Below are positions 1 to 64,000 of a stretch of DNA of 64,000 nucleotides, one piece after another. Each line of letters starts with the position of its first letter. Within the stretch, counting starts at the first letter, position 1. The notes beneath the pieces were generated by a model. It had not been told where the DNA came from and did no database searches. It was given only the letters and a program-made list of their open reading frames with translations. This stretch comes from Steroidobacter denitrificans (GTDB taxonomy: Bacteria; Pseudomonadota; Gammaproteobacteria; Steroidobacterales; Steroidobacteraceae): contig NZ_CP011971.1 of the NCBI RefSeq assembly GCF_001579945.1, forward strand, positions 1,700,001 through 1,764,000, in the 5' to 3' direction. A program made the translations under genes and the position numbers.

Positions 1-45
1 CGAACCTCGGGCGGAACTGAAAGTCGTCGCCAAATAGGCCCGATC

Positions 46-2796
46 ATGGGCGCACCGGCGAACGAGCGGTGTGCTGCCGTGCCGCCGGCGGCATCGTTCC
101 CTGCCGGTGCGGCTACGATGCCCCCGAAGATAGCGTCGGTGACGATCCTGGCCGCCAGCCGCCGGCTGGCACATGCCCTGGTCCAGGACCATGCCCGGCG
201 TGCCGTGGCCGCGGGACAGCTCGTCTGGCGTACACCACGCATCCTGCATTGGTCTACCTGGCTGCGCCAACAATGGCTCGAAAGACGCGCGCTCGGGCAG
301 CATCCGGCACTACGGCTGTTGACACCGGCCCAGGCCCGGGTGATCTGGAGCGATGTGGTCGGCGCCAGCGAACCCGGGGCAGGGCTGCTGACGCCCGCCG
401 GTGCCGCCAGACTCGCGGCCCGCAGCTGGCAATACATGCAGGAATATCTGCTCCCCCTGGAGGATTTGTCGCAGGCCGACGGCGCGGAGGCCCAGGCATT
501 GGCGCATTGGTGTGCAGGCTTCCAGGCGCGTTGCCGATCCATGAATGCCCTGGACGAAGCAGACCTGCTGTACTGGGCTCACGAGCAGGCACTGCTGCCC
601 CATGAGCCGGTGGCGCTGGTCGGCTTCGATGTCGTGCCGCCGGCATTGCGGCGTCTATTCGATCGATGGCGGGCGCATGGCAAGCTCCTCGAGGCGGATG
701 AGACGGCGTTCGAGGAGCGCGGGCAGGTCGCCGTGGTCACCGCCCGTGAACGCGAGCATGAACTCGAACTCGCCGCCCGTTGGGCGCGCGCGCATTGGCA
801 ACAGGGTGTGCGCCGTATCGGCATCGTCATTCCGGACCTGCAGGCCCGGCGGGCGGCGGTGCGGCGTGTGTTCGAGGACGTGTTCGCGCCGGGCCGACGG
901 GCGGTAGGACAGGACCCGCAGAGTTCGGCGGTAACGATCGCGGCTGCGCAGCCGCTGACGGACTATCCGCTGGTCGAGGCCGCCATGCAGGTGCTGCAGT
1001 TCGTCTTGCCCGGCCGTTCCAGCGTGCATGCCGGACGCCTGCTGCGATCGCCCTTCCTGGGCAGCGCCGAAGGCGAGCAGGACCGGCGCGCCCTTGCCGA
1101 TGGCCGGCTGCGCCAGGAGCGGCGCGAATGTTGGGACTGGTTCGAACTGGAACGCTGGGCGGGCGTGACGCAGTGCGAACGGCTGCAGCACCACGCTCGC
1201 GAAGTCTGCACCCGGTTGCGCGGGGAAACCTCCGCCGCGCCGCCCAGTCGATGGGCGGAACGTTTTCATGGCTGGCTGAAGGCGGCAGGGTGGCCGGGCG
1301 AGCGCACGCTCAGCGGTGTGGAACACCAGACACGGAATAAGTTCCATGCGGCGCTGGCGGAATTCGGCACTTTCGATGCGGTACATACCCTTCTTGGGCT
1401 ACCGGCCGCGCTGGCGCGCCTGCAGGAGTTGCTGGGCGAGACGGCGTTCGAGCCTGAGACGCCGCCGGGCGTGGTCACCGTGATCGACCCGACGACCGTT
1501 ACCGGGATGCGCTTCGATGCTCTGTGGGTGGCGGGACTGGATGCGGGTTCATTCCCGGGCCCTGTCAGCCCCGATCCTCTGATTCCATTGTCGATACAAC
1601 AAAACGCAGGTATGCCCGGAGCATGTGCCGAGGAGGTCATGCGGCAGGCCAGACGACGGCTGTCCGGCTGGGTCGGTTGCGCTGCGCAGGTCGTGCTGAG
1701 CTGGCCCCGGCAGGAGGCGGAGGCTGTACTGCGCCCCAGCGCACTGCTGGCGCCCTGGGCGCCTGCCGACGGCGCTCAGGAAGTCGCGCCGCTCGCCGGG
1801 GTACGCGCCTGGCACCGCAGCCTGTTCGCGCATCGGCCCCGGATGGAGACATTCGAGGATGATCGAGCGCCGATGCTGGCGGACAGCGCCGCGCGCGGCG
1901 GTGCCCGAACGCTCGAGCTGCAATCCAGTTGTCCGTTTCGGGCACAGGCGGAACTGCGCCTGGGCGCGACGGCCTTGGCGCGGATCGGCCTGGGGATCGA
2001 GCCGATGGATCGCGGCACGATCCTGCACCGGGTACTCGCCGAGGTATGGAAATCGCTGGGCACCCAGGCGACGCTGCACTCACTGGCGCAGGAACAGCTG
2101 CAGGCACAGGTGCGAGCGGCGGCGCAGCGGCATGTCGCGCGGGCGCTGCGGCCGGCGTTGCGATATCGCGCCCGTCTGGCGGCATTGGAGACCGAGCATG
2201 TCATCGGGCAGGTGCTGCGCCTGCTGGAACTGGAGAAACTGCGCGCACCCTTTGGTATTCGCGTCGCCGAAGCCTCCGAACCCTACATGATCGGCGGCCT
2301 GGCGATCACCCTGCAGCCCGATCGGATCGATGAACTGGGCGAGGGCGGGCAACTGCTGATCGACTACAAGCTCGGCACTGCACACCAGCCGCGCCAATGG
2401 CTGGATACCTGGCCCGGCCGTCCGCAACGTCCTCAGCTGCCTCTATACGCGCTGGCGCACCAGGATTCCTTGCGCGCCCTGGCGTTTATCGTGCTGGCGC
2501 CGGGAACGGTGGAATATCGCGGCTGGAGCGACGGCACCGCGGTGGGACCGGGTGTGGATGCGTATCCGCAGGGCATACGCCCGGATGAAACCGTGTCCGA
2601 TTGGCCCGCGCTGCTGGCGCACTGGCGATCGACGTTGACGCAGCTGGCGCGCGCCTATGTCGCCGGGGAAGCCGCGGTGGATCCCTTGCCGTACGCGTGC
2701 ACCTGGTGCCATCTGAGCACGATGTGCCGCATCCACGAGCATGCCCCGGCATTCACCGGGGAGGATGCGCCGAGCGAGTGGCGCGACGATGAGTAG
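46..2796 (+). CDS. AddB-like PD-(D/E)XK nuclease, probable DNA repair protein
   Basis: This protein of about 916 aa resembles the AddB-like subunit paired with an AddA/RecB-type helicase in double-strand-break end processing. No Walker A motif is visible. The C-terminal nuclease core is seen at LLIDYKLG (Asp773, Lys775). Cys629 (SSCPF), Cys885, Cys888 and Cys894 (CTWCHLSTMC) reproduce the C...CxxCx5C pattern that holds an iron-sulfur cluster in AddB nucleases. It overlaps the next gene by 8 bases, so the two are probably co-translated. An ATG at 118 is an equally possible start, because recognisable similarity begins only after it. The family assignment is from memory of the domain layout; the nuclease and Fe-S residues are directly visible. 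Confidence 0.82.
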   Translation: MGAPANERCAAVPPAASFPAGAATMPPKIASVTILAASRRLAHALVQDHARRAVAAGQLVWRTPRILHWSTWLRQQWLERRALGQHPALRLLTPAQARVIWSDVVGASEPGAGLLTPAGAARLAARSWQYMQEYLLPLEDLSQADGAEAQALAHWCAGFQARCRSMNALDEADLLYWAHEQALLPHEPVALVGFDVVPPALRRLFDRWRAHGKLLEADETAFEERGQVAVVTAREREHELELAARWARAHWQQGVRRIGIVIPDLQARRAAVRRVFEDVFAPGRRAVGQDPQSSAVTIAAAQPLTDYPLVEAAMQVLQFVLPGRSSVHAGRLLRSPFLGSAEGEQDRRALADGRLRQERRECWDWFELERWAGVTQCERLQHHAREVCTRLRGETSAAPPSRWAERFHGWLKAAGWPGERTLSGVEHQTRNKFHAALAEFGTFDAVHTLLGLPAALARLQELLGETAFEPETPPGVVTVIDPTTVTGMRFDALWVAGLDAGSFPGPVSPDPLIPLSIQQNAGMPGACAEEVMRQARRRLSGWVGCAAQVVLSWPRQEAEAVLRPSALLAPWAPADGAQEVAPLAGVRAWHRSLFAHRPRMETFEDDRAPMLADSAARGGARTLELQSSCPFRAQAELRLGATALARIGLGIEPMDRGTILHRVLAEVWKSLGTQATLHSLAQEQLQAQVRAAAQRHVARALRPALRYRARLAALETEHVIGQVLRLLELEKLRAPFGIRVAEASEPYMIGGLAITLQPDRIDELGEGGQLLIDYKLGTAHQPRQWLDTWPGRPQRPQLPLYALAHQDSLRALAFIVLAPGTVEYRGWSDGTAVGPGVDAYPQGIRPDETVSDWPALLAHWRSTLTQLARAYVAGEAAVDPLPYACTWCHLSTMCRIHEHAPAFTGEDAPSEWRDDE

Positions 2797-5700
2797 CGAC
2801 GCAGACGCACGCCGCCAGGCGCTGGATCCGGCGCGCTCATTCATCGTGCAGGCGCCGGCCGGCTCCGGCAAGACGGAGTTGTTGACACAACGCTACCTGC
2901 GCCTGCTCACCACCGTACAGCATCCCGAACAAATCCTGGCCATTACGTTCACGCGCAAGGCTGCTGCGGAGATGCGCAATCGTATCCTGCAGGCGCTGCA
3001 TGGCGCGGACGGGCCGGCACCTCCCGAGGAGCACAAGCGTACGACCTGGACCTTGGCCGCGGCGGTGAAAAAACAGGATCGCCGGCATGGCTGGCAACTT
3101 GCGGATCATCCCTCGCGCCTGCGCATCCAGACGATCGACGCGCTCAATGCCGGCCTGGCGCGGCGCCTGCCGGTGCTGTCCGGCACCGGGGCCGCGCTGG
3201 AGCCCGCCGAGGATACCCATCCCTTGTACGAGGCGGCGGTCGCTCGACTCATCGAACGTCTCGGTGACGGATCGGCCGAGTCGGCCTGCCTGGAAACGTT
3301 GGTGATCCATCTGGGCAATCGCGTCGACCGGCTCGATAAACTGCTGCGCGATCTGCTGGCCAAGCGGGATCAATGGCTGCATCCCATCATGAACGCGGCG
3401 GCGCACGATGATCTGCGCGGCATGTTGGAGCAAACGCTGTCGGATCTGATCGAACGCCACCTGACGCAATTGTGCGCCGAACTGCCGGCCCCGCTGCGCG
3501 CCGAGGTGTGGGTCCTGACGAGCTATGCCGCCGCGAATCTGTTGCGGGGTGCCGACCTGCCGCCCGGGCGGCGCGCGCTGTTCGAAGCCTGTGTGGAAAA
3601 CAGTGCGAGCGGCGCGACGGCCCTGGAAGCGCGCGGCGAGTGCCTGCAGGCGTGGCTGGCCGTCACGGAAGTATTCCTGCGCAAGGAAGGCCAGGTCTAC
3701 AAATCGGTCAACGTCAGGCAGGGCTTTCCGCCGCAGGATACCGCGATGAAATCGCGCATGCGCGAGACGCTCGCCGCGCTGGCCGAGAATGCCGACCTGT
3801 GCGCATATCTTGCGCTGCTGCGCGAGTTGCCCGCGCCGCACTACTCGACCGGGCAATGGCGCGTTCTACAGGCCTTGCTCACGGTGCTGCCGCTTGCGGT
3901 GGCCGAACTGCAACTGGTGTTTCAGGCGCAAGGCAAGGCCGATTACCTGGAAAACGCGCTGCGGGCACTGCGGGCGCTGGGTACGAACGAGGCGCCGACC
4001 GACCTGGCGCTGGCCTTCGACTACCGGCTGCAGCATCTGCTCATCGACGAATGCCAGGATACCTCGTTTGCGCAGTTCGATCTGCTGGAACGCTTGACGG
4101 CGGGCTGGACGCCGGGCGACGGGCGCACACTATTCTGTGTCGGCGATCCCATGCAGTCGATTTATCGCTTTCGCCAGGCCGAAGTAGGATTGTTTTTACA
4201 ACTGCGCCGCCAGGGACTGCGCACGGTGCAACTCGAGCCGCTGCGGCTCACGGCGAATTTTCGCTCGCTGCGCCCGCTGGTGGAATGGGTCAACCAGGTC
4301 TTTCCTTCAGTACTGTCGCCGCGGGATGATCCGGAGCAGGGTGCCGTCAAATACAGTCCCAGCGAGGCGGTACGCGGAGCATATCCTTCCAGCGAGGCGG
4401 TACGCGGAGCGGCTGATGCCAATATCGCGATACACAGCGGCGACGCCGAACCCGCCGATCAGGCTCAAAACGGAAATTCGGCTCTGACATCGGCGGGCCT
4501 GGCACCGAACCAGGATGGATCGCCGGAGGCGGACACGTTGCCGGTCGGCGTGCATGTACATGCGGCGCTCGATGAGGATGCTTCGGCGCAGGCGCTGCGC
4601 GTAGTGCATATCGTGCGCGAGGCACGGCGGCTCGATCCGGCGGGAAGCATCGCCGTTCTGGTGATGGCGCGCCCGCACGTACAGCAGATCGCCGCCGCGC
4701 TGAGCGCCGCCTCGATCGATTTCCAGGCCATCGAGATCGAACTGCTGAGATCCCGGCCGGTGGTACAGGATCTGATTGCGCTGACGCGCGCGCTGGTGCA
4801 TCCGGCCGATCGCACCGCCTGGCTGGCCGTGCTGCGTGCGCCATGGTGTGGCTTGAGCCTGGCCGACCTGCATGCCCTGGTCGGCATGGATCGGAAACAC
4901 ACGATCAATGAACTGCTGGCACAAGCGCAGCTGGAGAATGGCTGGCCGGAAGCGCTCGGCACCCAGGGTCGCATACGCATCGGCCGGGTTCATGCGGTGT
5001 TGCGCACCGCCTTGCATGAACGTGGCCGCGTTTCTCTGCGCGACTGGGTCGAGCGCACCTGGAACTCCCTGGGTGGACCGGCTTGCCTGCAGCGCGAGCA
5101 GGATCTGGACGATGCGCAAGCCTTCCTGGAACGCCTGGAACAAATCGAGGTGGCTGGCGACCTGGCGGACGTGGCGCGGCTCGAAGAGCAGTTGGAGCGC
5201 CTGTTCGCACGCCCGCGCGGCGAGCAGGAAGCGCAGCAGGCGGGCCCGGTGCCGGGACCGGCAGGCATCGAACTCATGACCATCCACAAGGCGAAGGGCC
5301 TGGAGTTCGACACGGTGATTCTGCCGGAACTGCATCGCCGGATGCGTAACGAGGACCAGGAGCTGTTGCGCTGGACCCGCGTACCCGGCCACGGCGGCAT
5401 CGTATTCGCGCCGCTCAAAGCGCAAGATGCCGAGGTGGATCCGATGTATCGCTGGGTCGAGCGGCTGGAACGTCAGCGCGGCTCGTGTGAACGGGCGCGA
5501 CTGCTGTATGTGGCGGCGACCCGCGCCCGACGCGCGCTGCATTTGCTGGGCAGCGTGCGTTCGAGGCAGGACGACTCGGGAGTGCGCCTGGTCGAGCCGC
5601 GCGAGGGCTCGATGCTGCGCATGCTGTGGGGCGCATTGCGGCCTCGCTTCGAGGAGCTGACATCGGCATCGCCGGTGGCGCTGCCGCCGGTGCCGCCGGC

Positions 5701-6361
5701 GTCCGGAAGGATATTGCGGCGTTTGCCTCTGTCCTGGCAGGCGCCTGCCGCGGATAGCGCCGTGCCCGCGCAGCCCCCACCGCTTGCCGGCATCGATGCC
5801 TCGGCGCCGGATTTCGATTGGGTGACGGAAACAGCGCGCCATGTGGGAACGCTGGTACATCGCGAGTTGGAGCGTCTGGTGCGTAACGGCCTTGCGGTGG
5901 CCGGTGGCGCCGTACCGGCCGACGCCGCGCCGCGCCTGGCAACCGAGCTGGCCGAACTGGGTGTGCCGCCGCAGCGCTGCGAAGCGGCCGTCCTGCGCGT
6001 GTTCGAAGCTATCGAGAATATCTTGTCGGATGCCCGGGGCTGCTGGCTGCTGGGTATCGGCGAGCCGATCCAGGAGGCGGAATCGGAGCTCGCGCTCAGC
6101 GGGGTGGTGAACGGCCGCGTCGTCTCCAGTGTCATCGATCGCAGCTTTGTCGACGCCCGGGGGATACGCTGGATCGTCGACTTCAAGACCAGCACGCACG
6201 AGGGCGGGCAGCTTGCATGGTTCCTGGATTCGGAGGTAGAGCGTTATCGTCCGCAACTGCGGCGTTACGTCCAGCTGATGCGCTGCCTGCATCCGGCGCA
6301 GCCGGTACGTGCAGCCTTGTATTTTCCCCTGCTACGCCAATGGCGTGAAGTCGAAGTATAG
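2789..6361 (+). CDS. AddA/RecB-like UvrD-family helicase-nuclease
   Basis: This 1190-aa SF1A helicase has a C-terminal RecB-type nuclease and is expected to unwind and resect DNA ends with the preceding AddB-like protein. Walker A is APAGSGKT (residues 22-29, Lys28). Walker B is LLIDECQDTS (Asp420, Glu421). Later helicase motifs include TIHKAKGLEFD and LLYVAATRARR. The nuclease motif is IVDFKTS (Asp1131, Lys1133). The start at 2789 gives an 8-base overlap with the upstream stop; an ATG at 2741 lies 48 bases further up but is buried in the previous gene. A low-complexity insert with a 30-base tandem repeat lies around residues 520-575, between conserved helicase blocks, and looks like a disordered loop. 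Confidence 0.85.
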   Translation: MSSDADARRQALDPARSFIVQAPAGSGKTELLTQRYLRLLTTVQHPEQILAITFTRKAAAEMRNRILQALHGADGPAPPEEHKRTTWTLAAAVKKQDRRHGWQLADHPSRLRIQTIDALNAGLARRLPVLSGTGAALEPAEDTHPLYEAAVARLIERLGDGSAESACLETLVIHLGNRVDRLDKLLRDLLAKRDQWLHPIMNAAAHDDLRGMLEQTLSDLIERHLTQLCAELPAPLRAEVWVLTSYAAANLLRGADLPPGRRALFEACVENSASGATALEARGECLQAWLAVTEVFLRKEGQVYKSVNVRQGFPPQDTAMKSRMRETLAALAENADLCAYLALLRELPAPHYSTGQWRVLQALLTVLPLAVAELQLVFQAQGKADYLENALRALRALGTNEAPTDLALAFDYRLQHLLIDECQDTSFAQFDLLERLTAGWTPGDGRTLFCVGDPMQSIYRFRQAEVGLFLQLRRQGLRTVQLEPLRLTANFRSLRPLVEWVNQVFPSVLSPRDDPEQGAVKYSPSEAVRGAYPSSEAVRGAADANIAIHSGDAEPADQAQNGNSALTSAGLAPNQDGSPEADTLPVGVHVHAALDEDASAQALRVVHIVREARRLDPAGSIAVLVMARPHVQQIAAALSAASIDFQAIEIELLRSRPVVQDLIALTRALVHPADRTAWLAVLRAPWCGLSLADLHALVGMDRKHTINELLAQAQLENGWPEALGTQGRIRIGRVHAVLRTALHERGRVSLRDWVERTWNSLGGPACLQREQDLDDAQAFLERLEQIEVAGDLADVARLEEQLERLFARPRGEQEAQQAGPVPGPAGIELMTIHKAKGLEFDTVILPELHRRMRNEDQELLRWTRVPGHGGIVFAPLKAQDAEVDPMYRWVERLERQRGSCERARLLYVAATRARRALHLLGSVRSRQDDSGVRLVEPREGSMLRMLWGALRPRFEELTSASPVALPPVPPASGRILRRLPLSWQAPAADSAVPAQPPPLAGIDASAPDFDWVTETARHVGTLVHRELERLVRNGLAVAGGAVPADAAPRLATELAELGVPPQRCEAAVLRVFEAIENILSDARGCWLLGIGEPIQEAESELALSGVVNGRVVSSVIDRSFVDARGIRWIVDFKTSTHEGGQLAWFLDSEVERYRPQLRRYVQLMRCLHPAQPVRAALYFPLLRQWREVEV
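4359..4410 (+). repeat. Two-copy 30-base in-frame repeat inside the AddA-like gene
   Basis: A 22-base sequence (CCAGCGAGGCGGTACGCGGA plus GC) occurs at 4359-4380 and again at 4389-4410, identical and 30 bases apart. Both copies are in the same frame and encode SEAVRGA. The surrounding ~50 residues are low-complexity and interrupt an otherwise conserved helicase, so this is a recent local duplication or an inserted repeat element. Confidence 0.8.
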
Positions 6362-6369
6362 GCAGCCTG

Positions 6370-7188
6370 TCAGAAGCTGCCCTCGAGGGAGAAGGGCCGG
6401 CGGCCCTGCGCATCCGCCGGACCCAGAAACTGCAACGCCTGGACGATCTCGCTCGAGGCTTCGGGGCGCGGTGTGACGAGTCCTTCGATGATATAGCTGC
6501 GATCGGCCCGCAGCTGCACGCTGCCTGTCACCTGCAGCGGACCGCCGGTGTCGATGAGCGTGCCGGCCGGCACCGCGGCTCGTGTGCTGTCCGCGGCGGG
6601 CGCGAAATCGACCCGATAGCTGCCGAGCCTGAGCGGCCTGCCCGCTGAACCGCCCATCGATCCGCCCACCCATCCGCCCACCCATCCGCTGAGCGCCACG
6701 GCATCGAGCCGGCCGGCCGCCTGGATCGGCCAGCCCCGCTCCAGGCGCAGATCGGCAAACTTGAGATCGAGCGTACCGTTCCAGCCGCCCATCGACGGTA
6801 TCGCCGACAGCGCATTCAACGGCAGGGAGGCAGTGAGATCGGTGACGCGCAGCCGGCCTTGCCGGCCGGCGGTTACCGTGGCCTGCGCAAAACCATCGGC
6901 ACGGTTGAGGGTCAGGTCCGCACGCAGGCGCGCGCCCAGCAGTGCTGTCGGGTGCAGTCGCCATTCGAGCCGCCCCAGTCGCGCTTCCTGCCATTGCAGG
7001 TTCTCGGCGCGCCCATGCCAGAGCGTACCCGATATGCCCTCCAGGCGTGTCTGAGCGGGCGCAAGCCATCCCAGCGCCAGGCGCGCGGGCAGGGTGAGCA
7101 GCGCAAACAGGAGGAAGGCACCGCCGCCCAGCAGGACGAAGGGCATGATGCGGCAGCCAGACGCTTCCGTGCCGAAGAGCTTCTTCAT
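6370..7188 (-). CDS. gspN: Type II secretion system protein N
   Basis: GspN is an inner-membrane accessory component of the type II secretion system in some gammaproteobacteria, such as the Xanthomonas Xps system. The 272-aa product has one N-terminal membrane segment (PFVLLGGGAFLLFALLTL). The typical start of the mature region follows, with a GISGTLWHGRAENLQW-type motif, and then a beta-rich periplasmic domain. The start ATG at 7188 was chosen because the hydrophobic segment follows after about 15 residues. It is the last gene of the gspG-N operon, 68 bases after gspM. A glycine/valine-rich tandem repeat (GWVGGWVGGSMGG) near residue 168 is unusual. Confidence 0.82.
   Translation of the reverse strand: MKKLFGTEASGCRIMPFVLLGGGAFLLFALLTLPARLALGWLAPAQTRLEGISGTLWHGRAENLQWQEARLGRLEWRLHPTALLGARLRADLTLNRADGFAQATVTAGRQGRLRVTDLTASLPLNALSAIPSMGGWNGTLDLKFADLRLERGWPIQAAGRLDAVALSGWVGGWVGGSMGGSAGRPLRLGSYRVDFAPAADSTRAAVPAGTLIDTGGPLQVTGSVQLRADRSYIIEGLVTPRPEASSEIVQALQFLGPADAQGRRPFSLEGSF
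6661..6692 (-). repeat. 12-base tandem repeat in gspN with G-quadruplex potential
   Basis: The + strand reads CCGCCCACCCAT twice in tandem, followed by CCGCT. On the coding (-) strand this gives four GGG runs separated by 1, 5 and 1 bases (GGGTGGGCGGATGGGTGGG), which fits the loose G-quadruplex pattern. The repeat encodes the GWVG units of GspN. Confidence 0.7.
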
Positions 7189-7256
7189 GGCGGCCCGCCG
7201 CAGACCTGGGTACGACGGAACGCCCCGCTCGGAGGTAAGGCCGGCGAGTACATCGA

Positions 7257-7760
7257 TCAGCTGCCTGCGCGTGTGAGCACCAGGCTCGCGTTGACATATC
7301 CAGGATTGCCGCTGCGATCGATCGTCGCAGACTCGACATTGATGGCATACCGCTGCTGCAGATCCCCCAGGCAGGCCACCAGCGTGTCGAATTCCGCGGC
7401 CTCCAGCCTGACGCGAATACCGGTCTCGCCGTCGGGCGTCTGGCCGGTGAGTGCGGTGCCCAGGCCGCATTCGCGGGCGGTACGATCGACCAGTACGACC
7501 AGCGAATCCGTGGCGGCGTGCTCCGCGGCGGGGGCGCCGGCATTCAGCGCCAGCATCTCCGGGCCGATGCCGCGCATCCAGGCCAGATCGGCTTCCTTCC
7601 GGACGACCCGTTCGCTGCGCGATTTCACGGCATCGTGGAAGGGCGCAAGCGCCAGCGTATAGAGCGCGAGCAGCACGGCCAGGACGACGCCGACACCGAT
7701 GAATAGCTGCTCGCGCGCTTGCAAGGAATGAAATCGGTCCTTGAGCTGCTGCAGATTCAT
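7257..7760 (-). CDS. gspM: Type II secretion system protein M
   Basis: The 167-aa bitopic inner-membrane protein has a short cytoplasmic N-terminus, one membrane helix (LFIGVGVVLAVLLALYTLAL, residues about 19-38) and a periplasmic ferredoxin-like domain. GspM partners GspL and the ATPase GspE in the inner-membrane platform. Its ATG overlaps the gspL stop by 4 bases (7757-7760), a sign of coupled translation. Length and position between gspL and gspN are typical. Confidence 0.88.
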   Translation of the reverse strand: MNLQQLKDRFHSLQAREQLFIGVGVVLAVLLALYTLALAPFHDAVKSRSERVVRKEADLAWMRGIGPEMLALNAGAPAAEHAATDSLVVLVDRTARECGLGTALTGQTPDGETGIRVRLEAAEFDTLVACLGDLQQRYAINVESATIDRSGNPGYVNASLVLTRAGS

Positions 7761-9118
7761 ACGCCCGGATTCCTGAGTTGCAGCCGGCCCTCGAACTTGG
7801 AATCACGGGGATTGGCCGATTCGATCTTGGCGCTGACGCCGCGTTCGCCGGCCACCTGGCGAATACGATCCAGCGTCTCCACGGACGGGACCAGCACTCG
7901 CAGATCGGTGATCTGGTCCCGATAGGACAAGGCTTCGATGTTCGTCCCGGGCGCTTCCGCCAAGGCTTCGCCCAGGGCCGCCAGGGTCGCCATCATGCCC
8001 TGTGCGACATTGCCGCCGCGCAGCTGGGCCAGGCGAGCCTCCACCCGCCTGCGCGCCTGGTCCGCCGCCGGCACCGGCGTGCCGGGCATGAGCTGCTGAT
8101 AGATCGCGGTGATCTGCGTATCCAGGCGTGCTTCGGCAGCGCGGTCATGCATGTACTGCCAGGATTTTGCGCCCAGGTGCAGGGCGGCAAACACCAACGC
8201 CAGTGCGGCGGCATGGCGCCAGGGGGCGAACGATATGTTCAGTCGTGTACGGACCTGATAGGGGCCCTGCAGCAGGTTGACCGCCGTACCTTGCACGATC
8301 TGCGCAGCCAGCATCGGCAGCGGGCCCTGCGGCAGCAGTTTCAGCTGCAGGCTGGCAGTGAATTCACGCAGTCCCTCCAGCAGCTCACGCTCCCGTTGGT
8401 AGTCCTCCTCGCCGACGTAGATCGTGACGTGCTCACGTGTTTCCTCGCCGGAGGCGAGCGCCAACTGCAAGGCTTCGATCAACGGCTCGACCTCGAGTAC
8501 CACGGCGGGCGCGAGCGGACGCTTCAGGTACACGCATAGTTCGTGGATCAGCACCGTGACGCCGTTGGGTGTCGGCGGCAGCGCCTCGGTCTCCGCGTAG
8601 ATCGCGTTCGGATGCAGTCCGGCGGCGGCCAGCGCGGCCTGCCATGCCTGCATGGCCGGGTGCGTAACGATAGCGACCGGCGTGCCGCGTGACGCCGTAC
8701 GCCGAGGTCCGAGCGCCGCGCCTGCGGCGAGGCGGCCGATGGCGAAGTGCTGATCCTCGAGATCGCCGGCCAGCTGTTCCTCGAGCGCGAAGGGTACGAT
8801 CTGCGCCAGTTTTGCTCCGCTGCGCGGCGGCAGCACCGGCTCGACAAGCAGCACCTGCGTACCCGGAACGAGCACGATCAGGCGGCGTGCGGGGGTCTGT
8901 GCCGCGGCGGCCAGCGACAGCGGACCCGAGCATACGGCGTCACGCGCCACGCCGTCGCCGTCGACGATGAGCCACTCCGCCAGGTAGCTGATCGGATCGG
9001 CGGGCGGTACGGCGCCGCCGTCCTGACCGGCTGCCGGCTGGAGCGGCGTATCCGCGCCCTGGGTGCCGGGAGTGTTCCTGTTGCCGGGGCGCAATCGAAC
9101 GACTAGAAATTCCGGCAT
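7757..9118 (-). CDS. gspL: Type II secretion system protein L
   Basis: The 453-aa product matches GspL. An actin-like cytoplasmic domain starts MPEFLVVRLRPG and recruits GspE; a single membrane segment (AAALALVFAALHLGA) is followed by a periplasmic domain that pairs with GspM. The start ATG at 9118 was preferred because an AGG lies 6 bases upstream. An ATG at 9124 (two codons earlier) and one at 9169 are alternatives. A low-complexity Pro/Ala/Asn insert occurs near the N-terminus. The preceding 147-base gap contains the 13-base homopolymer described separately. Confidence 0.87.
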   Translation of the reverse strand: MPEFLVVRLRPGNRNTPGTQGADTPLQPAAGQDGGAVPPADPISYLAEWLIVDGDGVARDAVCSGPLSLAAAAQTPARRLIVLVPGTQVLLVEPVLPPRSGAKLAQIVPFALEEQLAGDLEDQHFAIGRLAAGAALGPRRTASRGTPVAIVTHPAMQAWQAALAAAGLHPNAIYAETEALPPTPNGVTVLIHELCVYLKRPLAPAVVLEVEPLIEALQLALASGEETREHVTIYVGEEDYQRERELLEGLREFTASLQLKLLPQGPLPMLAAQIVQGTAVNLLQGPYQVRTRLNISFAPWRHAAALALVFAALHLGAKSWQYMHDRAAEARLDTQITAIYQQLMPGTPVPAADQARRRVEARLAQLRGGNVAQGMMATLAALGEALAEAPGTNIEALSYRDQITDLRVLVPSVETLDRIRQVAGERGVSAKIESANPRDSKFEGRLQLRNPGV

Positions 9119-9219
9119 CAGCATCCTGTCCGGGTCGACGGCGGCGGCGAAGTTTCGAGGGGCGAGCACATGCCTATTCGGATTCTCTGTCCTGGAGCGT
9201 CCATCCGCGATGCCTGGCT

Positions 9220-9232
9220 GGGGGGGGGGGGG
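9220..9232. repeat. Run of 13 G between gspK and gspL
   Basis: The + strand has 13 consecutive G residues, read as 13 C in the transcribed direction of the gsp operon. It lies about 100 bases upstream of the gspL start and 34 bases after the gspK stop. Runs of this length are prone to slippage in cells and to sequencing error. Confidence 0.95.
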
Positions 9233-9265
9233 TACCTGAATGTCGGATCGGGGTATCGGGTCAGG

Positions 9266-10222
9266 TCAGGGTGTACCGGCGCTTCTGAGTATGGGGCGCA
9301 CCAGATTCGTGCCTTCGTTGCGGTACAACAGACTGTACAGCGTGTACCGGGTAGTTCCAATAGTGACCCAGAGGGTGGCGCGAAACCAGGCGCTTTTCTC
9401 GTCGATCGAGGCTTCCAGGGTTTCCTTCTGTCGCGCGTTCAGGCCGCTGAGGCGCTGCTGAAAGTCCCGTCTGTCCGGGAAGCAGCGCTGCTTGCGCATT
9501 TCCGCAGTGTTCTCGCGTGCGAGGGTATACTCCGTCTGTCCGTCGATCAATGCATCCAATACCTCGGGTGAGGCCGTGCATAGGTTGATTCGAGTGCCGA
9601 CGGGCAGCGCCGTTACGAACGGCTCCAGCCGCCGATAGCGCTCCGGCCCGAACCCGGCGATGGCCAGCAGTTCGCTCACCCGTGTGATGGGCATGTTAGC
9701 CGTGCGATAGGGCGGCGTCAGTCCGGTATAGGCCGAATCCTCCGCGCCGGCAGGAAAGCCCTCCTCGATGTCGGAGTCGATCCAATCGGCGATGATTGCC
9801 GCCCATTTTTCCTCGAGATCCAGCAGCTCCAGCAAACGGCTGAAACGCTCCAGCGCTGCCGTGTCGACCCGCAGCGTGCCATCCTGCAGTGTCACCAGAT
9901 TATTGAGATTGAAGCGTCCTTGCATATCCTCCAACTGTCCCTGGAATTCACCATCCTCGATCGGAATGGGCGGAATCGGTGTCGCCCATTCCTCGGTGAA
10001 GTCATCGGTTTTGCTTCGCTGCCCGTCGCGCTTGAGTACGTCGGCTGCCCAGGCCTCCCCGCCGAGTGCGATCTGTAAACCCTGATCCAGAGCAAAGGCG
10101 GTCGCCGTGCGCCGCTGGTCCAGGTATCCCTTGAAGCCGACGCTTACGGCCAGGATGGTCGCCAGCGCCACGATCAGCACGGCGGTGATGAGTGCGACCC
10201 CGCGCTGTCGGCTGCGCCTCAT
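9266..10222 (-). CDS. gspK: Type II secretion system minor pseudopilin K
   Basis: GspK (318 aa here) is the large minor pseudopilin that caps the pseudopilus tip together with GspI and GspJ. The N-terminus MRRSRQRGVALITAVLIVALA has the family's Gly before the hydrophobic helix and lacks the usual Glu at +5, as expected for GspK. The helix-hairpin-helix-like insert region (RVSELLAIAGFGPERYRRLEPFVTALP) is present. The start at 10222 overlaps the gspJ stop by 4 bases. A longer upstream extension of the frame overlaps gspJ and was discarded. Confidence 0.9.
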   Translation of the reverse strand: MRRSRQRGVALITAVLIVALATILAVSVGFKGYLDQRRTATAFALDQGLQIALGGEAWAADVLKRDGQRSKTDDFTEEWATPIPPIPIEDGEFQGQLEDMQGRFNLNNLVTLQDGTLRVDTAALERFSRLLELLDLEEKWAAIIADWIDSDIEEGFPAGAEDSAYTGLTPPYRTANMPITRVSELLAIAGFGPERYRRLEPFVTALPVGTRINLCTASPEVLDALIDGQTEYTLARENTAEMRKQRCFPDRRDFQQRLSGLNARQKETLEASIDEKSAWFRATLWVTIGTTRYTLYSLLYRNEGTNLVRPILRSAGTP

Positions 10223-10833
10223 CCCGGCACCTCGATCAGCCGGATGATCCGGCCCCAGTCCGCAAGCTCCAGGGTGATCTCCACGGCGATCGGCCGCAGG
10301 CGCGGCGCATCGGATGCGGAATAGCCCGCCGGCGGCCATTGGGCATGCCAGTTGCGATTGGCGTCCAGAAAGCGCAGCTTGAGTTCCTTCACCTGATCCA
10401 GGAGTACGACGCCGACCGGCTCGATCGCCAAGGTACGATCCAGCACCACCCAATATTCGCGGCGCAGCGTCTCGTCTTCGAGCTGATAGGCCACCCGTTG
10501 CAGGGTGGAGCGCGGTATACCGGCAGGGTTGCTCCAGCCGGCGCGGGTGAAATCCGCGATACGTGTCCCACCGCCCTCGGCACGCAAGGCTGGTTCGATG
10601 GCCTCGCCCAGAGGCTCACGCACCGGACGGGGTTCGAGCATGGAAAAATCCAGACTCAGGCGCTGCACGGCGCGCTGCACCGCGCGCGTGCGTGCGGCGC
10701 CGGCCTCGGCGATCCCGCTTTGCTTGACCAGTTCGTTGTAGCCGCTCAGCGCCAGCGTGCCCACGACCGTGAAGATCGCGACGGCAACGAGCACCTCCAG
10801 CAAGGTAAAACCGCTCGGGCACCGGCGCATCAT
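10219..10833 (-). CDS. gspJ: Type II secretion system minor pseudopilin J
   Basis: The 204-aa prepilin-like protein starts MMRRCPSGFTLLEVLVAVAIF. The prepilin peptidase site is Gly8/Phe9, with Glu13 at position +5 of the mature protein. GspJ forms the pseudopilus tip with GspI and GspK. It overlaps both neighbours by 4 bases. Confidence 0.9.
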   Translation of the reverse strand: MMRRCPSGFTLLEVLVAVAIFTVVGTLALSGYNELVKQSGIAEAGAARTRAVQRAVQRLSLDFSMLEPRPVREPLGEAIEPALRAEGGGTRIADFTRAGWSNPAGIPRSTLQRVAYQLEDETLRREYWVVLDRTLAIEPVGVVLLDQVKELKLRFLDANRNWHAQWPPAGYSASDAPRLRPIAVEITLELADWGRIIRLIEVPG

Positions 10834-11462
10834 TGTCCGTCCTGCGCCGGGTCCATGGGCGGCTCCACGGGATCTCCGGTCTGCGGCGACGGTACCTGCC
10901 CGGGCGCCGGCTCCTCGGCTTCATCCGCATCGAGGGCCAGTGCGTCCCGCCAGGAGACCAGCGTCGTTCCCGATGGCGCGATCGCCGTTCCGTAGAAGCC
11001 GATGACGGACGTCATGCGCACCGTCTCGCCGGCCTCGGCGAGCCGTACGCCGACATCGATCCGCCGGACGCTGTCCACCGGCGTCTGGGTGACTTCCATG
11101 GTCCAGCGCCAGCGCCGCCCGGCCATCTCCACCTCACCGGAGGTCTTGTCGATCTTCGGCGCGGTACGCTGCAGCCGGACTTCCGTCAACCGATTCAAGG
11201 CCACCCAATGGGCAATCGTCTTGTCGCGCAGATAGCTGCCATTGCCGGCGGTCTGGCCGACGGCCTGGATGACGCCCAGCATGCCCAGGGAAACGATGAT
11301 CAGTGCAGCCAGGACCTCGATGAGAGTGAAGGCGCGCTGGCGGTTTCCCGCCGGTGCGGACGCGGCTCGGCGGATAGTGCGGGAAAGGCGGGGAGTACGG
11401 TGCCAGAGGGTGTTCGGTCCGCCGCTTCGTACCGCATCATGATACGGCTTAGCGGCGCGCAT
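10830..11462 (-). CDS. gspI: Type II secretion system minor pseudopilin I
   Basis: The protein (up to 210 aa) has the pseudopilin segment FTLIEVLAALIIVSLGMLGV and a periplasmic domain, followed by an acidic Pro-rich tail (EEPAPGQVPSPQTGDP). The residue before Phe is Ala (NRQRA/FTLIE), whereas prepilin peptidases normally cut after Gly. The leader from the ATG at 11462 is 44 residues, long for the family, so a GTG further in may be the true start. It overlaps gspH by 14 bases. Confidence 0.86.
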   Translation of the reverse strand: MRAAKPYHDAVRSGGPNTLWHRTPRLSRTIRRAASAPAGNRQRAFTLIEVLAALIIVSLGMLGVIQAVGQTAGNGSYLRDKTIAHWVALNRLTEVRLQRTAPKIDKTSGEVEMAGRRWRWTMEVTQTPVDSVRRIDVGVRLAEAGETVRMTSVIGFYGTAIAPSGTTLVSWRDALALDADEAEEPAPGQVPSPQTGDPVEPPMDPAQDGQ

Positions 11463-12129
11463 CGGATACCACTCTCTGATCCTCGGCAGACCGGGACTCG
11501 CCGGGGCGGGTTGGGGTGGGGCGGGTGTGGGCGACCGGAATCCAGTCGCGCTGGGATTCCCGGCGCTCGATCCGCAGATCGTTGTCGGCCTGTGCCACGA
11601 AGCGCCACAGGGCTTCGGCGGCATCGCGCTCCAGGCGCAGTTCGAACGGCATGACTTCGCCGCTGGACAGCACCAGGATCTGGGGCGGCCATCGCTGATG
11701 TTCGTCCTTCCGGCCGCGATCGACGGGTGCGGGCTTCAGCACGATCTCGCGCGCATCCACCCATAGCCGGAAGCGCAGACCTTCCGGCAGACCGCGGGGC
11801 GCATACAAGCGATCGTCCGTGATGGGGATCCAGTCCGACTCGCGCGGCTCGTGGCGCAGGAATTCATATCCGGTGGCCGAGACGAACAAGCCGAGATCCA
11901 CGCCCTGCAGTTCGGCTTCCTCACGTATTTGCTGCAGCACTGCCCAGAAACGCCGGGTTTCGTCCTCGGCCTGACGATCGCGCCCCAGCACCCCGACCGC
12001 CAGGGTCGCGGCTGCCACGATCACACCGATGATGACCACGACGACCAGAATCTCCAGCAAGGTGAAGCCGCGGGAAAAACGCGGCGCCGTGGCGCCCGGC
12101 AGCCGCAGCCGGTTCACCGGGCGTATCAC
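11449..12129 (-). CDS. gspH: Type II secretion system pseudopilin H
   Basis: The product is about 226 aa with pseudopilin motif RGFTLLEILVVVVIIGVIVA (cleavage Gly21/Phe22) and a GspH domain. A GTG start at 12129 is preferred: a GAGG Shine-Dalgarno lies 8 bases upstream, and it leaves gspG (stop at 12164) unoverlapped. The ATG at 12195 would add 22 residues inside gspG. The C-terminal ~35 residues are Arg/Pro-rich and overlap the start of gspI. Confidence 0.85.
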   Translation of the reverse strand: MIRPVNRLRLPGATAPRFSRGFTLLEILVVVVIIGVIVAAATLAVGVLGRDRQAEDETRRFWAVLQQIREEAELQGVDLGLFVSATGYEFLRHEPRESDWIPITDDRLYAPRGLPEGLRFRLWVDAREIVLKPAPVDRGRKDEHQRWPPQILVLSSGEVMPFELRLERDAAEALWRFVAQADNDLRIERRESQRDWIPVAHTRPTPTRPGESRSAEDQRVVSDARR

Positions 12130-12163
12130 CGGGTCATCCTCACTGCCGCACGCTCCTTGCCCC

Positions 12164-12643
12164 TTATTGCGTCGCCCAATTACCCCGATCGGCATTGATT
12201 CCTTCGCCGCCTTCCTGAGCATCGGCGCCGAGGGTGTAAAGATCATATTCACCGCCGCGGCTACCGGGATTTGCATAGATATAGTCGTTTCCCCAGGGGT
12301 CCTGGCGCAGGCCTCCGCTGAGATAGCCGCCCTGTTTCCAGTTGCGCACCGTCGGATCGTTGGGCTGAGTCACCAACGCCTGCAAACCCTGCTCCGTGGT
12401 GGGATACTTGAAGTTGTCCATGCGGTATAGATTCAGGGCAGTCTCGAAGGCTTGGAGATCCTGCTTCACTTTCGCGATCTGCGCATCGTCGATGCGCCGC
12501 ATCACGTTCGGCGCGACCAGCGCTGCGAGGATTCCCAGGATGACCACGACGACCATGATTTCGATCAAGGTAAAACCTGCAGAACGGACGCCTGGGCGAC
12601 CGGTGCCCGAGCGGATCGGAAAGGCAGTGTGCGCACGAATCAT
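12164..12643 (-). CDS. gspG: Type II secretion system major pseudopilin G
   Basis: The 159-aa major pseudopilin forms the pseudopilus shaft. Visible features are the SAG/FTLIEIMVVVVILGIL site (Gly23/Phe24, Glu28), KYPTTEQGLQALV and the DPWGNDYIYANPG and YDLYTLGAD motifs that carry the calcium ligands of the family. The start ATG at 12643 gives a 23-residue leader. It is the first gene of the operon and is transcribed away from the rhombosortase gene, so its promoter must lie in 12644-12793. Confidence 0.92.
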   Translation of the reverse strand: MIRAHTAFPIRSGTGRPGVRSAGFTLIEIMVVVVILGILAALVAPNVMRRIDDAQIAKVKQDLQAFETALNLYRMDNFKYPTTEQGLQALVTQPNDPTVRNWKQGGYLSGGLRQDPWGNDYIYANPGSRGGEYDLYTLGADAQEGGEGINADRGNWATQ

Positions 12644-12793
12644 GTCAGCATTCCTGGGATCGAGATGGCGAGCCCCGCGCTCCCGCGCCGCGACTCGGAC
12701 GAAGGCTGCAGCGAAGGGGTGGCATCCATTGGCCTGCGCAGATCGGGCCCGGGCAGGTTCATGGGCGCGCCGGATCATAACAAAGCCCCATGC

Positions 12794-13453
12794 ATGATGA
12801 ATGAAGGTATCGCCCCATCTTCCCAGCGGCGCTTCACTGCTCCTGCCGGTATTCCGCCAGGCGCAAGCCGCCCCCGGCAGTCGGCCTGGCTGCTTGGACT
12901 GTTGTTCGTCATTCTGGTTCTACCGGCTTGGTGTGGCGAGGCAGGGCGAGCGGCGCTGCGCTACGAACGCGCCGCCGTTCTGACCGGCGACTACTGGCGT
13001 CTGCTGACGGCCCATCTGATTCATGGCGATGGGCGCCATCTGGCGCTCAACCTGACGGGCCTGGGGCTGCTGGCCATGCTGTTCCCCCGCGCATACAGCG
13101 CGCGCGAATGGGGTCTGATCATGCTGGCAAGCATGGCAGTCATAGATCTCGGCTTTGTCTTTTTGGAGCCACAGTTGCACTGGTATCTGGGTTTTTCCGG
13201 GATCCTGCATGGTGGATTGGCAGCCGGCGCACTGGCCTGGTGGCGCCAGGACTCCAGGGCATCGGCACTGGCATTGACCTTGATCCTGCTCTCCAAGCTG
13301 TTCTGGGAGCAGCTTGGCGGAGGACTTCCCTTGTCCGGAGACCTGCCGGTGGTCGTGGAGGCGCATTTGTATGGCGCGATCGGCGGTGGACTGGGCGCAA
13401 CACTTTTACGACTGCGCACGCAAGACTGGTGGTGCCAGTCGCGATCGTTATAA
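12794..13453 (+). CDS. rrtA: Rhombosortase (rhomboid-type GlyGly-CTERM processing protease)
   Basis: The 219-aa rhomboid-family membrane protease has several hydrophobic segments and both rhomboid hallmarks: HLIHGDGRHLALNLTGLGL (His and Asn of the second helix) and GFSGILHGG (serine motif GxSG with nearby His). The compact size fits rhombosortases, which cut proteins with a C-terminal GlyGly-CTERM signal after type II secretion. ATG 12794 is chosen; ATG 12797 is next to it. It lies divergent from the gsp operon and just before fabD. Assignment to rhombosortase rather than another rhomboid rests on size and gsp context. Confidence 0.75.
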   Translation: MMNEGIAPSSQRRFTAPAGIPPGASRPRQSAWLLGLLFVILVLPAWCGEAGRAALRYERAAVLTGDYWRLLTAHLIHGDGRHLALNLTGLGLLAMLFPRAYSAREWGLIMLASMAVIDLGFVFLEPQLHWYLGFSGILHGGLAAGALAWWRQDSRASALALTLILLSKLFWEQLGGGLPLSGDLPVVVEAHLYGAIGGGLGATLLRLRTQDWWCQSRSL

Positions 13454-13454
13454 T
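13449..13454 (+). promoter_or_regulatory. Candidate -10 element upstream of fabD
   Basis: A perfect TATAAT at 13449-13454 overlaps the end of the rhombosortase gene, 55 bases before the fabD start. No good -35 is present (CTGGTG at 17-base spacing), so it is either activator-dependent or fortuitous. Confidence 0.4.
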
Positions 13455-13509
13455 CGCGCGCCCTGTGCCATGCAGCCGGCCGGACAGCTCAGAGCCTGAT
13501 GAGAACAGA

Positions 13510-14457
13510 ATGACGCTTGCTTTCGTATTCCCTGGACAGGGTTCGCAATCCATCGGCATGCTGGCCAGCCTGGCAGCGGTGGAGCCGCTGGTGCAGGAAA
13601 CCTTTGCCGAAGCCTCCGAGGTGCTGGGCTACGATCTGTGGGCCCTGTGCCAACAGGGGCCGGCGGAACTGCTGGCCAGTACCGAGCGCACCCAGCCGGC
13701 CATGCTGGCCGCAGGCGTCGCGACTTGGCGGGCCTGGCGCAGGCATGGCGGTGCTCTCCCTGAGGCCATGGCTGGACACAGTCTGGGCGAATACACGGCG
13801 CTGGTGTGCTCAGGTGCCCTGGATTTCCGTACTGCCGTGGCGCTGGTGCAATTTCGCGGCTGGGCCATGCAGCAAGCCGTTCCGGCCGGGCAGGGCGCGA
13901 TCGCCGCGATCCTGGGGCTGGACGATGCGCAGGTGGAGGCGGCCTGTGCCGAGGCGGCGCAAGGCGAAGTGGTCCAGGCGGCGAATTTCAATGCACCCGG
14001 ACAGGTGGTGATTGCCGGAGCGAAGGCGGCCGTGGAGCGTGCCATCGAGGCGCTCAAGGCACGGGGCGCGAAGCGGGCCATCAAGCTGCCGGTCAGCGTA
14101 CCGGTGCATACCGCGCTGATGGAGCCGGCGGCGCAACAGCTTGCCGAACGGCTGCGTGACACGGACTTTGCGGCATCCGAGGTGCGGGACCTCTATACTG
14201 TCGACGTGCGTCGCCACGGCGACGCCAACAGTATCCGGCAGTCGCTGGTGGAGCAGGTGGTCAAGCCGGTGCGCTGGACCCAGACGATCCAGGCGATACT
14301 TGCCGCCGGCGCGCGGACCATCGTGGAATGCGGGCCGGGCAAGGTACTGACCGGATTGAACCGGCGCATCGACAAGAACAAGGAAATCGCCATGCTGGCA
14401 ATCGAGGATCCGGAATCGCTGCAGCAGGCGCTGGAAATGTGCAGGAGCAATGCATGA
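13510..14457 (+). CDS. fabD: Malonyl-CoA:ACP transacylase
   Basis: The 315-aa enzyme transfers malonyl from CoA to ACP to start fatty-acid elongation. It begins MTLAFVFPGQGSQSIGM, with active-site Ser91 in GHSLGEY and catalytic His200 in HTALMEP. It opens the fab operon here; the usual upstream rpmF, plsX and fabH are missing. Its stop overlaps the fabG start by 4 bases. Confidence 0.97.
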   Translation: MTLAFVFPGQGSQSIGMLASLAAVEPLVQETFAEASEVLGYDLWALCQQGPAELLASTERTQPAMLAAGVATWRAWRRHGGALPEAMAGHSLGEYTALVCSGALDFRTAVALVQFRGWAMQQAVPAGQGAIAAILGLDDAQVEAACAEAAQGEVVQAANFNAPGQVVIAGAKAAVERAIEALKARGAKRAIKLPVSVPVHTALMEPAAQQLAERLRDTDFAASEVRDLYTVDVRRHGDANSIRQSLVEQVVKPVRWTQTIQAILAAGARTIVECGPGKVLTGLNRRIDKNKEIAMLAIEDPESLQQALEMCRSNA

Positions 14458-15206
14458 GCGAGGCGGTCCTGGCTCAAGACATCGCGCTGGTCACCGGCGC
14501 TTCACGCGGCATCGGCCGTGAGATTGCCGCCGAACTGGCGCGCCGCGGTGCGGTTGTAATCGGTACCGCCACCAGCGAAGCCGGCGCGCAGGCCATCACC
14601 CAATGGCTCTCGGCGATGGGTGCGCGAGGCCGCGGATTGGTGTTGAATGTCACACAGTCGCAGTCGGTCGATACCCTGCTCAAGCAGATCGAAGGCGCGG
14701 AAGGCGCCCCCACCATCCTGGTCAACAATGCCGGCATCACGCGCGACAACTTGTTGTTGCGCATGAAGGACGAGGATTGGGATGAGCTCATCAATACGAA
14801 TCTGGCATCTGTTTTTCGTCTCTCCAAGGGTGTCCTGCGCGGCATGATGAAGGCGCGTCGCGGCCGCATCGTCAGTATTGCCTCCGTGGTCGGCGTCATG
14901 GGCAATGCCGGACAGACCAATTACGCCGCCGCCAAGGCAGGCATCATCGGTTTTTCGAAATCCCTGGCGCGCGAAGTCGGTTCACGCGGGATCACGGTCA
15001 ACGTGGTTGCCCCGGGCTTCATCGCCACCGACATGACGGCAAGCCTGCCGCCCGAACAGCAGGCGCAGTTGACCGGCCAGATCGCGCTGGGCCGCCTGGG
15101 TGCTCCCGCGGATATCGCACATGCCGTCGCATTTCTCGTTTCGCCGCAGGCCGGATATATCACCGGCGAAACCCTGCACGTCAACGGCGGCATGTACATG
15201 ATTTGA
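14454..15206 (+). CDS. fabG: 3-oxoacyl-ACP reductase
   Basis: The 250-aa classical short-chain dehydrogenase reduces 3-oxoacyl-ACP with NADPH. It has TGASRGIG, NNAG, the catalytic Ser region (SIASVVGVMG) and YAAAK. The end ITGETLHVNGGMYMI is typical of FabG. The ATG overlaps the fabD stop by 4 bases. The place between fabD and acpP makes the assignment secure. Confidence 0.96.
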   Translation: MSEAVLAQDIALVTGASRGIGREIAAELARRGAVVIGTATSEAGAQAITQWLSAMGARGRGLVLNVTQSQSVDTLLKQIEGAEGAPTILVNNAGITRDNLLLRMKDEDWDELINTNLASVFRLSKGVLRGMMKARRGRIVSIASVVGVMGNAGQTNYAAAKAGIIGFSKSLAREVGSRGITVNVVAPGFIATDMTASLPPEQQAQLTGQIALGRLGAPADIAHAVAFLVSPQAGYITGETLHVNGGMYMI

Positions 15207-15243
15207 TTCGAGCCGGTGTGAGCGAGCCAACTTCGCATATATG

Positions 15244-15272
15244 TTGGCCGTAACACATTGTTAACTTAGAAT
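15244..15272 (+). promoter_or_regulatory. Candidate sigma70 promoter for acpP
   Basis: TTGGCC (15244-15249) and TAGAAT (15267-15272) are spaced by exactly 17 bases in the 150-base gap between fabG and acpP. A separate promoter would explain the high abundance of ACP relative to FabG. Confidence 0.55.
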
Positions 15273-15356
15273 ACGCCCGCCGTGCGGTCCGCCCAACGAG
15301 TACGAGGGTCGGTCTTTGCGAAGGGTTCAGCAGCCTCACAGAGGACTTGTATACCA

Positions 15357-15599
15357 ATGAGCAGTATCGAACAGCAAGTTAAAGCCATCGTCGCCGAGCA
15401 GTTGGGGGTGAAGGAGGAAGAAGTCACCAACGATGCTTCCTTCGTCGATGACCTCGGCGCGGACTCGCTCGACACCGTCGAGCTGGTCATGGCGTTGGAG
15501 GAGGAGTTCGAGACCGAGATCCCCGACGAGGATGCGGAAAAGATCACCACCGTTCAGCAGGCGATCGATTACATCACCGAGCGTCGTAACCAGGCCTGA
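15357..15599 (+). CDS. acpP: Acyl carrier protein
   Basis: The 80-aa acidic protein carries growing acyl chains on a 4'-phosphopantetheine attached to Ser37 in the DSLDTVEL motif. It starts MSSIEQQVK with an AGAGGA Shine-Dalgarno 11 bases upstream. The length and sequence are typical of housekeeping ACP. Confidence 0.98.
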
Positions 15600-15684
15600 G
15601 CGCCTGGAGGTTCCCGAGCGGCTCTGGGTTCATATCCAGGTTGTCGGGGACTGAAGTTCAGGGTCATAAGGGCGAAATCGGGCG

Positions 15685-15706
15685 GCTTCGGGGGTATCCC
15701 CGAAGC
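15685..15706 (+). terminator. Hairpin after acpP
   Basis: GCTTCGGGG and CCCCGAAGC form a perfect 9-bp stem with a GTAT loop in the 217-base gap between acpP and fabF. The following TGTTTC is only mildly T-rich, so it may attenuate or stabilise the acpP transcript rather than fully terminate. Confidence 0.6.
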
Positions 15707-15816
15707 TGTTTCGAGGCCTACCGGGCCGCGCGCTTTTTCCACCCGACATTGTCACCGGCCAGGGAAGGCGGGCTGACTTCTCGTCCGCCGTTCTCGCAGC
15801 TATCCGAGGTATTCGC

Positions 15817-17061
15817 TTGTCAAAGCGACGCGTCGTCATCACCGGTCTTGGCATCATCTCACCTGTCGGCAGCACGATCGATACGGCATGGGCGAACGTA
15901 CTCGAAGGCAAGAGCGGCATCGTGCCCATCACCCGCTTCGATGCCAGTGCATTCCCGGTGCGTTTCCACGGCGCAGTGACCGGTTTCGAGCCCGAGAAAT
16001 ATCTGCCGCCGAAAGAGCTGCGCAAAATGGATCCGTTCATGTATTACGGTTATGCGGCAGCCGCGGATGCCATCAGTGACTCCGGAATCGAGGTGACACC
16101 GGAAAATGCGGCACGCATCGGTGTTGCCATGGGCGCAGGCATCGGCGGTCTGGATACCATCGAACATAGCTACGAAAAATATATCGAGACCCGCAGCCCG
16201 AAGAAAATATCTCCGTTTTTCGTGCCGAGCAGCATCATCAACATGATCTCCGGTCACATCTCGATCAATTACAAGCTCACCGGGCCGAATCTCGCTACCG
16301 TGACGGCCTGCACGACCTCCACACATGCGATCGGCCTGGCCATGCGGCTGATCCAGTACGGCGATGCGGACGTGATGATCGCCGGCGCCGGAGAAATGGC
16401 GACGACGCCGCTGGGCCTGGGCAGCTTCTGTCAGGCACGCGCTTTATCCATGCGCAACGAGGATCCGCAGCGCGCCAGCCGTCCCTGGGATCGCGATCGT
16501 GACGGCTTCGTACTATCGGATGGTGCCGGAGCGGTATTGCTCGAATCCTATGAACATGCCAAGGCGCGCGGCGCGAGAATCTATGCGGAGATCATCGGCT
16601 TCGGCATGAGCGGGGATGCGCATCACATCACTGCGCCGCCGGAAAACGGCGAAGGTGCGCGCCTGGCGATGGCGAATGCGATCAAGGACGCGCAGCTGAA
16701 TCCCCAGGACATCCAGTATGTGAACGCACATGCGACTTCGACGGAACTGGGTGATCTGGCCGAAACCATCGCCATGAAGCGCTGCTTCGGCGCGCACTCC
16801 GCGGACCTGGCGGTCAGTTCCACGAAATCCATGACGGGCCATCTGCTAGGCGCCGCCGGCGCGGTGGAAGCGATCTTTTCGATTCTGGCCATCCGCGATC
16901 AGGTGGTTCCGCCGACCATCAATCTGGACAATCCCAGCGAGGACTGTGATTTAGACTATGTACCGCAAACCGCACGGCCCATGCCGGTTCGGGCGGCATT
17001 ATCGAATTCCTTCGGTTTCGGCGGGACGAACGGCAGTCTGGTGTTCCGCGCGATCGACTGA
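15817..17061 (+). CDS. fabF: 3-oxoacyl-ACP synthase II
   Basis: The 414-aa condensing enzyme elongates acyl-ACP. It has the Cys-His-His triad of KAS II: Cys165 (TACTTSTHA), His305 (NAHATST) and His342 (GHLLGAAG). The start is TTG at 15817 with GAGG 7 bases upstream; no ATG fits the conserved [10 protein letters not shown] start. The rare start codon could limit translation relative to ACP. Confidence 0.96.
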
Positions 17062-17091
17062 CCTCGTACGCTGCCGCCTGGCCTGAGCGTC

Positions 17092-18564
17092 GTGGCTGCT
17101 CCCATCATCGAGGCGGTGATGCCGGATGCCGCCGAGCTGCTGGCTTTGCATGCACTCTGGCCGCACCGTTACCCGGCCTTGCTTGAAAGCGCAGCGCCGG
17201 GCGAACCGCTGGGCCGCTACGACATCCTGTTTGCCTGTCCGAGCGGACGCCTCAACCTGTCACAGGACGGACGGTTGGCATGGAGCGGCGGCGGCGGCCA
17301 TACGCTTACCGTTGATCGGACAATAAACACACTCCAGGCGCCTGCGTTCGGTACCTTTCTGCCGGCGCTGGACCGGTGGTGGCGCAGCAACCGGCCCGCC
17401 GTGCAGCCCGGAGCTCATGCGCCAGGCATGTCCGCGGCGGATCCATCGCCATCGTCGCTGCCGTTCACCGGCGGCTGGCTACTTTATCTGGGCTATGAAC
17501 TGGCCGGCCAGATCGAGCCGGGATCATATCCGCGTGCCGCCGCGGGGCCTGTCGCCCAGGCCATCCGCGTCCCGGCCGCGATCATCCATGAGCACGCCAC
17601 GCACAGAACCTGGATCGTAGCGGAGCAAAGCGCGGCCGGATGCGTATCCCGGATTCGCCGGGATCTCGCCTGCGTCACGCCGCTGCCGGCGCCGCCGCGC
17701 GCGCTGCTCGACGAGGACATCGAGGAGGATCCGCCCGAGCATTATTTGCGCATGGTGGAGCGCGCACTGGCATATATCGCCGCGGGAGAGATCTATCAGG
17801 CGAATCTGTCGCGCTGCTGGCGCGCGCGGCTGCGCGCGGGCACCGAAGCTCACCACGTATATCAGCGTCTGCGCCGGACGAATCCCGGACCCTTCAATGC
17901 GATTGCGATGATCGATGAAATGGCGGTGATCAGCTCCTCGCCGGAGCGGCTGGTGGAAGTGCGGGCCGGGCAGGTATCGACCCGGCCGATTGCCGGCACT
18001 CGGCCTCGCGGGCCGAATCCGGCGGCGGATACAGCGCTGCTGCGCGAACTGCGGGAACATCCCAAGGAACGCGCCGAACATATCATGTTGATCGACCTGG
18101 AGCGCAACGACCTGGGACGCATCTGTCAGCCCGGGACCGTGCGGGTGGACGAGTACATGAGCATCGAATCCTATACTCACGTGCACCACATCGTGTCCAA
18201 TGTCCGCGGCCGTCTGCGGGAAGACGTATCGCCGGGGGAAGTGCTGGCAGCGGTGTTTCCGGGCGGTACGATTACAGGTTGCCCCAAGGTGCGCTGCATG
18301 GAGATCATTGGTGAATTGGAGCAGCAGGCACGCGGCGCCTATACCGGATCGCTGGGTTACTTGAATCTGGATGGCAGCATGGACCTGAATATACTCATTC
18401 GCTCTTTGCAGCTGTACGGCGATACCGTATCGCTGCGGGCCGGCGCGGGTATCGTTGCCGATTCGATTCCCATGCGTGAACTGGAAGAGACTCGCGCCAA
18501 GGCGCACGGCGTATTGCGTGCGCTTGCAGAAGCACCGGACCTGCCGAGGAAGAGCGGTACATGA
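17092..18564 (+). CDS. pabB: Aminodeoxychorismate synthase component I
   Basis: The 490-aa enzyme makes 4-amino-4-deoxychorismate for folate. Signature regions are IYQANLSRCW, the PIAGTRPRG motif, EHIMLIDLERNDLG and GGTITGCPKVRCMEII. PIAGTRPRG separates PabB from TrpE. A GTG start at 17092 is used. The stop overlaps pabC by 4 bases, matching the pathway order. Confidence 0.93.
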   Translation: MAAPIIEAVMPDAAELLALHALWPHRYPALLESAAPGEPLGRYDILFACPSGRLNLSQDGRLAWSGGGGHTLTVDRTINTLQAPAFGTFLPALDRWWRSNRPAVQPGAHAPGMSAADPSPSSLPFTGGWLLYLGYELAGQIEPGSYPRAAAGPVAQAIRVPAAIIHEHATHRTWIVAEQSAAGCVSRIRRDLACVTPLPAPPRALLDEDIEEDPPEHYLRMVERALAYIAAGEIYQANLSRCWRARLRAGTEAHHVYQRLRRTNPGPFNAIAMIDEMAVISSSPERLVEVRAGQVSTRPIAGTRPRGPNPAADTALLRELREHPKERAEHIMLIDLERNDLGRICQPGTVRVDEYMSIESYTHVHHIVSNVRGRLREDVSPGEVLAAVFPGGTITGCPKVRCMEIIGELEQQARGAYTGSLGYLNLDGSMDLNILIRSLQLYGDTVSLRAGAGIVADSIPMRELEETRAKAHGVLRALAEAPDLPRKSGT

Positions 18565-19372
18565 GCGCAGCGATCCTGATCGATGGGCAGCCGCCGCTGG
18601 AGGAGGCGCGGGCATTGCATGCATCTGAACGCGGTTTTCACTACGGGGACGGGGTGTTCGAAACTGCGCTGGTCCGCGATGAAAGGGTCCGCTTCCTGGA
18701 TGATCATTTGTCGCGCCTGGCGCATGGCTGCAAGAGCTTGAACATCCAAGCTCCGCGTCGCGCCGTATTGCAGGCGGATATCGCACGGCTCAGCACCGGC
18801 TGCGCCATGGGCATACTCAAAATCATCGTTTCCCGCGGTGCCGGCACACGCGGCTATCGTCCGGATGCGCATGCCGGCGAACCCACGCGCTTCGTAGCGA
18901 TGTATCCGGCGCTGCCCCGCGCGCCGGCACGCCCAATCCGTTTACGCTGGTGTGAAACCCGGCTGAGCCGCAATGCACGTCTGGCGGGGATCAAGCATCT
19001 CAATCGCCTGGAGCAGGTGCTGGCGCAAGCGGAGTGGCGCGATGATCGTATTGCTGAAGGCTTGATGCTGGATACCGAGGGTGAATTGGTGAGCGGCACT
19101 GCGAGCAACATATTTCTGTTGCGCGATGGGATGCTGGCGACACCGGATCTGCGTTTCTGTGGCGTACAGGGTGTCATGCGAGCACAGGTGATCCGCGCCG
19201 CAGCCGGCCTGGGGATCGCAGTGGTCGAGGAGCCGCTATGGCCGCATGATCTGGAACAGGCCAGCGAGGTATTCGTGACCAATGCCGTACGCGGCATTCG
19301 GCCGGTACAGGCGCTGGGAAATCTGCGCTGGAGTGAAACGACCGTGGCGTGCAGACTCAAGAAGGTGTTGGA

Positions 19373-19379
<7 letters not shown>
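18561..19379 (+). CDS. pabC: Aminodeoxychorismate lyase
   Basis: The 272-aa fold-type IV PLP enzyme releases pyruvate from aminodeoxychorismate to give 4-aminobenzoate. Visible features are ERGFHYGDGVFET, the PLP-binding lysine Lys145 in GIKHLNRLEQVL, and EGELVSGTASNIFL. It sits between pabB and mltG as in many gammaproteobacteria. Confidence 0.94.
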
Positions 19380-21174
<1,795 letters not shown>

Positions 21175-21176
21175 TC

Positions 21177-22337
21177 GTGGCCAGACCGACGGCAAAGACG
21201 CCGGCCAGGACCGCGAAGCACGCAGACGGCACGCAAACAGGTGCAGGATCCACGATCCCGGCGCCCCGTCTGCTGCCCTGGCAGATGCAGGCCAGCGAGC
21301 AACTGCAATTAGCCTGGCGCGCCGGACGCCTGCCGCATGCCTTGCTGGTACAGGGCGCCGAGGGCGTGGGTAAACGTGGCTTTGCCGCCTGGCTGGCGTG
21401 CGCCGTACTGTGCGATACGTCTCGGGAGCATGGACGGGCACCTGGTGCGTTCGGCGAATCCCTCCCCCCCCCCATCGCGGGCTCACCAGACGATCCGGAA
21501 GGCAGCCTGCAGGGCTGCGGACACTGCGCCAGTTGCCTGCTGATCCACGCGGGATCGCATCCCGATCTGGCATGGGTGGCGCCGGAGGAGGGCAAGCAGC
21601 AGATTTCCGTCGAGCAGGTGCGCGCGGCGATCGATCGCCTGGCCAAGACCAGCTACCGGCAAGGCTACAAGGTGGCCGTGCTCGAACCCGCTCACCAGAT
21701 GACGAGCGGCGCCGCCAACAGCATCCTCAAGACCCTGGAGGAACCGTCTTCCGGCAGCCTGCTGATCCTGCTGACTTCGCGAGCCTCGTCATTGTTGCCG
21801 ACCGTGCGCAGCCGATGTCAGAAGATCACGATTTCACGGCCCTCCAATCCGGAGGCCCTTGCATGGCTGGAGGCGCAGACAGGGCAGACCGCCGATGCCG
21901 CGCTACTGGAGTTCTCGGGCGGCGGTCCATTGCGAGCGCTGGAGTATGCGGAGCGGTTCGAGGCATTGGATTTACAGATGCAAAAAGACCTGGAGGAACT
22001 GCTCGGCGGGCACACCGATATCAGCCGTATTGCCGCCGAATGGGCCAAGGAGGCGCTGCCGGAACGCCTGATCTGGCTGGATCTATGGTTGATCTCGGTG
22101 GCGCGCGGGTCGCTTGCGGGAAATGCAGACCGGTTCACGTTCCCTGGGAGACGTGTGCACTTGCCAAGCTTGCCGCAGACGTTGAACATAAGCAGCGTTT
22201 ACGCTCTAGTGGATCGTTTGCGAACGCTGCGCGCGCAGTTGTCGCGCACGGCGCTGCAGCGCGAATTGGCCGTCGAATCCTGGCTGATCGGGCTCTTGGA
22301 TGTCCTGAGAGCCGCATATGTCGCTCAGCGCCGGTGA
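21177..22337 (+). CDS. holB: DNA polymerase III subunit delta'
   Basis: This 386-aa clamp-loader subunit starts at GTG 21177, two bases after tmk. It has a degenerate P-loop QGAEGVGKRG, the zinc-binding CGHCASCLLI region and LKTLEEPSSGSLLILLT, all typical of delta'. An N-terminal extension of about 35 residues and an insert encoded by a run of 10 C (SLPPPIAGS) are atypical. Confidence 0.9.
   Translation: MARPTAKTPARTAKHADGTQTGAGSTIPAPRLLPWQMQASEQLQLAWRAGRLPHALLVQGAEGVGKRGFAAWLACAVLCDTSREHGRAPGAFGESLPPPIAGSPDDPEGSLQGCGHCASCLLIHAGSHPDLAWVAPEEGKQQISVEQVRAAIDRLAKTSYRQGYKVAVLEPAHQMTSGAANSILKTLEEPSSGSLLILLTSRASSLLPTVRSRCQKITISRPSNPEALAWLEAQTGQTADAALLEFSGGGPLRALEYAERFEALDLQMQKDLEELLGGHTDISRIAAEWAKEALPERLIWLDLWLISVARGSLAGNADRFTFPGRRVHLPSLPQTLNISSVYALVDRLRTLRAQLSRTALQRELAVESWLIGLLDVLRAAYVAQRR
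21464..21473 (+). repeat. Run of 10 C inside holB
   Basis: Ten consecutive C residues encode the Pro run in an insert just before the zinc-binding cysteines of delta'. A one-base slip would frameshift an essential gene, so the tract is either tolerated at low error or reflects a recent expansion. Confidence 0.9.
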
Positions 22338-22498
22338 GCTACGGCAGTAGTCTGCGACGAGAGCGCCAGAAATAGATACGGTACGCCTGAGAACCAGAAA
22401 TCCGCAATCTGTCCGAGTCAGTGCAACGTGGTCCATTCCTGTCTTTCCCCCACTTCCAAACCACCCCTCTTCCCGAGCGCGGAACGGCGAGCGTGACC

Positions 22499-22849
22499 AT
22501 GCGTCAGCCCAGCAGCAAACCCGGTCTGCTGACCCTCACCATCAAGGACAAGAGCGCCTTGTACCTTGCGTACATGCCGTTCGTGAAGAACGGCGGTCTG
22601 TTCATTCCCACCAACAGCAACTATCGCCTGGGCGATGAAGTCTTCATGCTGCTCAATCTAATGGGCGAGGACGAAAAACTGCCCGTGGCCGGCCGGGTGA
22701 TCTGGATGACGCCCAGGGGGACGCAGGGCAGGCGCACCGTCGGTATCGGCGTGCAGTTCAGTGAGCAGGATCGAGGCAACACCCAGCGCAAGATCGAAAG
22801 CTATCTTGCCGGTGCTCTAGGTGGAGACAAGCCCACCCATACCATGTAG
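22499..22849 (+). CDS. PilZ domain protein
   Basis: The 116-aa protein resembles the PilZ protein of type IV pilus assembly that follows holB in Pseudomonas and Xanthomonas. It has FVKNGGLFIPTNSNYRLGDEVFMLL and VAGRVIWMTP...GIGVQF. The canonical c-di-GMP-binding RxxxR is not seen, as expected for the PilZ type that binds pilus partners instead. ATG 22499 is chosen; GTG 22493 is close. Confidence 0.82.
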   Translation: MRQPSSKPGLLTLTIKDKSALYLAYMPFVKNGGLFIPTNSNYRLGDEVFMLLNLMGEDEKLPVAGRVIWMTPRGTQGRRTVGIGVQFSEQDRGNTQRKIESYLAGALGGDKPTHTM

Positions 22850-22920
22850 CGTCCGGCCAAGCCGGCCACCGATTCCCGGACTCGATACCGCCCGCCAGTC
22901 AGCCAAATCATACGGAGCAC

Positions 22921-24039
22921 TCAGCTCGATGCATCAGAGGGCGATGTGTCCTGGAGAGCCTTCTCGTTCAGACCAGGCGAGATGCTTCTGTCCGTCGCCG
23001 CCAGCCCGTGACGCAGCACAGAGGCGCGAAAACCGCGTTCGGAAAGAATGTAGGCACCGGCCGAACTACGTCTGCTGGTGTCGCAACACACGACATAGTG
23101 GGTGTTGCGGTCCAATGACTTGAGCTTCAGACGAATAAAGTACAAGGGCAGATTCACCGCCCCTGGCATGTGATAGTTCTCGAACTCGCTGGGCAGACGC
23201 ACGTCCAGCCATTGCCCGCCCCGGGCAACGATGTCCTCGGCCTGCTGCAGATCCACCCACTCAAGCATGGGCTCGTTCAACAAGGTGCGAAAGTCCTCCT
23301 TGGACAGGCGCATCAAGGTGCCGTCGCTGGTCATGACTACGCTGGCATTGCGCCGCGCATCGGAAATGAGGGCTTCCTCGCCGAAGGTGTCGCCCATGCC
23401 GAGATCCGCCAACTTGATGCCTGCCTTGTTGAGCGGGGTCTCCCGCGTGACAGAGCAGGTGCCCTTGACGATCACATAGAAATAATCGCCTTCATCGCCT
23501 TGCTTGATGACCGTCTCGCCCGTACGCAGATCCACGCGCTGCATGCGCATGAAGATCGCCTGGATGTTCGCCGGCGGGACCTTGTGGAATGCCTTGGTTT
23601 GCAGCAGGGTGGTCATCCAGTCGTCGCTTGCCGGACCGGGATCGTCCACGCCATGCAGTTCGTTGACTTCATAGGAACCGGTCTGATCCCAGGTCAGCAT
23701 CATATCGAGCATGTTGCCGTCGATGCCGATATATTCGATACGGTCGGACACTACGCGCGCGCTGCAGCGGCGCGGGCTGGCAGCGGCGATGGGGTTGCGC
23801 GCTTCCGGGGAACCGCCGCGTATGATCATGATGGTACGGCCGTCCTGCAGCAATTCGAGTACGCCGCTGATCAGGTAGTAGGTGTACTTGTCGGCTTCGC
23901 CCTGTTTGAACAGAAGGCGTCCGGCGCCCAGTTCCTGCAGCGAAGTTCTGCGCGCCAGCGACTGCAGGTTCTCGGACTTCAGCCCATCGAGTGGTGAAAA
24001 TGACCGCAGCAGGCCAAGTTCGAGCGGCTTGCTCTCCAT
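22921..24039 (-). CDS. Cyclic-nucleotide-binding domain and rhodanese fusion protein
   Basis: The 372-aa protein appears to have two cyclic-nucleotide-binding-like modules: residues about 10-80, more degenerate, and about 150-260 with GETVIKQGDEGDYFYVIVKG and GDTFGEEALI. A C-terminal rhodanese domain follows (WLDVRLPSEFENYHMPGAVNLP, active loop CCDTSRRS). No helix-turn-helix is visible, so it is probably a sensor or sulfur-transfer protein rather than a CRP-like regulator. The ATG at 24039 has GGAG 4 bases upstream; an ATG at 24099 gives a longer form. Its role is unknown. Confidence 0.8.
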   Translation of the reverse strand: MESKPLELGLLRSFSPLDGLKSENLQSLARRTSLQELGAGRLLFKQGEADKYTYYLISGVLELLQDGRTIMIIRGGSPEARNPIAAASPRRCSARVVSDRIEYIGIDGNMLDMMLTWDQTGSYEVNELHGVDDPGPASDDWMTTLLQTKAFHKVPPANIQAIFMRMQRVDLRTGETVIKQGDEGDYFYVIVKGTCSVTRETPLNKAGIKLADLGMGDTFGEEALISDARRNASVVMTSDGTLMRLSKEDFRTLLNEPMLEWVDLQQAEDIVARGGQWLDVRLPSEFENYHMPGAVNLPLYFIRLKLKSLDRNTHYVVCCDTSRRSSAGAYILSERGFRASVLRHGLAATDRSISPGLNEKALQDTSPSDASS

Positions 24040-24309
24040 GTGTCTCCAACCAAGAGCGGCCGCAGATCGCGCATTCCCGGCCCGGATCTCAGGATGCAAG
24101 GCCCAGAATGATCACAAGCGGAGCGCTCAGCAGCGGCGTGAGCGGACGGTTTTTCGAGAGGCGAATGTTAGCACAGGCTATTTTCGCCGGATCTCATAGG
24201 CGCCGCCGGAGCTCCGCGGGGCGCCGCATACCGCGGGTTGCATACCCTGGTGCGTCCGCACGCTTCGAAACGGGTGCGCGCACGCCGGCAAGCGCAATCA
24301 CCGGCTCGA

Positions 24310-26355
24310 TCAGCGCAGCGCCGACCAACCCGCATCCGCCGCGAAACGTTCCCCATGCGACTCACGCAGTTTCTCGAGGCAGGCCAGGATCTCCGTCACG
24401 CCCCTCTGACGGGCATAGCGCAGAGGGCCGCCCAGGAACGGTGCGAAACCGGCGCCGAAAATGACGCCCGCGTCCACCAGATCCTCATCCTCCACCACCT
24501 GCTCGCGCAGCACGGCCACGGCTTCGTTGATCAGCGGCAGCAGCAGGCGGTCCTGCAGATCCTCAGGAGCCGCAGCGGCACCGGCGGAGGGCTTCACCGG
24601 TTTGCCGTCACGCCAGACATAGAAGCCTTCACCGGTTTTTTTGCCAAGTTTCCCCAAGGCCTGTCTCGTGGTCAAAAGGGTCGGTAACTGGATGTCCGGA
24701 GCCAGAAACACCTGGCTGACCCCGGCGATCACGTCCAGGCCGACCATGTCAGCCAGTTCGATGGGCCCCATGGGCATGCCGAATGCCTCCGCAGCCCGGT
24801 CGATATGGATGAGCGCAATACCTTCCTCGGCCGCACGCAGAGCTTCGCCCAAATAAGGCATCAGGACGCGGTTCACCAGGAAACCGGGAGAACTACGGCA
24901 GGGTAGGGGCAGCTTGTCGAGACGGCGCGCGAAGGCAAGCCCGGCTCGCAGCACGCCGGCGTCGGTATCGCGTGTATGGATGACTTCCACCAGCGGCATA
25001 TGTGCCACCGGGTTGAAAAAATGCAGTCCGATGAGCCTCCGGGGCGCCGCCAGTTTGTCTGCCAACCGTTCCAGCACGATGCTGGAGGTGTTGGTGGCCA
25101 GTAGCGCACTCGATTTCAGGCGCGGTTCCACCTCCGCATACAGCGATTGCTTGGCCTCCAGATTTTCGAAGATCGCCTCGATCACCACGTCCGCATGTGC
25201 GACGCCTTGCCCCTCGACATCCATACGCAGACGCGCCGAGGCTGCTGCACGCCGGGCCTCATCCTGATATCGCTTCTCGAACAATCGCTGTGCACGTTCC
25301 AGCGCGGGCTTCACGTATTCCACAGCGCGATCCTGCAGGGTGACCGTCAGACCTCGCAGTGCGCACCAACTGGCGATATCTCCGCCCATCACGCCGGCAC
25401 CTATCACGTGCACGTGCTGGACGGGTTCCTTGCCGGCTTGGTTGGCATCCGTTCTACCCAGGGATTTGAGCCGATCCTGCAGAAAGAATACCCGCACCAG
25501 ATTTCGGGAAGTGGGCGAACACAACAGCCGTGCCATGGAGTGCGCTTCCGCCTCATAGGCACGTTCGCCGCGTCCGCCATGGCGCTGCCACAGATCGACC
25601 AGGGCGTAGGGTGCCGGGTAGTGCGCGGGACGTACCTGGCGGGCCACCCGCGAACGCAGCTGTCCGGCGACGATCGGCCGCAGCGCTGCACTATTGAGCA
25701 GGCGATTCTTGAGGGAAACCCGCCGCCTGGGCGGCGGATGGGTCGCAAGTACGCGTGCCTGAGCAGCCAATTCCCGGGGCGGGGAAAGACGGTCTACCAA
25801 TCCCAGCTGTAACGCTTGTTTCGGCCGAACCATGCGTCCTGTCAGCATAAGGTCCAGTGCCGCGATCGGGCCGGTGAGCTGCACCGCCCGGACAGTACCC
25901 CCGAACCCCGGATGCACCCCCAACTGCACTTCGGGAAAACCCAAGGTTGCGGATACTTCGTCCGCCAGGACGCGATAGCGGCATGCCAGTGCCATTTCCA
26001 GCCCGCCTCCGAGCGCATGGCCGTTGATGGCCGCCACGGTGACGCATTTCAGGGCGGCGAGCCGATCCAGAACCCGCTGGCCGGCGCGAATCAGGGCATA
26101 GGCCTGTTCCGGAGTGTCGATGTCGAGGAATTCCTTGATGTCGGCGCCGGCGATGAAGCCCTGCTTGGCAGAGGTCAGGATCAGAGCTTTCGGCAGGTTC
26201 GCCTCGATGTGTGCCAGCTGCTCGCCGAGTTGCTCCATGACGTCGCGCGACAGGCTGTTGGTCGAAGCACCCACCTTGTCCAGCGACAGCCAGGCCAGCC
26301 CTTCCGTATCCGTCTGCAGCCGCCAGTGTGCAGGACGGTGTGCCGTATCGGTCAT
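24310..26355 (-). CDS. Bifunctional enoyl-CoA hydratase / 3-hydroxyacyl-CoA dehydrogenase
   Basis: The 681-aa FadB/FadJ-like enzyme catalyses two steps of fatty-acid beta-oxidation. The N-terminal crotonase domain has AGADIKEF, NGHALGGGLE and LGFPEVQLGVHPGFGGT. The NAD-binding domain begins near residue 319 with GAGVMGGDIA, and HFFNPVAHMPLVEVI is the dehydrogenase signature. ATG 26355 has GGAG 6 bases upstream; ATG 26367 is an alternative. No thiolase gene is adjacent, so it is not a fadBA operon. Confidence 0.9.
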   Translation of the reverse strand: MTDTAHRPAHWRLQTDTEGLAWLSLDKVGASTNSLSRDVMEQLGEQLAHIEANLPKALILTSAKQGFIAGADIKEFLDIDTPEQAYALIRAGQRVLDRLAALKCVTVAAINGHALGGGLEMALACRYRVLADEVSATLGFPEVQLGVHPGFGGTVRAVQLTGPIAALDLMLTGRMVRPKQALQLGLVDRLSPPRELAAQARVLATHPPPRRRVSLKNRLLNSAALRPIVAGQLRSRVARQVRPAHYPAPYALVDLWQRHGGRGERAYEAEAHSMARLLCSPTSRNLVRVFFLQDRLKSLGRTDANQAGKEPVQHVHVIGAGVMGGDIASWCALRGLTVTLQDRAVEYVKPALERAQRLFEKRYQDEARRAAASARLRMDVEGQGVAHADVVIEAIFENLEAKQSLYAEVEPRLKSSALLATNTSSIVLERLADKLAAPRRLIGLHFFNPVAHMPLVEVIHTRDTDAGVLRAGLAFARRLDKLPLPCRSSPGFLVNRVLMPYLGEALRAAEEGIALIHIDRAAEAFGMPMGPIELADMVGLDVIAGVSQVFLAPDIQLPTLLTTRQALGKLGKKTGEGFYVWRDGKPVKPSAGAAAAPEDLQDRLLLPLINEAVAVLREQVVEDEDLVDAGVIFGAGFAPFLGGPLRYARQRGVTEILACLEKLRESHGERFAADAGWSALR

Positions 26356-26453
26356 CGTAGGCTCCATGAAGGGTCTCTCAGGAAGAACGATTCGGGGACG
26401 GGTCGTGTTCGGGGCAAGTTCCTGGAGGCCGAATGATCGGAACGGTCAACTCT

Positions 26454-27200
26454 TCAGAAGGCTGCGCTGCGGATATCAAAGTCGCAGATCAGCGGCCGGT
26501 GATCCGAGTGTCGCACATCCGGCACATCGAAGCGGGAAATCGCAATGTCGTTCGAATACAGTACGAAGTCCAGCTCCTTGCGAGGATTGCGGCTGGGGTA
26601 GGAGGGCAATCCCAGCCGATTGGCGTTCTTGAGGCCGGAGGCTTCCATGAACAGGAAGATTTCATGGTCGCCCCAGAACGTGTTGAAATCCCCGGCGACG
26701 ATCACCGGCTTGCGCGAGCGTTTCACCAATTCATGCAGGTGACGTAGCTGATCGTGACGGTGGCGGAATTTCAAAGACAGATGCACCAGGAAGATAGCGA
26801 CTTCCTCGAGTTCGAGTTCGATGATCAGGCGCTTGATACCGGTCTCGAAATAATGAAAACGCTCGCCTTCCACCCGCGGCGCAGCCAGGAAGGCGTTGCC
26901 CTGTTTGCGCACGATCGGCACCCGCTGGTTGAGCGAGCTCGTGCCATACTTGCACTGATAGGTTGAATAGTGCCCCAGCGAATCGGCGATCTGCTGGGCC
27001 TGATTCACCAGACCGGAACGGATCGAGCCGGTGTCGATTTCGATGAGCCCGACCAGGTCCGGATCCAGGGACTTCAGGTATGCGGTGATGCGTTCGAGTA
27101 CCCGCGAATTGCTGCGCAGATAGCCCGCACCTGGCACGGGAAGATGAAAGGTAGGGCCAGTACCCGTGGCATAGCGGATGTTGTACAAGACAAAACGCAT
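26454..27200 (-). CDS. Endonuclease/exonuclease/phosphatase family hydrolase
   Basis: The 248-aa protein has the DNase I-like fold: MRFVLYNIRYATG at the start, a metal-binding Glu in LVGLIEIDTGS, PVIVAGDFNTFWGD and the closing VRHSDHRPLICDF. The substrate (DNA, phosphoinositide-like or other phosphoester) cannot be told from sequence. No signal peptide is seen, so it is cytoplasmic. It is divergent from the TIR-like gene. Confidence 0.82.
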   Translation of the reverse strand: MRFVLYNIRYATGTGPTFHLPVPGAGYLRSNSRVLERITAYLKSLDPDLVGLIEIDTGSIRSGLVNQAQQIADSLGHYSTYQCKYGTSSLNQRVPIVRKQGNAFLAAPRVEGERFHYFETGIKRLIIELELEEVAIFLVHLSLKFRHRHDQLRHLHELVKRSRKPVIVAGDFNTFWGDHEIFLFMEASGLKNANRLGLPSYPSRNPRKELDFVLYSNDIAISRFDVPDVRHSDHRPLICDFDIRSAAF

Positions 27201-27377
27201 CGTGGCGGCTGGCGCAGGCGATATCGGCTAAATCGTGATGGGCGCATTTTACCTTACAGCTGCGCTCCACGCTGGCTTGCGGACGGTCGCCCCTTCCCGA
27301 GGCGGATTCCTGGATTAGAATGCGGGCTTAGTGAACGAAAGCAAACGCTGCGCGACGAGCGCTGCGGGGGGCGTCAA

Positions 27378-27839
27378 GTGGGCAGCATTTCCCAGCAGGA
27401 TCCGGTACGTGTATTCGTGAGCCACGCGTTCGAGGCATCGGACGACTATCATCGTGTGTTCGAATACCTGGAAAGTTCTCACAACTTCTATTATCGCAAT
27501 TGCAGCGATCCGGAGAGCAAAGCCGGAGCCGACCGCGAGGCGCAGAAGGAGGAACTGCGCAAACAGATAAATCTGGCGGAGTGCATCATCATTCCCTCGG
27601 GGCAGTACGAGCGCTATCGTGACTGGATCGACTTTCAGCTCAACTGCGCCAAGGGTTTCAATAAACGGGTCATCGTACTGGAGACCTTCGGCGTGAAGCA
27701 GAAGCTGCCGGTGCAGCTGGAAGCGCTGGCGGACGAAGTCATCGAATGGAACGAGCGCGAAATCGCCGATGCGATCCGGCGCCAGGCTCGCCACGAAGAT
27801 ACGGCGCGCTGGGACGTCATCGAATTCAAGCTGGACTAA
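27378..27839 (+). CDS. ThsB-like TIR-domain protein (MTH538/DUF1863 type)
   Basis: The 153-aa protein is a single TIR-like domain. VRVFVSHAFEASDDYHRVFEYL is the first strand and helix. IILPSG-type IIIPSGQYERYRDWIDFQL and AKGFNKRVIVLETFG match the ThsB family of Thoeris defence systems, where TIR proteins turn NAD+ into signalling molecules after phage sensing. No ThsA-type effector is adjacent; the next gene is a convergent unknown. The GTG at 27378 is the only plausible start, with a G-rich ribosome site. Function is inferred from family resemblance only. Confidence 0.7.
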   Translation: MGSISQQDPVRVFVSHAFEASDDYHRVFEYLESSHNFYYRNCSDPESKAGADREAQKEELRKQINLAECIIIPSGQYERYRDWIDFQLNCAKGFNKRVIVLETFGVKQKLPVQLEALADEVIEWNEREIADAIRRQARHEDTARWDVIEFKLD

Positions 27840-27870
27840 GCGAAACGATCACACCGCGACGAAAGCCGGT

Positions 27871-28206
27871 TCAGCCTTCGCCGACAGCCCGCAGTTTGGG
27901 GCGCTGCATCGTCTGCTGACGAGACAATGTGTCGAGCATGCCGACGATGCGTACCGCGATTCCGCCGGCTTCCCTGTCCGACATTTTGCGCACCGTGGCC
28001 TGCACCGCAGTTTCGCCACGCAAGGGGGGCACACTGCACATGCAGCTCGACAGGTGCGAGAATTCATCGCGGATTTCTTTCGGCAACTCCTCGTGATCCA
28101 GATCAGCCAGGTGGTTGCGGTAGGCTTCCACCAGTCGATGCTTGATCGGGCCGGCCGACGCAAGAATGATCGTGGCCGCGAAAATATGCTCCCAGGCGGT
28201 GCTCAT
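27871..28206 (-). CDS. Hypothetical protein, 111 aa
   Basis: This alpha-helical cytoplasmic protein was not recognised. It begins MSTAWEHIFAATIILASAG and contains AYRNHLADLDHEELPKEI and two adjacent cysteines in SSCMCSVPP. The ATG at 28206 has GGGAG 8 bases upstream; ATG 28221 is an alternative. It ends 31 bases from the end of the TIR-like gene in convergent orientation, so the two may share a terminator but not a transcript. Confidence 0.6.
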   Translation of the reverse strand: MSTAWEHIFAATIILASAGPIKHRLVEAYRNHLADLDHEELPKEIRDEFSHLSSCMCSVPPLRGETAVQATVRKMSDREAGGIAVRIVGMLDTLSRQQTMQRPKLRAVGEG

Positions 28207-28525
28207 CCAATTCACTCCCATCAAGTGCCCCAGAGGCGGATCCGCACGCCGCTGTCGCGCGAGAGACGGCCAGATCGATCGGCAGCGCACAGCGGCGGGA
28301 AAGCTTAGAAAGTACTTTAATACCCTGTGGCTTTTCTTACGGCCACTCAGGCATCTATAGCTGGAATATACTCCAGCTTATTCGAAAGGCAAGATGCTCT
28401 GGAAGGGTTTTATCAACAATTAATCTTCGGAACACAGCGCTTCGGCATGACGCGGCAAGGTTGCCACGCTGCGCATCACGCGTCTGCCATCGCGGGTTCA
28501 GGCCCGTGCGGTATCGCAGATCGCG

Positions 28526-28545
28526 GGTCTTGCTTGTTCAAGACC
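28526..28545. repeat. Short inverted repeat
   Basis: GGTCTTG at 28526-28532 and CAAGACC at 28539-28545 form a perfect 7-bp stem with a 6-base loop, 13 bases before the large hairpin. Confidence 0.7.
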
Positions 28546-28558
28546 GTCCTGAGGTGCC

Positions 28559-28627
28559 AGTCCCGCCCATGGTTCTTGCCGGCCGTGAATCCCGAAGGCA
28601 CGGCCGGCAGGAACCATGGGCGGGACT
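28559..28627. repeat. 29-bp inverted repeat (large hairpin)
   Basis: The arms are 28559-28587 (starting AGTCCCGCCCATGG) and 28599-28627 (ending CCATGGGCGGGACT). They pair over 29 positions with one G-T wobble and an 11-base loop (AATCCCGAAGG). No T-run follows on either strand and no transposase flanks it. It could be a small palindromic mobile element, a structured RNA or a protein-binding cruciform. Confidence 0.85.
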
Positions 28628-28787
28628 GTACTTCTATGCGATCATGAAATCGTGGGCGATCATGGAGCTGTGGGGCTCACGCCGATCGTAGCGCCGACAT
28701 GCCTTTCATCGCAGGCCGTGCGCCTGTCGGATTTTTCCTGATTTTCGCCTGGGCTGAAATCCCTGGCCCCACCTGCCGGAGAACCTC

Positions 28788-29066
28788 ATGAGCGGAGTCA
28801 GCGCCGTCGTCCTGATCAAGGCCGAAACCGGCCTCGTCAATGAACTTGCCCAGCAGTTGGCCCGATTGCCGGGGGTCACCGAAGTATTCTCGGTCGCGGG
28901 CCGATACGACCTGGTCGCCCTGGTACGGGTGCGCGAAAATGAAGATCTGGCCGAGGTCATCAGCCATCAGATCCGCAAGCTGGAAGGTGTCATCGGCACC
29001 GAAACCCTGATCGCATTCCGGGTCTACACCAAGGAGCAGCTCGCCGCGGTGGTAGATGTGGATTAG
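28788..29066 (+). CDS. Stand-alone Lrp/AsnC ligand-binding domain protein
   Basis: The 92-aa protein consists only of the RAM (ligand-binding) domain of Lrp/AsnC regulators. AVVLIKAETGLVNELAQQL and GRYDLVALVRVRENEDLAEV are visible, with no DNA-binding helix-turn-helix. Such proteins form oligomers, and some bind amino acids or modulate full-length Lrp proteins. It is monocistronic. Confidence 0.82.
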   Translation: MSGVSAVVLIKAETGLVNELAQQLARLPGVTEVFSVAGRYDLVALVRVRENEDLAEVISHQIRKLEGVIGTETLIAFRVYTKEQLAAVVDVD

Positions 29067-29312
29067 ATCGAAAGGATCACCACCGCCCAAATAAACCGGG
29101 ACCGGGCTACATGTCGGATCGCTGATCGAGGAGGGCGGGAAGGTACCCCCGAACTGGAGACACACTCAATTTGGGTTGAAGGAACCGCTAAAAACCGGCT
29201 TATTGTGGAAAAATTAGTGAATATAAACAATATATAGCAATGAATTTATAGAAATAAACTTAGAGTTGACCGCCCGCTCTGATCGCGATGCGGACGCCAT
29301 TTTTTGAAAGTG

Positions 29313-29519
29313 TTATTGGACCGTGAATCCGATATGCAAGGTGACCTGCCAGTATGCAATTTTGCCGTCGTCGATATTACCGCGGGTTTCGATGACCTTG
29401 AACCAGCGCATGTTGCTGACGCTATCGGACGCTTTTTCGATAGCGATGCGAATGGCATCGTCAGCACTCTTGCGTGAAGAGCCGGTGATCTCGATCGTCT
29501 TGTAGACATGATCGTTCAT
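29313..29519 (-). CDS. Dodecin, flavin-binding dodecamer
   Basis: The 68-aa dodecin forms a dodecameric shell that stores or buffers flavin or CoA. The conserved pattern is MNDHVYKTIEITGSS...SADDAIRIAIEKAS...RWFKVIETRG, then YWQVTLHIGF. The tryptophan in RWFKV is the flavin-stacking residue. A strong AGGAGG lies 6 bases before the ATG at 29519. Confidence 0.93.
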   Translation of the reverse strand: MNDHVYKTIEITGSSRKSADDAIRIAIEKASDSVSNMRWFKVIETRGNIDDGKIAYWQVTLHIGFTVQ

Positions 29520-29609
29520 GGTGTCCTCCTGTCGGGAAATATCGCTGCGTAGATATATTGAATAGCAGAGCACATGAATAATGGAAATGGGGAATTGCGC
29601 TCATCCTTG

Positions 29610-29957
29610 TCAAAGCCCGTCCATGCGATTCACGCCATCCCGGCGACGCTGAAGCTCCCGTAACAACTGCATATTGAGCCCATAGGCGGTAAGTTCACCG
29701 ATAGTGAATGCCGATCCATCGGGGCTATGAAGGCGCCCGTCCTTGCGCAACTCCCAGCCATCCCAGTCGGACCTGATGAACTGGAGTTGACCTCTCAGCG
29801 TGAGTTCCAGCCAACGTATGACCAGCCGTGGTGCCAGACCCGTCTTGATCCAGCCTCTTGCCGCCCGCTCAGTGCTATGCGTGAGATGCGCCAGACGCCG
29901 CGCGCCGTAATTGGCGAAGCCTCGCAACGGCTCCATGTCCAAGGCTGCATTGTCCAT
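29610..29957 (-). CDS. DUF3653-like phage-associated protein (copy A)
   Basis: The 115-aa product resembles small phage-associated proteins (DUF3653-like, recalled from memory). ARRLAHLTHSTERAARGWIKTG looks like a degenerate helix-turn-helix; WDGWELRKDGRLHSPDGSAFTIGEL follows. It aligns over most of its length with the gene at 32913-33194 (shared pattern: LAxLTxxTxRAARxWxxxG, then DG/RG, SPxG, GEL, REL). It lies just left of dif, transcribed away from it. Confidence 0.6.
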   Translation of the reverse strand: MDNAALDMEPLRGFANYGARRLAHLTHSTERAARGWIKTGLAPRLVIRWLELTLRGQLQFIRSDWDGWELRKDGRLHSPDGSAFTIGELTAYGLNMQLLRELQRRRDGVNRMDGL

Positions 29958-30040
29958 GGCGGCGGGTTTTCAGACGATCAGCAGGCAGTTACGGGATTCT
30001 GACAGCCTGCCGGAGAAGCGCTTTCACAGCCACCTTATCA

Positions 30041-30068
30041 ATTGCGCATAATGTATATTATGGTAAAA
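30041..30068 (+). other. dif: XerCD recombination site dif (chromosome terminus)
   Basis: The XerC arm reads ATTGCGCATAA, the centre TGTATA and the XerD arm TTATGGTAAAA. The Escherichia coli dif has GGTGCGCATAA, TGTATA and TTATGTTAAAT, so the centre and inner arms are identical and differences sit at the outer ends and one XerD-arm base. It lies in an AT-rich gap between two divergent phage-type genes. XerC and XerD resolve chromosome dimers here during FtsK-driven segregation. Confidence 0.92.
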
Positions 30069-30133
30069 AACGTATGAGGCTATTAGCCGCCTAAAATTAA
30101 AGATTTACAGCTAATCGCCGTCCTTTAGCCATT

Positions 30134-30137
30134 TAAC
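30134..30137. repeat. Target-site duplication TAAC, left of IS21-family element
   Basis: TAAC directly precedes the left end TGCAGGATTTC and is repeated at 32908-32911 directly after the right end. Four-base duplications are normal for IS21-family elements. Confidence 0.85.
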
Positions 30138-30225
30138 TGCAGGATTTCGCGCAATGGACCCGCCCGATTTCCTCTGATTGGACCCACCTTGCGTGGGTTA
30201 CCGGCGGAGCCGCTGGCGAGGAGTT

Positions 30226-30984
30226 TTACGCGTCCTTTTTGCGCGAAGCAAGTTTCTTGGCCTTGACACCGCGGTAGCTCTCGCCGGTGACCTCGATGGT
30301 CAGCGCCGAGTGCTGCAGCCGATCGAAGATGGCGTCTGCGATGACGGTGTCCGCGATCACCTCGCTCCAGTGAGCGAGGGGCAACTGGGAGGTGAACACC
30401 ACGGATTTGCTGCTCGATCGCTCTTCCAGGATCTCGCATAGATCCTGAGCCTCGGTGGCGGTCAGTTTGCGGCTGCCCATCTCATCAAAGATGATCAGAT
30501 CTAACTTGGCGAGCTTGTCCCGATAGCGCAGATACGTGCCGCTGGAGCGTGCCAGATTGAGATTCTCGAGCCACTTGGTGATGCTGGTGAACATGACGGA
30601 TTTCCCGGTAGCACACGCGTGAAGTCCCGCGGCCTGCGCCACGAAGGTCTTGCCGACGCCAGTGGGTCCGAGGAGCATCAGTGGCCGTGCATCTGCGAGC
30701 CAGTCGAGGCTTTGGATCTCTTTGATCTGTGCTCGAGTGAGCGAACGCTTCGCGGTGAAGTCGAAGTCTTCGAAGGCCGGACGATCGCGGAACCGGGCGG
30801 CTTTGATGCGATTAGCGGTTTTACGCTGTTGCCGGTAATCGACTTCGGCTTGCACCAACTGATTGAGCAACTCGCTGCTACTGAGCTGATCGCGGGTGGC
30901 CTCGGCGAGTGCGTTGTCCAGCACGCCGAGCATACCGAGCAGCTTCATCTCGGCCAACTGATTTTTTACCATGGCAATACTCAT
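30226..30984 (-). CDS. istB: IS21-family helper ATPase IstB
   Basis: The 252-aa DnaA/DnaC-like AAA+ ATPase assists IstA in target selection. Walker A is GPTGVGKT, Walker B LIIFDEMG, and QLPLAHWSEVIADTVIADAIFDRL is the IstB signature. The start overlaps the istA stop by 4 bases (ATGA), giving coupled translation. It looks intact. Confidence 0.95.
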   Translation of the reverse strand: MSIAMVKNQLAEMKLLGMLGVLDNALAEATRDQLSSSELLNQLVQAEVDYRQQRKTANRIKAARFRDRPAFEDFDFTAKRSLTRAQIKEIQSLDWLADARPLMLLGPTGVGKTFVAQAAGLHACATGKSVMFTSITKWLENLNLARSSGTYLRYRDKLAKLDLIIFDEMGSRKLTATEAQDLCEILEERSSSKSVVFTSQLPLAHWSEVIADTVIADAIFDRLQHSALTIEVTGESYRGVKAKKLASRKKDA

Positions 30985-32540
30985 AGCGGTAGATTCTCCT
31001 GGGCTGCAGTAGATGAGAGAGAAGGTTTGTCAGCGGCCTGCAGCGCTGCGCCGCCAACGTACCGGAGCATGGGATTGCCGGGCTTGCGCACGATGTCGCG
31101 CTCGGGCTGGGAGTTCATCGATTGTTTACGCGCCTGAGCGAGCAATTCCTTGAAGTACGGGACACGGATCCGGTTGTAGCGGCGCATGGCGGCAATGGCT
31201 GCGGCGATACGTACGCTGGCAAGTTCGTGTCCAACAAGATTGATCTCTTTGGTGCATGCCGAGACCAGCCCCATGGCGCGACGGATATGTGCAAAAACGT
31301 CGTCGTTGAACAACTCGATGAAGAGCGCGTGAAGATCGGCGTGGATAAAACGCGACTGTGACAACAGCCGCTGCGGTGTCGACTCGTAATAGGCATCGGA
31401 GTTCGGCGGGAAGTGTTCCTTGATCTTGATCCGCTGGCCGGATTTCATGCGGCAGCGTGGATGGACCGCCAGGCGTTCCAGGTTCAGGAAGATCTCGACC
31501 TGGTTATCGGTGAGCTTGATTCGTAGCGTTTTATGACGATGGATGTGCGGCGCGCTGTAGTAATCGCCTTCCACGGCGAGGAAGCAATCGGGATGCAGTT
31601 TCGCCTCCTTCCACTCCCCGCCATCGTACTCGGCTGTGGGCAACGCCTTGAGCGCGGCCCTTTCGATTGTCTCGAAGCGTTCGCGGCGCGAGACGCCAAA
31701 GCGTCGGTGCCGCTGGTCATTGATCCGCTCAACGCATACCATGAGCGCTCGATTGATCTCGGCGATGCAGGTAAATCGTGAGTGACGAAAGCGGAAGCGA
31801 AAGTAGCGACCGAGGATTTTTACCAGTCCCTCGACGATCGCCTTGTCCTTCGGCCTTCTGACGCGCGCCGGAACGATTGCCGTGGAAAAATGCGCGGCCA
31901 TGTGTGCATAGTTTTCGTTCAGATCGGGGTCGTACAAGTGACATTTGACGACCCCTTGCCGCAAACAATCAGGTACGGTGACGTGAGGCACGCCGTTGTA
32001 ATAGGCGTACATGCGTCGATGGCTGGCGATCCAGTTGCGGCTCTTCATATCCTCCGCCGCCCAGGCAAACAGCAATTGGCTGAAGCCCAGGCCGGACACG
32101 AACACATAAGCTTTGTGGATTTCGCCGGTCTTGATGTCGTACCACTCGATCGGATCGCCGGCGTAATCGACTTCGACGCGCTCCCCGGGCTCGAACGTTC
32201 GGGCGGTAACGCTGGCGTTGCGACACTGCGGGAACTTGCGATAAAACTGCTTCCAGAAGTTGGAGTACGTCGTCAGCGTCTGCGCCTTTTCTTCCCAAAT
32301 GAACTTCAGCGGATGACCCAGCCCCAGATCGTGAATGATCACCGGCCAATCCAGCTGCGACATCCACAGTGGATCCGGACTCGCGGCGATCGCGTGTGTC
32401 ACGCGCACGCCGTCGCGGATCTCGCGCACCAGGCGGCGTGAGCAACTCAACGCGCTCGCGATCTCACGTACGCTGCGGCCCTCGGCGAGCCGTCGTTTGA
32501 TTTCTTCATATCTCTGCACCGTCAATTCCCTCCGCGCCAT
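30981..32540 (-). CDS. istA: IS21-family transposase IstA
   Basis: The 519-aa DDE transposase starts with a helix-turn-helix (MARRELTVQRYEEIKRRLAEG, then SVREIASALSCSRRLVREI). The catalytic core has VEVDYAGDPIEWYD (first Asp) and ARVRRPKDKAIVEG (Glu at the end of the core), then the SAPHIHRHKTLRI region. ATG 32540 is chosen because the frame upstream (to 32735) is low-complexity and lies near the element end. Confidence 0.93.
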   Translation of the reverse strand: MARRELTVQRYEEIKRRLAEGRSVREIASALSCSRRLVREIRDGVRVTHAIAASPDPLWMSQLDWPVIIHDLGLGHPLKFIWEEKAQTLTTYSNFWKQFYRKFPQCRNASVTARTFEPGERVEVDYAGDPIEWYDIKTGEIHKAYVFVSGLGFSQLLFAWAAEDMKSRNWIASHRRMYAYYNGVPHVTVPDCLRQGVVKCHLYDPDLNENYAHMAAHFSTAIVPARVRRPKDKAIVEGLVKILGRYFRFRFRHSRFTCIAEINRALMVCVERINDQRHRRFGVSRRERFETIERAALKALPTAEYDGGEWKEAKLHPDCFLAVEGDYYSAPHIHRHKTLRIKLTDNQVEIFLNLERLAVHPRCRMKSGQRIKIKEHFPPNSDAYYESTPQRLLSQSRFIHADLHALFIELFNDDVFAHIRRAMGLVSACTKEINLVGHELASVRIAAAIAAMRRYNRIRVPYFKELLAQARKQSMNSQPERDIVRKPGNPMLRYVGGAALQAADKPSLSSTAAQENLPL

Positions 32541-32806
32541 CCAGTTCTCCCCGTGCGAGCAAATTGCACGACGATAAGCGGATTGGCTGTGTGAGCGGGC
32601 CGGCGCCCGCGACTGGGTGGTGATTGCGGAAACGACGGTGCTCGCCGTAGAAGGCGCTGCGCCACGATCGAGCGCCCGGGGGGCGGGGCTCGCTCCGGGG
32701 CTTACCCCCGAATAGGACATCGCCTGGGTTGACATCGCCGTTTCGCTCCTGAGGCCGCGGCGGCGCGCAACAGCGCGCGCCGCCGGGCTCGAAAAGCAGC
32801 TCCGGC

Positions 32807-32902
32807 GGGTGGTCCCATTGCGAGGAAATTGGGTGGGTCCATTCCCAGGAAATCGAGTGGTCCCATTCCTAGGAAATTAGGCGGGTCCAATCACAGGAAA
32901 TC
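32807..32902. repeat. Four 24-base tandem repeats in the IS21 right end
   Basis: Units at 32807-32830, 32831-32854, 32855-32878 and 32879-32902 share the pattern GGTGGGTCC-AT-AGGAAAT. They are probable IstA binding sites; two inverted copies are at the other end. Confidence 0.88.
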
Positions 32903-32907
32903 CTGCA

Positions 32908-32911
32908 TAAC
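32908..32911. repeat. Target-site duplication TAAC, right of IS21-family element
   Basis: Second copy of TAAC, followed immediately by AATGG, the start region of the DUF3653-like gene. Confidence 0.85.
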
Positions 32912-32912
32912 A

Positions 32913-33194
32913 ATGGACAATTCCACCTACGGACTGCCAGCGTGGCAACTGGCAGCACTCAGCGGCACCCACATCGACACGGCGCGACGCTGGAAACGCG
33001 CCGGACAAATACCACGCCAAGCAGCCGCCCTAATCAGCATCCGCTTACATGGCGAACTTGGAACAATCGATCCGGAATTCGAAGGATTCATCATCCGACG
33101 CGGATCCATTTGGACGCCAGAAAACGCGGAGATCCGCCCCGGAGAACTGCGCGCCATCCCGTACAGGTCACAGCAAATCCGGGAATTAGACTGA
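32913..33194 (+). pseudogene. DUF3653-like phage-associated protein (copy B), 3' end replaced by an IS
   Basis: It starts MDNSTYGLPAWQLAALSGTH and encodes 93 aa ending IRELD. The last Asp codon and the stop TGA belong to the terminal repeat of the IS1634-like element at 33191. Joining across the 6-bp duplication gives IRELECRLAEPQQYRLL and a stop at 35163-35165, so the element removed the native last 16 residues. It is homologous to the gene at 29610-29957. The IS21 element sits just before its ATG and replaced its native leader. It may still be translated as a slightly shortened protein. Confidence 0.75.
33185..33190. repeat. Target-site duplication ATTAGA, left of IS1634-like element
   Basis: ATTAGA precedes the left inverted repeat CTGAAGTTCTT and recurs at 35120-35125 after the right repeat. 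Confidence 0.88.
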
Positions 33195-33225
33195 AGTTCT
33201 TGTGAAGAAAGAGTAAATTTATTCG

Positions 33226-33252
33226 CAGGCTCAGATACTTAACCTGAGCCTG
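33226..33252 (-). terminator. Hairpin at the left end of the IS1634-like element
   Basis: CAGGCTCAG and CTGAGCCTG pair over 9 bp with a 9-base loop, 17 bases after the transposase stop in its direction. It may end the transposase transcript or block read-through. Confidence 0.6.
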
Positions 33253-33268
33253 GGGTGCTCGCGCCTGG

Positions 33269-34975
33269 CTACACGGTGATCTTCTGCAACAACTCCAGTG
33301 CGCGCTGTTGTTTCGAGTTCGCGGTGGTCACCGCGGCGAACGTGGATGTCGACTCGCCGGGCAGCGCGGCGCGGCAGGTATTTCGCACGATCGTGGACAA
33401 CTCCGCCAGGAGCGTTGAGAAGCTGTGGGCGGGCGTTGCGTCGGGAAGCCGACCCGTCAGGGCTTTGCGTTTCGCGGCCTCAGAGCGCTTCGCCGGCGCC
33501 ACCGGATCGCGCGTGGCTTTGGCGGCCTGGTCTTCGTCCGCAAACAGCAGCTCGCGCCAGGCTTCGCGCATGTGCCATTCGATGTAGTAGGCCAGTACGC
33601 ACAGCAGGATATGTGCGCGTACTCGCTCGGCGAGCCGATGATGGATCGGCCGGATGCGCAGATCCACGCTCTTCAGCGTTCGGAACGCGCGCTCTACTTG
33701 AGCCAACGATTTGTATTGGCGCACGCATTCGGCCGCGTCCATGATCTGGGCCGGGACGCTGGTGCGGATGACATAGAGCCCATCGAGGCGGGCTTCGGTT
33801 TCGATACCGTCGGTCTTGCGCTCGAAGCCGAAGAGATCCTCGCGGATATCGAGTGCGAAGTGCTTGGCCATCTTGTATTGATTGACTATGCGGCCAACCC
33901 GCACACCGATGTTATCTTGGCCTCGCAAGCGCCCCTTGGCCACGGACGCGCGGATCTTCTCGAGCTGCTTTTCGGTGGCGCACAACAGCTCTTCGCGCTT
34001 GTGTGCGCGCAGTTGCGCGAGCGCCGGGTTACGGCAGGCAACCAGGCGTTCACCGGGATAATCGGGGTGCTCAAGCTCGAACAGATTGCGCTCGTCGAAC
34101 AGATCCAACTGCACATGTCCCTGGTTCACCAGCGTGCGGATGGAGGTGCTCTTGAGCGCGGTGATCCAGCGTACGCCTTGTTCATTCGTCAACGTATGGA
34201 TGGCTTTCTGGGAGATCATGCCGCGATCACCCACCATCACCAGCTGCTCGACCCCAAACTCCTGCTTCAGCCGCGCGATTTCCGGCATCAGCGTTTGCGG
34301 GTCTGAGGTGTTGCCCTCGTAGACCGATACAGCGACCGGACAGCCCCGGCGGTCGGTGAGCAAGCCGTAGTTGACCTGCAGCATCCCCCGCTTACCGTCG
34401 CGGCTGTAGCCGAGTTTCGCCAGCGGGCAGGTGGTTCCCTCGAAATAGCTCGACGACAGGTCGTAGAGCACTACGCTGTCGGGACCCAGATGCCGCTGGG
34501 CCAGCTTTTTCTGGATCGCGCCCTGGCGCTCGAGCAGCCAGTCCATGGCGGCGTAGAGTTCCGTCTCGCTCGCATCCGCCACGCCGAAGTCCTGCGCGAG
34601 GGTGGTGGTGTGCCACCAGCGGGTGGTGGCGAGCTTGGTGCGCGGGCAGAGCACCCGGGCGGCCAGCATGGCCAGCACCAGATCGCGTTCGCGTGAGGGC
34701 TTCGTGCCCAGCAGTGAACTCAGGCGCAGCTTGGTCATGGCCAGGCGCACCGCCTCGACGTGGCCGTGTGCCTGCGATCCCACGACGTTGAACAGCGTCT
34801 GGAGTGGGTACAGGGGCTCACCCTTGAGAATCGCGCGCAAGGCATGGATCTGCTCATCGGTGAGGCTGGACAAGTTCGCGATCGTGCGCTTCCTGACCGT
34901 GTTTCCCTCGCGGAACGTCTCGCGCAGCAGGTAGGCGGGGCGGGACTTACGGTTGGGTACAACATCGATATGCAT
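33269..34975 (-). CDS. IS1634-family transposase
   Basis: The 568-aa DDE transposase has the first Asp in VVLYDLSSSYFEG, the second in LVMVGDRGMIS and the Glu in YKSLAQVERAFRTLKS (Y-2-R-E-R-F-like signature). The N-terminus MHIDVVPNRKSRPAYLLRE is typical of this branch. No frameshift is seen, so the element may be active. Confidence 0.93.
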   Translation of the reverse strand: MHIDVVPNRKSRPAYLLRETFREGNTVRKRTIANLSSLTDEQIHALRAILKGEPLYPLQTLFNVVGSQAHGHVEAVRLAMTKLRLSSLLGTKPSRERDLVLAMLAARVLCPRTKLATTRWWHTTTLAQDFGVADASETELYAAMDWLLERQGAIQKKLAQRHLGPDSVVLYDLSSSYFEGTTCPLAKLGYSRDGKRGMLQVNYGLLTDRRGCPVAVSVYEGNTSDPQTLMPEIARLKQEFGVEQLVMVGDRGMISQKAIHTLTNEQGVRWITALKSTSIRTLVNQGHVQLDLFDERNLFELEHPDYPGERLVACRNPALAQLRAHKREELLCATEKQLEKIRASVAKGRLRGQDNIGVRVGRIVNQYKMAKHFALDIREDLFGFERKTDGIETEARLDGLYVIRTSVPAQIMDAAECVRQYKSLAQVERAFRTLKSVDLRIRPIHHRLAERVRAHILLCVLAYYIEWHMREAWRELLFADEDQAAKATRDPVAPAKRSEAAKRKALTGRLPDATPAHSFSTLLAELSTIVRNTCRAALPGESTSTFAAVTTANSKQQRALELLQKITV

Positions 34976-35119
34976 GCGCGTATTCTACGCTAAATTGGCC
35001 CCGTTGCAACTATTTACATGGGTACATATTTTGCGCAGAAAGACCACACAAGACTCGCAAGCCACTGATCCGCAACGGCTAACTAATTACCCAACGGGGG
35101 AATTCAGAAAGAACTTCGG

Positions 35120-35165
35120 ATTAGAATGCCGACTCGCAGAGCCGCAGCAATATCGCCTCCTGTAG
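35120..35165 (+). pseudogene. Detached 3' end of DUF3653-like gene (copy B)
   Basis: ATTAGA (second target duplication) leads in frame into ECRLAEPQQYRLL and TAG. It matches the expected C-terminus of the gene at 32913 and is related to the end of copy A (LLRELQRRRDG). Confidence 0.7.
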
Positions 35166-35353
35166 ACCCGGCCCGAGGCAATTCCGTCGCCGAGACGCCT
35201 GCCGGCAACGCTTCGACACCCTCACCGCTCACAAGATCCGCGCCAGGTCAAAGCACCTGTCACGGATCTTTCCGACCTGAATCTCACCGACCACAAATAA
35301 CGCTGCGGAAAGAATGTTTGCGCCTGGGGCGAGCGGGCTGTTTTTTAAACTGA

Positions 35354-35369
35354 TGTTTCACGTAGAACA
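35354..35369. promoter_or_regulatory. parS-like 16-mer
   Basis: TGTTTCACGTAGAACA matches the ParB site TGTTTCACGTGAAACA at 14 of 16 positions. It also encodes FHVE in a frame entering the next small gene. A lone degenerate site at the terminus may be chance. Confidence 0.3.
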
Positions 35370-35391
35370 ATCAATAGTTGATCGCTCATCA

Positions 35392-35633
35392 ATGAAGAAA
35401 AAAATCATGAAAATGCCACGATTCAAATACACCGATGCCCGTGCCACGCTCTACACCTTCCACGTCGACCACCTATCGACGCTAGAAATCGTCGGAGACC
35501 CTGATAACGCCGCTTAGAATGGCTCATCCGCCGAGAAGACGGCAGCGTGGAAAACCATTCCAACCATGGATACGGCCAGTCAACAATCGCGCTACGCGAC
35601 GGACTAATCTTCTTTCACGGCCTCAGCAGCTAA
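35392..35633 (+). pseudogene. Small hypothetical gene broken by a one-base deletion
   Basis: The first frame (MKMPRFKYTDARATLYTF to TLEIVGDPDNAA) stops at TAG 35515-35517. The next frame continues at once with EWLIRREDGSVENHSNHGYG and then STIALRDGLIFFHGLSS to TAA 35631. Restoring one T (GCT-TAG to GCT-TTA-GAA) joins them as DNAALEWLIRR. ATG 35407 or 35392 is the start. Product unrecognised. A sequencing error is the main alternative. Confidence 0.7.
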
Positions 35634-35696
35634 ACCGCAACAAGACGCTCCACGAAACACAATCCTGATATACTGTCAACCCTTAGAGGACCACCC

Positions 35697-35939
35697 ATGG
35701 CCAACATAGAAAACCTAATCATTGAGCATCTACGCGCCATCCGCGCAGACATCGCTACCCTAAAAGACGATGCGCGCGAAATAAAGAGCCGAATCACTAA
35801 CATCGAAGCCGGCATTGCAGGCCTAAAACGCGACAATGCCCACAGCTATAGCGAAATAGCCGACCAACACCTGAGATATGACAAATTAGCCGAACGGATA
35901 GAGCGCATAGAAAAGCGCTTACAGCTCACCGAGAGCTAA
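35697..35939 (+). CDS. Small coiled-coil protein, 80 aa
   Basis: MANIENLIIEHLRAIRADIATL begins a protein of charged heptads (IERIEKRLQL) predicted to be one long coiled coil. AGAGGA lies 7 bases before the ATG. Similar short proteins occur in phage and plasmid-derived islands, but the function is unknown. Codon use is more AT-rich than in flanking housekeeping genes. Confidence 0.65.
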   Translation: MANIENLIIEHLRAIRADIATLKDDAREIKSRITNIEAGIAGLKRDNAHSYSEIADQHLRYDKLAERIERIEKRLQLTES

Positions 35940-35946
35940 CACACGA

Positions 35947-35966
35947 AAGGGGCCGAAAGGCCCCTT
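35947..35966. terminator. Bidirectional hairpin after the coiled-coil gene
   Basis: AAGGGGCC and GGCCCCTT form an 8-bp stem with a GAAA tetraloop. It lies 8 bases after the coiled-coil stop and also marks where similarity of the TonB-receptor pseudogene ends, so it may be the island boundary. Confidence 0.65.
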
Positions 35967-37730
35967 GTACTCCGCATCCAGATAACCTACGGCAACATTG
36001 AAGCTCAGGCTGTCCGTTGCGTTGGCGGACACTTCCAGTTCCACGCCACGGGTCTCGGCCGAGGCGGCGTTCGTGACGATTGTCTCCGTGCCCGTCGGAG
36101 ACAACGGCTCCGGCTGCACGATATCGACCTGCAAGCCATCATATTTGTTGTAGAAACCCGTCAAATTTGCTCGCAGACGCCGCTCGAACCAGCTGGACTT
36201 GATGCCGATCTCATAAGCATCGACCTTTTCCGGTTTGAACGGACCGATCGAGGTCGGCGTCTGGCCGCGACCGCTGAAACCACCCGCCTTGTAGCCCTTG
36301 GAATAGCTGCCATAGACGTTCAGATCATCGGTAAACTTGTACTGAAGGATGGCGCGCGGCGTGGTCTCGGTCGAATCGTAGTCGGCCTCGCACCGCGTAA
36401 ATCCAACCATGTCTGCCGCGACGCAGCGCACGCCGCCGTAGTCTCCGGACGCGAAGAGGATTGTCGTATGAAAATCTTTCTCATCACGGGTAACGCGCCC
36501 GCCGAGCGTCGCGGAAAATGCGTCGGTAAAGTTATAGGTGCCCTCGGCGTACACCGCGTACGACTTGGATGTCTGCCCCGTGATATTCGTTATTACCGTG
36601 GCGGTGGGCAGGCCGATCAGCATACCGCCGGCGGTCGCTTCGATTTCATACGCCAGCCCGTGATCGAACGCAGAGTACCGATATCGGTGTCCCAGGTAAC
36701 ATCCAGCACCGCACCGCTGGATTCGATGTTCTGCCGGAACTGGCCGTCCGGCTTCGTTACATAGGGATTCAACCCGGATGTGAAACGATCGACTTCCGCA
36801 ATCGGGACGCCCGCACCGAGCGCCAACGCCGCAAAGACGCTCTGTTGAGCCTGCGGAATGGCCTGCTGCGCGATGGCGCAATCCGCGGCCGACAGTGCCG
36901 GCGAACACGAAAGCGGCGTCGTGGAGTGAGCAGGGATGAATCCCTGCGTGCCGCTGCGATCGCTCGTATGGTCGACGATAAGGTCAATGGTCCAGTCGGC
37001 CGTCGGCGTATATCTGAGAGACGCGCGCACGGCCGTCACATCGGTGAACGACGCGTCCGTCGGCTGCGGCGTGAACTCGTTCCTCCAGAAACCATCCGAG
37101 CTCAATGACAGCGCTGAAATCCTGGCCGCAAGCTTACCGTCGATCAAGGGCAGATCCGCGGAAGCGCGCAGATTGAGTGTGCCTTCATTGCCATAGGTCA
37201 CGATTGCCTTATACGCCTCCAGCCCCGACGGGCGGGCCGTGCGCACGTTGATTGTCCCGCCGATGGTGTTACGACCGAACAAGGTACCCTGCGGGCCGCG
37301 CAGGATCTCAACCTGCTCGATATCGAAGAAATCGGTCAACGAACCGATATTGCGCCCGATGAATACGCCGTCGATGGTCACGCCAATCGCCGGATCGAAA
37401 CTGGACTCGACATCCTGGTAACTGATGCCACGGATCGCAAAGTACGCCGCCTGTCCAAACGCTCCACCCGCGTCCAGCACCACGTTCGGCGCCACGCCCT
37501 GCAGGTCGGCCAGGGTGTTTGCGAAGCGCTGTTCCAGCATCGCCCGGTTGATCGCCGACACCGCGACCGGCGTGTCCTGAATGCTTTCCGCCCGGCGGCG
37601 CGCCTGGACAATGATTTCTTCGAGTTGTGCGCCCTCAGTTTCAGTCGCTCTCGCCGTTTCCTGGGCCAACGACGGCGCCGCCACCACGCTCATCGCGCCC
37701 AATGCAAATAAATGGAACCTGTTTCTCATC
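35967..37730 (-). pseudogene. TonB-dependent receptor, frameshifted and 3'-truncated
   Basis: The N-terminus MRNRFHLFALGAMSVVAAPSLAQ is a signal peptide. LEEIIVQARRRAESIQDTPVAVSAI and VEILRGPQGTLFGRNTIGGTINV are the TonB-box region and plug. The frame breaks near 36655 (ITGWRMKSK then stop); the barrel continues in another frame from GLAYEIEATAGG to VAVGYLDAEYK, where similarity ends at the hairpin. About 590 codons remain of a normal 750 or so, and the final beta strands are missing. It resembles Sphingomonas-type receptors often found with catabolic genes. Confidence 0.85.
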
Positions 37731-37846
37731 TTCGTTCCCCTCGCCAAAAACTCCGTCGAAAAGATCGTACCCATATCAGGACCACTGCCCTGCACACGTC
37801 GAGTCGGCGGCGCGCCGGACAGCCAGCCGCAAACCTTCGGCTCGGT

Positions 37847-38072
37847 TCAGTACACCACGGAGCCGCCATCAGCCACAACGACGGCCCCGGTCATGTAGCT
37901 TGCGGCATCGGACAACAGAAACAGCGCAACCGCCGATCCCTGCGTACGCCGCCTGGCGGCAGGCAATGACGGTAGCGCCCTCGTGCGCCAGGGCGATGCC
38001 TGCTGCGCGGCCAATCCCGGAACTCGCTCCTGTGACCAGCGTAACCTTCCCCGAGAATCGCTGCTCACTCAT
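37847..38072 (-). pseudogene. Short-chain dehydrogenase with large internal deletion
   Basis: The start MSEQRFSGKVTLVTGASSGIG and AGIALAHEGATVIACRQ are a normal nucleotide-binding N-terminus. The typical C-terminus ALFLLSDAASYMTGAVVVADGG follows in a shifted frame after only about 15 residues. Roughly 170 codons containing the catalytic Tyr-Lys are gone. Confidence 0.8.
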
Positions 38073-38571
38073 CGCCCATCACCTTCTATTGGTGATTGCG
38101 TACTGTACGTACCGTTGCGTCGCAGCCCCGCCCATTGACGCTCAAACCACCGACAAGAAGACGTCAGCGAAAGCGGGTTTCCGCTACGCCTTTCGCTGGT
38201 CACGAAGCGCCTAAGTACATGCTTAACTATTAGTCGATCCACCGTCTCGTAAATACCCGTCATCCTGGGCAGGAAAACGTAGGTCTGCTGCCTATAATTG
38301 ACCGCACAACCCTGCTGATCCGCTCCCTGCGGTACGCAGCACAGCCATCGTATTCATTCCCGGCTGCCGGCTGCCGGCTGCCCACCAAACGGCGCCTAAA
38401 GCATTAATAAACAATCGTGCCTGTTTTTTTATAGTATAGTGTAACATTATCAGTTCCAAGCCTTCATCAGAAGATCTAAGTACTTTGGGAATCAATCCAA
38501 GTGGCATCGGTACCGTGGCGCGATTGTGATCGTGCAGGTAACGACTCGATCAACGACTGTGGAGATCGAAC
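38073..38571. other. About 500 bases without a supported gene
   Basis: No coding region is supported. The segment contains a short AT-rich stretch (TTTTTTTATAGTATAGTG near 38424) that could hold a promoter for the following broken gene. Confidence 0.5.
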
Positions 38572-38823
38572 ATGGGTATCAGAACATTGGGATCGGAAGA
38601 ACTGGGCGCGAAACAGGCCATCATCAAGGTGATTCACCGCGATTGCCGCAGCATGGACCGTACGGATGAAGATATCGGCAAGTTCTGCTGGCATCCAGGC
38701 GGAACCTGTGACTACGCACCACTTTATTAAGGGTCCATTCGAAGGGTTCATCGAATGGCTGCGGCCGGTGCACGCGACGATGCTCACCACACGTCATACC
38801 GTCAGCAACGTCCTGATCGAATC
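38572..38823 (+). pseudogene. SnoaL-like/NTF2-fold protein, frameshifted fragment
   Basis: MGIRTLGSEELGAKQAIIKV and HRDCRSMDRTDEDIGKFCWHP lead to a TAA at 38728. The next frame continues KGPFEGFIEWLRPVHATMLTTRH and SNVLIES. Together they match the N-terminal half of SnoaL-like dehydratase/cyclase domains common in aromatic and steroid catabolism. The rest is replaced by an unrelated flavoprotein fragment. Confidence 0.65.
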
Positions 38824-39122
38824 AGATTTATTTTCAAGAAAATCAGCTCGGCCGGCTCGGTGCGCGTGTTCGCCTGGAAACGACGACGAACCGGGACATG
38901 ATCAGATCACTTTATCCGGATACCATCGTCATCGCCACGGGTTCCACTCCTCGCCGGCCGCATGATACCGCCAACATTGGGCTGCCGCACGTGATCCAGG
39001 GCTGGGACGTGCTGGCGGGCAAGGTGAGGCCGGGCAGCGCGCCGCGTGAGGTAATGGCGCCCGGCCTCGTATCGAAGGATTTCCCGAACCGGGCCGCCGT
39101 CACTAGGTGCAAACCACAGTGA
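38824..39122 (+). pseudogene. Fragment of an OYE-type reductase, nucleotide-binding part
   Basis: IYFQENQLGRLGARVRLE and SLYPDTIVIATGSTPRRPH, then LPHVIQGWDVLAGKVRPG, match the NAD/FAD-binding C-terminal half of 2,4-dienoyl-CoA reductase-like Old Yellow Enzymes. It has no start and ends early. A complementary N-terminal fragment lies at 45345-46299 on the other strand. Confidence 0.7.
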
Positions 39123-39138
39123 CCGTGAGGGATCAACC

Positions 39139-39924
39139 CTATGTGGCAGACGAGCTTAACAGCGCCTCGATTTCCTTCTGCCGAGGATTTCGCCGCAGCG
39201 TCAAGCCGCCGTTCACCTGAAGATTCTGCCCAGTCATGAAACATGCATCGGAAGCGAGCCACAGCGCGGCCTCGGCCACATCCTCTACCGTGCCAATCCG
39301 TCCGAGCGGATATTCTTTCCGGAACAGTTCAACGAAAGCGGGAGTTTGGAACGCCTCCGAGGTCATCGGCGTATCGGTCAGCCCGGGTGAAATCGAATTT
39401 GCCCGGATACCGCGCTCGCCGTATTCATTGGCGATGCACCGAATGACATGATCGATACCGGCCTTCGTTCCCATGTAGGCAGCATGGTTATCGAGCATGA
39501 TCGTCGCCGTAGCCGAAGAGATCTGTATGATCGATCCGCTGTCCGCCATTCCCTTGAGGACTTCCTGGAAAAACTGGAATGGACCGGTGAACTGAACCGC
39601 GGTCATGTAATCCAGATCGGCGCGTGTCGTCTCGAGAAACGGCTTCAGCAATCCATAGCCGGTCGCGTTTATGGCGACATCGAGCTTACCGAACCGGTCT
39701 AGCGTTGCGGCCACGAGAGCTCGAAGATCGGCCTGATTCGTTATGTCGCAACCGCAGCTGGACCCGTCGATCTCATCCGCCAGATTCCGCAAATTGTCCT
39801 TGTTGCGCCCGGCCACCATGACTTTGGCCCCCTCGCGAGCGAAACGGCGCGCCATCACCTGACCCATGTTGCCGGCGCCCGCGGCGCCGAGGATGACTAC
39901 AACCTTTTCCTGAATGCTATGCAC
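39139..39924 (-). CDS. Short-chain dehydrogenase/reductase
   Basis: The 261-aa enzyme has cofactor motif GAAGAGNMG, GCDITNQ, the catalytic Ser in QISSATATIM and YMGTK. The substrate is unknown. The glycine motif is an AGAGNMG variant of the usual TGxxxGIG. It heads a run of - strand catabolic genes. Confidence 0.85.
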   Translation of the reverse strand: MHSIQEKVVVILGAAGAGNMGQVMARRFAREGAKVMVAGRNKDNLRNLADEIDGSSCGCDITNQADLRALVAATLDRFGKLDVAINATGYGLLKPFLETTRADLDYMTAVQFTGPFQFFQEVLKGMADSGSIIQISSATATIMLDNHAAYMGTKAGIDHVIRCIANEYGERGIRANSISPGLTDTPMTSEAFQTPAFVELFRKEYPLGRIGTVEDVAEAALWLASDACFMTGQNLQVNGGLTLRRNPRQKEIEALLSSSAT

Positions 39925-39971
39925 CGCTTTTCTCCTGCGAAAGCCACTTCACGCAGACCATCACCGTAAAA

Positions 39972-40709
39972 CTAGACCGTGGTCCATCCGCCATCCACAT
40001 CCAGGATCATGCCGGTCGCGTAGTCGCAATTGATGAGAAACATCGCCGCTGCCGCCATATCGCGCGCCGTTCCCGATCGCTTCAATGGAATCGAGTTGTC
40101 GATAAAGCTCCGGCGAACTATGTCATCGGGCAATTGGCCATCGATTGCGCGCTCGTACTCCTCGTCCGTGAGGATCAGGCCAGGAGACAAGACGTTTACC
40201 CGAATGCCGCGAGGTGCCAACTCGAACGCGAGCTGGCGCCCCATGGAATTGACCGCGCCGCACACCGCCGTGCCGCCGGCGTAGTTAGCGATGGCCGCCT
40301 TCGCGGCAATCCCCGAACAGAGCATGATCGACCCGCCGGCAGGCATCTTGGGCACGGCATAGTGGCAGGCGTACATCTGGCCGAAGAATCTTCCGGCAAA
40401 AAGCTCTACCCACCGCGCCGGCGGCAACTCGTCGATCGCGCCGAATACCCATCCTCCGGCGCAAGTCACCAGCACATCCACGCGATCCAACGGCTCGAAG
40501 AGGGCCTTCACCTGGGTTTCATCCGCGACATCGACGCTGATGCCGACCGCGCCGTGACCGATCGAGGTAACCGCCTTCTCCAGGCGGTCTGCGTCGCGAG
40601 CGGCAACAATGACCTTTGCGCCTTCGGCCGCGAACCGACGGCCGATCTCGAGGCCTATATTCGAGCTGCCGCCGGTAATTACGGCAACTTTGCCATCAAG
40701 TATACCCAT
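39972..40709 (-). CDS. Short-chain dehydrogenase-like protein lacking the catalytic lysine
   Basis: The 245-aa protein has TGGSSNIG, VDVADETQ, CAGG (in place of NNAG) and the C-terminal GMILDVDGGWTTV. Where catalytic YxxxK is expected it reads NYAGGTAVCGAVNSM, so the Tyr is kept but Lys is Thr. It may use a different mechanism or be a non-classical SDR. Same strand and cluster as its neighbours. Confidence 0.8.
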   Translation of the reverse strand: MGILDGKVAVITGGSSNIGLEIGRRFAAEGAKVIVAARDADRLEKAVTSIGHGAVGISVDVADETQVKALFEPLDRVDVLVTCAGGWVFGAIDELPPARWVELFAGRFFGQMYACHYAVPKMPAGGSIMLCSGIAAKAAIANYAGGTAVCGAVNSMGRQLAFELAPRGIRVNVLSPGLILTDEEYERAIDGQLPDDIVRRSFIDNSIPLKRSGTARDMAAAAMFLINCDYATGMILDVDGGWTTV

Positions 40710-40826
40710 TGATGCCCTCCTTCATCTTGCATCCCGCTGGATAGGAATCCGTGTGAACAGCTCATGCACCGGCAATCCGCAGGATCGACGCCTGCGTAAC
40801 ACGAGCGGCGCACGGTGCAGGCCGAG

Positions 40827-41834
40827 CTAGTATCTCCAGCGCGGGTACGGCGGAATGATCGAGTATTCGGAGCAGCCATATCCCCTCTCTCCTGTTTCCT
40901 CGACCTCATAATCGAAAAAGGACTCGTAGCAATCCAGAGTGCACTCCGCCTCGTTCTCGCCGCGCATCAAGCCATTCATCGTGTGGGCATACTTGCGCCC
41001 GGTCCTGACGTGAATGACCTTCCCTCCGGGAAGAATGAACCGGTACCGGAAGCTCATCGCAGTGCGACCATCGGCTTCGGTACGAATCTCGCAGCTGGCG
41101 CCTTCGATGGGGTGGCTGCCATTGGCATCGGACAGAAAGCCGCCGGACCGGGGAGCTCCTTCGAACGGCGGCTTGAAATCGGGATTCATCCAGCCAAAGG
41201 CGTTCAGATGCATGCTTTCCGTCTGAATCGAAGGCCAGAAATGAAACAGGCTGTCGCGGTGGCTCAGCGGCGCGAGCTCCCAAGGCGTTTCATGGCTGAA
41301 ACGATTGGTCCAGGAATGATCCCGATGAGCAAATGAATTGATCTGGCGACGGCCCTGCCGCGGGCCGGCTCTGACTTCGAATTCGCCGGTACACAGCATG
41401 CCCTGCTCATAGTGACCACCATAGTTGTATTCAGCAGAGCTCGTCAGCGGATTGCCGCCGATGCAGTCATTGTAATCGAAAACCGGGAAGCGGCCTTTGT
41501 AGAGAAGATCGAAGCCGTACTTTGGGCCATCGAAAGTGACACGAATCTGCTCGAGCGGCTTGACGACCTCATATGTCATCCGGCCTTCACTCAGGCGGTC
41601 GAACTTCTGGACATTGGGCAAGACCACCTTGTTGGCCCAGGGTTGAACCACGCCATCGATGACCATCATCGTGCTGAACCGCGCGTAACCCTTGTTCAGG
41701 CTGGCATGAATGTGATTTACACCGAAAATATCCGCTTCTCGATCACAGATGGAGAGCCAGAAATTGTCGCTGAACAGTCCCTTGCTTTCATCCGAGGTGC
41801 GATGCAGATATTCGTCTTCAGTGCGTACGGTCAT
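40827..41834 (-). CDS. DUF7064/DUF7065-type protein (lipocalin-like, CrtC/AttH-related)
   Basis: The 335-aa cytoplasmic protein has two beta-rich halves with HRDHSWTNRF and FHFWPSIQTESMHLNAFGW. It resembles proteins next to SDRs, phosphotransferases and hydratases in catabolic clusters of sphingomonads and actinobacteria (family names from memory). No catalytic role is established. It fits the local cluster. Confidence 0.6.
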   Translation of the reverse strand: MTVRTEDEYLHRTSDESKGLFSDNFWLSICDREADIFGVNHIHASLNKGYARFSTMMVIDGVVQPWANKVVLPNVQKFDRLSEGRMTYEVVKPLEQIRVTFDGPKYGFDLLYKGRFPVFDYNDCIGGNPLTSSAEYNYGGHYEQGMLCTGEFEVRAGPRQGRRQINSFAHRDHSWTNRFSHETPWELAPLSHRDSLFHFWPSIQTESMHLNAFGWMNPDFKPPFEGAPRSGGFLSDANGSHPIEGASCEIRTEADGRTAMSFRYRFILPGGKVIHVRTGRKYAHTMNGLMRGENEAECTLDCYESFFDYEVEETGERGYGCSEYSIIPPYPRWRY

Positions 41835-41910
41835 GGTCGATCAACTCCTATGAATCACGAGACGGAAGAAGTCAACTTCGGGCTGTTCGGGAATTCTGTG
41901 TTTCCCGGCT

Positions 41911-42441
41911 CTACGAGCGCGCGGCCGCCCGGGCGGCAATCGACTCGCGTGCATCCACCTTCATCTTCTCCATGAATTCGGTGGTTGCCGCGTCGAAGCC
42001 TAGAATCTCGATAACCGATGCACCCGCATCTTCACAATCAAAGTATGCAAACTTCACTCCTCCGTCCGAGAGGACGCCCGATGACATTGCCGTCAGCCCC
42101 CGACTCGTCAACATTTTCACGGCTTCTTCGAAATCCGGAACGGAGAATGCAATATGGTGTAGTCCATAGCCTTTCTTTTCGATGAATTCTTCATAGATGC
42201 TTGCCCCCCGGGCAGGTTCGATCAGCTCGATCTGCACATCCCCGGCATACCCCAGCGATAGCTTCATGGAAGAATCCGCAGGTTTTCCACGGTAGTAGCA
42301 TCCCTCCCCAAGAACGATCTCCATCGTCGTCCATGCCGGGACACTCAATATTCGCCCGAACCATTTCTCGGCGGCGGCGAGATCCCTGACGACATAGGCC
42401 GTCTGGAAGTAATACGGACCCAGGCGGAAATCGACAGTCAT
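41911..42441 (-). CDS. VOC-family (glyoxalase-like) protein
   Basis: The 176-aa metal-dependent vicinal-oxygen-chelate fold protein has QTAYVVRDLAAAEKWFG at the start and GLHHIAFSVPDFEEAVKML in the second repeat; the metal ligands may be the His and Glu in YGLHHIAF and SVIEILGFD. It could act as an epimerase, isomerase or ring-cleaving dioxygenase. ATG 42441 is chosen as the family start; upstream in-frame sequence is not conserved-looking. Confidence 0.8.
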   Translation of the reverse strand: MTVDFRLGPYYFQTAYVVRDLAAAEKWFGRILSVPAWTTMEIVLGEGCYYRGKPADSSMKLSLGYAGDVQIELIEPARGASIYEEFIEKKGYGLHHIAFSVPDFEEAVKMLTSRGLTAMSSGVLSDGGVKFAYFDCEDAGASVIEILGFDAATTEFMEKMKVDARESIAARAAARS

Positions 42442-42452
42442 GATGCTTCCCC

Positions 42453-43508
42453 TCAAGGGCTCAGGACGACTTTGACGGCACCGCTGCTCTTGTCTGCCGC
42501 GATCTCGAAGGCCTCGCTGATGCGATCCAGTGGTAATACATGGGTAATGAGATCCTGCATCGGAACTTTCCGCGAGCCCATGAGCTCGACCGTGTAAGCA
42601 AAATCCGTCTTTACTCCATGCGCCCCATAGGTCAGGCAAAAGCGATAGGTCACATCCTTCAGCACGGCCTTCCAGGAATCCATGGGCACCAGTTCGTCCC
42701 ACAAGCCGAGCACGACCACCTCTCCCCGAGGCCTGACGACTTCGGTCGCATAGTCCAGGGTGGGCGCATGGCCACCCACAGTCTCCACGACGATATCAGC
42801 CCCCAGACCGTCGAGTTCCGCTCTGATCTCATCCACGCATTTCGAGTCCGTGCTGCGCACGACCGCATCTGCGCCAAACCGCCTCGCGAAGGCGGCCTGC
42901 TGCTCGTGCTTTGCGGTCGCTACTACGCGGCTTGCACCCATCGCCTTGGCGGCCCCGATCGCGGCCAACCCGACGACGCCGGAGCCCAGAACCACTACCT
43001 GCTCTCCGCCATGGAGCCCGACCCGCCTGAGCGCGCTGACCGGAACGGCGGCGGGTTCCGCGATGGCCGCAGCATGCGTCTCGATGGAATCCGGCAGGAG
43101 ATGTAAGCCTCTTTCGGAGAGCTTGAGGTATTCCACGAATCCACCGACCGAATGCGCCGGTCGGCCGGTGCATTGGTTGGTCCATCCCATCATGCAGTAG
43201 GAACACCTGCCGCAGGATGTGCTATGGAAGAAATCGACGGCCACCCGGTCGCCGACCTTGACGGCGCCGACGCCTTCACCCGCTTCCACCACCACGCCGG
43301 CGAATTCGTGTCCTCCGGCTCCTGGCATCGGATAACAGGACATCGCGTTCGCCGATCCGCCGCCGTACCAGAAATGCAGGTTGCTGCCGCAAATGCCATG
43401 ACCTTCTATCTTGACGATCACGGAATCGCGGTCGACGACTGGTTTGTCCACCTCGACGATCTCGAACCTTCGAGGAGCCACGAGTGTCACCGATCTCATC
43501 TTTGTCAT
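42453..43508 (-). CDS. Zinc-dependent medium-chain dehydrogenase (threonine/sorbitol dehydrogenase-like)
   Basis: The 351-aa MDR enzyme has a catalytic-zinc Cys in HGICGSN, GGHEFAGVV, the structural-zinc lobe CGRCSYCMMGWTNQC and Rossmann GSGVVGLAAIGAA. The substrate is unknown; position 11 bases after the VOC gene suggests an alcohol intermediate of the same pathway. Confidence 0.88.
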   Translation of the reverse strand: MTKMRSVTLVAPRRFEIVEVDKPVVDRDSVIVKIEGHGICGSNLHFWYGGGSANAMSCYPMPGAGGHEFAGVVVEAGEGVGAVKVGDRVAVDFFHSTSCGRCSYCMMGWTNQCTGRPAHSVGGFVEYLKLSERGLHLLPDSIETHAAAIAEPAAVPVSALRRVGLHGGEQVVVLGSGVVGLAAIGAAKAMGASRVVATAKHEQQAAFARRFGADAVVRSTDSKCVDEIRAELDGLGADIVVETVGGHAPTLDYATEVVRPRGEVVVLGLWDELVPMDSWKAVLKDVTYRFCLTYGAHGVKTDFAYTVELMGSRKVPMQDLITHVLPLDRISEAFEIAADKSSGAVKVVLSP

Positions 43509-43660
43509 AACTGTCTCGATAAAAACCGTCTATCCTGATTTTAATTATCGTCCGGCGGGATCCCGTCGCCAGCCCCGAATGACGCCGGAGCACGGGGCGG
43601 GGTCATCTCGGACGCTCAGGACATCCAACGAAACGAGCCCATGCCCGTTCCTGTCGATGC

Positions 43661-44170
43661 TCAGGGACCATCTTGTCGGGCGCTCTTGGAATCCTCTTTG
43701 CGAAGATCCTGCTTGCCGTCACGATCGCGGGTCGTCAGTTCGGCGAAAACCTGCGTCTGGGCGCCCTCGCCCTCGCGTCGCGCGCTTCGCACGAAATAAC
43801 GCTGAATCTCGAGCAGCCGCTCGCAGGCTGCATCCGATTCCGACACTGCACGACAGCGTTGCGCCAGGGCCTCGAGCCGCTCCTTCACCTCGGCGTTCTC
43901 GGCCATGAGCTGATCGACATCCCAGCCATCGGCACTGCAGTCGATCGCCTCCCCTGCGTTGCGGAGCAGCAAGGCCCCCTCCTCCGTATCGGCCTTGATG
44001 CGTTTGAGCGCCGCCGGCTCGAATGATCGCGGCAGCTCGTTCAGCAGAACGATCAACTGCTCCGCCTGGATACGAGCCATGGCGTCGCTGAGATACGGCA
44101 GAATCCACTCTCGAATGCAGGCTGCCATGCCTGCCGTCATTTGTTTCAATGGAATCATTTGTCCGATCAT
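43661..44170 (-). CDS. Hypothetical protein, 169 aa, coupled to phosphotransferase gene
   Basis: It was not recognised. It is mainly helical (AMARIQAEQLIVLLNELPRS; AENAEVKERLEALAQRCRA) with a charged C-terminus. Its start overlaps the phosphotransferase stop by 4 bases, so they are co-translated. Proteins of this type accompany acyl-CoA or terpenoid catabolic phosphotransferases, but the function is open. Confidence 0.6.
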   Translation of the reverse strand: MIGQMIPLKQMTAGMAACIREWILPYLSDAMARIQAEQLIVLLNELPRSFEPAALKRIKADTEEGALLLRNAGEAIDCSADGWDVDQLMAENAEVKERLEALAQRCRAVSESDAACERLLEIQRYFVRSARREGEGAQTQVFAELTTRDRDGKQDLRKEDSKSARQDGP

Positions 44171-45165
44171 TTTCCGAGCCCTATGGCTTCAGCTTCGGCC
44201 GGAATATTGTTCACGATCGCATCTATTCCTATCTGTACCAGTCGAAGGTCGGACGATCTTCCATCCGCGAAAACCTTCAGGGCAGTAAGCCCCACCAGAT
44301 CGGCTTTGAGCGTCTCGAGAAGCGTCCAATATCGCACGCGGTCCTCATCTACGACGATTCCCGAGCGCTGCTCGTATCTGCCTGCCATCTCGCCACTGAT
44401 GCTGCACCAGCCCGCCAGGTGCAAAAGGCGCGTAAAAGCGATATCGGCCATCGGATCACCGATATAGACCCGCTCCCAGTCGAGCACGGCACGTATCTTG
44501 CCGTCGCGCCAGACGAAATTTCCCATACGATAGTCGTTGTGAACCAATGACAGTCTCGGGCAGTAAGGCTTGCGGACGCGCAGATAGTGGATGACTTCCC
44601 GCAGGACAGGATGTGGTCTGAGTTTGACGCGATCAAGCAATTCCTCGCATCGATCGAGCGCGAGAGCAGCGGGGTCCGTCCGTTCTTTCGGAACGCCGAG
44701 GAACGAAAGTCCTTTCGCCTCCCAATCAAAGGTGTGGAGTTTTGCCAGCACGTCCGTGAACTGGCGCTTGATTTCCAGCCGCTGCTCTTCGGGAACGGCA
44801 TCACCCCACGGCAGAGGCACGTCGCCTTCGATGAATTCCATGATGTAAAAGGACGTTCCCAGAACCGAGCCGGTCGGATTGCACCAATACACCTCCGGCG
44901 TCGGAACGCCCGAATCCGCGAGCGCCTTCAGGACTCTGAACTCGACACTTGCGTCGTACGGCTCCAACAAGCCCGCACGCGGCGCCTTGCGCATGATGAG
45001 CGAGGAGACTTTACGCTCCCCGCGTTCGAGCCAGCTTGCCGTCAGTCGCCATGTCTCGTACGAGAAACCGCCTGGCATGCGCTCCAGATCGCGGACCTCC
45101 GACGCGCCACCGGTCTGCTCGTCAATGAATGCCGCCAGCCTGGCGCTCATCTCAGCAATGTTCAT
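44167..45165 (-). CDS. APH-like phosphotransferase family protein
   Basis: The 332-aa kinase-fold protein has the catalytic loop LVHNDYRMGNFVW (HxDxxxxN) and the metal site AVLDWERVYIGDP. It is of the ACAD10/aminoglycoside-phosphotransferase-like type seen in catabolic clusters, where it probably phosphorylates a hydroxylated intermediate, rather than an antibiotic-resistance enzyme. First gene of its pair. Confidence 0.82.
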   Translation of the reverse strand: MNIAEMSARLAAFIDEQTGGASEVRDLERMPGGFSYETWRLTASWLERGERKVSSLIMRKAPRAGLLEPYDASVEFRVLKALADSGVPTPEVYWCNPTGSVLGTSFYIMEFIEGDVPLPWGDAVPEEQRLEIKRQFTDVLAKLHTFDWEAKGLSFLGVPKERTDPAALALDRCEELLDRVKLRPHPVLREVIHYLRVRKPYCPRLSLVHNDYRMGNFVWRDGKIRAVLDWERVYIGDPMADIAFTRLLHLAGWCSISGEMAGRYEQRSGIVVDEDRVRYWTLLETLKADLVGLTALKVFADGRSSDLRLVQIGIDAIVNNIPAEAEAIGLGK

Positions 45166-45205
45166 TCCAAGAGATCCTGAAGCATGAAATCAGCGCACCG
45201 CTTGA

Positions 45206-45220
45206 TTGACGTCGAGTCAA
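45206..45220. promoter_or_regulatory. Palindrome upstream of the phosphotransferase gene
   Basis: TTGAC GTCGA GTCAA is a perfect 15-base palindrome (5-base arms), 41 bases before the start codon at 45165. It could be an operator for the catabolic operon. Confidence 0.4.
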
Positions 45221-45344
45221 GTTCCAGGCAACCATCGGAGAACCGGCGGATTTTCCATGCCGATCCAGGAAGGATCATCAGCGCGTCGCCCCGAAAAAAC
45301 GCTCTTGTGGAGGCGATCGTCCCAGCCGACGAGAAAAGATACCA

Positions 45345-46299
45345 ACAATCATGTGTGTTTTCTATAGATCAGGTGCGACGCCCCGCCAGGTGCCCCTCGA
45401 GGATCGCGGACTGCGTGCATCCCCGACGACCGCTCGCGCGCCCTGACGGTAGACTTCCCGCTCGAGCCAGTCGGTAATATCGCCGATACCCATGCGGCGC
45501 GGCGCCCGCTTTGCGACATTGACGGCGCCACCCCAGCCGGCTGGAAGCCTCGGCGAGTATCACCCGATGCCCTCCGAGCGCAGCCACCCTGGCAGCTTCC
45601 AGACCTGACGGACCGCCACCGACCACGAGCACCGTTCGGAGCCGGGTGACCGCACGATGAACTCTTCGGACAAGGCGGCCTCATTGTCCACCGTAACGTT
45701 GACGGTGCATCCCATGCGACCCGCGGTCAACAAACCGCCGATACATCCATGATTGCAGCCGATACAAGGTCTGATCTCCTCGGTCCGCCCTATCTCGTCT
45801 TGCGCACCAAATCCGGATCAGCGATATGCGCCCGTGTTAATGCAACCAGATCGACCCCTCGTGCGCAGATCACCTGATCCGCTTCCTCGAGAGTCCGGAA
45901 ACGCCCGCTGACCAGCACCTACAGCCGCGTCGCCTTCCTGACCGGCTCACCGTACGGCAACTCATATCCCACCGGTTCGTGCATTGCGCCGATGATCTTA
46001 TGAGGGTTGTAATCCGTACCGATCGTAAGATTGACGAAATCGATCAGGCCACGCTCCTCGAAGGCCCTAGCCACCCGCGCCACGTCGTCCGGCTCCATGC
46101 CTCCCGGTAGGAGTTCGGAACTCAGCCGCACTCCGAGTGCCATGGTGGAAGGGGTCGCGCTGCGCACCGCGGACAGCAATTCGAGAGGAAGGCGCAGCCG
46201 ATTCTCGAAACTACCACCATATTCGTCGTCTCTGAAATTATGGAGCGGCGAGAGAAACTGCTGAACCAGGTAGCCGTGCGCCAGCAGCAACGCGATCAA
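45345..46299 (-). pseudogene. OYE-type flavin/Fe-S reductase, multiply disrupted
   Basis: [21 protein letters not shown] is the barrel signature of 2,4-dienoyl-CoA reductase-like Old Yellow Enzymes. A stop follows TRL at 45919; then VSGRFRTLEEADQVICARG, RPCIGCNHGCIGG (Fe-S cysteines) and GPSGLEAARVAALGGHRVIL continue in different frames. The 5' part of the barrel is missing, and the 3' end is lost at about 45345 near WLEREVYRQGARA. Confidence 0.82.
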
Positions 46300-46314
46300 A
46301 GACTGATTTCCAGT

Positions 46315-46599
46315 TCACAGGTCAACTTGATGTCGTAGGATAGGACTCGTGGAGCACGGCCGTCGACCAGTGACTAAGTTGCCACACCTACTCATGTGTG
46401 CACTGCGTATCTCGATGACGAAATCTATCGACAGTGCTCTCAGCGTCTCGAGGTTGGAATCAGCGAGATACGTCAGGGAGTCAGGCCGATATACCAAGCC
46501 GCTTCTGAGAATTTGCCCTTCCTCATTGCGATATTTGCCCAAGTCCCGCAAATTCGGCGCGTATTGCATACTAGGGATCTCTCGCGTCAAGTCGTCCAT
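46315..46599 (-). pseudogene. Tyrosine/serine phosphatase-like N-terminal fragment
   Basis: NLRDLGKYRNEEGQILRSGLVYRPDSL and SIDFVIEIRSA match the N-terminal third of protein tyrosine/serine phosphatases. Similarity is lost at about residue 68, and the catalytic Cx5R loop is absent. The remaining 26 codons are unrelated sequence before the OYE fragment. Confidence 0.65.
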
Positions 46600-46608
46600 C
46601 AGCGGCAG

Positions 46609-47352
46609 TTACACACTCTGAACGCTACCGCCATCTACGACAAACCCCTGCCCGCTGATAAAACCAGCACCAGCGGAGGCCAGGAATACCGCTGCCGGCG
46701 CGATATCGCCCGGCTGCCCGATTCTTCCCAATGCGGCCTTGCTCTCCCAGTATATGCGGTACGCATCATCTTGTGCGAATGCATCACGAGTGATGCCGGT
46801 GAGGACGGCACCGGGCTGAATGTAGTTAGCGGTTATTCCAAACTTACCGAGTTCGGATGCAAGGCTCTTCGTCAGACCAGCGACGCCGTGCTTCGTTGCC
46901 GCATAAGCTGAAAGGCCGATGCCACCGAACGACGACATTATCGACCCTATATTGATGATACGTCCTGTCGCGCTACGCTTCAGCAGCGGTAGCGCACTTC
47001 GACACATTCGAAAGACGAGCGTGAGGTTTATCAGTATTGTGTTGTTCCAGGTTTCATCACTAGTATCTTCAATGAGCGCGGAAGGAGCGATTCCCGCATT
47101 ATTGACCAGCACGTCGAGCCTCCCCCAGCGTTCCTGCGCGACCGCCAGAACTCGATCGACCGCGTCTGGTGCAGTCAAATCTATTTGTAACGGAACAATA
47201 CCGGAACATCGCAATTCCTCCGCCGAGAAAGAACTACGATCGACTGCCAGAATCTCCGCACCCGCGTCCAGATAAGCGTGTGTGATTGCCTGCCCGATGC
47301 CCGAGGCGGCACCCGTCACCAGCGCGACCCGATTCTCTAATACCCTGTTCAC
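46609..47352 (-). CDS. Short-chain dehydrogenase/reductase
   Basis: This complete 247-aa classical SDR has TGAASGIG, NNAG, the Ser region in INIGSIMSSFGG and YAATK, and ends FISGQGFVVDGGSVQSV. It is the only intact gene in the 45.3-48.9 kb debris. Substrate unknown. Confidence 0.88.
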   Translation of the reverse strand: MNRVLENRVALVTGAASGIGQAITHAYLDAGAEILAVDRSSFSAEELRCSGIVPLQIDLTAPDAVDRVLAVAQERWGRLDVLVNNAGIAPSALIEDTSDETWNNTILINLTLVFRMCRSALPLLKRSATGRIINIGSIMSSFGGIGLSAYAATKHGVAGLTKSLASELGKFGITANYIQPGAVLTGITRDAFAQDDAYRIYWESKAALGRIGQPGDIAPAAVFLASAGAGFISGQGFVVDGGSVQSV

Positions 47353-47438
47353 GTTCGATTCTCCAAATCCGGACCAATTATATAAGGCATAACCTGCGAA
47401 GCGATGCCTCCCCCTGAGACGGAGGAAGGTATGCGATC

Positions 47439-47531
47439 AAATCGACGTGCCGTCATTCACATCGAGGAGAACGCCGGTGATTCTGCCGTCTTCTTCCGAC
47501 GCGAGCAACAACGCCATGGCGGCGATTTCTT
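47439..47531 (-). pseudogene. C-terminal remnant of a short-chain dehydrogenase
   Basis: EIAAMALLLASEEDGRITGV and LLDVNDGTSI followed by a stop match the last ~30 residues of SDR enzymes. It is cut at the 5' side by the IS21 fragment on the other strand. Confidence 0.7.
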
Positions 47532-47534
47532 CCA

Positions 47535-47694
47535 CTCGAGCGTGCGGCGCTCAAGGCACTGCCATGCCATGCCTTCAAGGCGGAAGGGTGGAAAGAGGCG
47601 ACCCCGCATGCCGAGAGCTACGTGCACGTCGAGACGATGTACTACAGCGCCCCGCATGTCCATCGACACAAGCGTCTGCGCCAGCGTTGATTTT
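47535..47694 (+). pseudogene. IS21-family istA internal fragment
   Basis: LERAALKALPCHAFKAEGWK and YYSAPHVHRHKRLRQR match the middle of IstA (compare ERAALKALPTAEYDGGEWKE and YYSAPHIHRHKTLRI in the intact element at 30981-32540). The sequence is divergent, so it comes from a different IS21 element. Only about 52 codons remain. Confidence 0.8.
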
Positions 47695-47901
47695 ATTAAG
47701 AATTGGTTTCGCCTCCCTCCGGCTGCGGACAATGCGATTAGTCATCGAGTGATGAGCGATCCAACCGGTTCGAACAGCGCTGAAGACACACTAGCCATGT
47801 CGATAGCGTCAGTGAGCGTCATCCCGTTCGAGATGGCCTATTGCAAGGCAGTGATCGATGCTTCTGGATCTTTGGCTTCGATATCAATAATTCCATCACG
47901 A
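47695..47901. other. Unassigned sequence between fragments
   Basis: No recognised gene. One frame on the - strand is partly open but has stops, and resembles none of the families identified nearby. Confidence 0.5.
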
Positions 47902-48305
47902 TCAGATAACCATGATCTCTCGCGACGCACCCCTCACGTCCTTCAGTCCCGCCAACGCGACGCTTGTGTCGAGTTCGTAGCAGATGATGTCAAGCGCCTT
48001 GCGGACCCCAGCCTCGCCGCCGACGCCGAGCCCATACAGTTGGGCGCGACCCGGCAGGCAGCCCTACCTGCCATAGGCAAGCACCTTGAGAAGGTCCTGT
48101 CCCGAGCGCACTTCGCGGTCCAGGAAAACCTCGCCACGGTCACCCATGCCTTCTACAACGCTGGGTAGGACCGAAATAGTCGATGCGGCGCCGTCCAACT
48201 GGTTGCCGCCGTGATTGGAGACGCTCACTGCGTCGGCACCATGATCCATAGCGAGGCGGCCATCTTCACGGCTGTTGATGCCTTTGACGATGAGCTTAGT
48301 CGGCC
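47902..48305 (-). pseudogene. FMN-dependent alpha-hydroxy-acid dehydrogenase, C-terminal remnant
   Basis: LIVKGINSREDGRLAMDHGA, DAVSVSNHGGNQLDGAASTI, SVLPSVVE, EVFLDREVRSGQDLLKVLA and LYGLGVGGEAGVRKALDII are the conserved C-terminal blocks of L-lactate/glycolate oxidase-type enzymes. SNHGGxQLDG holds the substrate His and Arg-side loop. An in-frame TAG interrupts it at LAYGR-stop-GC. The N-terminal two thirds are missing. Confidence 0.82.
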
Positions 48306-48310
48306 AGACA

Positions 48311-48630
48311 CTATGAACTCATTCCAGGTCCTTCCAGGTGCTCGACCTCAATCTCGTCATGCGCTTCCTTCTCCTCCTTGGCCTTCTCCAAGGCTCGCAC
48401 CTGCTGCTCGGTCAGGACCAGTCCGTCCTGCGCCACCCGCGCTGAGAGCGCCTTGCGCCGCTAGATCTCTACCAGCGCCGCCTCACCGCCGTTCTCGTGC
48501 AACTCCTTGAATCGCTAGAAACTGTCCCAGCGGAAACCCATCACTTGCAGGCCTGCAAGACACTGCCCAGGATCTCGGCCGACTTCAGCAGTCCTAGCTT
48601 GTTCTTGATAACCTTGTGCTCTTGCATCAT
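48311..48630 (-). pseudogene. IS481-family transposase remnant
   Basis: MMQEHKVIKNKLGLLKSAEI begins the helix-turn-helix of IS481-type transposases. A stop follows QACK; RFKELHENGGEAALVEI continues after further disruption, and LTEQQVRALEKAKEEKEAHD is the conserved tail region. The DDE core between these is deleted. Confidence 0.78.
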
Positions 48631-48835
48631 CTGACATCTCCTACGTATTAGGACGCACCGGCAGCAGAGATAACCTATACTGCCATTTACGAAGCGGCAC
48701 ATGATTAGGTCCTTTTATTTTTTCGATCGCATGGGCTCCACGATAATTCGAGCCAGACCTACCCCGCTCGGTCGATGTGCGATCATATCTATATATCGGC
48801 CTGTCGGCCGTCATCTATCTGGTCGAGGAGAAATC
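48631..48835. other. Intergenic, 205 bases
   Basis: AT-richer spacer with TTTTATTTTTTCG near 48713. No gene is supported. Confidence 0.5.
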
Positions 48836-49033
48836 ATGCACCACGATAGCGTGAGTTCGTAGCAGTCGATTCATTCGAGTGAAGTCAACCGGATGGCCAT
48901 CGCTTACTCCGAGCGCCTCGAACAGGCGCGTGTCGACTGGAAGGCTGGACGCATGAAACTACCCGATCTCGACGATCAGGAATTCATTCCGCTGCCGCCT
49001 GAACCAGGTGCGGCACCAGAACCGATGTCGTGA
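48836..49033 (+). pseudogene. Small ORF with an in-frame amber codon
   Basis: AGGAG lies 7 bases before ATG 48836 (MHHDSVSS). TAG follows at codon 9, then the frame is open to MAIAYSERLEQARVDWKAGR and EFIPLPPEPGAAPEPMS. Either the gene starts at ATG 48893 (46 aa) or it is nonsense-mutated. Product unrecognised; the tail is acidic and Pro-rich. Confidence 0.4.
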
Positions 49034-49123
49034 ACGGATGCACGATACGCCCTCGGGCGCACGTCCATTGCGCCTGTATTCTTCTATAAAAAGTCTGGTG
49101 TTGAACCCATTTGCTGCGGGCTG

Positions 49124-49468
49124 CTATTCACGCAAGGTCCGGCAATTGCCGCAGGTCGTTGCATAGGGAACGATCCGCAGGCGTTCTGCGTCGATCGGCG
49201 CATCGCAATTTTCGCAGATTCCATAGTCCCCCTGCGCCAGGCGCAGCAGAGCATGGTCGATGGCGGTGATTTCCGTGACGGCGGCAGTGCCGATCGCTTC
49301 AAGCGTTGCGTCGTTCTGAGTCTGAATCGCCTGATCCGAGAAGTCCTGCACCAGCGGTTCGTTGCCTCGGGCAAGATCGAAGCCGACACGCTGCGTCCGG
49401 GTTGCCAGCTCCTTTCGGCGCTGTAGTAGCGCTGCGCGTACTTCCTCGAGTGATGACGCCTGCGTCAT
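49124..49468 (-). CDS. DksA/TraR-type zinc-finger protein
   Basis: The 114-aa protein has a coiled-coil N-terminal half and the C-terminal zinc finger CENCDAPI...TTCGNC (CxxC-17-CxxC). It is of the short DksA/YbiI type that can bind RNA polymerase with ppGpp. GAGGAG lies 7 bases before ATG 49468. Confidence 0.87.
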   Translation of the reverse strand: MTQASSLEEVRAALLQRRKELATRTQRVGFDLARGNEPLVQDFSDQAIQTQNDATLEAIGTAAVTEITAIDHALLRLAQGDYGICENCDAPIDAERLRIVPYATTCGNCRTLRE

Positions 49469-49557
49469 TGCATCGCTCCTCGTGCCCGGTCGGGCCATCC
49501 CAATCCATGAAAATCAGTCATGTTCGTCGACGCACGTTCCGGGTTGATTCCGATTGG

Positions 49558-50010
49558 TTAGATTTTTCGTGTGCGCCACTCGCGCTGCTGTTGATGTCGA
49601 ATCGATCCGGAGACATCGGCCAGCAGCCCGGCGATGACCTCTATGGCATCGTCGACGGAGATGATGCCAACGAGTGCACCTTGGGAATCCACCACGGGAA
49701 CGCGGCGAATACCCGCCAGGCGCAGGCCCTGTAGCAATTCACCCAGATCATCTTCCTCCCGTGCGATCATGGGCTCTCGCGTCATGATATCCCCCACCGT
49801 CAGCGCTGCAGGATCCACGTTCTTGGCCAGCACCTGCAAGACGATATCGCGATCGGTCAGTACCCCCACCGGCTCCCTGACGGTCTGTCCAGGAACCACT
49901 ACGATGAGGAAACCGACATGGTGATCGCGCATCATATGCGCTGCCGCCGTAAGATCGGCGTCCGAGTCGATCGTGATGACCGCCCGGCTGCAATACTCAC
50001 CGACTTTCAT
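49558..50010 (-). CDS. CBS-domain protein
   Basis: The 150-aa protein consists of two CBS repeats (AAHMMRDHHVGFLIVV...PVGVLTDRDIVL and LLQGLRLAGIRRVPVVD...LVGIISVDDAI) that bind adenine nucleotides as a sensor module. Stand-alone CBS pairs often act as stress or energy sensors. Confidence 0.85.
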   Translation of the reverse strand: MKVGEYCSRAVITIDSDADLTAAAHMMRDHHVGFLIVVVPGQTVREPVGVLTDRDIVLQVLAKNVDPAALTVGDIMTREPMIAREEDDLGELLQGLRLAGIRRVPVVDSQGALVGIISVDDAIEVIAGLLADVSGSIRHQQQREWRTRKI

Positions 50011-50152
50011 GATGACTCAGGCTCCGTTGGCGAGATGGAGACACTCGATTGAAGGCATTCTTTACTTTGAAATTCATGCCAACAATGCGGGGAAGAACGT
50101 AGCTTTTAAGGGATTCAGCCGCCTTGCAGCGATTACGGATCTTGCGGTCCGC

Positions 50153-50737
50153 TCAGTATCCTTTGCGTCCGAGGATTCGCACCTCCTGCAGCCTTTGTTC
50201 GCGTTTCTCCGCCGGCAGCGTGCCGATGCTGCCGATGAGGGTGGCTCGCGTACGTCTGAATCCCACGAAACGAAGAATGCTGCGCAGGGCCCGCAGGCTG
50301 TGCGCCCTGAAGTACCAGCGATAGACGAATACCGGCATCCCCATGGTGACGATGATGCGTGCGCTCTTGCCGGTGAGGAACTTGACCGGCGCACGCCCGG
50401 GCGTCTCGGTACTGAAGGCGAATCCTGGACGAAGCGTTTGCTCCAGCAGCGCTTTCAGCGCGGCAGGCGGAGACATCAGCCATAGTGGAAACAGCAGCAC
50501 GACATGATCGGCCCAGTCAAAGGCATGCTGTACTTGGCGCACCGCCTCGGAAGGTTCACCCCGTTCATAGTCGGCCTGCGTGCGCAGCAGCGAAAATTCG
50601 ATATCCGCGAGGCGGATCGTCAATATATCGTGTCCAACCTGCGCCGCGCCGGCATGATAAGCTTTGGCGAGCGCATGAATGTAGCGCTCCTCGTCTGCAT
50701 CGGGGTGCCCATCGAGAATCAGGATATTCCGGGTCAT
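50153..50737 (-). CDS. NAD(P)H:quinone reductase-like flavoprotein
   Basis: The 194-aa flavodoxin-fold protein begins MTRNILILDGHPDADEERYI. The flavin site regions are FPLWLMSPPAALKALLEQT and GFAFSTE. It is of the KefF/MdaB/WrbA-neighbour type that binds FMN or FAD and reduces quinones with two electrons. Confidence 0.83.
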   Translation of the reverse strand: MTRNILILDGHPDADEERYIHALAKAYHAGAAQVGHDILTIRLADIEFSLLRTQADYERGEPSEAVRQVQHAFDWADHVVLLFPLWLMSPPAALKALLEQTLRPGFAFSTETPGRAPVKFLTGKSARIIVTMGMPVFVYRWYFRAHSLRALRSILRFVGFRRTRATLIGSIGTLPAEKREQRLQEVRILGRKGY

Positions 50738-50856
50738 CGTGTTTCCATGACTGTCTATCGGGCGACTGTTTTATCGGGGCTGTTCATGGGGCAATACAGT
50801 ATTCTCGCGACTTCCCGGCCAACTCCTCCTCTATGCTACCGCATGGGCAAAAGACT

Positions 50857-51477
50857 ATGAATCGGCATCTCCCACTGATCGCAATGCTTTCCTTGGCCTT
50901 GCCGCTGGTTGCCTGCCGGCAGGCGGATAACCATGCCAACGAGCCTCTTGCGACGCATCAAAACGATACCGCAGCGCCGGACTTCAGACATCATGATGAT
51001 GCCCATGATGAAGACCACGATGTTCATGCCCATGGAGATGCTCATGAGCATGAGCATGAGCATGCATTGACTCATGATGCATTGACTCATGGCGAACAGG
51101 CGCATGAGCATGGCATGCCTCCGCAACTCGCTGAAGGACAGTCATGGGCAACCGATGCGCCACTGCGCGCGGCCATGATGCGTATCCACACCGCGGTCGC
51201 AACGAATATGCCGGGCTACCGGCAGGGAACACTTCAGCCTGCCGATGCACAGACGCTGGCAAGCGCGATCGAAACCGATATCGCCTACATGGTGGCCAAC
51301 TGTAAACTCGAGCCCGAGCCGGATGCCGCATTGCATGGACTGATCGCTCGCATGATGGCTGCGGCAACCGTCCTGAAGGCCGAACCGATGTCCGAGACGG
51401 GACTGCCTCAGGTCGTATCGGCCCTGAGCGAGTATGGAGCGACATTCGATCATCCGGATTGGAAGCCCATTCCATAG
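50857..51477 (+). CDS. His-rich lipoprotein (DnrO-like)
   Basis: The 206-aa protein has a lipoprotein signal (MNRHLPLIAMLSLALPLVAC, lipobox LVAC) and is exported to the periplasmic face. A His/Asp/Glu-rich stretch (HDDAHDEDHDVHAHGDAHEH) probably binds metal. The C-terminal part is helical. It resembles the DnrO protein found near denitrification and Hg/Cu genes. ATG 50857 is chosen over ATG 50833 because the signal peptide starts there. Confidence 0.72.
   Translation: MNRHLPLIAMLSLALPLVACRQADNHANEPLATHQNDTAAPDFRHHDDAHDEDHDVHAHGDAHEHEHEHALTHDALTHGEQAHEHGMPPQLAEGQSWATDAPLRAAMMRIHTAVATNMPGYRQGTLQPADAQTLASAIETDIAYMVANCKLEPEPDAALHGLIARMMAAATVLKAEPMSETGLPQVVSALSEYGATFDHPDWKPIP
51043..51091 (+). 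repeat. Short tandem repeats in the His-rich gene
   Basis: CATGAG occurs three times in tandem (51043-51060), followed by two copies of ATGCATTGACTCATG (51062-51076, 51077-51091). These repeats encode the HEHEHE and HALTHDALTHG segments and suggest slippage-driven length change of the metal-binding tract. Confidence 0.85.
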
Positions 51478-51532
51478 CTACCGAATCGTGGGCGCCCATG
51501 TCCCACGTGCCGGCTCTTGAACCCGGACGGGT

Positions 51533-52540
51533 ATGAAGGTGTTCATGTCCGACACGAAGTCCCTATGTATGCGGCTGCATCAGCCCGGTACGCCGCTGGT
51601 GCCGGAAACCCGCGAGTTGCCATATCCCGGTCCCTCTCAGGTTCTTCTCAAGGTGCGAGCCTGCGGCGTGTGCCGTACAGACCTGCATGTGGTGGACGGT
51701 GAATTGCCCGGAATCTCTCTGCCCATCATCCCCGGTCATGAAATCGTCGGCGAAGTCGTCGAGAGCGGCCTGGGCGTACGCTGGCCCCGCGGCACCCGCC
51801 TGGGAGTACCCTGGCTCGGTCTGACCTGCGGTCAATGTGCGTTTTGCATGACCGGACAGGAAAACCTGTGCGATGCGGCTCGATTCACCGGCTATCAGCT
51901 CGATGGCGGGTATGCCGAGCATGTCCTGGCGGATGCGCGTTATTGTTTCGAACTGCCCGAGGCGTTCGATGATGCTCATGCTGCGCCGCTGCTGTGCGCC
52001 GGGCTTATCGGCTATCGTTCCCTGCAAATGACCGGATCGGCGCAGCGCATCGGTCTGTATGGCTTCGGCGCCGCTGCACATATCGTGGCGCAGATCGCCC
52101 GTTGGCAAGGCCGGCAAATCCATGCCTTCACCCGGCCCGGGGACACGCGGGCACAAGCGTTCGCCTCCAGCCTGGGGGCATCCTGGGTGGGTGGGAGCGA
52201 TCGCTCGCCGCCGGTCGCCTTGGATGCGGCGATCATTTTTGCACCGGTCGGCTCGCTGGTTCCTGCCGCCTTGCAGGCGGTGCGCAAGGGGGGCGTCGTC
52301 GTCTGCGGCGGCATCCATATGAGCGATATCCCCGCGTTCCCCTACTCCCTGCTGTGGGGAGAGCGAGTCGTTCGATCCGTGGCCAATCTTACGCGCCGCG
52401 ATGCAGAAGAATTTTTGCCTCTAGCCGTCCAGGCTGGTGTCGAGACCGAGATCGAGCGCTTCGCACTGCGCGAGGCCAACACTGCGCTGGAACAGCTTCG
52501 CGCCGGCCGGCTGACGGGCGCCGCGGTGCTGATTCCCTGA
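51533..52540 (+). CDS. Zinc-dependent alcohol dehydrogenase (AdhA type)
   Basis: The 335-aa MDR alcohol dehydrogenase has catalytic-zinc Cys in ACGVCRTDLH, PGHEIVGEV, the structural-zinc cluster CGQCAFCMTGQENLC and GYQLDGGYAEH. It reduces or oxidises short-chain or aromatic alcohols and aldehydes. ATG 51545 with AAGG 5 bases upstream is an alternative start. Confidence 0.88.
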   Translation: MKVFMSDTKSLCMRLHQPGTPLVPETRELPYPGPSQVLLKVRACGVCRTDLHVVDGELPGISLPIIPGHEIVGEVVESGLGVRWPRGTRLGVPWLGLTCGQCAFCMTGQENLCDAARFTGYQLDGGYAEHVLADARYCFELPEAFDDAHAAPLLCAGLIGYRSLQMTGSAQRIGLYGFGAAAHIVAQIARWQGRQIHAFTRPGDTRAQAFASSLGASWVGGSDRSPPVALDAAIIFAPVGSLVPAALQAVRKGGVVVCGGIHMSDIPAFPYSLLWGERVVRSVANLTRRDAEEFLPLAVQAGVETEIERFALREANTALEQLRAGRLTGAAVLIP

Positions 52541-52569
52541 CGGCTTGTTTCTTGACGGCTTGTTTCTTG
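52540..52569. repeat. Two-copy 15-base direct repeat
   Basis: ACGGCTTGTTTCTTG occurs twice in tandem at 52540-52554 and 52555-52569, directly after the alcohol dehydrogenase stop. Confidence 0.85.
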
Positions 52570-52659
52570 ACGCCGCACCGGCCGCGATCGATCCGGCGGC
52601 GCGCGGCAGCCCGATCGATACCGCGCTCGCCGGATAAACGTCCGGATCGGTTGACCCGA

Positions 52660-53208
52660 TCAAATCCAGGTCGTGATACCGTCCTCGGGTGCCGTCACCA
52701 AGGGTCCCGGAGTCTCGATCGCGCCCAGATGCAAAAAGGCCACGATATGATCCTCCGGCGCCAGGCCCAGCACCTGCTTCACACCCGCATCGTGAGCCGC
52801 CGGACCCGTTTTCCACATGGCTCCCAGACCCATTGCATGAGCGGTCAGCAACATATTCTGTACGGCGGCGCTCACGGCACACACCTGCTCGATCTCCGGC
52901 ACCCTGGTCTTGGTGATTTTTGCAGCAACTACGATGATCAGCGGTGTGTGCAACAGCCTGGTCCGTTCGGTCTCGAGCCGCTCCGGGGCGATGTCGGGGT
53001 TTTTCTCGCGCAGCAGCTGCACCACCGCATCACCGAACTTGGCCCGCCCCTGTTCCTCCAGCACCACGAAACGCCAGGGGCGCAGGCGGCCATGATCCGG
53101 CGCGCGAATGCCGGCCCGAATGATCTGCTCGACCTGCGCACGCGTCGGCGCCGGGGCCTTTAGTTTGAAAGCAGACGTTCGGGATTCAATTGCAGTCGGA
53201 AGATCCAT
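52660..53208 (-). CDS. Nitroreductase-family FMN protein
   Basis: The 182-aa protein has RAGIRAPDHGRLRPWRFVVL at the FMN-binding N-terminus and MLLTAHAMGLGAMWKTG near the C-terminus. It is of the YdjA type, reducing nitro compounds or quinones with NAD(P)H. Substrate unknown. Confidence 0.87.
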   Translation of the reverse strand: MDLPTAIESRTSAFKLKAPAPTRAQVEQIIRAGIRAPDHGRLRPWRFVVLEEQGRAKFGDAVVQLLREKNPDIAPERLETERTRLLHTPLIIVVAAKITKTRVPEIEQVCAVSAAVQNMLLTAHAMGLGAMWKTGPAAHDAGVKQVLGLAPEDHIVAFLHLGAIETPGPLVTAPEDGITTWI

Positions 53209-53241
53209 TATTTACCTCGAAATTCAACGGTCATCTCTAGA

Positions 53242-54129
53242 CTAGAGCCTGCGCACCTGCATTGCCAGGTGCAGCCGGTCGCCACGCGTGGTGCACATCG
53301 AAATATCCACTCCATCGTCAGTCGACCAGATTCTCGCCAGTGCTTGCGATGGAATATAGACAGGCAGCTTGAATTGAGTATCGATTTGCATGGGTGCCTG
53401 CGGCAACTGCGCCGCGGCGGCCGACAAGCATCGGCCCAGCGACCACATACCATGGGCAACCGCCTGTTTGAAGCCGAATACTTTTGCCATGCGCGTCGTA
53501 AGGTGGATGGGATTGACGTCTCCGGAGACGCGAGCGTAGCGCCAGCCGATTTTTTTCGGCACTTCCAGGACCGTCGTGCTGACGCCCGATGACGGATGCA
53601 TCGAGCGTTCGATCACCGGACGCTTGCTGCCCTCCTTCGGCACCGCCTCGCCACGAGCGAACATGGTACTGATCTCCTCCCATACCACCTCGCCATCCTG
53701 CTCATAACGCGTCGTGAAATCGTATTCCTGCCCGAAATCGGTCAGCCGTATCGTGTCGAAGAATATGCTCAGGCGCAGCGGCCGATGCAGTTCGATTTCG
53801 CGCATGACCCGGATCGTATTGCGCAGGTGAATGAGTCCAAGCACCTTGACCGGAAAGTCCTTGGCGATGAACAGTTGCATGTGCATGGGCATGGCCACGA
53901 CATGCAAATACGCCGCTGGCAAGCCTGCCGAAGGAGGTACAGCACAAAGTTCACAATAGCGGGCGAGATGGGCGGCGGACAGCTTGACCTGCTGTGCCTC
54001 CAGTTCGATCGGGCGGGTTCCGGAGTGAGCCAGCGCTCGATAAGGCTTGCTGCCCAGCATGACGCGAGCATAGGCCGGCACCGTCGAAGGCAGACCGGAG
54101 AAAGAAATCCTGGTGGGAGCAGGCGTCAA
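53242..54129 (-). CDS. MaoC-like hotdog-fold dehydratase
   Basis: The 295-aa protein has two hotdog-type halves; the C-terminal half carries YARVSGDVNPIHL and FGFKQAVAHGMW, the hydratase-2 signature with catalytic Asp and His. It is a probable (R)-enoyl-CoA hydratase in lipid or polyketide metabolism. Confidence 0.82.
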   Translation of the reverse strand: MTPAPTRISFSGLPSTVPAYARVMLGSKPYRALAHSGTRPIELEAQQVKLSAAHLARYCELCAVPPSAGLPAAYLHVVAMPMHMQLFIAKDFPVKVLGLIHLRNTIRVMREIELHRPLRLSIFFDTIRLTDFGQEYDFTTRYEQDGEVVWEEISTMFARGEAVPKEGSKRPVIERSMHPSSGVSTTVLEVPKKIGWRYARVSGDVNPIHLTTRMAKVFGFKQAVAHGMWSLGRCLSAAAAQLPQAPMQIDTQFKLPVYIPSQALARIWSTDDGVDISMCTTRGDRLHLAMQVRRL

Positions 54130-54149
54130 GTGCAGATCTTCCTAATGAT

Positions 54150-54860
54150 TCAAGGAACGGCGTCGAGCTGCTGGTCCAGACTTTGAATCTGCCGCTCGAT
54201 CACGCCACGCAGTTCATCCGGCGGATTCTGCGCCAATAGTCTTTGCAGCCGGTCGCGGCCCAGGCGCAATTCGTCGGCCTGCAGCGCGGCGATACTCCCA
54301 TACCACAGAGCCTTGGGATGATCCGGGGCCAGTCGCAGCGCCTCTTCGAACAAGACACGCGCACGATTCGCCAACGTAGTCTCGTCGCTCAATACCAGGG
54401 CTTCACCCAGACCGACCAATGCTTCCACATTGCGGCCCTGGGAAAGTTCATAGGCGCGTTGATAGGCATCGACGGCGCGCCGATAGTGTCCCATACCGGT
54501 ATGCGAGCGTCCCAGCAACAACCAGCCCTGTATGTCCGAGGGATTCTGCGCTAATTTTTGTTCCAGTTGCTGCAGCAGATCATCCATTTTTGCAGTGTGC
54601 TGCTCAGCCTCCTGTACACCGCGCCAGTCCCATTGGCTCAAAGAGGCATACATGAGGATGGCGAGTATCGGCAGCAGCCCGACCACGATCCCCGCGATCA
54701 AACGCTCGTGAGCCGGCGGCGTCCCAACCGTTGCATCGGAGGAGGCTGCAGATGCCGCCGCCGCCGCCGGGGCGGCCGCCGATGGACGCCAGAGCGGTAC
54801 CAGGAGCCACAGTGCAGCCGCCGTCAGCATCGCGGCACAAGCCAGAATGAACCCGGTCAC
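54150..54860 (-). CDS. ccmI: Cytochrome c maturation TPR protein
   Basis: The 236-aa apocytochrome chaperone has two membrane segments (ILACAAMLTAAALWLLVPL; LIAGIVVGLLPILAILMYAS) and a TPR-containing C-terminal domain (GWLLLGRSHTGMGHYRRAVD). GTG 54860 overlaps the ccmH stop by 4 bases. It holds apocytochrome c for CcmF/CcmH. Last gene of the ccm operon. Confidence 0.85.
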   Translation of the reverse strand: MTGFILACAAMLTAAALWLLVPLWRPSAAAPAAAAASAASSDATVGTPPAHERLIAGIVVGLLPILAILMYASLSQWDWRGVQEAEQHTAKMDDLLQQLEQKLAQNPSDIQGWLLLGRSHTGMGHYRRAVDAYQRAYELSQGRNVEALVGLGEALVLSDETTLANRARVLFEEALRLAPDHPKALWYGSIAALQADELRLGRDRLQRLLAQNPPDELRGVIERQIQSLDQQLDAVP

Positions 54861-55333
54861 GATGCACCCAGGCCGGGATCGGAGGGATCCGTGTCGGGCA
54901 ATCGGGACTTGCGTACGATCACTGCAACCGCCGCCGCTGCGCCGCCGAACAGCAGCAGGAACGGTGCGCCCCATAGCAGCCAGGTGCGCGGCACCAGCGG
55001 CGGCTTGTACAACACGTAGTCTCCATATCGATCCGTCATGTACTGGAGGATCTGGAGATCGCTTTGGCCGGCCGCCATCAGCTCCCGCAACTGCCGACGC
55101 AGGTCGGTCGCCAGCGGCGCGTTGGAATCGGCGATCGTTTCGCTGCGGCACACCAGGCAGCGCAACTCTCGCGCCAGGCGCTCGTAGCGGGCCTGCAGAG
55201 CTGGATCCTGAAATGCCGGCGCCTCGTCGATGGCGTATGCCGGGCTCAGCGCCAAGGTCATGCCGACGATCATTAGACACGCCGTCAGACAGACCATCCA
55301 CGGGCGCATCGAAGCGCACTGAAATGTCTTCAT
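54857..55333 (-). CDS. ccmH: Cytochrome c maturation protein H
   Basis: The 158-aa membrane-anchored thioredox protein has a signal sequence and the active-site motif LRCLVCRSETIADSNA (Cys59, Cys62). It reduces apocytochrome CxxCH disulfides. Start overlaps the ccmG stop by 4 bases; ATG 55309 is an alternative. Confidence 0.92.
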   Translation of the reverse strand: MKTFQCASMRPWMVCLTACLMIVGMTLALSPAYAIDEAPAFQDPALQARYERLARELRCLVCRSETIADSNAPLATDLRRQLRELMAAGQSDLQILQYMTDRYGDYVLYKPPLVPRTWLLWGAPFLLLFGGAAAAVAVIVRKSRLPDTDPSDPGLGAS

Positions 55334-55905
55334 GGATTCGCCACCCCACCAGCGGGGCGCCCGGAACGAATCAGCGGCATGAAGTCGCGCTCCCAGATCT
55401 GCAGGTCCAGTGGTCCGATCTGCTTGTGAATGATCCGGCCGGTCGCATCGACCAGGAAGGTTTCCGGTGCGCCGTAGACGCCCCAGTCGATCGCGACGCG
55501 TCCCTCATCATCAAAGGCGGAGGCGATATAGGGATCGCCCAGAGTCTGCAGCCAATGCAGCGCCGCCTCGCGCTCATCCTTCCAATTCAATCCCAGGATA
55601 GGAATTTCTGCGCGCCGCGCGAGTTCGACCAAGGTCCCATGCTCTTGCCGGCAGCCTACGCACCAGCTTCCCCAGACGTTCAGGATGTACATCCGCCCCG
55701 CCAGTTCGCGATTGGCGATCATTCGGGCAGGATCTTCCAGGCTCGGCAGTTCGAACTGCGGTGCCGGCTTGCCGATCAGCGGCGAGGGCAAGGTCTGCAT
55801 GTCCCGGCCCAGACTCAGATAAAAGAACACAATCAACCCCAGCAGGGCTGCCACCGGCAACAGATAGCGCCACAGGCCGCGCGGGGGATTCGGCGTCGAA
55901 ATCAT
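55330..55905 (-). CDS. ccmG: Thioredoxin-like protein CcmG/DsbE
   Basis: The 191-aa periplasmic thioredoxin has a membrane anchor (YLLPVAALLGLIVFFYL) and active site WGSWCVGC (Cys82, Cys85). It passes electrons to CcmH and apocytochrome c. Confidence 0.93.
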   Translation of the reverse strand: MISTPNPPRGLWRYLLPVAALLGLIVFFYLSLGRDMQTLPSPLIGKPAPQFELPSLEDPARMIANRELAGRMYILNVWGSWCVGCRQEHGTLVELARRAEIPILGLNWKDEREAALHWLQTLGDPYIASAFDDEGRVAIDWGVYGAPETFLVDATGRIIHKQIGPLDLQIWERDFMPLIRSGRPAGGVANP

Positions 55906-55942
55906 CGTTGTTCGTGCATCATTCGTACTGGGCGTGCCCTTT

Positions 55943-57904
55943 TCATGCCGTCTTGGCGACAGCCTCCGGCGCTACGGGGACTTTGTCACGAACGGTGACA
56001 CGCTGCCGGTAGCGCCGATCGAAACAGGCGACCAGACCACCCAGCGCCATCACCACCGCGCCCAGCCAGATGAATCGCACCATGGGTTTGTATTGCAGGC
56101 GCAGGCTCCAGGCTCCATCGCCCAACGGTTCCCCCATGGCGACGAACAGATCTCGATGCCAGTCGCCGGCGATCCCCGCTTCGGTCATGGGGTTCGTTTG
56201 TACACGGTAGGTACGTTTTTGAGGATGCAGGATTGCGACCGGCTTGTCCGCGCGGGTAATCACGATCTCGCTCTGGATGGCCTCATAGTTCGGTCCGGAA
56301 ACCGGACCGAGCTTCGTCATCGTAAAGTCGAAGCCCGCCAGTCTCGTGCTTTGGCCGGGCTTGAGGCTCAAATCCGTCTCCTGGTTCCAGGACTCAACCG
56401 TCGTCGCACCCAGAATGAACAGAGCCAGGCCTAGATGCGCCACGCTCATGCCGACGATGCTGGCTGGTAGCGAGTGTCCCTTGCGCAGTCGCGAGAGCGG
56501 CTCCACCAGCGAAGAGAACGCCAGCCATAAAGCGATGACGATCCCTACGGTCGCAAGCAGCGAATGCCAGCCGTAGGCCACAAGGGTCACGCCCACGCCC
56601 AGCACCAGCGCCAGCAGCCCTAGCCAGGCCAGCAGCACCTTCCGGCGTTCGAAGGCAGCGCGTTTCCAGGAAGCATGCATGCCGATGATCAGCAGGAACG
56701 TCATCGGCAGCATCGGAATCAGGAAGGTCACAGTGAAGTACGGCGGGCCAACCGAGATTTTTCCCAGATTCAGCGCATCCAGGAACATCGGGTACAAGGT
56801 TCCCAGCAGAATCAATGCCGTGGCGGCGACCAGCAGAATATTGTTCAGCAACAGGAAGGACTCGCGCGATACGGGAGCAAAGCCTGCGTTGGAGCGAAAC
56901 TGCGGTGCCCGCCAGGCGTACAAACCCAATGCGGCGCCGACACACAGGGCGGTGAAAATCAGGATGAACAAGCCGCGGGACGGATCGCTTGCAAACGCAT
57001 GGACCGACTCGATGACGCCGGAGCGTACCAGAAAGGTGCCCAGCAACGACAAGGAGAAGCCCGTGATCGACAGCAGCAGGGTCCAGCTCTTGAACAAGCC
57101 GCGCTTTTCGGTAACTGCGAGCGAATGAATCAACGCCGTGCCGATCAGCCACGGCATGAATGAGGCATTCTCGACCGGATCCCAGAACCACCAGCCGCCC
57201 CATCCCAACTCGTAGTAAGCCCACCAACTGCCCAGCGCGATCCCCAGCGTCAGAAACATCCAGGCGATCGTCGCCCAGGGGCGCACCCAGCGCGCCCAGA
57301 GCGAATCCAGCTTGCCTTCCAACATGGCGGCAATGGCAAAAGCAAAGGGTACAGACAGGCCGACGTAGCCGATATAAAGCATCGGCGGATGCAGCGCCAA
57401 GGCCGGATCCTGCAACAAAGGATTGAGATCACGGCCATCCAGTGCCGCCGGCCACAGGCGTTCGAAGGGATTGGAGGTCGTCAGGATGAAGAGCGCGAAT
57501 CCCGCGCTGATCACGCCCAGCGTGCCCAGCACGCGGCTGGTCACAGTCCGCGGCAGATCGGCGCTGAAGGCCACCACCGCCAAGGTCCAGGCCGCTTGCG
57601 CCAGCAGCCACAACAGCAGCGAGCCTTCGTGCGCTCCCCATACGGCGGCGAAGCGATAGAACGTCGGCAGCTCGGAATTGGAGTTCTGCGCGACATACAG
57701 CACGGAAAAATCATTCTGGTAAAAAGCCCAGGAAAGACAGCCGAAAGCGATCGAAGCGAAGACGAAATGTCCGACGACGGCGCGGACCGCCAAGGCCATC
57801 CACGAGGGCCGCCGCCAGGCGGCGCCCGCCAGACCGAAACAAGCCTGCGGCAGGCTCAGGCAGAACGCCAAAATCAGTGCGAAATGTCCCAGTTCGGCTG
57901 CCAT
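55943..57904 (-). CDS. ccmF: Cytochrome c heme lyase subunit CcmF
   Basis: The 653-aa polytopic membrane protein attaches heme to apocytochrome c. It begins MAAELGHFALILAF and has the WWFWDPVENASFMPWLIGTA tryptophan-rich heme-handling motif. The second ATG (57904) has GAGGAG 5 bases upstream and is preferred to 57907. Confidence 0.95.
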   Translation of the reverse strand: MAAELGHFALILAFCLSLPQACFGLAGAAWRRPSWMALAVRAVVGHFVFASIAFGCLSWAFYQNDFSVLYVAQNSNSELPTFYRFAAVWGAHEGSLLLWLLAQAAWTLAVVAFSADLPRTVTSRVLGTLGVISAGFALFILTTSNPFERLWPAALDGRDLNPLLQDPALALHPPMLYIGYVGLSVPFAFAIAAMLEGKLDSLWARWVRPWATIAWMFLTLGIALGSWWAYYELGWGGWWFWDPVENASFMPWLIGTALIHSLAVTEKRGLFKSWTLLLSITGFSLSLLGTFLVRSGVIESVHAFASDPSRGLFILIFTALCVGAALGLYAWRAPQFRSNAGFAPVSRESFLLLNNILLVAATALILLGTLYPMFLDALNLGKISVGPPYFTVTFLIPMLPMTFLLIIGMHASWKRAAFERRKVLLAWLGLLALVLGVGVTLVAYGWHSLLATVGIVIALWLAFSSLVEPLSRLRKGHSLPASIVGMSVAHLGLALFILGATTVESWNQETDLSLKPGQSTRLAGFDFTMTKLGPVSGPNYEAIQSEIVITRADKPVAILHPQKRTYRVQTNPMTEAGIAGDWHRDLFVAMGEPLGDGAWSLRLQYKPMVRFIWLGAVVMALGGLVACFDRRYRQRVTVRDKVPVAPEAVAKTA

Positions 57905-57913
57905 CATCGCTCC

Positions 57914-58369
57914 TCAACTCGTCGGCAGCGGTGCGGCGGCCTGCTCGTCGCGCGGTTCGCGCAGACTATCGGCCACGCTTGGCGGCATGTAGTTCTCGTC
58001 GTGTTTGGCCAGCACTTCCTCGGCGACGAAGGTGCCGTCAGCGCTCATGCGTCCGCGCGCCACGATGCCCTGCCCCTCCCGAAACAGATCCGGCAGGACG
58101 CCTGTATAGCTCACCGTGATCTCATGGGCATAATCCGTCAGCACGAAGCGCGCCTCCAGGCTCCCGGCGGCGCGCTGAAAACTGCCTTTCGGGACCATGC
58201 CGCCGACCCGGAATACCCGATCCGTCGGTGCCTCGCCGGCCGAGACGTCCGAGGGCGAATAATAATAAAGAAGATTTTCCTGGAACGCGGTCAGGGCGAG
58301 CGCCACGGCTCCACCCACTCCCAGGAGAATCAGTCCCACCAGTACCATGCGCCGCCGTCGTGGTGTCAT
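57914..58369 (-). CDS. ccmE: Heme chaperone CcmE
   Basis: The 151-aa membrane-anchored chaperone binds heme covalently at His123 in AKHDENYMPP (Tyr127). The membrane helix is LVGLILLGVGGAVALALTAF. The start ATG 58369 overlaps the ccmD stop. Confidence 0.95.
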   Translation of the reverse strand: MTPRRRRMVLVGLILLGVGGAVALALTAFQENLLYYYSPSDVSAGEAPTDRVFRVGGMVPKGSFQRAAGSLEARFVLTDYAHEITVSYTGVLPDLFREGQGIVARGRMSADGTFVAEEVLAKHDENYMPPSVADSLREPRDEQAAAPLPTS

Positions 58370-58569
58370 GACGGGCCCTCCACCACCTGCGTCCCGCCCG
58401 GTGACGCGGACTGCTGCGCCAGCAGGCGCCGCTGTGCCTGTCGGAATTGTTTCTGCAGCTGAGCGCGTGCCGACCATAGATTCCAGCCGAGCACCAGGGC
58501 GGTCAATCCATAACAGGACCAGACGTATGTGGCGTAACCGCTCATGTAAAAAAAATCTTGTAAATACAT
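58366..58569 (-). CDS. ccmD: Heme exporter protein D
   Basis: The 67-aa single-span membrane protein (YVWSCYGLTALVLGWNLW) releases holo-CcmE from CcmABC. The tail is Gln/Arg-rich. Position between ccmC and ccmE supports the name. Confidence 0.88.
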   Translation of the reverse strand: MYLQDFFYMSGYATYVWSCYGLTALVLGWNLWSARAQLQKQFRQAQRRLLAQQSASPGGTQVVEGPS

Positions 58570-58572
58570 GAT

Positions 58573-59355
58573 TCAATTAATATTTACTAACCAGCTTGCA
58601 GCGCGCTCCCGCCTCAGGATCTCGCTGCGCAGACGATCGCACATGATGGCGGCAAAGTAGAGCGCAAAGGCGAGCACCAGTATGTACAGCGGCCAACCCA
58701 TGGAAAGTGTAATGGACGGGGTACCGATCTTCGAGATCGTCGGCGCCTGATGCAGGCTGTTCCACCAGACCACCGAGTATTTGACGATCGGTACATTGAC
58801 CACACCGACGATGGCCAGCAGCGCACCGGCCCGATCGGCACGCTGCGTATCGTCGAAGGAACTGCGTAGCGCCATGTAGCCCAGATACAAGAACAGCAGG
58901 ATCAGCTCGGAGGTCAGCCGCGGATCCCATTCCCACCAGGTGCCCCACATCGGTTTGCCGTAGATCGATCCGGTGAGCAGCGCCAGCACCGTGAACCAGG
59001 CCCCCACCGGCGCACAGGCCGCGGCGAAGGCATGCGCCAGCTTCATACGCCAGATGAGTCCGATCGCCGCGGCGACTGCCATCGCTACATACACCTGCAG
59101 GGACAGGATGGCGGCGGGCACATGCACATAAATGATGCGAAAGGCGTCCTTTTGTTGGTAATCCGCCGGCGCCAACACCAACCCTCCGTAGACCCCCACG
59201 AGCATCAGCAGTAACGCCGTCCAGAAAAACCAGGGTCGCAGCCGCCCTGCCAGTCGATAGGCATGCGGCGGTGATCCTAATTTATGAAACCACAGCCAGC
59301 GCGAGGCAGGCCGCCTCTGTGGGGTGGAATCGCGGCGGATGGACGTTGAGTTCAT
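58573..59355 (-). CDS. ccmC: Heme exporter protein C
   Basis: The 260-aa membrane protein loads heme onto CcmE. The tryptophan motif WGTWWEWDPRLTSELI and histidines in IIYVHVPAAILS and SLHQAP are visible. Start 59355 overlaps the ccmB stop by 4 bases. Confidence 0.95.
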   Translation of the reverse strand: MNSTSIRRDSTPQRRPASRWLWFHKLGSPPHAYRLAGRLRPWFFWTALLLMLVGVYGGLVLAPADYQQKDAFRIIYVHVPAAILSLQVYVAMAVAAAIGLIWRMKLAHAFAAACAPVGAWFTVLALLTGSIYGKPMWGTWWEWDPRLTSELILLFLYLGYMALRSSFDDTQRADRAGALLAIVGVVNVPIVKYSVVWWNSLHQAPTISKIGTPSITLSMGWPLYILVLAFALYFAAIMCDRLRSEILRRERAASWLVNIN

Positions 59356-60176
59356 GATTCGACGCTGATACGCATGGCGGCCGCCATCGCGAACGGCCCC
59401 AGACTGATGAAAAACAGCAGCAATGCCCCCAGCAAGTTCAAGGGGCCTGCCACGGCATCGCCGTGCATGGCCAGATCGACGGCACGCGCACCGAAGATCA
59501 GTACCGGCATTTCCAGCGGCAGTACCAGCAGCGCCAGCAGCACATTGCCGCGGCGCACGCCGACCGTGAGTGCCGCACCGATCGCCCCGAGCATGCTCAG
59601 TGAGCCCGTCCCCAGCGCCAAGGTTGCCGCCAGTACCGGCCATACAGACTGCGGCATCCCCAAGGCAGTTCCCAGGATCGGCGCCATGAACACCAGCGGC
59701 AGGCCCGACACCAGCCAGTGCGCGGTGGTTTTGGCCAATAGCAGCACTGACAAAGGCTGCCCAGACAATACCCATTGTTCCATCGTGCCGTCCTCCACAT
59801 CCGGCCGGAACAGGGACTCCAGCGCCAGCAATGAAGACAGCATCGCCGCCACCCACAGCACCCCCGGTGCGATGCGCCGCAATTCATCGAGGGCGGGACT
59901 GATGGCCAAAGGGAACAAAGTGGTGATGATCACGAAAAAGATCAGCGGCTGTATCACTTGATCCCAGTGACGCAGCGCCAGGCGCAGGTCGCGGCCGATG
60001 ACCAATCCGAAAATTTGCCACAGACCGGTATCCCGGGTGTCCGGGCCGGCGCGATCACCATCACGACCGGCGGTGGCCGCACCTTGGATGCCGATCCAAG
60101 GGTCTGGACGACTCGTCCCGGTGCCAGGCGAAATCTCGTTGTGGCGCGCGCCGCCGTGCGCCGAACCGGCCTGCAT
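59352..60176 (-). CDS. ccmB: Heme exporter protein B
   Basis: The 274-aa permease of the CcmAB transporter has several membrane segments (PLIFFVIITTLFPLAI; LPLEMPVLIFGARAVD). The N-terminus is about 50 residues longer than usual and low-complexity. ATG 60176 overlaps the ccmA stop by one base, so this start is plausible. Confidence 0.9.
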   Translation of the reverse strand: MQAGSAHGGARHNEISPGTGTSRPDPWIGIQGAATAGRDGDRAGPDTRDTGLWQIFGLVIGRDLRLALRHWDQVIQPLIFFVIITTLFPLAISPALDELRRIAPGVLWVAAMLSSLLALESLFRPDVEDGTMEQWVLSGQPLSVLLLAKTTAHWLVSGLPLVFMAPILGTALGMPQSVWPVLAATLALGTGSLSMLGAIGAALTVGVRRGNVLLALLVLPLEMPVLIFGARAVDLAMHGDAVAGPLNLLGALLLFFISLGPFAMAAAMRISVES

Positions 60177-60823
60177 CAGTGCAACTCCAGGGCGCGCGTG
60201 CCGGGATGGCCTTGCAGCAGCCGTTGATGTGCCGCGGCGATGATCATGCCGCCGCTGCGCAAATGTTCATCCATGCAGCGTTCCACCAGGGAAACGCCTG
60301 CCGCATCCAGATTCGTGATGGGTTCATCCAGGATCCACAGCGTCGCGCGCAACAACAGGATGCGCGCCAGGGCGACGCGGCGTTTTTGGCCGGCGGACAG
60401 GACACGTGCCGGCAGCTCGGCGCAGGCGCCGATGCCCAGCCGCTGCAGCATATCCAGCAGTTCGGCATGGGGACGCCTGCCCTTGATCACCGTGCCATAA
60501 TGCAGGTTCTCGAGGGTGGTCAGCTCGGACTTGATCGCATTCGCATGTGCCAGATAGGCCAGTTGCCGGTGGAATTCATCCCGGCAGCGGTCGATGCTCT
60601 GTCCACCCCAGAAGATGTCGCCCGACTCCCTGGGCAGCAATCCCGCGATGCATCGAAGCAGGCTGGTCTTGCCCACGCCGTTGGGGCCGACCACCTGCAG
60701 CAGTTCGCCACCGGCCAAGGTGAATGTCACGCCTCGCAGCAGATGCCTTTCCCCACGCCATAGATGGACGGCGCATGCTTCGAGTAGCGGCTGCGCGCCG
60801 ATGGCAGCGAGCGGTTCGGGCAT
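60176..60823 (-). CDS. ccmA: Heme exporter ATP-binding protein A
   Basis: The 215-aa ABC ATPase powers CcmABC. It has Walker A GPNGVGKTS, signature LSAGQKRRVALAR and Walker B LWILDEP. ATG 60823 is preferred to the ATG at 60847 for its fit to the family start. First gene of the operon. Confidence 0.93.
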   Translation of the reverse strand: MPEPLAAIGAQPLLEACAVHLWRGERHLLRGVTFTLAGGELLQVVGPNGVGKTSLLRCIAGLLPRESGDIFWGGQSIDRCRDEFHRQLAYLAHANAIKSELTTLENLHYGTVIKGRRPHAELLDMLQRLGIGACAELPARVLSAGQKRRVALARILLLRATLWILDEPITNLDAAGVSLVERCMDEHLRSGGMIIAAAHQRLLQGHPGTRALELH

Positions 60824-61156
60824 GGAGGATCCACCTGTCTTGAGCATGCGATGCGTGGCGTCGCGGGTGGCCGACTGCCAAGTCTGGACCCCACGAGCGA
60901 GCGGTAATGATGTTCGCGAGTTTAGCAGAGATCCTGCCGCCGCCCTTGATGCATCGCCCTCCTCAGCCGCGCTCGCGACCGATATATTGCCGAGCGCCTG
61001 CTCGACACCAGTCGCCGCACCATGGACGAGCAGGTAGAATCTCTCCTAGCGCTCAAGACGCATCCCGGGTTACAGCCGACGACAGCTGGACCGCCAGGTG
61101 ATGAAACTGAATCAGCAGCAGCGTGGCTGGTGACAGCCTGACTGGATGCGTGTCAT
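60824..61156. other. 333-base gap between ccmA and tRNA-Leu
   Basis: It must contain promoters for ccmA (leftward) and the tRNA (rightward). A TAGAAT at 61037-61042 is a possible -10, but no good -35 is present. No gene is seen. Confidence 0.5.
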
Positions 61157-61243
61157 GCCCGAGTGGCGAAATTGGTAGACGCAAGGGACTTAAAATCCCT
61201 CGACCTCATGGTCATGCCGGTTCGATTCCGGCCTCGGGCACCA
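61157..61243 (+). tRNA. tRNA-Leu(UAA)
   Basis: The 87-base type II tRNA starts GCCCGAGTGG and ends with encoded CCA. The anticodon loop is CTTAAAA, so the anticodon is UAA (61191-61193). The long variable arm (CGACCTCATGGTC) and TpsiC arm GGTTCGATTCC are clear. Confidence 0.96.
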
Positions 61244-61416
61244 AGAAAAACAATAACTTAAAGATTGACGCTGACTCTTGGCAGTGACTTCGTAGGACAA
61301 CTACGGGACACAACCACCCACTGCGACCCATGGCTAGCACGGAAAAGCGACACACGGCGAACGACTCTACGAGTGATCGCCTCAAGGTGCGAATTCATTC
61401 GGATACAGTGCTCTTT

Positions 61417-64000
61417 TCATGCCCTGCCCCTCTTCGCTTCTTCCGGCTTCACAGCACGGGCCGCGAAGGTGGGCAGCACTATCAAGGTCAATACGGTGGC
61501 TGTGATCAGACCTCCAATGACGACGGTGGCGAGCGGCTTCTGTACTTCGGCTCCTGACCCCGTCGCTATCGCCATTGGCATAAAGCCGACAATCGCCACC
61601 AGCGCTGTGGTCAGCACGGCGCGAAGGCGGCTCGACGCGCCGGCGATAGCGGCCTCCAGAGGCAGATCACCGGCCATCAGACGCTCACGGATCGCCTGCA
61701 TCAGCACCAGCCCGTTGAGCGTGGCTACACCCGACACTGCGATGAAGCCCACGGCTGCCGATACGGAGAACGGCATACCACGCACCAGCAGTGCCAGTGC
61801 ACTACCCACCAAAGCCAATGGCACGCAGACAAAGACAAGCGCGGCTTCACGAATAGTGCCTAGCGCCATGTACAGCAGGCTTCCGATCAACAGAAACACG
61901 ACCGGAACCACCAGCATCAACCGTGCTTCCGCGCGCTGCAGATTTTCGAACTGCCCCCCCCAGGTGAGATAGACACCAGCGGACAGCGGAACCTCTGCCA
62001 CGGCGGCCTGTGCTTCCTGCGCGAACCCACCCAGATCCCGTCCGCGCACGTTGGACTGCACCACGATGCGGCGACTGCCGTTGTTGCGACTGATCTGGTT
62101 GGATCCTTCGCGCACGTCGATACGCGCCACCGATGACAAAGGCACCACCGTGCCATCGGGTGCAACGATGGGTAATGCCGCCAGTTGCGTTGGATCATTC
62201 CGGACGACTTCTTCCAGTCGAATCACGATGTCGAAGCGGCGGTCGCCCTCGAAGATCTTTCCGGCGGATGTACCACCGATACCGATTGCCACGGCCTCAC
62301 TGACATCAGCGGCGCTCAATCCATATTGGGCCGCGGCCGCGTGATCGATCTGGACCGTGAGCGTAGGCAGCCCGGAGACTGGCTCCACACGCACGTCGGC
62401 AGCTCCCGGAATGCCACGTAATTTGACTGCTATCTGGTCAGCTGTTCTTTGCAGGATGTCGAAGTCGTCACCAAAAACCATGATAGCCAGATCGGTCCGC
62501 ACGCCGGAAATCAATTCGTTGAAACGCAGTTCGATCGGTTGACTGAATTCAAATACATTTCCGATCTGATCATCCAGCTGTGATTCGAAGCGCTGGATCA
62601 GTGCTTGCTTATCCAGCGATCCATCCGGCCACTCGGACCGAGGGCGCAGTACGATGACAGTGTCGGTAATATTAGGCGGCATCGGATCGATGGCCACTTC
62701 GGCGGTACCCGTACGCGAGAAGATGGTTTTGACTTCCGGTTCATTCGCCAAAGCCTTCTCCAAGGCAAGCTGCATCGATAGCGATTGCTCCAGGGAAGTC
62801 GAAGGCACCCGCAGGACCTGCATGGCGAGGTTGCCTTCATCAAGCGTCGGCATGAACTCACGGCCCAGTGAAACGAAAGTCGTCAATCCGACAGCGAGCA
62901 TGAGAACGGCACCAGCAAATACTGCTCGTGGCCGCCTCACCACTCGACGAATGATCGGTTCAACCCTGGCACGCACGAAGCGGATAAGGCGGGTCTCGTG
63001 CTCGTCTTCATTCGCATGCTCGCGCTCATCGGCCTGCATCTTTGGCTCACGCACGAACAGGGCGGCCATCGCCGGTACGAAGGTGAACGAAAAGATGAAG
63101 GCGCCGACCAGTGCCAGCATGAACGTCGCTGCCATGGGCTGGAAGGTCTTGCCTTCCACCCCCTCCAAGGTGAGGATGGGGGCGAATACCAGCAGGATGA
63201 TGAACTGACCGAATGCGGCCGGACGCACCATCTTGCGCGCAGCCTGAACCGCCACTCGCAATCGCTCAGTGACAGACAGGGCACGGCCCAGTTCGGTACG
63301 CATCTGCCCGAGCATGAGCAAGATCGCCTCGATCACGATCACGGCGCCATCGACGAGAATACCGAAATCGAGTGCACCGAAACTCATCAGGTTGCCACTG
63401 ATTCCGCAGCGGTTCATGCCGATCACCGCGAACAGAAAGGACAATGGGATGATCAGTGCCGTAATAGCTGCCGCGCGTAGATTGCCCAGCAACAAGAACA
63501 GCACAGCGATGACCAGTAACGCGCCTTCGGTCAGGTTCTTGGCCACCGTCTTGATCGTTGCATTGACCAGTTCACTACGATTCAGCACCGGCTCGGCAAC
63601 GATGCTCGGTGGCAATGAACGGTTGACTTCGACAAGTCGCGCCGCGGCCGCCTGTGCGACCGTCCGGCTATTGCCGCCCGCGATCATCAAGGCGGTGCCG
63701 AGTACTGCCTCATGACCGTCGTGTGTCGCCGCGCCCAGGCGCGGTGCCCGACCCAGACCCACACTGGCTACATCAGAAACCCGAACAACAAGGCCGTTGC
63801 GCTGAGTGACCGGCGACTGCGCCAGGTCATCAACAGTTAGCGCGAGCGCATCGGTGCGGACGATCAAGCCTTCGCCCGCACGCTGAATGAATCCGGCACC
63901 CGCCTGAATGTTGGATCGTTCGAGTGCGAGCACGAGATCGCCAAGGCCAAGCCCATAGGCCGCCAGTTGCTCCACTTTGGGCCTAACCGCGTACTCTTTG
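61417..64000 (-). CDS. Heavy-metal RND efflux pump, CzcA/CusA type (5' end outside the window)
   Basis: At least 860 residues of the inner-membrane proton-driven RND subunit that expels heavy metals through a CBA complex. LMSFGALDFGILVDGAVIVIE is the HME-RND segment with the proton-relay Asp; later blocks (VTNAAS-type EFMPTLDEGNLAMQVLRVPS and PLALVGSALALLVRGMPFSV) match CzcA. The frame is open to the window end, so start and fusion/outer-membrane partners lie beyond 64000. Its metal cannot be told. It lies just after tRNA-Leu, a common island site. Confidence 0.9.
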   Translation of the reverse strand, partial: KEYAVRPKVEQLAAYGLGLGDLVLALERSNIQAGAGFIQRAGEGLIVRTDALALTVDDLAQSPVTQRNGLVVRVSDVASVGLGRAPRLGAATHDGHEAVLGTALMIAGGNSRTVAQAAAARLVEVNRSLPPSIVAEPVLNRSELVNATIKTVAKNLTEGALLVIAVLFLLLGNLRAAAITALIIPLSFLFAVIGMNRCGISGNLMSFGALDFGILVDGAVIVIEAILLMLGQMRTELGRALSVTERLRVAVQAARKMVRPAAFGQFIILLVFAPILTLEGVEGKTFQPMAATFMLALVGAFIFSFTFVPAMAALFVREPKMQADEREHANEDEHETRLIRFVRARVEPIIRRVVRRPRAVFAGAVLMLAVGLTTFVSLGREFMPTLDEGNLAMQVLRVPSTSLEQSLSMQLALEKALANEPEVKTIFSRTGTAEVAIDPMPPNITDTVIVLRPRSEWPDGSLDKQALIQRFESQLDDQIGNVFEFSQPIELRFNELISGVRTDLAIMVFGDDFDILQRTADQIAVKLRGIPGAADVRVEPVSGLPTLTVQIDHAAAAQYGLSAADVSEAVAIGIGGTSAGKIFEGDRRFDIVIRLEEVVRNDPTQLAALPIVAPDGTVVPLSSVARIDVREGSNQISRNNGSRRIVVQSNVRGRDLGGFAQEAQAAVAEVPLSAGVYLTWGGQFENLQRAEARLMLVVPVVFLLIGSLLYMALGTIREAALVFVCVPLALVGSALALLVRGMPFSVSAAVGFIAVSGVATLNGLVLMQAIRERLMAGDLPLEAAIAGASSRLRAVLTTALVAIVGFMPMAIATGSGAEVQKPLATVVIGGLITATVLTLIVLPTFAARAVKPEEAKRGRA

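Follow-up and report, generated by a model that had tools for sequence, protein, structure and literature searches.

How does a site that looks like the chromosome's own dif come to be flanked by transposases and small phage genes, and is it the working dif of this chromosome or one that mobile DNA brought in? The window analyzed here is a stretch of 64,000 nucleotides (G000:C1:1,700,001-1,764,000), and the site lies on its plus strand at 30041..30068. It reads ATTGCGCATAA-TGTATA-TTATGGTAAAA, comprising a XerC arm (30041-30051), the centre TGTATA (30052-30057) and a XerD arm (30058-30068), and this arrangement of two arms around a 6-bp centre in 28 bp is that of gammaproteobacterial dif. Comparison with the E. 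coli K12 dif, in the form printed in PMC2731167, finds 24 of 28 positions identical; the centre and the inner arms are the same as in E. coli and other Gammaproteobacteria, and the four departures lie in the outer arms, which is nothing unusual among the relatives seen. The chromosome, complete as a single contig of 3,467,246 bp, contains one match to the 19-bp core at up to 3 mismatches, and a search for a second dif under these terms therefore returned none. Shuffling the window 100 times yielded zero dif matches, and base composition predicts about 1e-5 exact 18-bp cores per such genome. Among relatives, the core is found at up to 2 mismatches in 45 of 59 genomes (46 of 60 with the own genome included). 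The original prediction of a near-canonical dif at this position, with the centre and inner arms of its gammaproteobacterial counterparts, is borne out by this 24/28 identity and by the single site, and judged from its sequence 30041-30068 is very probably a genuine dif, which would act as an ordinary site of chromosome separation after replication.

Resolution of chromosome dimers at dif by FtsK and the XerC and XerD recombinases is established for dif in general. The genome encodes XerD (389 bits, over the cut-off), FtsK_gamma (99.9 bits) and a second Xer recombinase, presumably XerC, which ranks next after XerD against the same model with 295 bits, short of that model's cut-off. Does the site also lie where replication would end? 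GC skew, followed in 20 sampled 20-kb stretches and two contiguous stretches of 240 kb and 187 kb, is positive in 9 of the 10 samples left of dif, the lone exception being positions 1-20,000 of the chromosome, which adjoin the apparent origin, and negative in all 10 samples to the right. The cumulative skew reaches its maximum at 1,735,000 within the contiguous 240 kb (1.60-1.84 Mb), less than 5 kb from dif, and its minimum at ~15 kb within the contiguous 187 kb around coordinate 1. The distance of dif from the half-way point is 3.6 kb when counted from coordinate 1, and ~19 kb separate it from the position that faces the skew minimum across the chromosome. On the minus strand, 37 copies of the FtsK-type motif GGGNAGGG are found in the 1.73 Mb to the left of dif, compared with 136 in the 1.74 Mb on the other side; on the plus strand, 100 of its 192 occurrences fall within the first 1.25 Mb. 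The FtsK-orienting motifs thus converge on dif, and their strand preference changes there. The total of 365 motifs is barely enriched over the 311 of the backward control, and the polarity partly tracks GC skew, so that the motif counts as supporting, non-independent evidence. The single site, the skew switch and the strand switch of GGGNAGGG together support the original prediction of a replication terminus, and the window dif would accordingly be placed by sequence as the skew-switch and terminus site opposite the origin. The skew switch, XerD, the second Xer recombinase, FtsK-gamma and the polar GGGNAGGG motifs are all features shared with the XerCD/dif systems of E. coli and Gammaproteobacteria.

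A further part of the original prediction, that genes on both sides run toward dif, holds on the right, where ORFs from a crude caller cover 23.3 kb on the minus strand and 4.5 kb on the plus strand, and is weak on the left, where they cover 15.6 kb on the plus strand against 11.6 kb on the minus strand (13 against 14 ORFs) and where the caller misassigned the strand of at least two genes (TIR and Lrp, both plus by Pfam). Among the eight named genes from 22.9 kb up to dif, six are on the minus strand, running away from dif, and two on the plus strand, running toward it.

The left-hand neighbours of dif recur near dif in relatives. These comprise a CRP-like gene and an enoyl-CoA hydratase type gene (both named by eye), the gene of a 248-aa protein (26454..27200, minus strand; exonuclease/endonuclease/phosphatase-like by eye), a TIR-like gene whose start codon is uncertain (27315..27839, plus strand; ThsB_TIR, PF08937, also phrog_6988) and a 139-aa ORF. 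In 20 dif loci from relatives, the TIR gene was matched 9 times and the 248-aa protein 8 times. Of the 9 loci with a TIR match, 8 have the left-side neighbours on the XerC side, whereas G011 has them on the other side. Closer to dif in the window are a gene with an Lrp/AsnC ligand-binding domain (28788..29066, plus strand; Pfam) and a dodecin gene (29313..29519, minus strand; Pfam). Dodecin had no match in the 20 dif loci nor in 59 loci collected with a neighbouring protein, whose named relatives (up to 91% identical) belong mostly to Steroidobacter and kin and place the organism in or near Steroidobacteraceae; a dif core at up to 2 mismatches lies inside 9 of these 59, and the others may have a core outside the locus. 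In G006 the Lrp-type gene ends ~50 bp from dif, leaving a near-empty site, whereas in the window the same interval spans ~970 bp and holds dodecin and a phage-type gene described below, a stretch absent from G006. An insertion on the XerC side would explain this difference. Host synteny on the right was not established by tblastn with 22 window stretches, which gave mostly low-identity matches, with the clear exception of G125, whose dif locus contains relatives of 55330-57907 (51-60% identity) within a few kb of dif, 25 kb nearer than in the window; the displacement may point to insertions or rearrangement on this side of dif. At 28558-28628, to the left of the Lrp gene, an inverted repeat has an 11-nt loop between 30-nt arms that are 97% complementary.

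Could the site nevertheless be a chance match or a phage-borne Xer site, with the working dif elsewhere? Such an origin is conceivable in that mobile DNA surrounds the site and filamentous phages carry dif-like sequences. However, the complete chromosome holds no other candidate within 3 mismatches, skew and motif polarity both switch at this one, and the host genes that adjoin it adjoin dif in relatives too, so that we consider this explanation extremely improbable.

The mobile DNA that the original prediction placed to the right of dif is indeed present. An IS21-type insertion sequence with inverted terminal repeats occupies about 30153..32902 (approximate limits, taken from these repeats), between dif and the right-hand phage-type gene. 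It carries, both on the minus strand, an istB-like ATPase gene (30226..30984; IstB_IS21, E 9.9e-63) and an istA-like transposase gene (30981..32735; Mu-transpos_C_2 over the cut-off, rve below it). At its right end, 32806-32902 consists of tandem copies of a 24-bp unit, with an inverted match at the left end. Beyond the right-hand phage-type gene follows a DDE_Tnp_1 transposase gene (33269..34975, minus strand; Pfam), which we take to be IS4/IS1634-like. To the right of the transposases, 35408-35939 contains a short frame that is interrupted and an ORF for a coiled-coil protein of 80 aa without a clear family assignment, possibly more mobile debris.

The phage-type genes are two members of the DUF3653 family, one on each arm of dif, and a whole-genome search found only these two in the own genome. 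The left gene, on the XerC side (29610..29957, minus strand), encodes 115 aa, matches PF12375 with 26.6 bits (cut-off 22.4), has its start codon 83 bp from dif and is transcribed away from it. The right gene, on the XerD side (32913..33194, plus strand), encodes a DUF3653-like protein of 93 aa and is likewise transcribed away from dif; its 18.1 bits, obtained in a Pfam-scanned stretch beginning at 32901, are below the same cut-off, and its relative in a prophage of G002, with which it shares 49% identity over 92 aa, is over it. Its distance of 3.0 kb from dif is due to the IS21-type insertion, and with that element taken out (approximate limits) its start would stand ~94 bp from dif. Both genes weakly match phrog_1668. 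Annotations and weak helix-turn-helix matches under the cut-off suggest that DUF3653 proteins are probably regulators.

Is the position of these genes beside dif peculiar to this chromosome? In searches for DUF3653, 60 genomes including the own yielded 9 matches, distributed over 8 of them (E<=0.05); 396 genomes of the order yielded at least 13, each in a different genome (E<=0.01), and 369 genomes of the class at least 6, from 4 genomes (E<=0.001). The order and class searches missed the window's two genes and are therefore insensitive, which makes their counts lower bounds. The non-redundant set numbers 23 matches (2 from the own genome, 13 from the order, 6 from the class and weak ones in G038 and G014). 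A dif core at up to 2 mismatches lies within flanks of up to 1.5 kb for the window's left gene, for 12 of the 13 matches from the order and for 3 of the 6 from the class; the window's right gene is counted with them at its 3.0 kb. As a control, 400 kb sampled from the own chromosome held no core within 3 mismatches. A position near a dif core is thus seen for 17 of the 23; 11 of these stand on the XerC side, the other 6 on the XerD side, and transcription leads away from dif in every case. For the six matches whose searched loci hold no dif core, the circumstances are as follows: in G313 and G439:C42 the sequence upstream of the match runs for only ~400 and ~190 bp before the contig ends, G504 has two copies with only a half-site in 18 kb, and the weak matches of G038 and G014 contain internal stops. 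These arrangements suggest that, across the genomes examined, DUF3653 is a marker for the end of Xer-integrated filamentous phages that lies next to dif, and the family could help to locate such prophages, and what is left of them, in terminus regions. A testable guess at its role is an att-proximal regulator, perhaps of immunity. A scan of viral contigs with the G002 DUF3653 protein confirmed no relative.

The rationale for linking DUF3653 to filamentous phages is based on the more complete elements. In G002, of the same genus, the order of genes is dif, DUF3653, Zot/pI, pVI-like, a large ORF in the pIII position and coat-like ORFs, followed by an ssDNA-binding protein, a rolling-circle Rep, an HTH regulator and a half-site composed of the centre and the XerD arm, 7.77 kb centre to centre from dif. 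This element looks like the intact state of a filamentous prophage. In G670, of the same class, 7.19 kb separate a hybrid site from dif, and relatives of XacF1 ORF9 and ORF11 lie inside. The same layout is found in the IMEX phages VEJphi and XacF1, where a DUF3653-like gene adjoins the att site and is transcribed away from it. ORF136 of VEJphi (20.4 bits, under the cut-off; a relative in VFJ reaches 24.3 bits, over it) belongs to phrog_1668 and starts 16 bp from the annotated dif-like att site, and ORF11 of XacF1 (20.7 bits, under the cut-off) has its start ~75 bp away from a dif-like sequence that ORF12 contains. In PMC5666396, the XacF1 authors place attP in ORF12 and describe destabilized integration upon loss of the 5' part of ORF12. 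The PHROGs label of phrog_1668 (L091:5403-5813) is 'tail assembly protein', which is odd for a gene of a filamentous phage.

Against this background the window is poor in phage genes. The two DUF3653 genes share with IMEX elements their location at dif, as does the G002 prophage, which has the wider gene set and the half-site. Unlike the IMEX phages, the window keeps DUF3653 only, one gene per arm: no other phage gene was found in the window, DUF3653 alone was matched when the proteins of the G002 prophage and XacF1 were compared with it, and assembly, Rep and coat genes of the IMEX type were not among the matches at its dif. No Zot match in the genome is over the cut-off, and one, far from dif, reaches 16.7 of the 20.3 bits required. 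No hybrid half-site of either element was recognizable in window positions 26001-40000, for which reason each is called a relic and not a prophage. Two candidates for such a site were set aside, namely the only XerC-half with 3 mismatches, at 35023 on the minus strand, which has the orientation opposite to dif and of which ~1 would be expected by chance (an estimate), and the 8-bp AATTGCGC at 29593-29600, beyond the left DUF3653 gene, which is too short.

Do two genes mean two phages? One alternative is that a single phage left a relic and that the second DUF3653 gene arose from it by local duplication and inversion around dif. The similar start distances, 83 bp and ~94 bp (IS21-type element excluded, limits approximate), would agree with such a history, but the two genes are only 30% identical to each other while the right gene is 48-49% identical to that of G002, and we regard the duplication as highly unlikely. 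Another alternative is that the DUF3653 genes are kept beside dif for use, for example by excluding further phages from it. Both reading frames have stayed open despite the lack of any other recognized phage gene, and five relatives carry short stretches that are bounded by dif and a half-site and enclose a DUF3653 gene, of 1.07 kb (G046), 1.21 kb (G028), 1.27 kb (G214), 1.90 kb (G125) and 2.49 kb (G275). Their half-sites occur at most 0.04 times per shuffled locus, and among the phage proteins searched DUF3653 alone was matched inside. Like the pdif modules of Acinetobacter plasmids, these stretches hold one recognized gene between dif and a half-site; they differ in that they are chromosomal, that one site is only half and that their mobility is putative. 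They may simply be deleted prophages. A more speculative version of the same idea sees in them single-gene 'dif cassettes', moved by the XerCD of the host and kept as guards of dif against arriving filamentous phages, of which the window would hold one worn copy per arm around a working dif assembled from two phage arms; this we consider doubtful. Retention for use is weakened by the patchy occurrence of the family (at least 13 of 396 genomes of the order) and by its being a normal component of the apparently complete G002 prophage and of phages. Moreover, the integration stabilizer of XacF1, ORF12, belongs to another family, DUF3693, so that its stability result is no test of DUF3653. The retention hypothesis is therefore unlikely in our estimation, though less so than duplication.

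We hypothesize instead, with a probability of roughly 0.88, that the site is the single dif of this chromosome and that filamentous phages exploiting Xer have integrated there on two or more occasions, of which only the att-proximal genes remain. Confidence in this reading is slightly lowered because three key DUF3653 matches fall under the cut-off and because of the ~19-kb skew offset. As the sequence would suggest, the FtsK translocase, steered by polar motifs on both arms, brings copies of dif together, and XerC and XerD would then resolve chromosome dimers by recombining around TGTATA. Filamentous phages that lack an integrase would borrow this reaction with an attP made of the centre and one good dif arm, and integration would rebuild dif on one flank of the prophage, with a hybrid half-site left on the opposite flank, the configuration seen in G002 and G670. 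The small DUF3653 gene, probably a regulator, would then adjoin the rebuilt dif and be transcribed away from it. In the window we infer two past integrations on opposite arms, each leaving its att-proximal DUF3653 gene, with the other phage genes and the hybrid sites since lost and the IS insertion coming later. Integration of filamentous phages at dif is described in PMC2731167, which also gives about a quarter of 161 dif sites as adjoining mobility genes. The window dif is a further example of this well-known kind and, as an annotation, useful but ordinary. DUF3653 is named in a single paper of the full-text literature searched, and among the matches listed there was no description of such DUF3653/dif relics.

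The outer arms of the site offer one more comparison. The own genome and G003 share both TTATGGTAAA and a right-side DUF3653 gene, and the att site of VEJphi has the same arm; GGTAAA is, however, also carried by three relatives in which DUF3653 was not matched (G020, G022 and G030), so that there is only a hint that the arms of the window dif may be phage-derived.
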